From positions 1 to 40,403 of the forward strand of contig JAFPGC010000005.1 in assembly GCA_017423025.1 (NCBI GenBank): DNA of 40,403 nt. Direction: 5' to 3'. The translations under genes were made by a program, and so were the position numbers. The notes under the pieces were generated by a model. The model searched no databases, had not been told where the DNA came from, and saw only the letters and a list, made by a program, of their open reading frames with translations. Position 1 is the first letter of the stretch, and each line of letters opens with the position of its first letter. This stretch comes from Bacteroidales bacterium. Lineage in GTDB: Bacteria > Bacteroidota > Bacteroidia > Bacteroidales > UBA932. Below, in pieces: positions 1 to 40,403 of the stretch.

Positions 1-134
1 AACTGGCAGAAAGTCGCAGCGACTTGCAGCGAGTAGCATGCAACTAAGCGAAAGTGGCAGCAACTTACCGGAACTTCGGAAAAGTTGCTGCTACTTGCAT
101 ATAGCTCCGTGCCACTTACACGTACTTCGTCGGA
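1..134. repeat. Degenerate repeat array with a period of about 10 bp
   Basis: Tetramers of the AACT/ACTT/AAGT type, mostly followed by GC-rich bases, begin near positions 1, 11, 22, 32, 42, 52, 62, 72, 82, 93, 103 (weak), 114 and 124, a step of about 10.3 bp. Two inverted pairs are embedded: 11-17 with 19-25, and 57-66 with 82-91. The period is not a multiple of three and no coding frame fits, so this is a DNA-level repeat. It touches the window edge and probably continues to the left. Function unknown. Confidence 0.6.
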
Positions 135-163
135 TGCTTACAAGGCAACCTCCAATAAAAGAA

Positions 164-189
164 AAAACCCGGTCGCGTGACCGGGTTTT
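164..189 (-). terminator. Intrinsic terminator after rubredoxin
   Basis: A perfect 11 bp inverted repeat (164-174 with 179-189) encloses a four-base loop. On the minus strand the stem ends in a T-rich tail that runs on past the hairpin. It lies 18 bp downstream of the rubredoxin stop codon. The A and T flanks could let it work in both directions. Confidence 0.85.
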
Positions 190-207
190 ATTGTAAGACG
201 GGCCGAT

Positions 208-369
208 TTATTCTGCGGGAGAGAAATCGTCCTTGCCTACGCCGCAGACGGGGCACACCCAGTCGGCGGGGATGGCTTCAAAGGCAGTTCCGGGAGCGAT
301 ACCGCTGTCGGGGTCTCCCACGGCGGGGTCATAAATGTACCCGCAAATGTTGCATACGTATTTTTTCAT
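208..369 (-). CDS. Rubredoxin
   Basis: A 53-residue protein with the two rubredoxin iron-binding knuckles, CNICG (C6, C9) and CPVCG (C39, C42). Between them are the family's YIYDP stretch and the aromatic residues that pack round the iron. Length is typical for the family. Rubredoxins are one-electron carriers with an Fe(Cys)4 site, in anaerobes often serving rubrerythrin or superoxide reductase in oxygen defence; no partner is visible here. The gene lies 57 bp downstream of fumarase on the same strand and ends before a strong terminator, so co-transcription is plausible. It is short enough to be missed by gene callers with a size cut-off. Confidence 0.95.
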
Positions 370-396
370 ATCGGATAGTGATTAGTGTGTCTTTTT

Positions 397-424
397 GGGA
401 TACGCTCGCTTCGCTCGGTATGAC
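397..424. repeat. Possible short intergenic repeat (GCTCGCTTCGCTCG core)
   Basis: In the gap between fumarase and rubredoxin, a GGGATAC...GTATGAC segment surrounds a CGCTCGCTTCGCTCG core. The outer ATAC/GTAT bases can pair, but the core is a near direct repeat rather than a good hairpin. There is no T-tract, so it is a poor terminator. It looks like a dispersed intergenic repeat, but only one copy is visible here. Confidence 0.25.
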
Positions 425-426
425 AA

Positions 427-2055
427 TTACAATCCAATGGATTTGAAGAAGTCATTGCCCTTGTCATCCACCAGGATGAAGGCCGGGAAGTCTTCCACCG
501 TGATTTTCCAGATGGCTTCCATGCCCAGTTCGGGATACTCAACGCACTCGATGCTGCGGATGCTGCTCTGGGAGAGAACGGCAGCTACGCCGCCGATGGT
601 ACCCAGGTAGAAACCTCCGTGCTTCTGGCAAGCATCGGTCACCACCTTGGAACGGTTGCCCTTGGCAATCATGACCAGGGAAGCGCCGTGATCCTGGAAC
701 TCATCCACATACGGATCCATACGGTTGGCCGTGGTGGGGCCCATGGAGCCGCAAGGGTACCCTTCCGGAGTCTTGGCCGGACCGGCATAGAGGATGGGAT
801 GATCCTTGAAATAGGCAGGCATCTCATCTCCGGCGTCCAGGCGGGCCTTGAGCTTGGCGTGGGCGATGTCACGAGCCACGATGATGGTGCCCTTCAGGTT
901 CACACGGGTACCCACCTCGTACTTGGTGAGCTCTGCGCGGACAGAGTCAATGCCTTTGTCCAGGTCTATCTCAATGCCCTTCGGGCCCTCGCCGGGACGA
1001 CGGAGCTCTTCGGGAATAAGTTCCGAAGGATTGGTGTCCATCTTCTCGATCCAGACGCCGTCGGCGTTGATCTTGGACTTGATGTTGCGGTCTGCGCTGC
1101 AGCTTACGCCCATGCCGATAGGGCAGCTGGCACCATGACGGGGAAGGCGTACCACGCGGATGTCGTGGGCCAGGTATTTGCCGCCGAACTGAGCGCCCAG
1201 ACCAATCTTCTGGGCCTCTTTCAGGAGCTTTTCTTCGAGGTCGATATCGCGGAAGGCGCGGCCGGTCTCGTCTCCGGTGGTTGGCAGGTTGTCATAGAAC
1301 TTGATGCTGGCCAGCTTCACGGTGAGGAGGTTCTTTTCGGCCGATGTGCCGCCAATCACGAAGGCGATGTGGTAGGGAGGGCAGGCTGCCGTACCCAGGG
1401 AACGCATCTTCTCCACCAGGAAAGGAATGAGGGTTCCTTCGTTCTGGATGGTGGCCTTGGTCATAGGATAGAAGTACGTCTTGTTGGCGCTGCCGCCACC
1501 CTTTGCCACCATAATGAAATGATACTCGTCGCCGCCGATGGCCTCGATGTCAATCTGGGCGGGGAGGTTGCACTTGGTGTTAACCTCGTTGTACATATCC
1601 AGAGGGGCGTTCTGGCTGTAACGGAGATTCTCCTTAGTATAGGTGTTGAAAACACCCAGGCTCAAGGCTTCCTCGTCTTCGAAACCCGTCCATACCTGCT
1701 GGCCCTTTTCACCGTGGATAATGGCGGTACCGGTGTCCTGGCAGAAGGGAAGCACGCCCTTTACAGAAGTCTCTGCATTGCGCAGGAACTGCAGGGCCAC
1801 ATACTTGTCGTTGTCGGAGGCCTCGGGGTCCTTCAGGATGGCCGCCACCTGCTCGTTATGGGCGCGGCGAAGCATGAACTGGCAGTCGTGGAAAGACTGC
1901 TGGGCCACCAGCGTAAGGGCCTCGGGGCTCACTTTGAGCATCTTGTGGCCTTCGAACTCTCCGGTGGAAACGAGTTTCTCGGAGCCGGGAATCTTGTAGT
2001 ATTCAGTGGTATCCTTACCCAACTGAAACATAGGTGCGTATTTGAATTCTGCCAT
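427..2055 (-). CDS. fum: Fumarate hydratase, class I (4Fe-4S)
   Basis: A 542-residue cytosolic enzyme for reversible hydration of fumarate to malate, close in length to E. coli FumA/FumB (548). Class I motifs are intact: FCQDTGT around C105, GTAACPPYH around C225, and [13 protein letters not shown] around C311 and C319. By spacing, C105, C225 and C319 best match the three cluster cysteines of E. coli FumA. The C-terminal half has the [12 protein letters not shown] and KGNRS motifs of the swivelling domain. In Bacteroidales this enzyme works in the reductive branch from oxaloacetate to succinate. It has its own promoter (2084-2115), so it need not depend on the lipoprotein cluster upstream. 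Its oxygen-sensitive cluster fits an anaerobe. Confidence 0.96.
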
Positions 2056-2083
2056 ATAGTGACTTTTATTGTTTCAATTCTTA

Positions 2084-2115
2084 CAAAGTTAACCAATCCC
2101 CGGGACCTCTGCAAA
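2084..2115 (-). promoter_or_regulatory. Bacteroidetes-type promoter for fumarase
   Basis: Read on the minus strand, TTTG (2115-2112) is followed after exactly 20 bases by TAACTTTG (2091-2084). This matches the Bacteroides sigma-ABfr consensus TTTG-N19-21-TAnnTTTG. The -7 box lies 28 bp before the fumarase ATG. Confidence 0.8.
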
Positions 2116-2123
2116 TCTATTTT

Positions 2124-2525
2124 TTATTCCTCTTTTCCCGTGGTGCCGTCACTGTAGGTGTAATAGGTGTTGGAGATGATGGAAAGGCCTTCGGTACTGG
2201 CCTTGACCAGGCGGCCGTTGCTGTAGAAGTACTTCTGGCTAAGGATTTGCCAGTTGTGCACCGAAGCTACGGAGGCAATCATCTCCGGGTCGAAGACGGC
2301 GCTGCCAATGGGCATGCCGGTCTTGATGTTGGGATAATCGTCGTATTCAATGGTGACGACAATGTCTTCTTTGCCGGGGGTGAGGTAGTGCCTGGAGTAG
2401 TCGGTCATGTCGCCATTCTTGACAATCATGGCAATGCCGTCAGGGTCACTGGAGGGTCTTTCTTTGTTGTCGCACGCGGTAAAAGCAAGCAACGCAACGG
2501 TCAGGATCCAGAAAAGTTTTTTCAT
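2124..2525 (-). CDS. Small chimeric lipoprotein
   Basis: A 133-residue predicted lipoprotein with signal peptide MKKLFWILTVALLAFTAC and acylated C18. Residues 1 to about 38 are nearly identical to the start of the 816-residue double binding-domain lipoprotein (4620-7070), including the first strand of its binding domain (GIAMIVKNG). After that the sequence changes completely to a beta-rich stretch of about 95 residues that I do not recognise. It therefore looks like a chimera in which a duplicated leader was joined to an unrelated body. It is the last lipoprotein gene of the cluster, 26 bp after gene A and just before the fumarase promoter. Function unknown. Confidence 0.8.
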   Translation of the reverse strand: MKKLFWILTVALLAFTACDNKERPSSDPDGIAMIVKNGDMTDYSRHYLTPGKEDIVVTIEYDDYPNIKTGMPIGSAVFDPEMIASVASVHNWQILSQKYFYSNGRLVKASTEGLSIISNTYYTYSDGTTGKEE

Positions 2526-2527
2526 AT
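2412..2527 (-). repeat. Leader cassette, copy 1
   Basis: A 116 bp block covering the signal peptide, lipobox and first binding-domain strand. It matches 6957-7072 with about eight mismatches by hand alignment (about 93% identity). Similarity stops sharply at both ends, two bases upstream of the ATG and near codon 38. Confidence 0.85.
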
Positions 2528-2551
2528 TCGTTTAAGTAATTATTAGCAAAG

Positions 2552-4600
2552 CTACTCCACGTCATACACCAGACGGACAGCCAAGCCGTGCCACCTGGGA
2601 TAGGATTCCCACCTCACAGCGTTACCCATGAAAACCATTACGCGGCAGGTCCTGTCATTTAAGGCTGTGCTGCTCCAGTAACGCCCGTCGAGACGAACGC
2701 CTTCCACTCTCGTTACAAACCGTTGGCCGGAAAAAGGGAAGAACACACAACCGGCATTCTCCAGGGCCCGCCATCCCTCGATCGTACAATTCGTATCACA
2801 GTAGCCGGGTGTGTTAAAGTTACCCCAGGACAAGACGCCGGAGATATCATCATCCGGGCCCGCGTAATGATCCGGGAACAGAAGGACACCGAAGATACCC
2901 GTACTGTTACCCATCTCCCCCAGGTAAATAGTAGTAAAGGTGTAGCGGGCATTGTTAGAATCCTTCACACAGTTGCCTGTAGTACGGTCGTTACACACAT
3001 AGGTCCACTCATCCCACTTTAATGTCCTCCACATACCCGTCCGGTTGCCGCCGTTGCTGATGGCGTTATAACCCCAGTCTGCCTTGCCTGCGTTAGAGCC
3101 TCCGTCGTACAGACACGCAGTGTATGAATTATTATATGGATAATAATAAGTGACGTCTTGCGTAGTGCTCCAAGGCTGATAACAGACGGCATGTCCGTCA
3201 TAATCTATTCCGCTGGTGCCCCATCCGAAGAGGTCAATCCAACCGTCATAGGTAGAGGATATATTTACATTGTCATTGCCGATACATTCCCACTGGTTCA
3301 CGGCAAAACGCCAGGTGTTCGTAGACGCCTGGTACTGCAGATTGCCTTGGGAGAAGATAACCTGCTTGCCATTGCCATTGACAGTGAACATAGAGGGAAC
3401 AATAATGCCCGCCCCACCGCGATAATGGTACGATTCGGTGCTGACGCCATCCTTGAATAAAAGTCCACCTATGGTAACAGGGCCGCAGGTTCCTCCATCG
3501 CTGGCACCTATGCTATTGCGGGCTTTCTGGCCCTTCGAAGCCCTAAGGCCGTTGATGGTTTTCTCAACGGTGATACTGCCACAGGAAGAGGACTCATCAC
3601 CACCTGTGCCGATACCGGCCGCAGCTTTTCCACCCTTGGCCGTTACAGTTCCGCCGACAATGTGGATGTCACCACAGGCTGCATCCTCCCCGCCGCCTAT
3701 GCCAGATGCCGTTCCGCGGCCCGTGGCCTCGATGGTTCCACCTTCGATGACGATGTTACCGCAAGAAAGATCAAAGCCGCCGCCGATACCGGCTCCGTAG
3801 CCGTTGCTGGTGGCGACAAGGAGACCCGTACCTTCGGATTCGCCCTGAATGGTCAGGGTGCTTTCCGTCGGCACAAAGATGCCGGGATAATCCTCATAGA
3901 AGCCCGTCACGGTGTTTGTGGTTCCGTCCTTCAGGATGATGGTGGCATTTCCCTGGCAAGTGAGGCCCGCCCAGTTGTACTTGTCGTCATGTATTCCGTT
4001 GATGGTCGCACCCGCCAGAGTCACCGTGGCATCGGCCTCAATGGTCACCCGAACGTTGGCAGCCAGCGTGCCGAAGACCACGTCTCCGTCCAGGAGGGTC
4101 ATCCCTCTGGTGACCTTGGAAAGGTCTACGCCCTCTATTTCCTCGCCCGAGTTCGCCGCCTGCCAGTCGCCGTAGAGCTGGTCCACAAGCGTCTGCTGCT
4201 CTGTGGTCGCTATTTGGAAGGCCTTGCCTTGTTCCGTCGTCAAGATGCCGTCCACATAGGCCAGCGTCTGAGTCCAATTGCCCTTATCGCCCTTTACCGT
4301 GACAAAATAATCCGTGATGGTGAAGTGAAGCGCGCCGTTGTCGCGGACAGATGTGGCCTTTACATATTCATTTCCGTCCAGCAGGTAGCACTCGTAGTAA
4401 CCCGTGCCGTCGGCGTTGAACTGGTAGTCCTCCACCACACGTGTCCACGTGATGTCGCCATCCCTGCCGCTCTCTGTATACTCAGTAACCCAAAGATCGG
4501 CCAACATCTCCGGAGTCAGGGGATCCTCCGTTTTCTCATTTATGTTGCATGCACTGAATGCAATGATTGCAACGGAAACTATCCAGAATAGTTTTTTCAT
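2552..4600 (-). CDS. Mosaic surface lipoprotein A (lipocalin-like + beta-helix + C-type-lectin-like)
   Basis: A 682-residue predicted lipoprotein, lipobox FSAC with C18. Residues 28-150 form a lipocalin-like beta domain (LTPE..LADLWV, DGTGYYE) also present in protein C. Residues 158-395 carry right-handed beta-helix repeats of the type GGTVTAKGG..AAGIGTG, similar to annotated Bacteroidales carbohydrate-binding-domain proteins. From about 404 to the end is a FISUMP/C-type-lectin-like domain, starting FTVNGNGKQVIFSQGNLQY and ending RYWSST...AVRLVYDVE, shared with protein D. Acidic residues soon after the lipid cysteine suggest surface exposure, an inference. It lies 19 bp after the double binding-domain lipoprotein. 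Ligand unknown; adhesion or glycan binding is the likeliest role. Confidence 0.85.
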   Translation of the reverse strand: MKKLFWIVSVAIIAFSACNINEKTEDPLTPEMLADLWVTEYTESGRDGDITWTRVVEDYQFNADGTGYYECYLLDGNEYVKATSVRDNGALHFTITDYFVTVKGDKGNWTQTLAYVDGILTTEQGKAFQIATTEQQTLVDQLYGDWQAANSGEEIEGVDLSKVTRGMTLLDGDVVFGTLAANVRVTIEADATVTLAGATINGIHDDKYNWAGLTCQGNATIILKDGTTNTVTGFYEDYPGIFVPTESTLTIQGESEGTGLLVATSNGYGAGIGGGFDLSCGNIVIEGGTIEATGRGTASGIGGGEDAACGDIHIVGGTVTAKGGKAAAGIGTGGDESSSCGSITVEKTINGLRASKGQKARNSIGASDGGTCGPVTIGGLLFKDGVSTESYHYRGGAGIIVPSMFTVNGNGKQVIFSQGNLQYQASTNTWRFAVNQWECIGNDNVNISSTYDGWIDLFGWGTSGIDYDGHAVCYQPWSTTQDVTYYYPYNNSYTACLYDGGSNAGKADWGYNAISNGGNRTGMWRTLKWDEWTYVCNDRTTGNCVKDSNNARYTFTTIYLGEMGNSTGIFGVLLFPDHYAGPDDDISGVLSWGNFNTPGYCDTNCTIEGWRALENAGCVFFPFSGQRFVTRVEGVRLDGRYWSSTALNDRTCRVMVFMGNAVRWESYPRWHGLAVRLVYDVE

Positions 4601-4619
4601 AGATCTCTTACTATATCAT

Positions 4620-7070
4620 TTAGTCCAGTTTGTTGTAGTATTGGAGGTAGGGCAGGACGTCGGGGGAAGTGATGTTGGAGGTGGTGATGTAGAACGCGGG
4701 CACGAACTGTCCCTGCTGGGAGTCGGCCAGCACGGCATCCACAGCCCTGCGGGCCATGGCGAAGGTGTTCTGCGCCATAATGCCCTGAAGGCACGTACCC
4801 CCGGCAATGAGTTCATCCAGGAAGTCTCCGTAGATATCAAAGGTATAGACGCGCTTGCCGGCGGCCTTGAGCGTGGCCAGCACGTCGACGAGGTTGCTGC
4901 CGTTGAAGAATACGAAATCATCGTAATCGCCGAGGGCAGCCTCCACTTCACTGACGGCCGATTCGGACACGGTAATCAGTTCGGTTTCGGGCTTCACCGT
5001 CATGAAGGCCTGGGCGCGTTCGACACCCGGGGTGTTCACCTTGGCAAAGGCAATCACCTTGTCGGCCGTCACATTCTCGGCCAGAGCCTTACCGGCAGCG
5101 GTGTTATCGGTGCCGATGAAGGGGCGGGAAGCCAGCGGGCTCGTGGTCGAAACGGGGACGTCGAGGATAATAACGGGGATGCCGCGTTCACTGGCCAGGG
5201 CGGCCACCTCTTCCTCGGCACTTTGTCCGTCAGGCCCATAGCAGGGCGCGAAAATGATTCCCTTCAGCGCATCCTCTCTACACCTGCTCAGTTCTTCCAC
5301 GGCGGCAATCTGCTCATAATAAGCGTTATCGGCCGATGTGGAGCTGTAATACGCATTGAATCCCTTGTCCTGGCAGATACTGCGGAACGCGGTCTCTATC
5401 TGACGCCAGTAATCGATCTGCCCGCCTTTTGCGATGAGCGCGATGCCGGGCACCAGGGTCATTTCGAAGGTGACGGTGAAAGGTTCCCCGCCAGGGTTCT
5501 GGCGCAGGGCGGTCCAGTTCATCTTGTCATCGTCGATGTCAATTTCCCACCACTCGCGGTATTCCTCGCCGTTGTCTACCCAGCGGGTGCAGAGGAGGTT
5601 GCCATCCACGAAGTACTCGTTCAGCGTATTCTGGCTGGGCACCCATTTGCCCTCGTTGTTCTGGACATAGTAAATAAAGTTACCGTCTTCCGTATACGCC
5701 CAGCGATGTAACTTTCCGTCGTCGAATTCAGAACCCTCGCTGGTGCAGCGGCCCTCCCACATTCCGATGATGGCAGAGCGAAAATCGGCCTCGACCTTCT
5801 TGAACCGAACGACCTGCCAATTTTCTTCGGGTCTATCCTCGCCATGATTGGTCCAGCGCCGGAAATTACAAATCATCTCAGTGTCGTTGATGCCCGTGAT
5901 GATATACTCGTTGACAAGAGTGGTGTTCTCATTAACCTGGCGGGTGAGAGTCACCTTGTTGCCTTTAATCTGGACTTCATACTCCTGGTCGTTGTTCCAT
6001 ATTGTTCTGGAGCTGCGCGTTTCACGCGACATGCTGACGGTGGCCAGAGTCGTGGAGTAGAAAGTGGTAACAGTTTTTTTGTTGGTAAGCGTGGGAGCGC
6101 CGTCGGTCTCGACCTGCATCCACTTGCCGATAATCTTCTGGGCCACGTTAAGGTCGGGAACCCGCTTGCCGTAGAATTCGAGGAAGGGCTGAGCCTCTTC
6201 AGCATCGAGGGTGGCGGTGGTGATGTAGAAAGTCGGAACCATCACACCTTGTTTGGAACTGGATAGCACGGTCTCCACGGCCTTGCGGGCCATGGCGAAG
6301 GTATTCTGGGCCATCACGCCCCTGAGGCACGGGCTTCCTGCAATCAGTTCATCCAGGAACTCGCCATACACATCGAAGGTGTAGACGCGCTTACCGGCGG
6401 CCTTTAGCATGGGGAGGGCGTCCATGAGGTCGTTACCATTGAAGAATACGAAATCGTCGTATTTGTCCAGCACGGCCTTCACTTCGTCGACGCAAGTATC
6501 ACCCACACGGAAGACCTCGGCGTCGGGCTTCAGGGCCTTGAAAGCCGTGGCGCGCTCGATGCCCGGGCTGTTGATCAGGGCGAAAGCAGCCACTTTATCG
6601 GCCTTAACCACCTTGGCCATTGCCTCGCCGGCGGCGGCATTGTCCGTGCCGACATAGGGGTAAGAAGCCAGCGGGCCGTTGGCCTTGACGGGGGAATCGA
6701 GGATGACGACGGGAATACCCCGCTCCTGGGCCAGGGCGGCTACTTCGGCCTCGGCGTTCTCCCCATTGATTCCATAAGCAGGCGCGAAGATGATGCCTTT
6801 CAGCGCTTTCCGTCCCACTCTGCGAAGTTCTTTAACGGCAGCCAGTTGCTCCTGGTAGGCCGTCTCCGAGGACGTGCAATAATAATAGGCCTCGAGACCC
6901 TTCTCCTGGCAGGTGCTGCGGAACGATGTCTCTATCTGGCGAAAATACTCAATACTGCCATTCTTTACAATCATGGCAATGCCCTCGGGGTCGCTGGAGG
7001 GTCTTTCTTTGTTGTCGCATGCGGTGAAAGCAAGCAATGCAACGGTCAGGATCCAGAAAAGTTTTTTCAT
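4620..7070 (-). CDS. Lipoprotein with two ribose-type binding domains flanking two lipocalin-like domains
   Basis: An 816-residue predicted lipoprotein (C18). Residues 30-303 form a type 1 periplasmic-binding domain of the ribose/LacI kind (KGIIFAPAYG, VGTDNAAAGEAMA, DDFVFFNG, VYTFDVYG). Residues 542-816 repeat that domain with well over half of positions identical. Between them, residues 306-426 and 429-540 are two short beta-rich lipocalin-like units, each starting with an IGKW or IGMW motif. Ordinary binding proteins of this class have one domain and a partner ABC transporter; here there are two domains in one chain and no permease in the window. A bivalent surface or periplasmic receptor or scavenging protein is an inference. 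Its first 38 codons are duplicated in the gene at 2124-2525. Confidence 0.85.
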   Translation of the reverse strand: MKKLFWILTVALLAFTACDNKERPSSDPEGIAMIVKNGSIEYFRQIETSFRSTCQEKGLEAYYYCTSSETAYQEQLAAVKELRRVGRKALKGIIFAPAYGINGENAEAEVAALAQERGIPVVILDSPVKANGPLASYPYVGTDNAAAGEAMAKVVKADKVAAFALINSPGIERATAFKALKPDAEVFRVGDTCVDEVKAVLDKYDDFVFFNGNDLMDALPMLKAAGKRVYTFDVYGEFLDELIAGSPCLRGVMAQNTFAMARKAVETVLSSSKQGVMVPTFYITTATLDAEEAQPFLEFYGKRVPDLNVAQKIIGKWMQVETDGAPTLTNKKTVTTFYSTTLATVSMSRETRSSRTIWNNDQEYEVQIKGNKVTLTRQVNENTTLVNEYIITGINDTEMICNFRRWTNHGEDRPEENWQVVRFKKVEADFRSAIIGMWEGRCTSEGSEFDDGKLHRWAYTEDGNFIYYVQNNEGKWVPSQNTLNEYFVDGNLLCTRWVDNGEEYREWWEIDIDDDKMNWTALRQNPGGEPFTVTFEMTLVPGIALIAKGGQIDYWRQIETAFRSICQDKGFNAYYSSTSADNAYYEQIAAVEELSRCREDALKGIIFAPCYGPDGQSAEEEVAALASERGIPVIILDVPVSTTSPLASRPFIGTDNTAAGKALAENVTADKVIAFAKVNTPGVERAQAFMTVKPETELITVSESAVSEVEAALGDYDDFVFFNGSNLVDVLATLKAAGKRVYTFDIYGDFLDELIAGGTCLQGIMAQNTFAMARRAVDAVLADSQQGQFVPAFYITTSNITSPDVLPYLQYYNKLD
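4623..5447 (-). repeat. Binding-domain duplication, second copy
   Basis: Encodes residues 542-816 of the double binding-domain lipoprotein. It is homologous along its whole length to 6162-6983, sharing QIETxFRS, ALKGIIFAP, AAGKRVYTFD and MAQNTFAMAR. The copies differ at many codon positions, so the duplication is not recent. Confidence 0.85.
6162..6983 (-). repeat. Binding-domain duplication, first copy
   Basis: Encodes residues 30-303 of the double binding-domain lipoprotein and is the partner of 4623-5447. The two copies are separated by coding sequence for the pair of lipocalin-like units. Confidence 0.85.
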
Positions 7071-7072
7071 AT
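6957..7072 (-). repeat. Leader cassette, copy 2
   Basis: Partner of 2412-2527, about 93% identical by hand count. Here the leader continues into a complete binding domain, so this is probably the source copy. Confidence 0.85.
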
Positions 7073-7121
7073 ACCTTATTATTTTGTTAATTAGTTTTTT
7101 ATTTAAGGTTCTTCCCCTTTT

Positions 7122-9482
7122 TTACCTCAGCTGAAGGGTCGTGCGGTAGCAGAACGGGCATGTATCCTCGGTGTATCCGGCATGGTCACACTCGCCGAAG
7201 GCAACCTGCGGACGTTCGTGTACGTAGTTCCACCAACTGAGGTTGATGGTCACATTCTCGACGCCACCAACATTTGGCGAATAGGTCCAAAGCCTCATGC
7301 CTTTGCCGATGTAGATGCGTTCCCAGCCGGCCCAGCCTATGTGGCAGCCATCAGAATGTGAGGAGTGGTAGGCACCAATGGCACCGCTCCATGGTCCACA
7401 GTAATTTGGATCGCCGTGAGCATCTACGCGGCCGCCGGAAATTCCAAGTACACCGAAGGTGGCATCCTGACCAGCACCGATGCCGACGCCGTAGCCCTTG
7501 CCTTCTGCGTAAACAGTGCCGCCGTGGATTTCAATTGTTCCTGAGTTGATGTCCGTACCGTATTCCTCGCCGGTGCCGATGCCCGCAGCATCCATGCCGC
7601 CGTATGCGTGAACGTTACCACCATATATTTTGATGTTGTTGACATTGCCGTTCTGTCCGCTGCCGATACCAGCGCCGTAGCCGTCGTTGCTGCTACCGTC
7701 ATATTTTTTGCCACCATAGGCATAGACTGTGCCGCCATAGATGTTGATATCGCCGCTGTCGCCGTCCTCGCCGCCGCCGATACCTGCGCCGTCGTTACCA
7801 GCGTAGGCATTCACCGTGCCGCCGTAGATATTGATGGCTTCAATATGACTTTTGTCGCCGCCGCCGATGCCTGCCGCAGCCATGGCGCCCTGAGCAATGA
7901 CAGTACCGCCATAGATATTAACTACACCAACGCCTTTGGGGGCTGTTTCGCAGTTACCGATACCAGCCGAGTCTGCACCGCCGTAGGCCCTGACTGTGCC
8001 GCCGTAGATGTTAATCTCAGACGGTGCAGTTTTCGTACCGCCGCCAATACCTGGTGCATCACTACCCGTAGCAGTGATGTCACCACCGTAGATGTCGATT
8101 ATCGGGGTTTTTGAATCAGCATAAGAGCCGCCAATAGCAGCAGAATAACTATCGGCTTCTGCACTGAAAGTGCCGCCATAAAAGACAATCCTTTTCAGGT
8201 CATAATGATAAAATCCTGTGCCCATACCAGCTGAACCAATAACGGGATTAGATGGCCAAGGTTCTGCCGTCAAATTACCACCATGAATCTCGACGGTACC
8301 GCCACTCTCCCCAGGAGTATGGACATCATAACTACCAGGACCAATGCAGGGAGTAGCGCTTTCTTTTGTGAGGTGGAGCCTGCCCGTTCCAAGTGCCTGA
8401 CCGAAGATACGCACCGTGGTTCCCTCGCCGTTTACCTTAATACTGCCTGTTTCAATATAGGCGCCGTCGCAAAGGACGATGTTCAGCGTTTTGCCTTTCT
8501 CAACATACAAATTAACATCGTTTATATCATGTTCGCCAGCTACGTACCAGGTGCCGGACAGGGCGAACGTTTTATCCTCATTATCAATATCATTCAAACA
8601 GCCCTGCGCTGGCTCGTAAACCAATTCTGAAACAACTTCGCTGCCGTTCCATGAATGACGGATGTAGTAAATCTCATTGCTGCTTGGAATCAGCGACACG
8701 GTGATAGGATACATTTTGCCGGCTTCGAGCGTCTTGCCGTTTACCTTCTTCTCAACAATGTCGGTGCCTATAAGGGTAAAAGTCAGGTTGGCATTGTTCA
8801 CAGGCAGCATAGCCAAATAGATGGTAGAGAGCGACGATGGCGTAACGTTGTATGTGTTCGTGCCGTCGCTGACGCTGAAGGACGAGAGGGAGCTGGTGAC
8901 GTCGTTGCCGCTGATACTCCTGACGGTGAACTTACAGATGGCAAGCTGGTTGCCCAGTTTTTTGCCTTCCGGAAGAGCGGTGCCGTCCCATTCGCCTGAC
9001 CAGAAGCAATAGTCCAAGTTTTTAGAAAGGGATTCCAGAGTACCGTCCTGCGTGGAGATATTTGCCATCGTGCCGTCATCGTTGGCCATAACAGCAGGAT
9101 AGACATATTTGATTGTTCCTGCCTTCGGATTATCAAGTGTCACGGTGAAACTTGCCGACTTGCTGCCGTCTGCTATGTCGTCTTCCGTCAAAGCCACACT
9201 CACTGCCTTCACCGTCTCGTCGCTGGAGTTGGTGTAGATTACAGCTATCTGCTCGCCTGGGGCAAAGGTCTTCACGCCGTTTTCAGTCAGCGCACGAGTC
9301 TCGTCGCCGTCCATACTGATGGTAGTCTTGAGGGTTACTATGCCGCTGTCTTTCACGCCCTGCTGCTGCTCTTCCTCAAAGACGCTGTTATCGCGGGAGC
9401 AGCTGGTCATCGTTGCGCCCACAAGTGCGAGGGCAGCCATGCTAAGACAGATAGTCTTTCTCATTGTTTTGCTCGTCTTCAT
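7122..9482 (-). CDS. Mosaic surface lipoprotein B (fimbrillin-like + beta-helix + Cys/His ribbon)
   Basis: A 786-residue predicted lipoprotein. I start it at the ATG at 9482 (MKTSKTMRK); longer versions overlap a real small gene in another frame, and this start follows that gene's stop by 7 bp. The signal peptide ends MTSC (C28). Residues about 45-285 are a fimbrillin-family-like domain (FAPGEQIAVIY, TIKYVYPAVMANDDGTM, NQLAICKF) closely related to that of D. The centre holds about ten beta-helix repeats such as INIYGGTVNAYAGNDGAGIGGG. The C-terminus has CxH...CPFC, four possible metal ligands, shared with C. Fimbrillins build or cap Bacteroidales pili; here the domain may only be a surface anchor. 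Confidence 0.85.
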   Translation of the reverse strand: MKTSKTMRKTICLSMAALALVGATMTSCSRDNSVFEEEQQQGVKDSGIVTLKTTISMDGDETRALTENGVKTFAPGEQIAVIYTNSSDETVKAVSVALTEDDIADGSKSASFTVTLDNPKAGTIKYVYPAVMANDDGTMANISTQDGTLESLSKNLDYCFWSGEWDGTALPEGKKLGNQLAICKFTVRSISGNDVTSSLSSFSVSDGTNTYNVTPSSLSTIYLAMLPVNNANLTFTLIGTDIVEKKVNGKTLEAGKMYPITVSLIPSSNEIYYIRHSWNGSEVVSELVYEPAQGCLNDIDNEDKTFALSGTWYVAGEHDINDVNLYVEKGKTLNIVLCDGAYIETGSIKVNGEGTTVRIFGQALGTGRLHLTKESATPCIGPGSYDVHTPGESGGTVEIHGGNLTAEPWPSNPVIGSAGMGTGFYHYDLKRIVFYGGTFSAEADSYSAAIGGSYADSKTPIIDIYGGDITATGSDAPGIGGGTKTAPSEINIYGGTVRAYGGADSAGIGNCETAPKGVGVVNIYGGTVIAQGAMAAAGIGGGDKSHIEAINIYGGTVNAYAGNDGAGIGGGEDGDSGDINIYGGTVYAYGGKKYDGSSNDGYGAGIGSGQNGNVNNIKIYGGNVHAYGGMDAAGIGTGEEYGTDINSGTIEIHGGTVYAEGKGYGVGIGAGQDATFGVLGISGGRVDAHGDPNYCGPWSGAIGAYHSSHSDGCHIGWAGWERIYIGKGMRLWTYSPNVGGVENVTINLSWWNYVHERPQVAFGECDHAGYTEDTCPFCYRTTLQLR

Positions 9483-9489
9483 GGGTAAA

Positions 9490-9627
9490 TTACCAGATTT
9501 GTTCGTCCTGTAAGATGTAGTCATCCACGCTTTCGCTTGATGTTGTGAGTGGACTTCCACTCATAATGTGCAACGGATTCACTTCGATGACAACCATCGC
9601 CGGTTTCTCGTAATAAACCTTGTTCAT
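9490..9627 (-). CDS. Small Trp-ended peptide preceding lipoprotein B
   Basis: A 45-residue ORF beginning MNKVYYEKPAMVVIEV and ending QDEQIW. It has no signal peptide or membrane segment. It shares the pattern YE-x-P-x3-V-x-E-V near its start, an acidic C-terminal half and a terminal Trp with the 44-residue ORF at 14266-14400. Both sit immediately before a fimbrillin-type lipoprotein, here 7 bp before the ATG. Conservation of sequence and position in two loci argues that it is translated. The role is unknown; translational coupling, a chaperone-like partner or a secreted peptide are all possible. Confidence 0.7.
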   Translation of the reverse strand: MNKVYYEKPAMVVIEVNPLHIMSGSPLTTSSESVDDYILQDEQIW

Positions 9628-9673
9628 TTCTTTTGATTATTAATAATTCATGTATCTATTGTTTTTTTCACTT

Positions 9674-11857
9674 TTACTTCAGCTGAAGGGTGTATGAGTG
9701 GCAGTATGGGCAGTTCGTTATGTCGTATGCTCCGTCTACGTGGTTGCATTCACCGAAGGCAACCCAAGGACGCTGGTGAACGAAGTCCCACCAGTTCTCC
9801 GTGTAGTGCACATTCTCCCAGTACCCGTTGTAGGGCGAGTAAGTCCAGAGCCTCATGCATGCGCCGATCCAGATGCGCTCCCAGCCGGCCCAGCCAATGT
9901 GGCAGCCATCCTCATGTTCCTCGTGGTAGGCGCCGATGCCGCCGCTCCAGTTGCCGCAGTCGCTGCCGGCATGGGCTTCCACGTAACCACCGGAAATTCC
10001 AATTACGCCGAAGGTGGCGTCCTCGCCGGCACCAATGCCGGCACCATAGCCCTTGCCATAGGCATAGACCTTGCCGCCGTAGATTTCGATTGTGCCCGAG
10101 ATGATGCCGTCCCTTTCATATTCCTCGCCTGTGCCGATGCCCGCTGCATCCTCGCCGCCGTAGGCTGTCACATCGCCGCCATAGATTCTGATGGTGCCGA
10201 CGCTGGCGTCCTGTCCGCTTCCGATGCCTGCGCCGTAGCCACCGCCTTTAGCGTAGACCCTGCCGCCATGGATTTCAATTGTGCCCGAGTTGATGCCTTG
10301 TATTCTATATTCCTCGCCTGTACCAATGCCCGCCGCATCCATGCCGCCGTAGGCCTCGATATCGCCACCCTTGATGATGATTTTGTTGACGCTACCGTCC
10401 TGTCCGCTGCCGATGCCCGCGCCGTAGCCGTTGCTGCTGCTGCCGTCGGGGTTGCGGCCGCCGTAGGCACGGACGACACCACCAAAGATGGTGATGTAAA
10501 CGCTGTCGCCATCCTCGCCGCCACCGATGCCGGCGCCATCGTTACCGGCGTAGGCATTCACCGTACCACCGTGTATATAGACATCAACATAATTTCTGTC
10601 GCCGCCGCCGATGCCGGCAGCCCCCATGCCACCCCTGGCAGTGACAGTGCCGCCGAAGATATAAACGCCACCACCGTCCCTGGGGGCACCTTCACGGTTA
10701 CCAATACCTGCTCCGCCACTGCCTCCGTATGCCCGGACCGTGCCACCGTAGATGCTGATTGATAAGTTATCACTCGAGTAGCCGCCGATGCCTGCGTCAT
10801 TATCAAGGCTCCGGGCGGTGATGTCGCCGCCGTAGATGTCAATTGTCGGGATAACTGAATGATAAAAATGACCTCCGATGCCGGCAGCGTCGCCTTTTAG
10901 ATTCAAAGTGCCTCCGTAAATGGCAATTCTTTTCAAATCATAATGCGTAAGCATTACAGCATAGTTACCGATGGCGGGGTTCTGATCCGAATCGTCTTGT
11001 GTCAAATTACCACCATGAATCTCGATTACACCGCCACTGTCAGCATTCTGACCACCTGGGCCAATGCTGGGAGCATCAATCTCATCATTGATGTGGAGTT
11101 TGCCCGTTCCAAGCTCCTGCGCGAAGATGCGCAACGTGGTGCCCTCGCCGTTTACCATGATATTGCCCGTTGTAAGGCTGGCGCCGTCGCAAAGGACGAT
11201 GTTCAGCGTTTTGCCTTTCTCAACATATAAAACGACATCGTCGATATCATGTTCGCCAGTGACATACCAGGTGCCGGACAGGGTCCGATCATCCTGTGAC
11301 TCATCAATATGATTCAGACAGCCTTGTGGTTTCTCCACGACCGTCTCCTTCACCAACTGGAGGCCGTCCCACGTGTAGCAGACGTAAGCGATTTCGTCGC
11401 TGACGGAGTTGGCCCCCTGCCAGTCGGCGTAGAGCTGGTCCACCAGCGTCTTCTGCTCCTCCGTAGCCCTTTGCCAGGTCTTGCCCTGCGCAGTCAGTTT
11501 GCCGTCGGCGTAAGAGAGAATCTGCGTCATGTTGTTCTCGTCGCCCTTCACGGTCACCGTGTTGCCGCTGATGGTGTAGTGTAGCGCGCCTTTATCACGG
11601 ACGGAAGTAGCCTTCACATACTTATTGCCGTCCAGCTGGTAGCTCTCGTAGTAGCCCGTGCCGTCGGACAGGAACTGGTAGTCCTCCACCGTGCGCGTCC
11701 ACGTACGGTCGCCGTCCGTGCCGCTGTCGGCATTGTCTGCCACCCAGAGCCCCTGCAGCGTCTCAGGCGTCAGTTCACCCACTTTAATATTATCTTCCTT
11801 GTTGCAGGCGATGAGCGCAAACAATACTGCAATTATTATCCAGAATGGTTTTTTCAT
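9674..11857 (-). CDS. Mosaic surface lipoprotein C (lipocalin-like + long beta-helix + Cys/His ribbon)
   Basis: A 727-residue predicted lipoprotein (MKKPFWI..., LIAC with C18, then NKED, similar to acidic surface-export signals of Bacteroidetes lipoproteins). Residues about 30-145 are the lipocalin-like domain shared with A (TWTRTVEDYQF, DGTGYYESY). From about 220 to 630 it has the longest AGIG-type beta-helix of the set, including a 63-residue tandem duplication. The C-terminus (GECNH...CPYC...YTLQLK) matches B. From about residue 165 on, B and C are close relatives, whereas their N-termini are unrelated. This points to recombination at the domain border. Likely an exposed binding or adhesin protein; ligand unknown. 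Confidence 0.85.
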   Translation of the reverse strand: MKKPFWIIIAVLFALIACNKEDNIKVGELTPETLQGLWVADNADSGTDGDRTWTRTVEDYQFLSDGTGYYESYQLDGNKYVKATSVRDKGALHYTISGNTVTVKGDENNMTQILSYADGKLTAQGKTWQRATEEQKTLVDQLYADWQGANSVSDEIAYVCYTWDGLQLVKETVVEKPQGCLNHIDESQDDRTLSGTWYVTGEHDIDDVVLYVEKGKTLNIVLCDGASLTTGNIMVNGEGTTLRIFAQELGTGKLHINDEIDAPSIGPGGQNADSGGVIEIHGGNLTQDDSDQNPAIGNYAVMLTHYDLKRIAIYGGTLNLKGDAAGIGGHFYHSVIPTIDIYGGDITARSLDNDAGIGGYSSDNLSISIYGGTVRAYGGSGGAGIGNREGAPRDGGGVYIFGGTVTARGGMGAAGIGGGDRNYVDVYIHGGTVNAYAGNDGAGIGGGEDGDSVYITIFGGVVRAYGGRNPDGSSSNGYGAGIGSGQDGSVNKIIIKGGDIEAYGGMDAAGIGTGEEYRIQGINSGTIEIHGGRVYAKGGGYGAGIGSGQDASVGTIRIYGGDVTAYGGEDAAGIGTGEEYERDGIISGTIEIYGGKVYAYGKGYGAGIGAGEDATFGVIGISGGYVEAHAGSDCGNWSGGIGAYHEEHEDGCHIGWAGWERIWIGACMRLWTYSPYNGYWENVHYTENWWDFVHQRPWVAFGECNHVDGAYDITNCPYCHSYTLQLK
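9992..10369 (-). repeat. Tandem duplication of a 189 bp beta-helix unit
   Basis: Units 10181-10369 and 9992-10180 each encode 63 residues. Each runs from GGD through YGGxDAAGIGTGEEY, SGTIEI, GYGAGIG to the next GG. Protein B has a single copy at the equivalent place, so this is an in-frame gain in C or a loss in B that changes the length of the helix. Confidence 0.8.
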
Positions 11858-11879
11858 ATCTCTTATTAAAGGTCAAGAG

Positions 11880-14249
11880 TTAATCTACATTGTGGACCAG
11901 GCGTACCAACTTGCCCAGGTGACGGTTGGCGTAACCTTCAGGTATTTCGTCCGCTTTCAGGTCAGATAAATCAAAGTACAGGCCGTAAGCCTTATAACTC
12001 TTTTCACCGGTTATGGACCAATAGTAGCCGTTGTAGTTTTCATTACTGATGCTGAGACCACTGCGGGAACCGGCAACGGGCAGGAACAGGGCGCCGTCGG
12101 CTTCCATCGCAGCCCAATTATCGTTGCTCACGTTCTTAAATCCCTCCATACCCGGTATGAAGCCCGTGGCCGAGGTCATTCCGTCGGGCAGGACAATCAC
12201 ACCATTCATACCATGCACCTGGGCAGCACCATAGGTGTGGTGGTCAAACAGGTATTTCCACTCATCCCTTGAGAGCGTGTACCAGTCGTAACCTCTGTGG
12301 ATTGGATTGGCCAATTCGGACTCCTTGCTAAAGTCACCATGGCCGCTGTATTCGCTTGCGGTGGTGCTTTGCTTGTTGGGCGTGGGTGAGTCACCTGTCC
12401 AAGTACTCCAACCGAAGTGGTTAGTCCATGAGTCATTGCTGGTGTTAGTGGTCCTGTCCCACTGATTCTCAGCGAACCGCCATTTGTAGGTGGCTTCAGT
12501 AGCCTTGTACTGCAGCACGCCCGGCGAGAAGATGACCTTTTTGCCGCTGCCGTTGACGGTGAATGTGCCTTGGTATGGCGTCAGCGTCCACGTGTCGCCG
12601 GAGATGACGACATCCAAGCCGCCATATCTGCCTGACACCATCGGGTCGGGCGACCATGCAGAACCGTTGTATGCGATGTAACATCCAAAGGTCACATTGC
12701 CAATACTACTATTATGACCGGCACCGATGGGAACGGCGTTTTCAAAGCCGGCCTCTGTTCCTCCCTTCGTAGCAGTCACGCTGGTTATACCTCTTGTGAT
12801 AGTAATGTTTTTTCCTGTATCTTTTTGGTTATAGCCATTTCCAATTCCAGCGGCACCATTACCACCAGTAGCATTGATGATACCACCGCTGATAATAATA
12901 TTTGCGAAGGTATCATAATAATCATGACTTCCACCGCCTATGCCGGCAGCACCCCATCCGCCAGTGGCAGTAATGTTACCGCCAGTGATGGTGATGGTGT
13001 TACATCTTGACCATTCGTCGGCACCAATGCCTGCGGAACCAGTGGCACCTGAGGCTTCAATGATGCCACCCTCGATGGTGATGTTGCCACTTCCGGGGTA
13101 TGTGTTATTATATCCACCGCCAATGCCGCCACTGTACAATCCGTATGATTTGGCCGTCAGTTTGCCCGTATTGCCCTGGATGGTGAGCGTCGTATTATAA
13201 TCACCAGCATGCAGAGCATTCCTATGTTGTACTTCTGCTGTGGTCAGCGTGTTTGTCGTGCCGTCGGCCAGAACAACGGTGGCACTGCCCAGGCATTTGA
13301 TTGCATCGTAAGCGGTGCTGTGGATGGTCACATTGTTGAGTGTCACGGTGGCGTTGTCATTAATGATGATCTGATGGTTGCCGACAAGTGTTCCGGTCAG
13401 CGTTTCGCCGTCCTGCACCGTGTAGTCGGTCACTATTTTCGAGAGATTGACGGTCGAATTCTGAACCATTGACAGGTTGATGGGATACATTTTGCCGGCC
13501 GCCAGTGCCTTTCCCGATACGGTCTTCTCATAATAATGCGACCCGTCGGTGGCTGCAAAAACGATGTCGCCGGTAGTGACGGGCAGCATGGCCACATAGA
13601 TAGGGCCTTCAGCAGCCGTGCGAACAATGCGATACACGTCCGAACCGTTTTCCACATAAAGGCCGGTAACGTTGCCGGTGATGTCCGTACTGCCGTCCTT
13701 GATGGTGAACTTGCAGATGGCAAGCTGGTTGGTAAGCGTTTCGCCTCCGGGCAGCGAAGTGCCATCCCAGCTGCCAGTCCAGTAGCTGTAGTCCAGATTG
13801 CCGGACAGAGAGGACAGCGAACCGTCCTGTGCAGCGATGGAAGCCATTGTCCCGTCGTCATTGGCCATGGCAGCCGGATAAACGTAGGAGATGGTTCCCG
13901 CTTCTGGATTCTCCAGCACCACGGTAAATGTCGCTGTCTTGTTCTCTTGAGCGCCCGTTCCGGAAATGTCGCCGGCTGTCAGGGCATAGCTTGTGGCTTT
14001 CACCGTCTGGTCGCTGGTGTTCTTATAAATAACGGCAATCTGCTCGCCCTCGGCAAAGGTCTTCACACCGGCGGCGGTCAGGGCCTTGGTGGACTCACCC
14101 AATCCGATGGTGGTGGTCATCGTAACAATATTCTCCTTCTGCTTGGGTTGCGTATTCTCTTCCAGCTTGTTGCAACCCAGCATGATAGCGCCCACTGCTA
14201 CGAAGGCGGCTATGCTCAGATTTTTCATGGTCTGTTTCATGGCTTTCAT
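11880..14249 (-). CDS. Mosaic surface lipoprotein D (fimbrillin-like + beta-helix + C-type-lectin-like)
   Basis: A 789-residue predicted lipoprotein. ATGs at 14249, 14240 and 14228 are all possible; the lipobox is IMLGC (C26 from the first). Residues about 40-285 are a fimbrillin-like domain closely matching that of B (GVKTFAEGEQIAVIY, VYPAAMANDDGTM). Residues about 290-510 are beta-helix repeats (GGIIEASGATGSAGIG). From about 545 onward is the FISUMP/C-type-lectin-like domain (FTVNGSGKKVIFSPGVLQY...YYWS...LVRLVHNVD) shared with A. It lies 16 bp after a small Trp-ended peptide gene and 22 bp before C, consistent with one transcript. Confidence 0.85.
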   Translation of the reverse strand: MKAMKQTMKNLSIAAFVAVGAIMLGCNKLEENTQPKQKENIVTMTTTIGLGESTKALTAAGVKTFAEGEQIAVIYKNTSDQTVKATSYALTAGDISGTGAQENKTATFTVVLENPEAGTISYVYPAAMANDDGTMASIAAQDGSLSSLSGNLDYSYWTGSWDGTSLPGGETLTNQLAICKFTIKDGSTDITGNVTGLYVENGSDVYRIVRTAAEGPIYVAMLPVTTGDIVFAATDGSHYYEKTVSGKALAAGKMYPINLSMVQNSTVNLSKIVTDYTVQDGETLTGTLVGNHQIIINDNATVTLNNVTIHSTAYDAIKCLGSATVVLADGTTNTLTTAEVQHRNALHAGDYNTTLTIQGNTGKLTAKSYGLYSGGIGGGYNNTYPGSGNITIEGGIIEASGATGSAGIGADEWSRCNTITITGGNITATGGWGAAGIGGGSHDYYDTFANIIISGGIINATGGNGAAGIGNGYNQKDTGKNITITRGITSVTATKGGTEAGFENAVPIGAGHNSSIGNVTFGCYIAYNGSAWSPDPMVSGRYGGLDVVISGDTWTLTPYQGTFTVNGSGKKVIFSPGVLQYKATEATYKWRFAENQWDRTTNTSNDSWTNHFGWSTWTGDSPTPNKQSTTASEYSGHGDFSKESELANPIHRGYDWYTLSRDEWKYLFDHHTYGAAQVHGMNGVIVLPDGMTSATGFIPGMEGFKNVSNDNWAAMEADGALFLPVAGSRSGLSISNENYNGYYWSITGEKSYKAYGLYFDLSDLKADEIPEGYANRHLGKLVRLVHNVD

Positions 14250-14265
14250 CGTATTAAATGGTTAA

Positions 14266-14400
14266 CTACCAGTCTTGGACGCTAATATTTTCGTAGTCCT
14301 GTAAAGCAGCGTTCAAGTCAGCGCTTTGGCAGACCACGCCTTCAATTTTCACTTCCACCACTTCTGTCGTGGGAATCTCGTACAGTTCGTTATTACACAT
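14266..14400 (-). CDS. Small Trp-ended peptide preceding lipoprotein D
   Basis: A 44-residue ORF beginning MCNNELYEIPTTEVVEV and ending NISVQDW. The ATG at 14400 is chosen because upstream extension would run into the protease gene. It aligns with the 45-residue ORF at 9490-9627 through YE-x-P-x3-V-x-E-V and the terminal Trp. It stops 16 bp before lipoprotein D. No signal peptide; two cysteines. Function unknown. Confidence 0.7.
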   Translation of the reverse strand: MCNNELYEIPTTEVVEVKIEGVVCQSADLNAALQDYENISVQDW

Positions 14401-14429
14401 ATAAGTCGCGTTTTTCACAATTTGCCCGA

Positions 14430-16820
14430 TTATTTCTTGATGAACTCTGCCGGGCCCGTGTGGTAAAGGTTGCCAAAATGGGCGGCGTTCACCACGCGGG
14501 CATGGGAGCCCAGCGTGTGTTGGGCGCAATAGAGGTAGAGGTCACGGTAGGTGATGTCCGGGGTCTCGGTGATGGCCGTCACGAAGTTCTGCGTGAAGCG
14601 GTCGCTCATCCAGAACGAGCCGGTGGGATTCCAATTATCGGCCCAGGACTGTTCCTGGGCGTTGGCGCCGGTCATGGCAAGCACGCCGGGGATGCCTTCG
14701 AGGTCCGTTACCACGCACTCGGCATAGCAAGGTTCGGCCACAATGAGAAGCTTACGGAAAGCCTTTTCGCTCTGCATGGCCGCGACGGTCTCGAGCAGGA
14801 CTTGGGCGGTGACGCCCTGGTGGTGGGGTGTCTCACGCCACTGGAATTCATTGGCACCGCCGTGATTCAGGCTGCGGCCGTGTCCGCTCCAGTAAAGGAA
14901 TACGTTGTGGCCGGCACCGGGCGGGACCACCACGGGCAGTTTGTCGCTGCGCTGGCCCTTGAGAATGCTCATGACATCGTCAGACGTAAGCTTTGCGGCG
15001 TCGTAGTCAATTTTGACACCCGACATGAGGTCCGGGCCATCCTCCGTGGCACGGATGGTGCCGGGCTCAGGGTTCTTCGCATCATCGGCCACGGAACGGT
15101 CGGCGATGAGGATGATATGGTCGTCGTCAAAGCCGTTGCGCTTGAGCTGCTGATAGACGCTGAGAACATCGGAGAGGTGACGGTAGTTCTTGAACTCCGT
15201 ACTGGCATGCACCAGCAGGGCGTACTGCCCGGTAAGCGGCACGTAATCGATGCCGGCATCCTGATCCTGCGCCTGCTGGGCGAAGCGCTGCTGGGCTACG
15301 TTCTCGTCGTATAGATACTTCCATGCCACAGTGGCCTCACCGGTACGGTGGTTGCCCTTGGAGCTGAAGTAGCGGATTTTATTGATTTTGCCTCCCAGAA
15401 TCTGCCAGTGTACATAGGTGGTACCGGAAGCGGCGGCGCAACTCTCGGCGTCGAAGGCAATGTTGCCCGAGGCTCCACGGAACTGCGGAACCTGACCCTT
15501 ATCAAGCTGGCTCAGGTAAAGCTGCATGGCGGTAGCATTCCAGATGGTAGCGCTCAGGCTGGCGTCGGTATTGGGAAATGTGAGTTCGTAGATAGCCTGG
15601 TTGAAAGCAATGTTCCGCTCCATGTTATCCTCAGACTCCGGTTTATTCTCCACGGCCATCTTATGGCAGGCGAGTCCGGCCAGCAGAAGGCCGTCGTAGA
15701 ACTTGCACTCCTCGAAGGTGGGGCTGACGCCAAAGTGCCCCTCATAGCTCATTTCGAATCCCGTAGTAGGGTCGGCATAGGGAGAGAAGCCTTGGGTTTC
15801 TTCGAGGACAGCGATCATTCGGTCGGTCAGGGCGTCGATTTCCTCCTGGCTGAAGTCGCTGAAAGCGAACCATGTGCGACGCATGGACTCTATCTGGGTG
15901 GCCAAGCCGTCGAACACCGGGTCATCGGCATGTATGTCGTCAGGTAAACCGTAACTTTCGCGTATATCCCAGAAATCGAGGTACCACGCGCGGCGCAGGG
16001 CGACCACCCTAACCAGTTGATCGATGTTCTCGATGACGCAGAAAGAGCTTTGGGCCAGTGAGGACAGGTCGTCAAACGGCTTATAAAGAATGGACTCCAT
16101 CTCCTCAAGCAGATAGCTGGTGGAGATGTACTGCTTATTGTCCGCAATGGTGATACCCAGGTTCTCGGCCTGGAAGGGTGTCCAGTCGAAGAAGGTTTTG
16201 CCATAAACGTTGTCCGGCGACAGGACGTAGGCCGAGGGAACCAGGAAGTACAATTGTTGCATGAGGGTGGCATAGGCCGTCATCATAACCTCGGTAAAAG
16301 CCACGTCGCTCTCTGTGAGCGACCAGAGGAAGGGGCGCACGTCTCGCGTACCGGTTTGCGTAGGCACGGCATAGCGGCGGATGATTTCCTCGCTGGTGGC
16401 CGTGGGTGCTATGAGCGGCTTCTCGGTCTGCTGACAGGCCCGGGCAAAGACATCCAGGTTTTTGCTGTTGAAGGGACCCACGATGGCCACCACGCTGGTA
16501 TCGTTGGCCAGTTTCTCACTCAGGGTTTCCAGGTTGGCGGTGAGTTCGTCATACCAGTCCAAGTGCAGGCGCACGCAGACGTCCGTAGCGAGCTGGGCCT
16601 CCTGATAGTTGTCCAGAAACCACTGGGCCGTGCGCTCCAGCTGCGCCTTGGTAATGGAGTTGCGGTTGGGATAGACCACCGCCACCTTCTTGTCCACCCA
16701 CCGGTGCTGCGTCTTATAAACAATCTTGTCCTCCTCTTTCGAGCAGGCGGCAAGCAACATCAGGCATGATGCACACAACCACATCAGCCATCTTGCATCT
16801 GACATCTTACCTCTTTTCAT
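14430..16820 (-). CDS. Lipoprotein fusing a type 1 ligand-binding domain to a legumain-family (C13) cysteine protease
   Basis: A 796-residue predicted lipoprotein (lipobox LAAC, C26, followed by SKEED). Residues about 44-480 form a type 1 binding domain of the LivJ/ANF-receptor kind (VAVVYPNRNS, VVAIVGPFNSKN, KPLIAPTATSEEI). Residues about 530-790 are peptidase C13: YALLVHAS, then NYRHLSDVLSVYQQLKRNGF and DDDHIILIAD, the hallmark legumain region. The presumed catalytic His647 is in YWSGHGRS and Cys698 in IVAEPCYAE. Legumains cleave after Asn or Asp. The combination suggests a membrane-tethered protease controlled by ligand binding, which is inference. It overlaps the BMP-like lipoprotein gene by 14 bp, so the two are probably translationally coupled. 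An ATG at 16805 is an alternative start. Confidence 0.88.
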   Translation of the reverse strand: MKRGKMSDARWLMWLCASCLMLLAACSKEEDKIVYKTQHRWVDKKVAVVYPNRNSITKAQLERTAQWFLDNYQEAQLATDVCVRLHLDWYDELTANLETLSEKLANDTSVVAIVGPFNSKNLDVFARACQQTEKPLIAPTATSEEIIRRYAVPTQTGTRDVRPFLWSLTESDVAFTEVMMTAYATLMQQLYFLVPSAYVLSPDNVYGKTFFDWTPFQAENLGITIADNKQYISTSYLLEEMESILYKPFDDLSSLAQSSFCVIENIDQLVRVVALRRAWYLDFWDIRESYGLPDDIHADDPVFDGLATQIESMRRTWFAFSDFSQEEIDALTDRMIAVLEETQGFSPYADPTTGFEMSYEGHFGVSPTFEECKFYDGLLLAGLACHKMAVENKPESEDNMERNIAFNQAIYELTFPNTDASLSATIWNATAMQLYLSQLDKGQVPQFRGASGNIAFDAESCAAASGTTYVHWQILGGKINKIRYFSSKGNHRTGEATVAWKYLYDENVAQQRFAQQAQDQDAGIDYVPLTGQYALLVHASTEFKNYRHLSDVLSVYQQLKRNGFDDDHIILIADRSVADDAKNPEPGTIRATEDGPDLMSGVKIDYDAAKLTSDDVMSILKGQRSDKLPVVVPPGAGHNVFLYWSGHGRSLNHGGANEFQWRETPHHQGVTAQVLLETVAAMQSEKAFRKLLIVAEPCYAECVVTDLEGIPGVLAMTGANAQEQSWADNWNPTGSFWMSDRFTQNFVTAITETPDITYRDLYLYCAQHTLGSHARVVNAAHFGNLYHTGPAEFIKK

Positions 16821-17904
16821 ACTCTTCCTCCTTTCTGATGGCGTCCTCGTGAATCTGCCGGCGCATTTCCTCGGTGAGATAGGTCTCTATAAAAGGTTTA
16901 TAATAGTCATCAATATTGGGATTAATCTTCACGCCGGTGTAGCCTTCTTTCAGTCCTAATACCTGATGCCTGGGCATGCCTTCCGGCGAGAGCCACTGGC
17001 CGATGCAGAGCCCAACGGCGCGGTCGATATGCTTGAGGATGGACATATCGCAGTTCCAGGAGAACTTCTCTACGTCTATCCCCATATAATCGTTAATATT
17101 TGTGATTTCGCAGAGATACATCATGGTGTAGCCGGCACCACCGCAGATGGGGACAATGGTGCCGCTGGCCTCGCTGATGATGCGGAGGGCCGTGGTATCG
17201 GCAATGTTATAACCCTGACCGGAATGCTCGGCTAAATAGATGGTTTCGAGATGCTTTTCCCACGGCACCAGATACGTATCATCGTATTCGACCTTGTAGT
17301 AGTCGGTATAGAAGCCGTCGGAGAAACCCTTGGCAGCCCCGGCCACCGTCAGGTCCTCGGGATTGGAGATGATCAGTGTGGCATGATCGCTGATGGCTGG
17401 CCAGAGGGCGCCGCCTTCGTACATGGCCCCGTAATAGGGCAGATAGAGCGTGGAGCCGCCGGAAGCGAGAGGCTCCGGTGTCTCCAGGTACAGGAGGTCG
17501 GCGTAGGGATTGCCGTCGAAGACGGAACTGTTCTGGCGAATGTAACCGTCATAGCCCGCCGCAGCTACGATATACAGGTGGGGAATGGTGTCCCTGTTGC
17601 TTTTGACCGTCTGGAACATGTTCTCCAGATAGTCCCTGCCTTCCTCGTAGCTGGTGGGCGACAGTTCTACGGTACGCAGGCCGTGCTCTGTAGCGGCCTC
17701 TTCCACTCCCAGGTAAATAAGATCGTTGTAGGAGCGGTCGCCCAAACCGTCTTGGCCGTAAATCACGGTGACGATGGGGGCTGTGCTGGCCATGGGCTCA
17801 TCGGGGTCCGGCACGTAGATGATGTTTCCCGCCTTGGTACAGGCAGAGAGCATCATCACGACGGAGAGCCCGGCAGTTAATAATATCCAGATTGACTTTT
17901 TCAT
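16807..17904 (-). CDS. BMP/PnrA-like substrate-binding lipoprotein
   Basis: A 365-residue predicted lipoprotein, lipobox LSAC with C22. The mature part resembles the basic membrane protein (BMP, PnrA/TmpC/Med) family of type 1 binding proteins: a first strand VTVIYGQDGLGDRSYNDL like the family's DxSFN motif, then IYLGVEEA, and the later AAKGFSDGF. Family members bind nucleosides for ABC import or act as regulators, but no permease or ATPase is nearby. The gene starts in an ATGA overlap with the AraC-type regulator upstream and ends inside the receptor-protease gene. The three genes look like one coupled unit, so a sensor role is more likely than transport (inference). Confidence 0.8.
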   Translation of the reverse strand: MKKSIWILLTAGLSVVMMLSACTKAGNIIYVPDPDEPMASTAPIVTVIYGQDGLGDRSYNDLIYLGVEEAATEHGLRTVELSPTSYEEGRDYLENMFQTVKSNRDTIPHLYIVAAAGYDGYIRQNSSVFDGNPYADLLYLETPEPLASGGSTLYLPYYGAMYEGGALWPAISDHATLIISNPEDLTVAGAAKGFSDGFYTDYYKVEYDDTYLVPWEKHLETIYLAEHSGQGYNIADTTALRIISEASGTIVPICGGAGYTMMYLCEITNINDYMGIDVEKFSWNCDMSILKHIDRAVGLCIGQWLSPEGMPRHQVLGLKEGYTGVKINPNIDDYYKPFIETYLTEEMRRQIHEDAIRKEEEYEKR

Positions 17905-18272
17905 AGGCCCTTATTTTTCTGACGATATTCGGTAGGGGTCATTCCGAAGCGGTGTTTGAACTGGTCCCGGAAAGTGGCAAGGGTGAGACCAACGCTTTCG
18001 GAAATGTCCGTGAAAGACATTTCCGGGTGTTCATGCAACAGGCGCACAGCTTCCTCCATCCGCAGGGAATTGATGTACGCGGTGACGGACTGCCCATCGG
18101 CATGGGCCGACATCAGTGCGCACAAGTTGCGACGGGTAAGGCCGAACCGGCCCAGGATATCACGTCGCTGGAGGTTGGGATCGGTGTAGAGTCTCTGGGT
18201 CCGGATGAGCTCATCCATCTGCCGGAAAAACTCCTCGCCGGGCACTCCCCTGTCTGTGGTTTTACTGCTCAT
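17901..18272 (-). CDS. Free-standing AraC-type DNA-binding protein
   Basis: A 123-residue protein made almost only of the two helix-turn-helix units of the AraC/XylS family. The signature stretch is near residues 86-117 (MSFTDISESVGL, FRDQFKHRFGMTPTEYR). No ligand-binding or membrane part is present. Residues 18-119 are roughly 60-65% identical to the C-terminal 100 residues of the membrane-anchored regulator just upstream (18364-20010). It is therefore a duplicated, detached DNA-binding domain. The 91 bp leader holds two strong inverted repeats, and the gene overlaps the BMP-like lipoprotein by ATGA. It probably controls this cluster, perhaps through the same sites as its parent. Confidence 0.88.
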   Translation of the reverse strand: MSSKTTDRGVPGEEFFRQMDELIRTQRLYTDPNLQRRDILGRFGLTRRNLCALMSAHADGQSVTAYINSLRMEEAVRLLHEHPEMSFTDISESVGLTLATFRDQFKHRFGMTPTEYRQKNKGL

Positions 18273-18275
18273 AGA

Positions 18276-18306
18276 CTACACTTATTCTTTGAAAGAATAA
18301 ATGTAG
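18276..18306 (-). promoter_or_regulatory. Inverted repeat just before the small AraC-type gene
   Basis: Arms of 15 bp (18276-18290 with 18292-18306) around a single central base, with one mismatch; the inner 9 bp are perfect. It lies three bases before the start codon. It could be an operator, or an RNA hairpin that masks the start region. Confidence 0.6.
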
Positions 18307-18325
18307 AAAAAAAACGCACCTTTTT

Positions 18326-18359
18326 ATGCACGAATTTGGCACGGTGCCAAATTCATGCA
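18326..18359 (-). promoter_or_regulatory. Palindromic element 1, candidate regulator binding site
   Basis: Arms of 16 bp (18327-18342 with 18344-18359) around one central base, with one mismatch; core GAATTTGGCAC/GTGCCAAATTC. It sits 54-86 bp before the small AraC-type gene. A related, gap-free 33 bp match occurs 49-81 bp before the larger regulator gene (20059-20091). It starts just after the larger gene's stop, and a run of eight T follows 12 bases after the hairpin. A weak terminator role is possible as well. Confidence 0.6.
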
Positions 18360-18363
18360 TCAA

Positions 18364-20010
18364 TTAGAGTTTTTGGCGGTATTCGGTGGGAGTCATTCCG
18401 AACTGGCGCTTGAACTGGTCACGGAAGGTGGAAGGGGTGAAACCCACATTTTCGGCAATTTCCGTGAGAGACATCTCCGGGGCCTCCCGCAGCAGGCGGA
18501 CAGCGTCCTCCAGACGCATGGCGTTGATGTAAGCGGTAAAGGACTGCCCTTCGGCATGGACGGCCAGGAGGTCGCTTAGGGTGCGGCGGCTGATGTCGAA
18601 ACGGTCCAGGATATCCTGCCGCTGGAGGAACGCATCGGCATAGAGTCTCTCGCTACGGATAATTCCGTCAATGAGGCCGAACAGTTCGGGGTTGGCGGCG
18701 GGAACAGCGGATGCTTTCTGCTGGTTATCCTTGTCATTCCTCTTTCGCTGACGGGCGAAATAGATGGAGAAGGCCGCGGCCACCAGCAATAGCACCACCA
18801 CGGCGATGATGATGGCATCCTTCCGGGCCGATGCCTTCTGGGCGTCCCGGATCTTGCGGTCCTGCTCCTGGGCATGGTACTTGGCGGCTAATTCCTGGGC
18901 CTCGCTCTCCTGCAGCCGCCTGTTCAGTTCTTTCTGAAGGGCGGCGTAGCGGTTCATATAGTCCAGCGCCTCGGCCGTCTTTCCCTGGGCCGTAGCGGCA
19001 TCGGCCCTGTCCTTCAGGATGATGGTATAGTTTTCATTGAGTGTGTCGGCGCCCATCCGGGCTTCCATCTCATCGTAAATGGAGAGGAGTTTATCCCATT
19101 CTCCCAGTGCCTTCCAGGCGGAGGCAATCATCACGCGGCCACCATAACTCCTGCCATAGTCCGACTGCTCAAAGAGGGCCAGATACTTGCGGGATTCCTG
19201 GATATCAGGAGGGGTTTTGCGTGCATATGACCGGGCCAGGAAGCCCCAGGCCTGGGCCTTGTAGAACTTGCAGTAGCGCTTGCGGTCCTCCCCTATGGGC
19301 GGAAGGCGGAAACTGTCTTCGGCATAGGCCGAAGGGTGTTTTTCATATTCTTCCAGCTTAGACACGATGGCGGCGGCTTCCGGGATGATGGCTTCGAAGT
19401 TGCCGTCCTCATCCAGCACGGTAATCTTGCGTTTGCGGGCCACGATGCCGGCGTCCAGCCGGTCTACGCTGTGAGCACCTGCATCCAGGGCCTTGATAAC
19501 CTGATCCAACTTGGCCAGGCCCTCGTCGTGTCGGCCCAGATAAGTCATTACATTGCCTATCTCGGCCTCCATCCTCAGCGCTTCCGTCTCATGCCCCCAC
19601 TGACGGTTCAAATCGGCCAGCTGGGTGGCGTAAATGAGCCACTGCTCGTAGTCCCTCTTCTTACGGTAGGCGTCCATCATCAGCTGGAGTACGTTGCTGC
19701 GGTTGTCGACTGTGGAAACGGTGGTTGCACGGGTGGAATCCCGTTGCAACAGATCCTTGCACAGGGTGATGGCTTCGTCCAGACGATGGTCTGCCGGGGA
19801 GTGCGCATACACCTTGGCGCGGAGATAATCGGCCTCAAAGGCATCTACATTGCCCACGATGAGGGCCGAATCTATAATGGTAAGCGCCCGCTCCGGGTCC
19901 GACCCGTAGACGAGCATGGCGGCCCGGGCGGTGTAAACCGTGTCGGACGGCTGCGGAACATGCGCCAGGGCTGTGAGGAGAGCCCATATGCAGGCTAAAA
20001 GGATTCTCAT
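18364..20010 (-). CDS. Membrane-anchored TPR / AraC-type regulator
   Basis: A 548-residue regulator. The ATG at 20010 is preferred; the longer frame would begin with TTG inside the regulatory region. Residues 1-16 form a signal or anchor segment. Residues about 25-365 are helical TPR-like repeats, followed by a coiled-coil stretch. One membrane span lies at about 398-418 (IIAVVVLLLVAAAF), then a basic RQRKR stop. An AraC-type DNA-binding domain fills about 445-548. The layout places a TPR sensor in the periplasm and the DNA-binding domain in the cytosol, a one-piece transmembrane regulator of a kind common in Bacteroidetes. It heads the minus-strand lipoprotein cluster, which it probably controls. 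The signal sensed is unknown. Confidence 0.85.
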   Translation of the reverse strand: MRILLACIWALLTALAHVPQPSDTVYTARAAMLVYGSDPERALTIIDSALIVGNVDAFEADYLRAKVYAHSPADHRLDEAITLCKDLLQRDSTRATTVSTVDNRSNVLQLMMDAYRKKRDYEQWLIYATQLADLNRQWGHETEALRMEAEIGNVMTYLGRHDEGLAKLDQVIKALDAGAHSVDRLDAGIVARKRKITVLDEDGNFEAIIPEAAAIVSKLEEYEKHPSAYAEDSFRLPPIGEDRKRYCKFYKAQAWGFLARSYARKTPPDIQESRKYLALFEQSDYGRSYGGRVMIASAWKALGEWDKLLSIYDEMEARMGADTLNENYTIILKDRADAATAQGKTAEALDYMNRYAALQKELNRRLQESEAQELAAKYHAQEQDRKIRDAQKASARKDAIIIAVVVLLLVAAAFSIYFARQRKRNDKDNQQKASAVPAANPELFGLIDGIIRSERLYADAFLQRQDILDRFDISRRTLSDLLAVHAEGQSFTAYINAMRLEDAVRLLREAPEMSLTEIAENVGFTPSTFRDQFKRQFGMTPTEYRQKL

Positions 20011-20058
20011 TTCATTTGTCAAATTCGGAACTAAGTTAAGAAAAAACAATTATCCCAT

Positions 20059-20091
20059 ATGCACGATTTCGGTACAAATCCAAATTCGCGG
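20059..20091 (-). promoter_or_regulatory. Element 2, related to 18326-18359
   Basis: Aligns without gaps to 18326-18358: ATGCACGA, GG-x-AC and CCAAATTC are identical at the same spacing. The palindrome is weaker here (9 of 16 arm positions). It lies 49-81 bp before the TPR/AraC gene, matching the distance of element 1 from its gene. A further CAAATTCGG occurs at 20020-20028. It lies in the divergent region shared with the pspC operon. Confidence 0.5.
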
Positions 20092-20121
20092 ATAATTTTT
20101 TGAAAATTTTAGTACCTTGTG

Positions 20122-20153
20122 TTGCAAAGTACCACAAAAAATATATATCTTTG
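20122..20153 (+). promoter_or_regulatory. Promoter of the PspC-PadR-PspC operon
   Basis: TTG (20122-20124), a 21-base spacer, and TATCTTTG (20146-20153), a good match to the Bacteroidetes consensus. It lies 32 bp before the first ATG. Confidence 0.75.
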
Positions 20154-20185
20154 CATCGGAAAATATTTTTAACACACAATAACCT

Positions 20186-20752
20186 ATGAAAAAAGTAATC
20201 AACGTATCCCTCGGAGGGCGTAACTTCACCCTCGAAGAAGAAGCTTATGCACGGCTGGGACGCTTTCTGGACCACTACAAGGCCCGCCTCACCGTCCCCG
20301 AAAGCCAGAAGGCAGAGGTGATGGACGAGATGGAAGGCCGCCTGGCCGAACTCTTCCTCCAGGAAGTGGGAGAAGGCAGTCGCGTGGTTTCCCTGGACAT
20401 GGTGAACCGCGTAGCTTCCATCCTGGGCATGCCCGACGGTTCCGCCGAAGGCAATTTCGGTGGCTTTACTCCCGGCGGTTCCTCATCGGCCCCCCGCAAA
20501 CTCTACCGCGATCTGGACGAGAAAAAGGTCGCCGGCGTTTGCTCCGGCCTGTCCTACTATTTTGACGTAGACGTGACCCTGGTCCGCATCATCATGCTGG
20601 CCGCCCTCATCTTCGGCACCGCCGGATTCTGGGTGTATGTCATTCTATGGATTGCCCTCCCGGTAGCCGACACCGCTGCCAAGAAGTGCGAACTCCGCGG
20701 CCTGGCCCCCACGCCGGAAAACATGTCCCGTTTCACCACCTATAGAAAGTAA
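20186..20752 (+). CDS. PspC-domain membrane protein
   Basis: A 188-residue protein. The N-terminal half (MKKVINVSLGGRNFTLEEEA...) is a soluble helical domain also found at the start of the third gene in this operon. From about residue 108 comes the PspC domain: RKLYRDLDEKKVAGVCSGL, then a membrane hairpin (VRIIMLAALIF...VYVILWIALP). PspC proteins sit in the inner membrane and take part in envelope stress responses. It is followed by a PadR-type regulator after 3 bp and has a good promoter upstream. Recognition of the domain is firm; its target here is not known. Confidence 0.88.
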   Translation: MKKVINVSLGGRNFTLEEEAYARLGRFLDHYKARLTVPESQKAEVMDEMEGRLAELFLQEVGEGSRVVSLDMVNRVASILGMPDGSAEGNFGGFTPGGSSSAPRKLYRDLDEKKVAGVCSGLSYYFDVDVTLVRIIMLAALIFGTAGFWVYVILWIALPVADTAAKKCELRGLAPTPENMSRFTTYRK

Positions 20753-20755
20753 GTT

Positions 20756-21100
20756 ATGGAAAGCAGCAATGACAACGTACGCGCTCAAATGCGCAAAGGC
20801 GTGCTCGAATACTGCATCCTGTGTATTCTGAGCCAAAAGGAGGCCTATGCCTCCAGTATTCTGGAAGAACTCAAGGCCGTGGGCATGCTGGTGGTGGAGG
20901 GAACCCTGTATCCCCTGCTGATCCGCCAGAAGAACCAGGGACTCCTGAACTACCGCTGGGAAGAATCCCCGCAGGGCCCGCCCCGCAAATACTATGTGAT
21001 TACGGACAAGGGCCGGGCACAACTGGAAGACATGGACGCCGCCTGGCAGGAAATGGTCCAGAGCATCGCTACACTCAAGAACAGTCACGAGAACCTTTAA
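20756..21100 (+). CDS. PadR-family transcriptional regulator
   Basis: A 114-residue winged-helix protein with PadR features: RKGVLEYCILCIL in the first helix, VVEGTLYPLLIR in the recognition helix, and the wing YRWEESPQGPPRKYYVIT. The short dimerisation tail is typical of small PadR proteins, which are usually autorepressors of a neighbouring membrane-protein operon. It lies between two PspC-domain genes with gaps of 3 and 12 bp and is almost certainly co-transcribed. It probably represses this operon in response to an envelope signal (inference). Confidence 0.93.
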   Translation: MESSNDNVRAQMRKGVLEYCILCILSQKEAYASSILEELKAVGMLVVEGTLYPLLIRQKNQGLLNYRWEESPQGPPRKYYVITDKGRAQLEDMDAAWQEMVQSIATLKNSHENL

Positions 21101-21112
21101 GAACCGCAAGAA

Positions 21113-22132
21113 ATGAAAGAGACTGAACAAGTAGGAATCGGCGGATATGCCTTTATCCTGGAAAAAGATGCCTCCGAGTCTATGAGGCAATATATTTCCC
21201 AGCTGGAAGCCCATTACCTGAGCCAGGAAGGCGGGAAGGAAATCATGGAAGGAATCGAGGAGCGCGCGGCCGAACTCCTCCTGGAGAAGGCCAAGGGCGG
21301 CGTGGTCACCCTGGCTCACGTGCAGGCGGTGATTGACGTAATAGGCCGTCCGGAGCGCATTGAGGCCGATGACCCCAACCCTTCCGCATCGGCCTACGAG
21401 AAAAAGCAGAAGAAGCTGTTCCGCGATATGGAGAACAAGCGTCTGGGCGGTGTCTGCAGCGGCCTGGCCACGTATTTTAACATCGAGGTGCAGTGGCTGC
21501 GCCTGGGCTTCCTGGTCCTTGCGCTCGTGAGTTTCTTCGGCGGCTTCCGTTCCGGTGCCTGGAGTCTTACCGTACCCGCCATCTACTGCGCCCTGTGGCT
21601 GGCCATGCCGGCCGCCCGGACCGCCCAGGACCGCTGGGCCATGAGCGGGGAAGGCAGTACGGCCGATGACATCCGCCGCAATGTGCAGGCGGGCATCCAC
21701 GAGATGGGAGACGCCGCCCGGGAAGTGACCCGCTCGGATTTCTTCCAGAAGTTCGGACGCTTCTTCATAGTGGCCATCGGCATCATCTTCCTCATTACCG
21801 GCACCTCGGGACTGGCCTCCATCTCCGTGCTAAGCCTCAAGGGAACGCAGCTCTTCGGCATCCCCTACGCCCAGTTTATGGACGAACTCAGCGAGAACGC
21901 CCCGGTGTTTATGGATATGCTGGACACCACCTGGATAGTGGTCCTGGTGGCCCTCGCCATCATCCTGCCCTTTGTCGGAATCCTGTACGGAGGCATCCAG
22001 ATGATCTTTGGCTTCAAGTCCCCTTCCTGGAAACCCGGCCTGGTCATCTTCGTGCTATGGCTCATCATCCTGGTGGTGCTGGGCGTACTGGGCTTCACCG
22101 GAGTGATTTCCACCCAGGAATTATGGATCTAA
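21113..22132 (+). CDS. Larger PspC-domain membrane protein
   Basis: A 339-residue paralogue of the first gene in the operon. The N-terminal soluble domain (VGIGGYAFILEKDASESM...) matches that of the 188-residue protein. The PspC domain begins near residue 100 (KKLFRDMENKRLGGVCSGLA) with two membrane spans. An extra C-terminal part adds about three more spans (FFIVAIGIIFLITG, VVLVALAIILPFVGILYG, GLVIFVLWLIILVVLG). The operon ends at the hairpin at 22159-22191. Role in envelope stress is inferred from the domain. Confidence 0.88.
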   Translation: MKETEQVGIGGYAFILEKDASESMRQYISQLEAHYLSQEGGKEIMEGIEERAAELLLEKAKGGVVTLAHVQAVIDVIGRPERIEADDPNPSASAYEKKQKKLFRDMENKRLGGVCSGLATYFNIEVQWLRLGFLVLALVSFFGGFRSGAWSLTVPAIYCALWLAMPAARTAQDRWAMSGEGSTADDIRRNVQAGIHEMGDAAREVTRSDFFQKFGRFFIVAIGIIFLITGTSGLASISVLSLKGTQLFGIPYAQFMDELSENAPVFMDMLDTTWIVVLVALAIILPFVGILYGGIQMIFGFKSPSWKPGLVIFVLWLIILVVLGVLGFTGVISTQELWI

Positions 22133-22158
22133 GTGTTGTTAGTTAAATATCTTCTTTT

Positions 22159-22191
22159 CACCCCCGGGCCCCTGGCCTGGGGGTGTTTGTT
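22159..22191 (+). terminator. Terminator of the PspC-PadR operon
   Basis: CACCCCC (22159-22165) pairs with GGGGGTG (22179-22185). The stem continues inward by one G-U and four G-C pairs to a three-base loop. TTTGTT follows directly. It lies 27 bp after the stop codon. Confidence 0.8.
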
Positions 22192-22208
22192 CACTGGATG
22201 GCCCGTGA

Positions 22209-22240
22209 TTTGCCTAGTTTCGGCTTAATTTGTATATTTG
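22209..22240 (+). promoter_or_regulatory. Consensus promoter of the porin gene, 6 bp from the ATG
   Basis: TTTG (22209-22212), 20 bases, TATATTTG (22233-22240): a full match to the Bacteroidetes consensus. The ATG is at 22247, so transcription would start at or very near the start codon. Confidence 0.75.
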
Positions 22241-22246
22241 CAAGTT

Positions 22247-24991
22247 ATGGCAAAGTTTTGGAGCGACATATTGGTTCCGCTGGCCATTGCAGGATGCATC
22301 GCGGCCCAGACCGTGGGGGTGGAAGCCTCCAGGGCTTCCCGTGTTTCCGCCTTCTTCCCCCAACACCCGCAGGACACCCACAAAGTGGTGCCCCCGGACA
22401 CCCTCAAGGCCGCTCCTCAGGACACCAGCAAGAAAGCGCGTCCGGACACCCTGAAGGCAGTTTTGCAGGACACCACCAAAACAGCCCTGCCGGATAGCTC
22501 CAAGGTAGCCCCCCGGGACATTCTGAACGAAGAAGAGGAGTTCGACCTTTTCGCGGTCATGGAGGATACCGTCCCCAAAATCTTTGCCCGCGACACCATG
22601 CGTGTGCCCGACAGTCTCCGCCTCACGGATCCCTTCCTTTACCAGTGGTACGTAGCCACCAAGGACGGTTACACCCACAAAGTGGTGGTGGATTCCCTGA
22701 AGGCCGAAGGCGACTCCCTCATCTGGCCCCGGATTGACTCCCTCTTCCGGCTGGACTCCACGGCTGTAGCCAAAGCCGCCTGGGAAAAGAAATGGGCTTC
22801 CATGAGCAAGGCCGACCGCAAACGCTGGACCTACGAGAATGTAACGCTTCCGGCCGTCCGCCACAAGCAGGATTCCATCCGCCATCGCAAAGACAGCATC
22901 AAGCATGTCAAGGACAGCATTACGCAGAACACTCCCCGCATCCTGGAGACTTCCTTCCTCCCGGATTCCCTGCATTACAAGCGCCTGGTAACCTGGAAAC
23001 ACGACCGTCTGTACAACAGCATCGAGGTGTTCGAGTGGGATACCACGGCCAACTACCATTTCTACGACTATCCCTTCATGCGCAAGGACGTGGGAGCCAA
23101 CTGGCTGGGTACGCCCGGATCGGCCGTCCAGCAGTTCAACTGGTTCGAGCGGGACAAGGAAACCTCCCCCTCTTTCTACCAGGCATTGGAATCATGGACT
23201 CACACCGCCGACAACCTCACCCAGTTCAACACCAAGACGCCTTATACCGAACTGGAGTACTCCGGTAACCTTCTGTCCAATACGACGGTGGCCTCAGACA
23301 ACTTCCGGGTCACCACCACCCAGAACATCCTGCCGTCCCTGAATGTTGCGGCCGAAATGAAGCGATATGGCGGCGCCGGTATCCTCAAGAACGAGAAAAC
23401 CACCAACACCACCTATTTCGTTTCCGGCAACTATCTGGGCAAGAAGTACCTGGCCCACGGCGGCTTCATTTACAACAAGAGTTCCCGCCAGGAAAGCGGC
23501 GGTATGAAGGACAATATGTGGATCCGGGACACCCTGGTGGACGTGCGGGAAATTGACGTGAGTCTTTCCGCCGCCAGCAGCCGATACAAGAAGATGACGG
23601 TCTTCTACGACCAGAGCTACCGCATTCCCTTCGACTTCATCGAAACCCTGCGCCACCGCGGCGACACCGCCTGGGTAAAGGCCGATACCGTGAACACCAA
23701 CATCACCACGGGTTTCATAGGGGCTTCCTCGGAGTATTCCACCTACTCCAAGAATTATGTGGACAAAACGGACTCCGATTTGGGCGACTTCTATCACGAC
23801 CAGTTCAATATCAATCCGGCCAAGAGTGCCGATTCCCTGCGCACCATGCGACTGGAGAACCGTGTTTTCATCCGCATCCAGCCCTGGAAAGAGAACGCCC
23901 TCCTCTCCAAGATTGAAGGCGGTGTGGGCAACCGGTTCCAGACCTTCTACCTCCAGAACCCCAACGAAGTCCTGTACAAGGGTTCAACCCACCGTTGGAA
24001 CAGCTTCTACGCCTATGCGGGAGCGGAAGGCATGCTCAGCCGATATTTCAGCTGGGACGCCACGGGTCTGGTGAACTTCGCCGGAACGGAAGCCGGGGAC
24101 TTCTATGTGAAGGCCAACGCCAAGGTGAGTTTCTATCCTTTCCGCCGCGCACCCAAGAGCCCCATCTCCCTGACCGCCCGCTTCGAAACCCGTCTCCAGG
24201 AGCCGGATTTCTACCAGCAGCACTTCTATACCAACCACTTCAAGTGGGAGAACGACTTCTCCAAGGCATCCACTACCCGCATCCAGGCCCAGCTGGACAT
24301 CCCCCGCTGGAAACTCAAGGCGCAGGTGGGTTATGCCTTGCTGGCCAATAATGTCTACTACGACACCCTGGCCATTGCCCGCCAGAACGGCACCCCCATG
24401 AGCGTGCTGTCGGCAGCCCTTACCAAAGACTTTGCCTTCGGCCCCGTGCACCTGGACAACTCGGCCCTGCTCCAGTTCTCGTCCAATCCGGAGGTTCTGC
24501 CGCTGCCGCTTCTGGCCCTCAACCTGCGCTGGTACCTGCAGTTCAATATTGTGGATCCCAAGGTGCTGCAGATGCAGATTGGCGCCAACGTCCGTTTCAA
24601 TACCCTCTGGAACGCCCCTGCCTACAACCCGGTGGCCGGCGTCTTCCACCTGCAGAACGAGGAGTTGTACGGCAACAATCCTGTCTTCGATATTTTCGTG
24701 AACATGCAGTGGAAAAAGTGCTGCATCTTCATCAAGATGGAGAATCTCGGAAAAGGCTGGCCCATGCCTTCCAGGGATTACTTTACCTCCCATCATTACA
24801 TCCAGGCTCCTGCTATGTTCAAGTTTGGCATAAGCTGGCCGTTCTATCCTCATCTGGGTACCCTGAAAACCCTGTCGGCCCGTGCCAGTTCCTCCTTTGG
24901 CGGAGGCGGTGACAGCGGCGGCAGTGGCGGAGGTGGTCGCGGCGGCGGTCTGTCCGGAGGCCTGGGCGGCATGCTGGGTGGAAACCGATAA
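22247..24991 (+). CDS. Putative porin, Porin_10-like outer membrane beta-barrel
   Basis: A 914-residue protein; the ATG at 22247 is preferred over an in-frame TTG at 22238, which lies inside the promoter. An N-terminal hydrophobic segment is followed by a Pro-, Asp- and Lys-rich spacer with repeated PDTLKA/QDT units (about residues 45-95). A second low-complexity patch is KQDSIRHRKDSIKHVKDS. From about 250 on, alternating strands with many Tyr, Phe and Trp fit a beta-barrel, as in the Bacteroidetes Porin_10 family. The extreme C-terminus (about 35 residues) is almost pure Gly/Ser, which is odd after a barrel and may be an extracellular or periplasmic tail. It is followed 4 bp later by an MltF-like gene, suggesting wall opening coupled to barrel insertion. 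Confidence 0.78.
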   Translation: MAKFWSDILVPLAIAGCIAAQTVGVEASRASRVSAFFPQHPQDTHKVVPPDTLKAAPQDTSKKARPDTLKAVLQDTTKTALPDSSKVAPRDILNEEEEFDLFAVMEDTVPKIFARDTMRVPDSLRLTDPFLYQWYVATKDGYTHKVVVDSLKAEGDSLIWPRIDSLFRLDSTAVAKAAWEKKWASMSKADRKRWTYENVTLPAVRHKQDSIRHRKDSIKHVKDSITQNTPRILETSFLPDSLHYKRLVTWKHDRLYNSIEVFEWDTTANYHFYDYPFMRKDVGANWLGTPGSAVQQFNWFERDKETSPSFYQALESWTHTADNLTQFNTKTPYTELEYSGNLLSNTTVASDNFRVTTTQNILPSLNVAAEMKRYGGAGILKNEKTTNTTYFVSGNYLGKKYLAHGGFIYNKSSRQESGGMKDNMWIRDTLVDVREIDVSLSAASSRYKKMTVFYDQSYRIPFDFIETLRHRGDTAWVKADTVNTNITTGFIGASSEYSTYSKNYVDKTDSDLGDFYHDQFNINPAKSADSLRTMRLENRVFIRIQPWKENALLSKIEGGVGNRFQTFYLQNPNEVLYKGSTHRWNSFYAYAGAEGMLSRYFSWDATGLVNFAGTEAGDFYVKANAKVSFYPFRRAPKSPISLTARFETRLQEPDFYQQHFYTNHFKWENDFSKASTTRIQAQLDIPRWKLKAQVGYALLANNVYYDTLAIARQNGTPMSVLSAALTKDFAFGPVHLDNSALLQFSSNPEVLPLPLLALNLRWYLQFNIVDPKVLQMQIGANVRFNTLWNAPAYNPVAGVFHLQNEELYGNNPVFDIFVNMQWKKCCIFIKMENLGKGWPMPSRDYFTSHHYIQAPAMFKFGISWPFYPHLGTLKTLSARASSSFGGGGDSGGSGGGGRGGGLSGGLGGMLGGNR

Positions 24992-24995
24992 AGCC

Positions 24996-25919
24996 ATGAA
25001 CTGGAAAGCCTTCACATACGGTGCCGGGCTCACACTGGTCCTTCTTCTTATTCCCGTAAGAAGAATCAACACCATTGACGGTCCCGTCCCCGAAGAGGCT
25101 CTTCACTGCGCCATTCCCACCCAGGATGCAGAATTCCACCGCTCGCTGGTAAAGAAATATGCCGAAGACAAAGGCCTGGAATTCAACATCGTCCTCTGCC
25201 GGGACCTCAGCGTCCTGGATTCCCTCCGCACCGGCAGTCTGGATCTGGTGGTGGCCAACGACCCTCCGGATTCCCTGCTGGATGGCCTTGCCACCTCCCG
25301 TGCCTTTGCCGACGGCAGCGTCTGGGCCGTCCGCGAAGACGAGGTGGAAGCCCTCCGTCACATCAACCAGTGGATCACGGAACTTACGGCATCGGCCCGC
25401 TTCAACCGCATGCAGAAGCGTTATTTCTCCGGGAAAACCGTGAGTCTTACCTCCATCAGCCAGTACGACAACATTCTTCGCCAATGCGCCGACAGCATAG
25501 GTTGGGACTGGCGTCTGCTGGCCGCCGTGGTGTACCACGAATCCCGTTTCCACAACGATGCCAACTCGTCCAAAGGAGCCCTGGGCCTCATGCAGATCCG
25601 CAGCAAGCGCTACCCCGAAGAGGTCCTTCTGAATCCCGCCGCCAATATTGCGGTGGGCTCCCGCTATCTGAGCAAGCTGCAAGGCATGTTTTCCGACCAT
25701 GCGGCCGGCCCCACCGAGGCCATTAAGTTTGCCCTGGCCGCCTACAATATGGGCGAAGGCAAAACGGGACAGCTGATTGAGAAAACCGAAGAAAAAGGCC
25801 TGGACGCCTCCCGCTGGGACAACGTCAAGGAGCAATTGCCCGAGCACCATCATAGCCGGGCCTACGTAGAGAACGTACTCAACACGTACGCGTATTACAG
25901 CAAGCTGTATCCCCGTTAG
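24996..25919 (+). CDS. MltF-like lytic transglycosylase
   Basis: A 307-residue protein with an N-terminal membrane anchor (residues 8-20). About residues 36-145 are a shortened solute-binding (SBP_bac_3-like) domain, half the size found in E. coli MltF. The SLT/GEWL-type catalytic domain starts near 160. The catalytic Glu182 is in YHESRFHNDA, followed by SKGALGLMQI and, further on, LAAYNMGEG, all family hallmarks. It cleaves peptidoglycan glycan strands to 1,6-anhydro products at the inner face of the periplasm. The ATG at 24996 follows the porin stop by 4 bp. The stop overlaps the convergent BASS gene by 4 bp, and I see no terminator there. Confidence 0.88.
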   Translation: MNWKAFTYGAGLTLVLLLIPVRRINTIDGPVPEEALHCAIPTQDAEFHRSLVKKYAEDKGLEFNIVLCRDLSVLDSLRTGSLDLVVANDPPDSLLDGLATSRAFADGSVWAVREDEVEALRHINQWITELTASARFNRMQKRYFSGKTVSLTSISQYDNILRQCADSIGWDWRLLAAVVYHESRFHNDANSSKGALGLMQIRSKRYPEEVLLNPAANIAVGSRYLSKLQGMFSDHAAGPTEAIKFALAAYNMGEGKTGQLIEKTEEKGLDASRWDNVKEQLPEHHHSRAYVENVLNTYAYYSKLYPR

Positions 25920-26869
25920 AGGGTTCCCTGTTCTTTCCGGTACAGTTCCCAGGAATTATAGAGATTCTGCCAGATGGCATACAAACCGCCGGCCACCGAG
26001 GTGACGGGCGTCATATAATTGTAGCCCAGCCAGATGAGGAAACCCGTATTCTTCTGCCCCAGCGCCTGACCGGCCGTGAGGCTCTCCACCTTGTTCTTAT
26101 GCGAGCGATGCCCCGCCCAGAACTGGAAGAAGCAGGCCGCCACGGACACCACCACAATGCCGGCCACCGACCACGCATCCAGCCCGCTCAGCAAAAGGGC
26201 GCGGGTAGAAAGAACCATGGCCAGCGTGAGGCCTACGCCCCAGACATAGAAAGAATTGGAAGCCCAGCGCATGAGCGCACTCTGCAGTTTGTGGGTAGTA
26301 TACCGGATAATCCAGGCCAGCAGTCCCGGCAGGATAAGCACGGGAAAAACCTTGAGGGCAATGTGCCCCACATAGTTCCAGAAGCCCATTTGGGCCGATG
26401 GATTCACCAGCGGAATCACCAGAGGGATGAGAAAGGTGGCCGCCACGTTGATCATAACCAGATAGGTGACCGTAGATGCCAGATTACCACCCAGGCGGTC
26501 CGTAATGACCCCGGCGGCCGATGCCGTGGGACAAATCATACAAAGCATGGCGCACTCCAGCAGCATGCGCGGAGTACCGGGCGCCAGGAAGAGGACCCCG
26601 CCGGCAAACAGGAGGAAGAGGCCCACCTGGATAGCCAGCGCCTTGATGTGCCAGCGGCTCAGTTTGAGGTCGTGCGGAGAAATCTTTACGAACTGGAAGA
26701 ACAGCAGGATGGCGATGACCAGCCTCTGTCCCTCCGAGGCCATGGGATGCAGCCATTTTCCGAAGGCATGCAGCCCCGGGGAGATATGATAAATCAAATA
26801 AAGGCTTATTCCCAGCACGATGGCGGCCGGGAGCATCCACTCCCTTATGAGTTTTCCCCAATTATTCAT
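25916..26869 (-). CDS. Bile acid:sodium symporter (BASS) family transporter
   Basis: A 317-residue polytopic membrane protein with nine or ten hydrophobic segments. The family motif CPTASAAGVIT lies in the first half. The second discontinuous-helix region reads GQALGQKNTGFLIWLGY, followed by PVTSVAGGLYAIWQN. BASS proteins move organic anions such as bile acids or pantothenate-like acids with sodium; the substrate here cannot be told from sequence. The start overlaps the stop of the YitT-type gene by 8 bp, so the two are translationally coupled. A link between bile acids and a gut habitat is possible but not shown. Confidence 0.85.
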   Translation of the reverse strand: MNNWGKLIREWMLPAAIVLGISLYLIYHISPGLHAFGKWLHPMASEGQRLVIAILLFFQFVKISPHDLKLSRWHIKALAIQVGLFLLFAGGVLFLAPGTPRMLLECAMLCMICPTASAAGVITDRLGGNLASTVTYLVMINVAATFLIPLVIPLVNPSAQMGFWNYVGHIALKVFPVLILPGLLAWIIRYTTHKLQSALMRWASNSFYVWGVGLTLAMVLSTRALLLSGLDAWSVAGIVVVSVAACFFQFWAGHRSHKNKVESLTAGQALGQKNTGFLIWLGYNYMTPVTSVAGGLYAIWQNLYNSWELYRKEQGTL

Positions 26870-27542
26870 GGCGTGGAACCAGAGGGCCGAAGAACTTGTT
26901 GATATAACGGTCGGTCAATCGCATGATCATGCCCGTGAAGATGGCCAGGATGAGGGTTCCCTCGCGAATGATCACCGTAGTTCCGTTACCGGTAAGAAGG
27001 CCGAAGGCAAACCAGGAGAAGGCGGCGGTAAACACCACCATGACCACGTCGAAAATCACCTTCATGGTGCCGAAAGGTTTACGCAGCACATCGGCAAAGA
27101 CCGCCACAATCTGATCACCGGCCAGAATCCAGCCCCGGCCCACCACTTCTATCTGGATGCCGATGGCTGCGAGGATTACTCCCAGCAGACAAAGGACCAT
27201 CTGCATGGCGTAGTTGGTGGCAGGAGCCTCAATGGCGTTGAAGAGCCAGATGGCACCGTCGCACATATATCCGAAGACGAACGCGGCGGGAATCTGCATC
27301 AAATACCTCAGTTTAAAGTCCCTGCGCAAAACCAGGGCCTGGATGGCAATGAACACGAGGTGCTCGATCCATGTAAAAGTTCCCACACTGATACCCGTCC
27401 ACCGGAGGTTGAGAATGGTGGGAGGACAGGAAGGAGGGGCTATGCCCAGGTTGGATTTGATGGAAATACCCACGCCCAGGGCTATGATGACAAGACCCAG
27501 GGTGGAAATACCGTATCGGATGGCTATATTTTTCAGGCGCAT
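26862..27542 (-). CDS. YitT/YczE-type membrane protein
   Basis: A 226-residue protein with about five or six membrane spans. The ATG at 27542 is used; the longer frame starts with TTG. The first span region (GLVIIALGVGISIKSNLGIAP) and the later GRGWILAGDQIVAVFADVL fit the YczE/YyaS/YitT group, which is annotated widely but lacks a clear function. It is divergent from pepO with 84 bp between the starts and coupled to the BASS gene downstream. Confidence 0.78.
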   Translation of the reverse strand: MRLKNIAIRYGISTLGLVIIALGVGISIKSNLGIAPPSCPPTILNLRWTGISVGTFTWIEHLVFIAIQALVLRRDFKLRYLMQIPAAFVFGYMCDGAIWLFNAIEAPATNYAMQMVLCLLGVILAAIGIQIEVVGRGWILAGDQIVAVFADVLRKPFGTMKVIFDVVMVVFTAAFSWFAFGLLTGNGTTVIIREGTLILAIFTGMIMRLTDRYINKFFGPLVPRHE

Positions 27543-27583
27543 AAATTCTTTCAGTCGGGGGTGCAAATATCCGCATTATTGTG

Positions 27584-27591
27584 TAATTTTG
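27584..27591 (+). promoter_or_regulatory. -7 element (TAATTTTG) of pepO
   Basis: Perfect TAnnTTTG match 35 bp before the pepO ATG. No convincing -33 element is seen at the expected distance. Confidence 0.5.
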
Positions 27592-27626
27592 CAAATTCGT
27601 ATTCTTACATAATTGTTTGTTATTCT

Positions 27627-29636
27627 ATGAAAAAGTCATTAATCATCATGATTTCTCTCCTTTCCTTTGCGGCCTGCGCCCCCAAAGCCGGAGCTCCTGC
27701 ATTGGACTTGACCGATCTGGACACCTCCACCAGCCCCAAGGTAGACTTCTACCAGTATGCTACCGGCGGTTGGCAGGTCAAGAATCCGCTCCGTCCGGAG
27801 TTTTCCCGTTACGGCAGCTTTGACGCCCTGCGCGAAAAGGCCCAGGAGAACCTGAACGCCCTGTTCCAGAGCATGACCACCACCGAAGCCGAATTCGGTA
27901 CCGTGGACCAGAAGATTTCCGACCTGTACAAGATGGCCCTCGATTCCACCACCCGCAACGAGCTGGGTGCCCAGCCTATCCAGCCTTATATCGCCCAGAT
28001 TCAGGCCGTCCAGTCCAAAGATGAACTGGCCACCCTGCTGGGACAGATGCAGCTTTACGGGGAAGGCGGTTTCTTTGGAGCCGGTGTAGAAGCAGATCTC
28101 ACCAACAGTGATATCCAAGTCCTTTACATGGGCCAGGGTGGCCTGGGTATGGGAGACCGTGATTACTATCTCCTCGAAAGCAACAAGGCCCTCAAGGACG
28201 GTTACCAGGCTTTCCTGGTCAAGGTCCTGACCCTCTCCGGCATCCAGAATGCCGAAGCCGTGGCCGCCCATGACCTGGCCCTGGAAGACGCCATGGCCAA
28301 AATCTCCTGGACCCGCGAAGACAACCGCGACATGCAGAAGATTTACAATCCCATGTCTACGGAACAGATTTGCAAGGCCTGGCCCGAGCTCCGCTTCGAC
28401 AAGATGTGCGCTGAAGCCGGCATCGCTCCCCAGGAGAAGATCATCGTCCAGCAGCCTTCCTACTTCGAAGGCCTGAACAACCTCTTCGCCAAGACCGATC
28501 TGGAAACCCTCAAGGACTATCTGCTTTGCCAGTTCGTCTCCGGCCAGACCGGCGCCCTCTCCGATGAATTCTACACCGCCTCCTGGGAGTTCTTCTCCCA
28601 CCAGATGGCCGGTGCCCAGGAAGAGACTCCCCGCTGGAAGCGCGCCATGAGCGTTCCCAACAGCCTTCTGGGTGAAGCCGTGGGTGAAATGTACGTTAAG
28701 AAGTATTTCCCCGAGAGCTCCAAGCAGAAGATGGTAGCCCTGGTAGAAAACCTCCGCACCGCCCTGGGCCAGCACATTGACGAGCTGGAATGGATGGGTG
28801 ATGAGACCAAGGCCAAGGCCCAGGAAAAACTGGCCGCCTTTACCGTCAAGATTGGCTATCCCGACAAATGGAAGGATTACAGCACCCTTGCCATCGATCC
28901 CGCCAACACCTATTATGAGAACCTCCGCAATGCCAGCGCCTGGTATGTGAAGGACAATCTGGACAAGCTGGGCAAGCCCACGGATAAAACCGAATGGGGC
29001 ATGACTCCGCAGACGGTGAACGCCTACTACAATCCCACCACCAATGAGATTTGCTTCCCGGCCGCCATCCTCCAGAAGCCCTTCTTCGATCCCGACGCCG
29101 ACGAGCCTGTGAACTATGGTGGCATTGGCGTAGTCATCGGCCACGAAATGTCCCACGGCTTTGACGATCAGGGTTCCATGTTTGACGCCCACGGCAATAT
29201 GGAAAACTGGTGGACCGCCGAAGACAAGGCCAAGTTCGATGCCCTTGGAAACAAGCTGGTCGCCCAGTTTGACGAGGTGGAAATCCTGCCCGGCGTACAC
29301 GCCAACGGCCGTTACACCCTGGGTGAGAACATCGGCGACCACGGTGGTCTGTCCATCGCCTTCACCGCCATGGAGAATGCCACGGCCGGCAAGAAGGATC
29401 CCATGATTGACGGCTTCACCCGTGCCCAGCGCTTCTACCTGAGCTACGGCGCCATCTGGGCCCAGAACATCACCGACCAGGAGAAGGCCCGCCTCACCAA
29501 CCTGGACGTCCACTCCCTGGCCAAGAACCGTGTGAACGTCTCTATCCGCAACTTCCAGACCTTCTTTGACGCCTTCGACGTCCAGGAGGGAGATCCTATG
29601 TACCGTCCCGAAGCAGAGCGCGTACACATTTGGTAG
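27627..29636 (+). CDS. pepO: M13-family zinc endopeptidase (PepO/neprilysin type)
   Basis: A 669-residue predicted lipoprotein; the ATG at 27627 gives MKKSLIIMISLLSFAAC with C17, so longer frames are rejected. The N-terminal M13 domain spans about 35-430 and the catalytic domain about 465-669. The zinc motif is HEMSH (H506, E507, H510), with GFDDQGSMFDAHGN after it and the third ligand E567 in GENIGDHGGL. NAYYNP and FPAAILQ upstream are also typical. It degrades peptides outside the inner membrane. The next gene begins inside its last codons. Confidence 0.95.
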   Translation: MKKSLIIMISLLSFAACAPKAGAPALDLTDLDTSTSPKVDFYQYATGGWQVKNPLRPEFSRYGSFDALREKAQENLNALFQSMTTTEAEFGTVDQKISDLYKMALDSTTRNELGAQPIQPYIAQIQAVQSKDELATLLGQMQLYGEGGFFGAGVEADLTNSDIQVLYMGQGGLGMGDRDYYLLESNKALKDGYQAFLVKVLTLSGIQNAEAVAAHDLALEDAMAKISWTREDNRDMQKIYNPMSTEQICKAWPELRFDKMCAEAGIAPQEKIIVQQPSYFEGLNNLFAKTDLETLKDYLLCQFVSGQTGALSDEFYTASWEFFSHQMAGAQEETPRWKRAMSVPNSLLGEAVGEMYVKKYFPESSKQKMVALVENLRTALGQHIDELEWMGDETKAKAQEKLAAFTVKIGYPDKWKDYSTLAIDPANTYYENLRNASAWYVKDNLDKLGKPTDKTEWGMTPQTVNAYYNPTTNEICFPAAILQKPFFDPDADEPVNYGGIGVVIGHEMSHGFDDQGSMFDAHGNMENWWTAEDKAKFDALGNKLVAQFDEVEILPGVHANGRYTLGENIGDHGGLSIAFTAMENATAGKKDPMIDGFTRAQRFYLSYGAIWAQNITDQEKARLTNLDVHSLAKNRVNVSIRNFQTFFDAFDVQEGDPMYRPEAERVHIW

Positions 29637-30772
29637 CGGAACGCTTCATATCGAGGAAACTCAAATTCCAAGGAAACGTGGCGGCGGTGGCAATCGCCGT
29701 CAGTTTCTTTGTCATCATCGTGGCTGTGGCCGTCAGTTCCGGTTTCCGGCATGAAATCCGGGAAGGAGTGGCGGCCATGACCGGCGATGTGAACATCTCC
29801 CCTTTCCCGTCCGGGTCCGATGAGCCGGAATCCCTTGCGGTACATCTTCCCCAGGAGGCCGCTATCCGCGCCCTTCCGGGAGTCAAGGACATAGTGCCCG
29901 TCGTCGTCCGGGCCGGAATAGTCAAAAACGGGGATACCGTACACGGAGTCATAGTCAAGGGGATTCCCGATCAGGTCGGGAATGACGGCTCCGACCGGCC
30001 ATCCCTGTCCGTTTCCATCCCGCAGCGCCTGAGCGAAATCATGTGCCTGGGAGAAGGAGACGACCTTACCACTTACTTTATAGGGGAGAAACTCCGGGTG
30101 CGCAAGTTCCACATTGCTTCCGTGCACCGGGACCTCATAGAACTGGACGACAACCTGCTGGTATACGCCAATTTGGAAGACCTGCAGCGCCTCAACGGAT
30201 GGGAGGCCGATGAAGCCTCCTCCCTGGAGGTCCGCCTCACGGACAATGCCAGCCAGGAGCAGATCGAACTGGAAATCGGCACCCTGCTGGAAGACTATTA
30301 CGTCAGTTCTTCCAAGCGCACCTATCCGCAGGTCTTCGACTGGCTTAACCTCCTGGATTTCAATGTGGTTATCATCCTTATCCTGATGACGGTGGTTGCC
30401 GGTTTCAACATGGTGAGCGGCCTTCTGATCATGCTCCTCAGGAACATTTCCACCGTAGGAACCCTCAAGACCCTGGGCATGGACAACCGCTCCATAGGCC
30501 GCCTGTTCGTCAGGATTGGCGCCGAGGCCGTTCTCAAAGGCATGCTCATCGGCAATGCCGCCGCCCTGCTTTTCTGCCTCATCCAAGGCACCACCCATCT
30601 CATTCCCCTGGACCCGGTCAACTACTTTGTCTCCTGGGTACCGGTGAGAGTCAATCTGCTCTGGATTCTGGGGGCCGATGCCGCAGCCTTCGCCGGCATC
30701 CTCCTCCTTCTCTGGATTCCTTCCCGCGTAGTGGCCCGTATTGACCCGGCCCGTACGGTGAAGGCCGATTAA
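29630..30772 (+). CDS. FtsX/LolC-type ABC transporter permease
   Basis: A 380-residue protein with one N-terminal span (VAVAIAVSFFVIIVAVAVSS). A periplasmic domain of about 210 residues follows, then three C-terminal spans, the layout of the FtsX/MacB/LolC superfamily. LolC-like features are GVKDIVPVVVRAGIVKN and NISTVGTLKTLGMDNRSIGRLF. The most plausible start is TTG at 29630, which overlaps the pepO stop by 7 bp; no in-frame ATG or GTG fits better. LolC/E proteins extract lipoproteins for outer membrane delivery, relevant to a lipoprotein-rich genome, but no LolD-type ATPase is adjacent. Confidence 0.85.
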   Translation: MVAERFISRKLKFQGNVAAVAIAVSFFVIIVAVAVSSGFRHEIREGVAAMTGDVNISPFPSGSDEPESLAVHLPQEAAIRALPGVKDIVPVVVRAGIVKNGDTVHGVIVKGIPDQVGNDGSDRPSLSVSIPQRLSEIMCLGEGDDLTTYFIGEKLRVRKFHIASVHRDLIELDDNLLVYANLEDLQRLNGWEADEASSLEVRLTDNASQEQIELEIGTLLEDYYVSSSKRTYPQVFDWLNLLDFNVVIILILMTVVAGFNMVSGLLIMLLRNISTVGTLKTLGMDNRSIGRLFVRIGAEAVLKGMLIGNAAALLFCLIQGTTHLIPLDPVNYFVSWVPVRVNLLWILGADAAAFAGILLLLWIPSRVVARIDPARTVKAD

Positions 30773-30775
30773 TCC

Positions 30776-31927
30776 TTAACCATACTGCGCTGCCAGCGAG
30801 CAGCGGCGCAGGAGGTCCGTGGTGAGAAAGCCATCGGCCTCCAGGGTACTGATGGCCGAGAGTATCTCCCCGAAAGGCCGATGCAGGGTGCCCGCCAGTT
30901 CCTCCGGGGTAATGCCACGGTGGCCCAGGACTGACAGCGCCACGGGTATCAGGGGCGAACCGGGGCCGTATTTCCGCGTCAGGATGGCCTGCAGCACCTT
31001 TTCCGGCGGATCTCCCTCCTGGGAAGTCACCCAGGAGCCGCCGCCTCCCCTATGCTTCCTCCGTCCGCCCAGTCCCAGGGCGTCCACCAGCTGTTCAGGG
31101 GACGTGACAATATCGGCCATATGCTCGTGGATGAGGGAATTGCATCCGGCACTGCGGACATCGTCCAGGCGTCCCGGTACGGCCAGCACATCCCTTCCAT
31201 ACTCTACGGCAAAGCGGGCCGTCATGAGGGAACCGCCCTTGGTTTTGGATTCCACCACCACCGTGGCCCGGGAAAGGCCGGCGATGATGCGGTTGCGCCG
31301 CAGGAAGGTCCACGCTACCGGTTCCGAACCCATCGGATAATCCGTCACCAGGGCTCCCCCGGGGCTCCGGACTATTTCCATGGCCAGGGCCTGGTGCTGG
31401 ACAGGGTATACGGTTTCTATGCCGGTGGCCATGACGCCAATGGTGGGCAGGCCGCACTCCAGGGCCGTTTTATGCGCTATCCCGTCGGCCCCCAATGCCA
31501 GGCCGCTCACAATCACCGGCGGCACACGGACATCGGCCAGGGCCGCCACCAGTTTCTGGCACCAGGCCCTGCCGTAGGGACTTAGATCCCGCGTCCCCAC
31601 GAAGGCTACCATCGGCCTCAGACCGAAAATCTCGGCCGGCGAGGTAGTGCCGTTCAGGTAAAGGCCCAGCGGCGGGTCGGAGCACTCCCGCAAAGGGTCG
31701 GGATAATCTTCATCCCAGAGGGTCAGGAAGCGGAATCCCCCGCTGCGGACTTTCTCCAGTTCCCGGAAGGCCCAGTCCAGTTCGGAGGGATCCAGTTCCG
31801 GACGGCTCCCGTCAAAAAGGGCCAGGGCGCTGCCGGTCTCCCGCACCAGGCCGGCGGCTTGGGCGGGCCTGAAACCCAGCACTTTGTTAAGGGCGCAGAC
31901 GGCCACGGTTTCGTCATTCGTTGTCAT
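30776..31927 (-). CDS. dprA: DNA-processing protein DprA
   Basis: A 383-residue cytosolic protein with the extended Rossmann fold of DprA/Smf. Motifs include VAFVGTRDLSPYG, VSGLALGADGIAHK, the RRNRIIAGLSRATVVVES region and GGSLMTARFA. A short N-terminal helical domain precedes and a winged-helix-like domain follows. The ATG at 31927 is chosen because the longer frame runs into the queA terminator. DprA loads RecA on incoming single-stranded DNA during natural transformation. The gene is convergent with the permease gene, 3 bp apart. Confidence 0.95.
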   Translation of the reverse strand: MTTNDETVAVCALNKVLGFRPAQAAGLVRETGSALALFDGSRPELDPSELDWAFRELEKVRSGGFRFLTLWDEDYPDPLRECSDPPLGLYLNGTTSPAEIFGLRPMVAFVGTRDLSPYGRAWCQKLVAALADVRVPPVIVSGLALGADGIAHKTALECGLPTIGVMATGIETVYPVQHQALAMEIVRSPGGALVTDYPMGSEPVAWTFLRRNRIIAGLSRATVVVESKTKGGSLMTARFAVEYGRDVLAVPGRLDDVRSAGCNSLIHEHMADIVTSPEQLVDALGLGGRRKHRGGGGSWVTSQEGDPPEKVLQAILTRKYGPGSPLIPVALSVLGHRGITPEELAGTLHRPFGEILSAISTLEADGFLTTDLLRRCSLAAQYG

Positions 31928-31953
31928 GGCCGCAAGGTAAGGGGATAAAATGA

Positions 31954-31989
31954 AAAACAACACAATCGTAAAAAAGATTGTGTTGTTTT
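31954..31989 (-). terminator. Terminator of queA
   Basis: A perfect 14 bp inverted repeat (31954-31967 with 31976-31989) around an eight-base loop. On the minus strand the stem ends in a T-run. It lies 30 bp after the queA stop and just before dprA. It is nearly symmetric, but no plus-strand gene ends here. Confidence 0.85.
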
Positions 31990-32019
31990 AGGGGGTATTT
32001 TGTATGTTTCTTACGATTC

Positions 32020-33069
32020 CTATACAATGAGGAGGGCGTCTCCGTAAGGGCCGAAGCGGTAACCTTCCTTGAGGGCTTCCTCATAAGCAGCCATCACTCC
32101 CTTGTATCCTCCGAAGGCGGCCACGCTCATGAGCATGGTGCTCTGGGGCAGGTGGAAGTTGGACACGATGGCGTCCGGTACGGAATAATCGTAAGGCGGG
32201 AAAATGAACTTGTTGGTCCAGCCGTCGAAAGCGTTTACCTCGTGAGTGGTGGTCACATAAGTTTCCAGACCCCTCATGACGGTAGCACCCACGGCCACCA
32301 CCTTCTTGCCGGTGCGCTTGGCCTTGTTGATGACGGCGGCGGCTTCCTCGGTGATGATGAGGCGCTCGGAATCCATGCGGTGCTTGGACAAGTCTTCCAC
32401 ATCTACGGTGCGGAAGTGGCCGATACCCATGTGCACGGTGATGAAGGTCTTTTCGATATCCTTCAGAATCATGCGGTTGAAGAGCTCGCGGCTGAAGTGC
32501 AGGCCGGCGGCGGGAGCGCTTACAGCACCCTCGTGGGCAGCAAAGATGGTCTGGTAGTTCTCCACGTCTTCGGGAGTGGTCTTCTCCTTCACCCATTCCG
32601 GAACATAGGGCTCACCCAGGCCGAAGAGGGTTTCCTTGAAATCCTCATAGGTGCCGTCGAACAGGAAGCGCAGGGTGCGGCCGCGGGAGGTGGTGTTGTC
32701 GATGACCTCGGCCACCAGGCTCTCGTCTTCACCGAAGTAGAGTTTGTTGCCGATGCGGATTTTACGGGCGGGATCCACAATTACATCCCAGAGGCGCTGC
32801 TCCCGGTTGAGTTCCCTCAGAAGGAGGACCATGATATCGGCCCCCGTCTTCTCCTTTTTGCCATAGAGGCGGGCGGGGAACACCTTGGTGTCGTTAAGGA
32901 CAAAAGTGTCGCCTTTGCCGAAATAGTCGATAATATCCTTGAAAAGGCGGTGCTCGATGGCTCCGGTGTCCTTGTGGAGGACCATCAGACGGGCCTCATC
33001 ACGCCAGCGGGTGGGTTCCTGCGCAATGCGGTCGGCAGGAAGGTCGAAGTTGAATTGGGATAGTTTCAT
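32020..33069 (-). CDS. queA: S-adenosylmethionine:tRNA ribosyltransferase-isomerase QueA
   Basis: A 349-residue enzyme of queuosine synthesis that transfers and isomerises the ribosyl part of SAM onto 7-aminomethyl-7-deazaguanine in tRNA. Family motifs include FNFDLPADRIAQEPT at the start, DTFVLNDTKVFPARL, SAPAAGLHFS, HMGIGHFRTV, the HRMDSE motif, and FHLPQSTMLMSVAAF near the C-terminus. Length is normal. It appears to be monocistronic, with a strong terminator behind it. I see no convincing promoter in the 51 bp upstream gap. Confidence 0.97.
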   Translation of the reverse strand: MKLSQFNFDLPADRIAQEPTRWRDEARLMVLHKDTGAIEHRLFKDIIDYFGKGDTFVLNDTKVFPARLYGKKEKTGADIMVLLLRELNREQRLWDVIVDPARKIRIGNKLYFGEDESLVAEVIDNTTSRGRTLRFLFDGTYEDFKETLFGLGEPYVPEWVKEKTTPEDVENYQTIFAAHEGAVSAPAAGLHFSRELFNRMILKDIEKTFITVHMGIGHFRTVDVEDLSKHRMDSERLIITEEAAAVINKAKRTGKKVVAVGATVMRGLETYVTTTHEVNAFDGWTNKFIFPPYDYSVPDAIVSNFHLPQSTMLMSVAAFGGYKGVMAAYEEALKEGYRFGPYGDALLIV

Positions 33070-33120
33070 TTCTCCGTAATAGTGATACTAACTATATACG
33101 CCCTATTAAGGGAAAAAGTT

Positions 33121-34050
33121 TCACTTCTTTGTTGCTAACGCATTCAATCGTGCCTGGGCGCTGGCGCGGTCCGTCTCTTTTTCCCCGTGCCGGGCCATCA
33201 GTTCCAGGTATTTCTTCTCCAGTTTCAGGTCCTTTTTGCCGCGGGCCAGAAGGACGCCGTTGCGCAAGGCCGTCATATCGCCGGGATCTTTCTTGAGTAC
33301 CTGGTCAAAGTATTTCTGGGCCTTTTTGTAGTCTTTCTGGGTAAGGTAGTAACTGCCCAGGTTGTTCACATACAGGGATTCATCCTTGCAATAGGTGAGC
33401 AGGTATTCCGAGAAGGATTTGAAGGCTTCGTGGCCGCCGGGGGTGCCCAGCCGGAACAGGGCCACGCAATAGTCCTGCATAAACGCCTTGAACTGCTCGT
33501 CATCCACCTCTCCCAATCCTTCATATACCCAGGTGGGATGCTGCTTGAAGTGAACGTCGGCCAGGGCCTTGAGCTGCTGGAGGGTCATATCGGGATTCCC
33601 CTGCTCGAAGGCCAGCATGGCATCTACTTTCACCAGGCGGTAATCCAGGTGTTCGGGAGCTGCGGCAATCGCCTGATCTATGGCCAGGTTGGCCTGGGCA
33701 TACAGTTCCTCGTCAAACTCCGTGACTTCAAAGAAATTGCTCTTGTTTCCCAGGGAGTCCGTCATGGGAAGGAGGGGCTCCCGGCCCAGATAGCGGTCCA
33801 CGGGCATCTGCTGCACCGTGGTGGTCTGGCAGCGGGAATAGCAGAAGCTGAAGCGGGCCAGCATCTGCTGCACGTCATCGGGATAGGCTTCCTGCCAGCG
33901 GTTCAGGAGGGTTTCCACCCCCACGCCGGCAGCGCCCACGCGGTTGACAAGATTGTTGTACCGGCGCAGGTACTCTTCCTGCGTGTAGGTTTCCTGGGCC
34001 GTCGCCGTAAGGGTGGCCAGGGAAAGGAGTATTAGGAGAATCCGTTTCAT
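33121..34050 (-). CDS. Secreted TPR protein
   Basis: A 309-residue protein with a cleavable signal peptide (MKRILLILLSLATLTATAQ) and TPR-like helical repeats. The clearest is SLYVNNLGSYYLTQKDYKKA followed by a Pro at the end of the second helix. The ATG at 34050 overlaps the upstream methyltransferase stop as ATGA, which settles the start. Such periplasmic TPR proteins are common in Bacteroidales and usually scaffold other proteins. The specific role is unknown. Confidence 0.8.
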   Translation of the reverse strand: MKRILLILLSLATLTATAQETYTQEEYLRRYNNLVNRVGAAGVGVETLLNRWQEAYPDDVQQMLARFSFCYSRCQTTTVQQMPVDRYLGREPLLPMTDSLGNKSNFFEVTEFDEELYAQANLAIDQAIAAAPEHLDYRLVKVDAMLAFEQGNPDMTLQQLKALADVHFKQHPTWVYEGLGEVDDEQFKAFMQDYCVALFRLGTPGGHEAFKSFSEYLLTYCKDESLYVNNLGSYYLTQKDYKKAQKYFDQVLKKDPGDMTALRNGVLLARGKKDLKLEKKYLELMARHGEKETDRASAQARLNALATKK

Positions 34051-35198
34051 TGAACGTCCATTTTTATTCGTTTGGCTTTGGGATACAGGTTGTTGCAGCG
34101 CTTTCCCAGGTTCTTTCCCTGGCCCAGGGGCTGTCCCTGGAAACAAAGGGTCACGGGGCCGATGGGGGCGTCGGCGGGAAGGACCACGGCATCCCCGTGC
34201 AGGTAGCGGAGGGCGGTTTCGCGGTTCACTTCCACCGCCGGGGCCGAGGCGTCCGGGAGCACCGGCCGCTGCGCCTGGAAGAGACGGAAGACATCGGCCT
34301 TTCTCACCTTCTCCGGCTCCCCTTTCTTGCGCAGGACCGCCACGTACTGGCCCTCACCGGGTACCAGGCCCGGCAGCAGAAGCTGGCCGTACCGTGTATT
34401 CACCACCGGCGGGAAGTCCTGAGGCGGCAGGATATCGGCTCCCAGCTCCGAGGCTATCCATTCCACGGTATCGTCGTTCTCGAAGTGGTTGAAAGTGCAA
34501 GTGGAATACACCAGATAACTGCCGGGGTTCAGTACGGGCCAGATATCGCGGAGGATGCGGCGGCTGCGGGCGGCGCAAAACTCCACCGTCTGCAGAGACC
34601 ATTCGGCCACCGCCTGGGCGTCCTTGCGGAACATTCCCTCGCCCGAGCAGGGGACATCGGCCACCACTGCGTCAAACAGAGGGGTGTCCCCGAAGGCCGA
34701 CGGGTCGCGCGACACGCAGCCGGTGCAGGGGTCTCCCCAGGTATCCAGGTTGGCCCGGAGCACGCCGAACCGGTTTCTCATCACTTCGTTGGCCAGCAGG
34801 GAAAACCGGTCCCCGAAGCGCTCACGCAGGGAGGCGGCCAGGTCCGTGCTCTTGCCTCCCGGTGCCGCGCAAAGGTCCAGCACCGTGGCATCCGGTTCCA
34901 GCCTTTCCAGCAACTGCCGGAAAATATGGCCCACAAACATGGCCGATGTATCCTGGACATAATAGCATCCGGCGTGGAAGAGGGGATCCAAAGTAAAGAC
35001 CGGACGCTCCTTGAGCAGGTAGCCATAGGGGCTCCAGGCTACGGAAGCAGCCTCCGGGAAGGGACATGCTTTCAATTTGGAAGGATTCAGGCGGATGGAG
35101 ACGGAAGGCGCCTTCTCAAGCGCCTCCAATACGGTCCGGGCCCTTTCCGGCCCCACCGATTCCGTAAGCAGGGTTCTGAATTCTTCCTGTAATACCAT
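34047..35198 (-). CDS. RNA m5C methyltransferase, NOL1/NOP2/Sun (RsmF-like)
   Basis: A 383-residue enzyme. SAM-binding motif I is VLDLCAAPGGKSTDLAA, motif IV is VADVPCSGEGMFRKD and motif VI is YSTCTFNHFEND. The two cysteines of the PCSGEG and STCTF motifs are those used by this family to release and attack cytosine. A C-terminal RsmF-type extension follows (about 290-383). The likely target is 16S rRNA C1407 or a neighbouring site, by analogy to RsmF/YebU. The ATG at 35198 overlaps the TAA of the SRPBCC gene by one base. Part of a three-gene coupled unit. Confidence 0.9.
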   Translation of the reverse strand: MVLQEEFRTLLTESVGPERARTVLEALEKAPSVSIRLNPSKLKACPFPEAASVAWSPYGYLLKERPVFTLDPLFHAGCYYVQDTSAMFVGHIFRQLLERLEPDATVLDLCAAPGGKSTDLAASLRERFGDRFSLLANEVMRNRFGVLRANLDTWGDPCTGCVSRDPSAFGDTPLFDAVVADVPCSGEGMFRKDAQAVAEWSLQTVEFCAARSRRILRDIWPVLNPGSYLVYSTCTFNHFENDDTVEWIASELGADILPPQDFPPVVNTRYGQLLLPGLVPGEGQYVAVLRKKGEPEKVRKADVFRLFQAQRPVLPDASAPAVEVNRETALRYLHGDAVVLPADAPIGPVTLCFQGQPLGQGKNLGKRCNNLYPKAKRIKMDVQ

Positions 35199-35644
35199 TA
35201 TTTCGCCCAATTTGAAGGGTCGAAACCTTCGGGCATTTTGCCGTTGGAGGCATCCACCAGGCCGTCCACCACCTTGTCCAGGGCCTCCTGGATCTTGCCG
35301 GAGAGCATCATCTTCATCATGAGGTTCAGATCGGCCTCCAGGGTTATCCAGAAATCTGTATGGTAGGCGTTCTCTGCGGCGGGCTCGAAATGCAATACTA
35401 TATGGAAGGCGAAGGGAGCGCCGTAGTCAACCAGTTCGATGCGGGAGTACGGAACCCTCTGGTGCACCTTGACTCCGATATTGAAGCCCTGCACCGTGGC
35501 GGTGAGGGTATCCATATCGGCCGTTACCATGCTGCGCTTGTCTTCCGGGAGCATCCTGGCAAAATTGCCCAGGTCCGTGAAAGACATATACAGCTCGTAA
35601 GGCTGGCGTGCGACAATCCCGTGTTTGCTTTCTATATTGGTCAT
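35198..35644 (-). CDS. SRPBCC-fold protein
   Basis: A 148-residue protein with the alternating beta strands and long C-terminal helix of the SRPBCC/polyketide-cyclase-like superfamily. Examples are TVQGFNIGVKVHQRVPYSRI, FHIVLHFEPA and MMLSGKIQEALDKVVDGL. No signal peptide. These proteins bind hydrophobic ligands; the ligand here is unknown. It starts a coupled unit with the methyltransferase and TPR genes. It is divergent from the Nudix gene. Confidence 0.7.
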   Translation of the reverse strand: MTNIESKHGIVARQPYELYMSFTDLGNFARMLPEDKRSMVTADMDTLTATVQGFNIGVKVHQRVPYSRIELVDYGAPFAFHIVLHFEPAAENAYHTDFWITLEADLNLMMKMMLSGKIQEALDKVVDGLVDASNGKMPEGFDPSNWAK

Positions 35645-35651
35645 AATTGTC

Positions 35652-35659
35652 TATCTTTG
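35652..35659 (+). promoter_or_regulatory. -7 element (TATCTTTG) for the Nudix operon
   Basis: Perfect TAnnTTTG match 24 bp before the Nudix ATG. No -33 element at the usual 19-21 bp; the nearest TTTG is 24 bp upstream. Confidence 0.5.
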
Positions 35660-35666
35660 TACGTTG

Positions 35667-35674
35667 CAAAGTTA
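35667..35674 (-). promoter_or_regulatory. -7 element (TAACTTTG) for the SRPBCC operon
   Basis: Perfect TAnnTTTG match on the minus strand, 22 bp before the SRPBCC ATG. It faces the plus-strand -7 box at 35652-35659 with 7 bp between them. Confidence 0.55.
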
Positions 35675-35683
35675 ACAAAAATC

Positions 35684-36295
35684 ATGCACAAAATTTATTT
35701 CGAGAAGCGTTGCATCATTATTTGTTCGCCCGACGAGGAGGCCCTGGCCGACCCTAACTCCGTGGAATTCCACATGGGAGAAAAGGTGGACATAGGCGCG
35801 CTGGTGAGAATGTTCGAAGTGCAGGACACCCTGTCCCGCATCTACATTCCCTCCACGGACATTGAGCAGAGCTACCGGAGAATTTGTGCCGAATTCAAGG
35901 AAGTGAATGCCGCCGGAGGGTTGGTGAGCAACCGCCGAGGAGACTTCCTGCTCATCTCCCGAAACGGGCTCTGGGACCTTCCCAAGGGCCATCAGGAGGC
36001 CGGAGAGGACATTGAAATCTGCGCCATGCGCGAGGTCCAGGAAGAAACCGGCGTGGACCAGCTGGAACTCCGCCGTCTCATCTGCATCACGGACCACGTG
36101 TACTTCCGCAACAACCTCTGGCACCTCAAGCATACCTGGTGGTACGACATGCTGTACACGGATCCCACCAACCTCACCCCCCAGCGGGAAGAGGACATCA
36201 CCAAGGCGGCCTGGGTGGCCAAGAGTTCCCTGCCTCCCTTCCTCAAAAACACGTATCCTTCCATCCAGGAGGTCTTCCGCGAGGCCAGAATATAG
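35684..36295 (+). CDS. Nudix hydrolase
   Basis: A 203-residue protein with a complete Nudix box near residues 100-125: GHQEAGEDIEI then REVQEETGV. The preceding WDLPKG and following beta strands fit the fold. The N-terminal part (about 80 residues) is an extension not needed for the fold. The enzyme would hydrolyse a nucleoside diphosphate linked to another group; the substrate is not predictable. The ATG at 35684 is used because upstream frames cross the divergent promoter. The TatD-family gene follows after 5 bp. Confidence 0.9.
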   Translation: MHKIYFEKRCIIICSPDEEALADPNSVEFHMGEKVDIGALVRMFEVQDTLSRIYIPSTDIEQSYRRICAEFKEVNAAGGLVSNRRGDFLLISRNGLWDLPKGHQEAGEDIEICAMREVQEETGVDQLELRRLICITDHVYFRNNLWHLKHTWWYDMLYTDPTNLTPQREEDITKAAWVAKSSLPPFLKNTYPSIQEVFREARI

Positions 36296-36300
36296 TATAT

Positions 36301-37065
36301 ATGTACGTAGATACCCATACGCACTTTTATGACGAATGGCTGCTCCCGGAGGCGGAAGAAGCCATCCAGCGTGCGCTGGACGCTGGCGTGGGCAAGATGA
36401 TCCAGGCCGATGTGGACTCGCGGGAGCGCCCGGCGATGTGGGAAATCGGCCTCCGGCATCCCGGTGTCCTCTATCCGATGCTGGGCCTGTACCCCGGCTC
36501 CGTGGACGCCAGCTGGCGCGAGGAACTGGATGCCCTGGAACCTTACAAAGATAAGGGTATCGTAGCGATTGGCGAAATCGGCCTGGATTATCATGAAGGG
36601 CTGGAGTTTGTCCAGGAGCAGAAGGAGGTGCTGAGGCTTCAGCTGGAACTGGCGGCGGCCATGAATCTGCCGGTAAATATCCACCTCAGGGACGCCTGGG
36701 AGGACCTTCTGACCATTCTGGCCGATTGCAAACACCTGAACCTGAGGGGCAACCTGCACTGCTTTACCTCCAGCTACGAGATTTTTGAAAGGGCCAACCG
36801 ATACGGCGATTTCTGCGTAGGAATAGGCGGGGTGGTCACCTTCAAGAACGCCTCCATCGCCAAGACGCTGGAACGCATTCCCCTGGAGAAAATCCTGCTG
36901 GAAACCGATGCCCCCTACCTGGCTCCCGTCCCCTACCGGGGCCGGCGCAACGAGAGCGCCTACCTCCCCTTCGTAGCCGCCAAAGTGGCGGAAATTAAAG
37001 GTATTTCCGTGGAGGAAGTAGAAGCCATAACAACCACTAATGCATTGAAACTGTTTAATATATGA
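36301..37065 (+). CDS. TatD-family metal-dependent hydrolase
   Basis: A 254-residue TIM-barrel protein with the TatD metal ligands: DTHTHFYD at the start, GEIGLDYH in the middle, NIHLRDAWED, LHCFTSS and ETDAPYLAPVPYRGRRNE near the end. Members are metal-dependent DNases or phosphodiesterases. The stop overlaps the asparaginase start by ATGA. Together with the Nudix gene this forms a three-gene operon. Confidence 0.93.
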   Translation: MYVDTHTHFYDEWLLPEAEEAIQRALDAGVGKMIQADVDSRERPAMWEIGLRHPGVLYPMLGLYPGSVDASWREELDALEPYKDKGIVAIGEIGLDYHEGLEFVQEQKEVLRLQLELAAAMNLPVNIHLRDAWEDLLTILADCKHLNLRGNLHCFTSSYEIFERANRYGDFCVGIGGVVTFKNASIAKTLERIPLEKILLETDAPYLAPVPYRGRRNESAYLPFVAAKVAEIKGISVEEVEAITTTNALKLFNI

Positions 37066-38093
37066 GTTCGTCTATTCTGATTATTTATACCGGTGGAACC
37101 ATCGGCATGAAGGAAGATCCTTCCGACGGCACCCTGAAACCCTTCGACTTCAGCCAGATCAAGGAAGAAGTCCCCGAACTGAACAAGTTCGCCGTCAAGC
37201 TGGATTCCTACACCTTCGACCCGCTCATCGATTCCTCGGACGTAGAGCCCTCGCTGTGGATTTCCCTGGCCCAGCTCATCATGGACCGCTACGAAGACTA
37301 TGACGGCTTCGTCATCCTCCACGGCACGGACACCATGGCGTACAGCGCCTCCACGCTCAGTTTCATGCTGGAAGGCCTTACCAAACCGGTGGTCTTCACC
37401 GGAAGCCAGCTGCCCATCGGCGTCCCCCGTACCGACGGTAAGGAAAACCTCATATCGGCCGTGGAGATTGCCGCCGCCAAGGATGAAAAGGGGCATGCCC
37501 GCGTACCGGAAGTGTCCATTTTCTTCGATTCCAAGCTGCTCAGGGGCAACCGCTCCACCAAATACAGCGCCGAGGCCTTTAACGCCTTTGCCTCCCCCAA
37601 CTGCCCGCCCCTGGCCGAGGCCGGCATCAGCATCCGCTACAACACGGACCTTATCCGCAAACCCGTCTACTGGGATGCCCAGCTCCGCGTACAGACCCAG
37701 CTGGACACCCGCGTGGCCATTTTGAAGGTACATCCCGGCATGACTCCCCAGGTAATGCGTTCCGTGGTGAGCGATCCCGGTACCCGTGCTGTCATCCTGG
37801 AAACTTACGGTTCGGGCAACGCCCTGTCCAAAGACTGGTTCATAGACATTCTGCGCGAGGCCTGCGACAACGGGAAGGTACTTTTAAACGTAACCCAGTG
37901 TAAATCCGGAACCGTAAACATGGACCTGTATGCCACCGGCTCCCGCCTCAAACACGCTGGAGTGCTCTCAGGAGGCGATATTACCACCGAAGCGGCCCTT
38001 GGAAAACTGTTCTGTCTCATGGGCAGGACCCCGGATAATTCCAGGGTTAAGACCCTTCTGGAAAAGGACCTCTGTGGCGAAATAAGCAAATAA
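37062..38093 (+). CDS. ansA: L-asparaginase, type I (cytosolic)
   Basis: A 343-residue enzyme hydrolysing L-asparagine to aspartate and ammonia. The first active-site Thr13 is in YTGGTIGM. The second motif is ILHGTDTMAY (Thr89, Asp90), and the conserved VFTGSQLPIGVPRTDGKEN and TYGSGNAL follow. There is no signal peptide, which marks the low-affinity type I class. Length is typical. It is translationally coupled to the TatD-family gene. The cytosolic location makes nitrogen metabolism the likely role. Confidence 0.95.
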   Translation: MSSSILIIYTGGTIGMKEDPSDGTLKPFDFSQIKEEVPELNKFAVKLDSYTFDPLIDSSDVEPSLWISLAQLIMDRYEDYDGFVILHGTDTMAYSASTLSFMLEGLTKPVVFTGSQLPIGVPRTDGKENLISAVEIAAAKDEKGHARVPEVSIFFDSKLLRGNRSTKYSAEAFNAFASPNCPPLAEAGISIRYNTDLIRKPVYWDAQLRVQTQLDTRVAILKVHPGMTPQVMRSVVSDPGTRAVILETYGSGNALSKDWFIDILREACDNGKVLLNVTQCKSGTVNMDLYATGSRLKHAGVLSGGDITTEAALGKLFCLMGRTPDNSRVKTLLEKDLCGEISK

Positions 38094-38114
38094 TCCTTGG
38101 AAAACCGGATTTTT
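38092..38114 (+). terminator. Weak terminator after asparaginase
   Basis: AATCC (38092-38096) pairs with GGATT (38107-38111). An inner GG/CC pair closes an AAAA loop, and a T-rich tail follows. It begins in the stop codon. The stem is short and bulged. Confidence 0.4.
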
Positions 38115-38123
38115 CTTTCTAAA

Positions 38124-38153
38124 TTGCACGACCAAAAGTAGAAGATAATTTTT
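38124..38153 (+). promoter_or_regulatory. Promoter of the exbB operon
   Basis: TTG (38124-38126), 19 bases, TAATTTTT (38146-38153); seven of eight -7 positions match TAnnTTTG. It lies 41 bp before the exbB ATG. Confidence 0.55.
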
Positions 38154-38194
38154 ACTAACTAATTCAATTTATAACTAACAACACAAAAACGATT

Positions 38195-38980
38195 ATGAAA
38201 AAGTTTTTCATGTTTTTGGCAGTAGCCGGTCTCATGACCTTCACTGCAAACATTGCTTCCGCTCAGGACGAGGGTGCCGCTCCCGCCGCTCAGCAGGTTG
38301 AAGAAGCCGAAGAGGTTGTAGACCTGTTCGCCGGTTCCGGTGAGGAAATTCCCCTCCACCAGGCCCTTAAGACCAAGTTCATCGAGGGTGGCGCTGGCTT
38401 CATGTCCCTGATCATCATCTGCTTGATCATCGGTATGGCTCTCGCTATCGAGCGCATCCTGTATCTGGCCTTCTCCAAGACCAACACCACCAAGCTCCTC
38501 GAGAATGTAGAGGCTGCTCTTGCCAAGGGTGGTATTGAAGAAGCCAAGAAGGTTTGCCGTGAAACCCGTGGCCCCGTGGCCTCCATCTTCTACCAGGGTC
38601 TCCTCCGTGCCGATCAGGGTGTTGACGTGGTTGAAAAGACCATCGTTTCCTATGGCGGCGTTCAGATGAGCCTCATGGAGAACGGCCTCAGCTGGATTGG
38701 TCTGTTCATTTCCATCGCCCCGTCCCTCGGATTCCTTGGTACCGTTATCGGTATGATCCAGGCCTTCGACGCTATCCAGGCTGCCGGTGATATTTCCCCG
38801 AACGTTGTGGCTGGCGGTATGAAGGTGGCCCTCATCACCACTGTGGGTGGTCTTATCGTTGCTATGATCCTTCAGATCTTCTACAACTACATCATCGCCA
38901 AGATCGACGCTCTGTCCATCGATATGGAAGACTCTTCCATCCGCTTCGTGGACACCATGGTCAAATACAGCAAGAAATAA
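38195..38980 (+). CDS. exbB: MotA/TolQ/ExbB proton channel family protein
   Basis: A 261-residue inner membrane protein. Unusually it carries a cleavable-looking signal peptide (MKKFFMFLAVAGLMTFTANIASAQ) and an acidic Ala-rich linker before the channel part, as is common in Bacteroidetes. Three spans follow: about 70-90 (LIIICLIIGMALAIERILYL), and the paired helices LFISIAPSLGFLGTVIGMI and ALITTVGGLIVAMILQIFY with the conserved Pro, Gly and Thr residues. It forms the stator with ExbD that uses the proton gradient to drive TonB. It leads the operon. Confidence 0.93.
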   Translation: MKKFFMFLAVAGLMTFTANIASAQDEGAAPAAQQVEEAEEVVDLFAGSGEEIPLHQALKTKFIEGGAGFMSLIIICLIIGMALAIERILYLAFSKTNTTKLLENVEAALAKGGIEEAKKVCRETRGPVASIFYQGLLRADQGVDVVEKTIVSYGGVQMSLMENGLSWIGLFISIAPSLGFLGTVIGMIQAFDAIQAAGDISPNVVAGGMKVALITTVGGLIVAMILQIFYNYIIAKIDALSIDMEDSSIRFVDTMVKYSKK

Positions 38981-39004
38981 TCAACCCCTTTAATACCCAT
39001 TAAA

Positions 39005-39466
39005 ATGGAAAACCAGAAATACGCCAAATTAGTCAAGATCGTCCTTTGGGTTTTGATGGTTCTGAGCGTGGCGGTTCTGCTCTGGGGTATGATTAAGGGT
39101 TATCCGGCGACCGTAGCCGCAGATAACGGTACTGTAGACCCGCTGCTCTACTGGGCATACATTGTCCTGGGCATCGCTCTCGTTTCCGTCATTTGCGTTG
39201 GACTGTACGTAACGGCCACCACCAACCCCAAGGGCCTCGTCAAGATCGGTATCGCAGTTGTGGCTGCCGCCGTCCTGTTCGGCGTTTGCTACGTGCTTGC
39301 TTCCGGCGCTCCCGCTATCGGCTACTCCGGTGCCAAGCTGCCCACTGCCACTGAGCTCAAGATGACCGACACCATTCTCAACCTCGCTTACCTGGTGGGT
39401 GGAGCAGCTATCCTCTCCATCATCGTATCTGAGGTGTTCATGACCATCCGCAAAAGCAAAAAGTAA
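39005..39466 (+). CDS. Small membrane protein of the exb operon
   Basis: A 153-residue protein with four hydrophobic segments (about 10-30, 47-70, 78-98 and 124-145). No family motif that I recognise. It lies between exbB and exbD with gaps of 24 and 8 bp. In Bacteroidetes a membrane protein of this size often occupies this place, so it may be an accessory subunit of the ExbBD motor (inference). Confidence 0.75.
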   Translation: MENQKYAKLVKIVLWVLMVLSVAVLLWGMIKGYPATVAADNGTVDPLLYWAYIVLGIALVSVICVGLYVTATTNPKGLVKIGIAVVAAAVLFGVCYVLASGAPAIGYSGAKLPTATELKMTDTILNLAYLVGGAAILSIIVSEVFMTIRKSKK

Positions 39467-39474
39467 AGGTAACC

Positions 39475-40041
39475 ATGGCAAGAAGAAAATTTGAAGCAAT
39501 CGGTTCTACGGCTGACATTGCATTCCTGCTCCTGTGCTACTTCCTCATGACTACTACCATGGGTGATCAGTCGGGTCTGCAGCGCCGCCTTCCCCCTATC
39601 CCGGACAGCCAACAGGTCCAGGACCAGAAGGTTAACCGCCGTAACATCATCATCGTCAGAATCAACTCTGCCGATAAGCTGTTTGCCGGTAGCGAAGCCA
39701 TGGATATCTCCCTCTTGAAAGACAAAATCAAAGAGTTCCTCACCAACCCCACCAACGATCCCAACCTCCCCGAAAAGGAAGCTAAGGAAATCGAAGGCAA
39801 GACCTATATGGTCTCCAAGGGCGTTATCTCCCTGCAGAACGACCGTGGTACTTCCTACCAGGCCTACATTGCAGTGCAGAACGAACTGGTAAAGGCTGTG
39901 AACGAACTCCGAGACGATTTCTCCAGAGCCAACTACGGCAAGAAGTTCTCCCGCCTCTCCGAGGAGGAGCAGGAAGTAGTGAAGAAGGCCGTCCCTCAGA
40001 ACATTTCCGAGGCCGAGCCTAAGGATACCGGTAAAAAATAA
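39475..40041 (+). CDS. exbD: Biopolymer transport protein ExbD, first copy
   Basis: A 188-residue ExbD/TolR-family protein. The single N-terminal span is STADIAFLLLCYFLMTTT with the conserved membrane Asp14 that carries protons. The periplasmic part, about 150 residues, is longer than in E. coli ExbD (141 in total) and rich in charged residues at the end. It acts with ExbB to energise TonB. A second exbD follows after 15 bp. Confidence 0.92.
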   Translation: MARRKFEAIGSTADIAFLLLCYFLMTTTMGDQSGLQRRLPPIPDSQQVQDQKVNRRNIIIVRINSADKLFAGSEAMDISLLKDKIKEFLTNPTNDPNLPEKEAKEIEGKTYMVSKGVISLQNDRGTSYQAYIAVQNELVKAVNELRDDFSRANYGKKFSRLSEEEQEVVKKAVPQNISEAEPKDTGKK

Positions 40042-40042
40042 T

Positions 40043-40048
40043 AGGAGG
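40043..40048 (+). promoter_or_regulatory. Perfect Shine-Dalgarno (AGGAGG) before the second exbD
   Basis: AGGAGG lies 8 bases before the ATG at 40057. Strong SD sequences are unusual in Bacteroidetes, and the other genes in this window lack one of this quality. It fixes the start of the second exbD. Confidence 0.7.
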
Positions 40049-40056
40049 TAAGCATT

Positions 40057-40403
40057 ATGTCAAAATTTGGAAGTTCCAGCAATAAGAAGGAAGTCCCTCA
40101 GGCATCATCCAACTCCCTGTCCGATATCGTGTTCATGCTCCTGTTCTTCTTCATGGTAACCACCCAGATGCGTGAGACCGAGCAGAAGGTGAAAGTCACC
40201 ATGCCCGTCGCATCCGAGGTTGCCAAACTGGAGCGCAAAGACTTGAGTGCCAACATCAATATCGGTAGCCCTACTCTCCAGTACCAGGCTAAATTCGGTA
40301 CCGATGCCCGTATTCAGCTCAACGATTCTTTCAAGAGTGTAGCCGACATCCGCGACTTCATCGCCGCCGAGCGTGATGCCATGTCCGAGGCAGAGCGGTC
40401 CCT
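40057..40403 (+). CDS. exbD: Biopolymer transport protein ExbD, second copy (cut by window end)
   Basis: The first 115 residues of an ExbD-family protein. The membrane helix is SLSDIVFMLLFFFMVTTQM with its conserved Asp, followed by a basic and acidic periplasmic stretch. The C-terminus lies outside the window. Two unequal ExbD proteins in tandem are common in Bacteroidetes and may form heterodimers in the motor. Confidence 0.9.
   Translation, partial: MSKFGSSSNKKEVPQASSNSLSDIVFMLLFFFMVTTQMRETEQKVKVTMPVASEVAKLERKDLSANINIGSPTLQYQAKFGTDARIQLNDSFKSVADIRDFIAAERDAMSEAERS

Follow-up and report, generated by a model that had tools for sequence, protein, structure and literature searches.

Introduction

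Legumain-type proteases have been studied mostly in eukaryotes. According to PMC9604545, the legumain catalytic triad consists of Cys189, His148 and Asn42, with Glu190 braking activity and Ser215 aiding it, and activity is lower when the Ser215 position is occupied by Asn or Asp. Activation of legumain is described as involving a C-terminal control domain and a pH switch (PMC4357240). With respect to Venus-flytrap receptors, the contacts given for glutamate bound to mGlu1 are Thr188, Asp208, Tyr236 and Asp318 for the amine and Ser165 for the carboxylate (PMC2680970). Here we describe a bacterial family in which a flytrap domain and a legumain-type protease lie on one lipid-anchored chain, an architecture that is confirmed, at the level of sequence comparison, as real and conserved. 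None of the papers listed in a search of open-licence PMC literature describes a flytrap-C13 fusion, an outcome that is not proof of absence.

The fusion gene and its distribution

The fusion gene lies in the window, by which we mean the whole stretch of 40,403 nucleotides that was analysed. The source is a MAG, 87% complete with 4.8% contamination, and the genome that holds the window comprises 2.39 Mb in 88 contigs. The gene and the parts of its predicted product are as follows.

14430..16820, (-) strand: receptor-protease fusion gene, one open frame with an ATG start, encoding a lipoprotein of 796 aa
N-terminus of the 796-aa fusion protein: predicted signal peptide and lipid Cys26 (CSKEED)
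About residues 45-475 of the fusion protein: predicted type 1 (LivJ/ANF-receptor) binding domain
About residues 476-530 of the fusion protein: linker
From residue 532 to the match end at 776 of the fusion protein: Peptidase_C13 domain, with the predicted triad N545/H647/C698

We searched 101 genomes for the fusion, the window's own among them, and obtained matches in nine, all of one genus. GTDB genomes were then scanned with a pattern derived from the first alignment, and 387 of the 393 pattern-matched stretches encode relatives of the fusion. The best 80 of these 387 were kept; they are 42-77% identical to the query and match most or all of it. By title, the kept loci belong to Bacteroidia, Bacteroidales, Bacteroidaceae, Prevotellaceae or member genera (three, L051, L065 and L111, name no group), and many of the titles refer to gut compartments of goat, sheep, cattle, deer or buffalo. 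One locus, L077, carries the label Oscillospiraceae, but it and L076 encode fusion proteins of 100% identity. Several loci are from the same assembly or near-identical, and the 95 fusion frames found in 90 loci collapse to 84 clusters at 95% identity. Within the window's taxonomic family, the fusion was present in 29 of 398 genomes and in 5 of 25 genera (E<=1e-20).

These counts bear on the possibility that two genes were joined by chance or by an artefact of assembly. The window is indeed a MAG contig, but other assemblies are the source of nearly all of the 80 kept loci in which the architecture recurs, and the frames remain numerous after clustering. We consider such an artefact exceedingly improbable; the earlier note had named an assembly error as a result that would refute it, and the relatives encoded by nearly all pattern-matched stretches speak against one.

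Peptidase_C13 domains (PF01650) were sparse in the phylum at large, with matches in 19 of 395 genomes drawn from it, 17 of them over the cutoff. The match was strong only in the window's own genome, and the best one outside it had an E-value of 2.3e-12. Among 14 control genomes, one (Caulobacter vibrioides) had a match. Nine of the 21 other matches listed were scanned as candidates for the same architecture, which was rejected since none had a type 1 domain (E<=0.001); five of the nine fit caspase C14 better than C13.

The family is under purifying selection. A rough Nei-Gojobori estimate of dN/dS, taken from the 15 closest among 523 filter-passing pairs of a total of 1770, was 0.08-0.35 for the whole chain; taken separately, the binding part gave 0.06-0.39 and the protease part 0.04-0.43.

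The C13 peptidase domain

The C-terminal match to Peptidase_C13 spans residues 532-776 (E=5.3e-40, 138 bits against a cutoff of 22.8, Pfam), and a C13 match was present in all 60 aligned fusion members. The earlier note had read a C13 domain from the motifs NYRHLSD, SGHG and EPC, which are located at residues 545-551, 645-648 (H647) and 696-698 (C698), and had set C13 identity beforehand as a point on which it could be refuted; the profile search upheld that identity. R547, H548, D551, S645, G646, H647, G648, E696, C698, E723 and S725 are invariant in the 60 aligned members, and the triad position N545 is Asn in 59 of them and Asp in one. The C13 active site of the fusion therefore looks intact as far as its residues indicate, and a catalytically dead domain was rejected on sequence, as the dyad of H647 and C698 is complete in 60/60 and N545 is kept in 59/60.

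Conserved S1-type residues are present in the predicted C13 domain. We take R547, H548, E696 and D740 of the fusion protein to be the equivalents of Arg44, His45, Glu187 and Asp231 of the legumain S1 pocket, and the domain thus likely prefers Asn or Asp. This preference may not be uniform across the family, because the D740 position is Asp in 55/60 and Asn in 5/60 aligned members, and Asn in 8 of the 12 members of A1, a more diverse alignment. Gln724 of the window protein aligns with legumain Ser215, a position at which the A1 members carry Gln, Met, Lys, Thr, Pro or Ser.

The chain ends at residue 796. Because it stops 20 residues after the end of the C13 match, there is no room for a control domain of the kind that legumain carries at its C-terminus, and the fusion should therefore be regarded as a C13 peptidase and not as a legumain in the strict sense. 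We also searched the linker for an Asn at which the chain might cleave itself, and no Asn was shared by half or more of the 60 sequences (alignment columns 470-534). Asp was found in 38/60 sequences at position 476 and in 45/60 at position 531, where the window protein carries Gly.

GPI8 is known to ligate by transpeptidation. Ligation has also been described for legumain (PMC9604545). The domain may therefore be a maturation enzyme that cuts or re-joins the adjoining lipoproteins, with the flytrap recognising either these or a small acceptor. Consistent with this, all 60 fusion members have Tyr or Phe directly after the catalytic Cys, at the position that corresponds to the Glu190 brake of legumain. 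However, the closest solved relatives are legumains and not GPI transamidase: phmmer searches of solved structures returned legumain chains at E=1.7e-21, together with plant asparaginyl endopeptidases and GPI transamidase, and the family profile scored legumain at 1.4e-40 and GPI transamidase at 1.7e-37, a small margin. We judge a role in maturation improbable, and the genes around the pair, discussed below, bear on it as well.

The binding domain and its candidate ligand

The type 1 binding domain is weakly predicted from the single sequence and better predicted across the family. In the window protein, ANF_receptor (residues 91-146, E=1.1e-4) reached 21.8 bits, below the cutoff of 25.4, and Peripla_BP_6 (residues 101-231, E=0.0065) reached 16.6 bits, below the cutoff of 31.7. 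When the relatives were considered, ANF_receptor matched 51/60 (E<=0.1, best 6.3e-13) and Peripla_BP_6 matched 37/60 (E<=0.1, best 1.8e-8). The N-terminal LivJ/ANF-receptor-like domain proposed from the window alone, subcutoff there, is thus predicted more clearly in the relatives, which combine it with the Peptidase_C13 domain. A profile built from 64 N-terminal domains matched the LivJ-type structures 4gnr (6.7e-7) and 3td9 (3.5e-4), while its match to the taste receptor T1R3 was not significant (0.064). In the case of 4gnr, the match is notable in the first lobe only (i-E 4.2e-4), the later segments being collinear but weak (i-E 7 and 160).

In the alignments, T142 falls on the Thr within the xAT (ATS) stretch, and the T1R3 alignment alone places D172 on SD and Y206 on YG. 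Combining family knowledge with the T1R3 alignment, we take T142, D172, Y206 and position 119 to correspond to mGlu1 Thr188, Asp208, Tyr236 and Ser165. Among the 64 N-terminal domains, T142 and D172 are invariant (64/64 each), and Y206 is Tyr in 61; at position 119, 40 domains have Asn, 23 have Ser and one has Asp. The best candidate by eye for mGlu1 Asp318 is position 322, which is unconserved (Asn 23, Asp 17 and Gly 15 of 64), and no position could be fixed in the fusion binding domain for the equivalent of Lys409. Only 13 of the 430 positions in the binding part are invariant, T142 and D172 among them, and the chance probability that at least two of the four contact positions would be invariant is about 0.005; Asp318 was omitted from this test because it has no firm placement in the alignment. 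As some amino-acid-contacting positions are conserved (T142, D172 and Y206), a ligand with an alpha-amino-acid-type group is favoured by the sequences. Alternatively, the invariant contact-type positions may be kept for structure.

Lipoprotein signal and predicted location

The fusion protein had been called a lipoprotein, in agreement with its signal peptide and the lipid Cys26 followed by SKEED. This stretch (C-S-K-E-E-D) combines the lipobox Cys with residues of the K-(D/E)2 type. An optimal surface-export signal, C-X-K-(D/E)2-X, has been described in Capnocytophaga, and for B. fragilis the proposed consensus is SDDDD (PMC5080379). Two or more acidic residues between +2 and +6 were found in 68/82 fusion members and 37/64 partners, counts that take the most favourable Cys and so lean high, and a looser, ad hoc LES-like pattern was found in 53/82 and 5/64, respectively; a lipobox was required throughout, so that 11 of 93 fusion members and 12 of 76 partners were dropped. 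The fusion protein is thus likely exposed on the cell surface, whereas the partner's own signal is weak and its exposure doubtful. The envelope location suggested earlier can be narrowed to the cell surface, a more specific guess, because residues resembling an export signal follow the lipid Cys.

The partner gene and the genomic neighbourhood

Upstream of the fusion gene, the window contains a gene for a second binding-type lipoprotein, followed by two regulator genes.

16807..17904, (-) strand: BMP/PnrA-like lipoprotein of 365 aa, the co-conserved partner, directly upstream of the fusion gene and overlapping it by 14 bp
17901..18272, (-) strand: AraC-type (HTH_18) DNA-binding protein of 123 aa, overlapping the partner gene by 4 bp
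18364..20049, (-) strand: AraC-type regulator of 561 aa, whose HTH_18 (Pfam) lies at the C-terminus, behind a weak TPR/DUF6377-like region

The fusion and the BMP-like lipoprotein form a conserved two-gene unit. Where a locus offers 900 bases or more of upstream sequence, the partner is directly upstream of 83/88 fusion frames; once proteins of 95% identity or higher are merged, the count becomes 74/78 clusters. The five frames without it are in L084, L098 and L108 and in a split gene in L099, which accounts for two. The overlap with a BMP-like gene pointed out earlier in the window is thus part of a wider pattern: partner and fusion genes overlap by 4-14 bp in 44/76 measured pairs and by more than 14 bp in 28/76, the latter partly from use of the longest frame, and they are 20-188 bp apart in 4/76. 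Pfam gave no match for the partner protein in the window. Pfam Bmp matched 12 of 42 aligned partners (best 2.6e-7) and left 30 without a match. A short partner stretch, G-D-x-S-x-N-D, aligns with 4pev (E 0.0045), and the match to TmpC was not significant (0.33); the second half of the partner had no such structure match.

The adjacent regulators raise the possibility that the pair acts as a sensor of an external ligand and that the protease cleaves a component controlling the upstream AraC-type regulator. The regulator genes of the window either overlap the pair or lie immediately next to it, and relatives of the 561-aa TPR-AraC gene are upstream of the pair in ten other loci. Nevertheless, of the 54 loci that offer 5 kb or more of upstream sequence, only 14 showed an AraC-type HTH in the same orientation and no farther than 6 kb away, in a search whose HTH model came from the loci's own regulators and would miss other regulator types, and an inner-membrane regulator would be hard to reach for a surface protease. 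We therefore regard this kind of signalling as quite improbable, and the AraC regulator was rejected as a constant, general part of the module. The 123-aa protein resembles the C-terminus of the adjoining 561-aa regulator. The latter has a hydrophobic stretch that by eye is a putative membrane segment. The dedicated sensing module proposed in the earlier note consequently stands with respect to its BMP-like member and falls, as a general feature, with respect to the AraC-type regulator, and we consider that interpretation partly supported.

Downstream of the fusion gene, the same gene run continues with the following.

11880..14249, (-) strand: first of four related downstream lipoproteins, Beta_helix_3 match weak, separated from the fusion gene by a 180-bp gap
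9674-11857: related lipoprotein, Beta_helix_3 match strong
7122-9560: related lipoprotein, Beta_helix_3 match strong
4620..7070, (-) strand: Peripla_BP_4 lipoprotein of 816 aa, which adds a third type 1 binding-protein family to the run
2552-4600: related lipoprotein, Beta_helix_3 match weak

Type 1 binding proteins of three families thus share one gene run, and the Beta_helix_3 lipoproteins are possible co-transcribed cargo. Among the loci, the downstream genes vary, and the commonest downstream family follows 15/93 fusion genes. Partner aside, we found no constant neighbour gene family, with domains assigned to representatives only. Eight neighbour-family representatives were scanned; five had no Pfam match, and the remaining three had Peripla_BP_4, calcineurin-type phosphoesterase and BspA-like leucine-rich repeats. 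Two MACPF (pore-forming) neighbours are near the L027 pair; they were rejected as a general feature as far as a search by sequence similarity reaches, since it returned no counterpart from the other loci. By eye, representatives of several of the commoner families look like lipoproteins. The maturation role considered above would fit the variable genes downstream of the pair, several of them for lipoproteins by eye, but these neighbours come from many unrelated families.

The tandem of two binding-type lipoproteins, the lipoprotein-like neighbours and the ruminant gut compartments named in many record titles could also reflect peptide harvesting at the surface, with the flytrap and the BMP-like protein serving as capture subunits of a constitutive nutritional protease that is not gated. 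However, because the partner is the sole constant neighbour family, there is no constant transporter or importer gene to accompany such a function, and the C13 peptidases studied so far that are covered in Table 2 of PMC4357240 are specific endopeptidases and not broad digestive ones. Harvesting is in our view unlikely, while deserving consideration.

Proposed mechanism and significance

Our preferred reading, held tentatively and at a little less than an even chance, is that an amino-acid-type flytrap controls or targets an asparaginyl endopeptidase at the cell surface, with the BMP-like protein as its partner. We infer the surface location, the amino-acid ligand, the gating, the substrate, the Asn/Asp preference and the partner complex. 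The enzyme would be an outer-membrane lipoprotein, probably surface-exposed, whose N-terminal Venus-flytrap would bind a small ligand with an alpha-amino-acid-type group. Opening and closing of the flytrap, either alone or in complex with the BMP-like protein, may then control or direct the C13 protease, which would cut after Asn (or Asp) in cell-surface proteins. A takeover of control by the N-terminal domain would fit the missing C-terminal control domain. Gating of proteolysis by ligand binding was already put forward in the earlier note, and some conserved amino-acid-contacting positions favour a ligand. Several observations weigh against our reading: the changed residue at position 119, the unconserved position 322 and the unplaced Lys409 equivalent, Gln724 at the Ser215 position, Asn in place of D740 in some members, the restriction of the notable 4gnr match to one lobe, and the weak surface signal of the partner. 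The binding domain might just as well serve to recruit substrate, with no gating involved.

A bolder version of this scheme, which we hold to be unlikely, is a heteromeric pair of cell-surface flytrap lipoproteins, one BMP-like and one LivJ-like, resembling class C receptors, in which binding of an amino acid switches on the fused legumain-type protease. If true, this would be a ligand-gated, extracellular, Asn-specific protease in which proteolysis replaces the transmembrane signal of class C receptors, and such a class-C-like system would be present in many ruminant-gut Bacteroidales. The bacterial flytrap-C13 family would offer a testable single-chain link from small-molecule sensing to proteolysis, probably at the surface of gut bacteria, and the fusion may be useful as a ligand-controlled asparaginyl protease or ligase.

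Comparison with known systems

With legumain (MEROPS C13, PF01650), the fusion shares the catalytic domain, the Asn-His-Cys triad and the R-H and E-x-C motifs. It differs in being a bacterial lipoprotein with an N-terminal flytrap and no C-terminal control domain, as well as in having Gln at the Ser215 position and Tyr or Phe at the Glu190 position. Its likeness to LivJ/ANF-receptor domains and class C flytraps consists of the profile match and the partly conserved amino-acid contacts; unlike LivJ/ANF-receptor domains, the binding domain is fused to a peptidase and has no constant transporter neighbour, and the main subfamily has, by eye in A1, an insertion of about 40 residues before the core of the second lobe. 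The partner resembles BMP/PnrA-like lipoproteins (PF02608) in the Pfam matches of 12/42 members and in the stretch aligned with 4pev, while 30/42 members are without a match, the second half is unmatched and no transporter genes are constant. Orthocaspases (C14) and the C11 peptidase of Parabacteroides (PMC4850288) are likewise bacterial clan CD cysteine peptidases, some with accessory domains, but they belong to other families and are reported to prefer basic residues. Venus kinase receptors, which are described as activated by amino acids (PMC2680970), also couple a flytrap to an enzyme, although they are transmembrane tyrosine kinases of invertebrates, whereas the family described here would couple its flytrap to a protease on a bacterial lipoprotein.

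Possible exchange of domains, and copy number

Synonymous divergence, from a rough Nei-Gojobori estimate, was strongly unequal between the two parts of the fusion gene in two comparisons of loci, being 0.09 in the binding part versus 0.65 in the protease part for L075/L096, and 0.64 versus 0.11, respectively, for L110/L112. Because of this inequality, these sequences suggest that recombination has exchanged domains between fusion copies in both cases. Four loci (L025, L026, L047, and L066) each carry two tandem pairs of partner and fusion genes, and the tandem pairs belong to different subfamilies. One fusion gene, in a MAG, is split, and a partner gene was not found upstream of it:

L099:7953-10400, fusion gene interrupted by a stop

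Two further loci retain the end of a C13 gene, the remainder of which is absent:

L015:1501-1608, lone 36-codon tail (genome G045)
L002:1501-1587, lone 29-codon tail (the window's own genome)

A tRNA-Leu gene lies approximately 40 bases from the L015 tail, and none was found when a tRNA gene was looked for near the L002 tail. Both tails are possibly relics of a deletion or of a mobile element.

Lipoproteins neighboring the pair

The pair in L027 (genome G047) is flanked on both sides by lipoproteins matching the pore-forming MACPF domain, with no proteins of similar sequence among the other loci examined:

L027:5093-6808, MACPF lipoprotein
L027:12388-14127, MACPF lipoprotein

Downstream of the window's fusion gene are four related lipoproteins with Beta_helix_3 repeats, matches to which were found near the pair in L034, L037, and L045 only, among the other loci searched:

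2552-4600
7122-9560
9674-11857
11880-14249

The window also contains the following:

4620-7070, Peripla_BP_4 lipoprotein
2124-2525, 133-aa ORF

Pfam places two binding-domain stretches in the former, which looks like an internal duplication. The ORF has its first ~40 residues in common with this lipoprotein and looks like a truncated copy.
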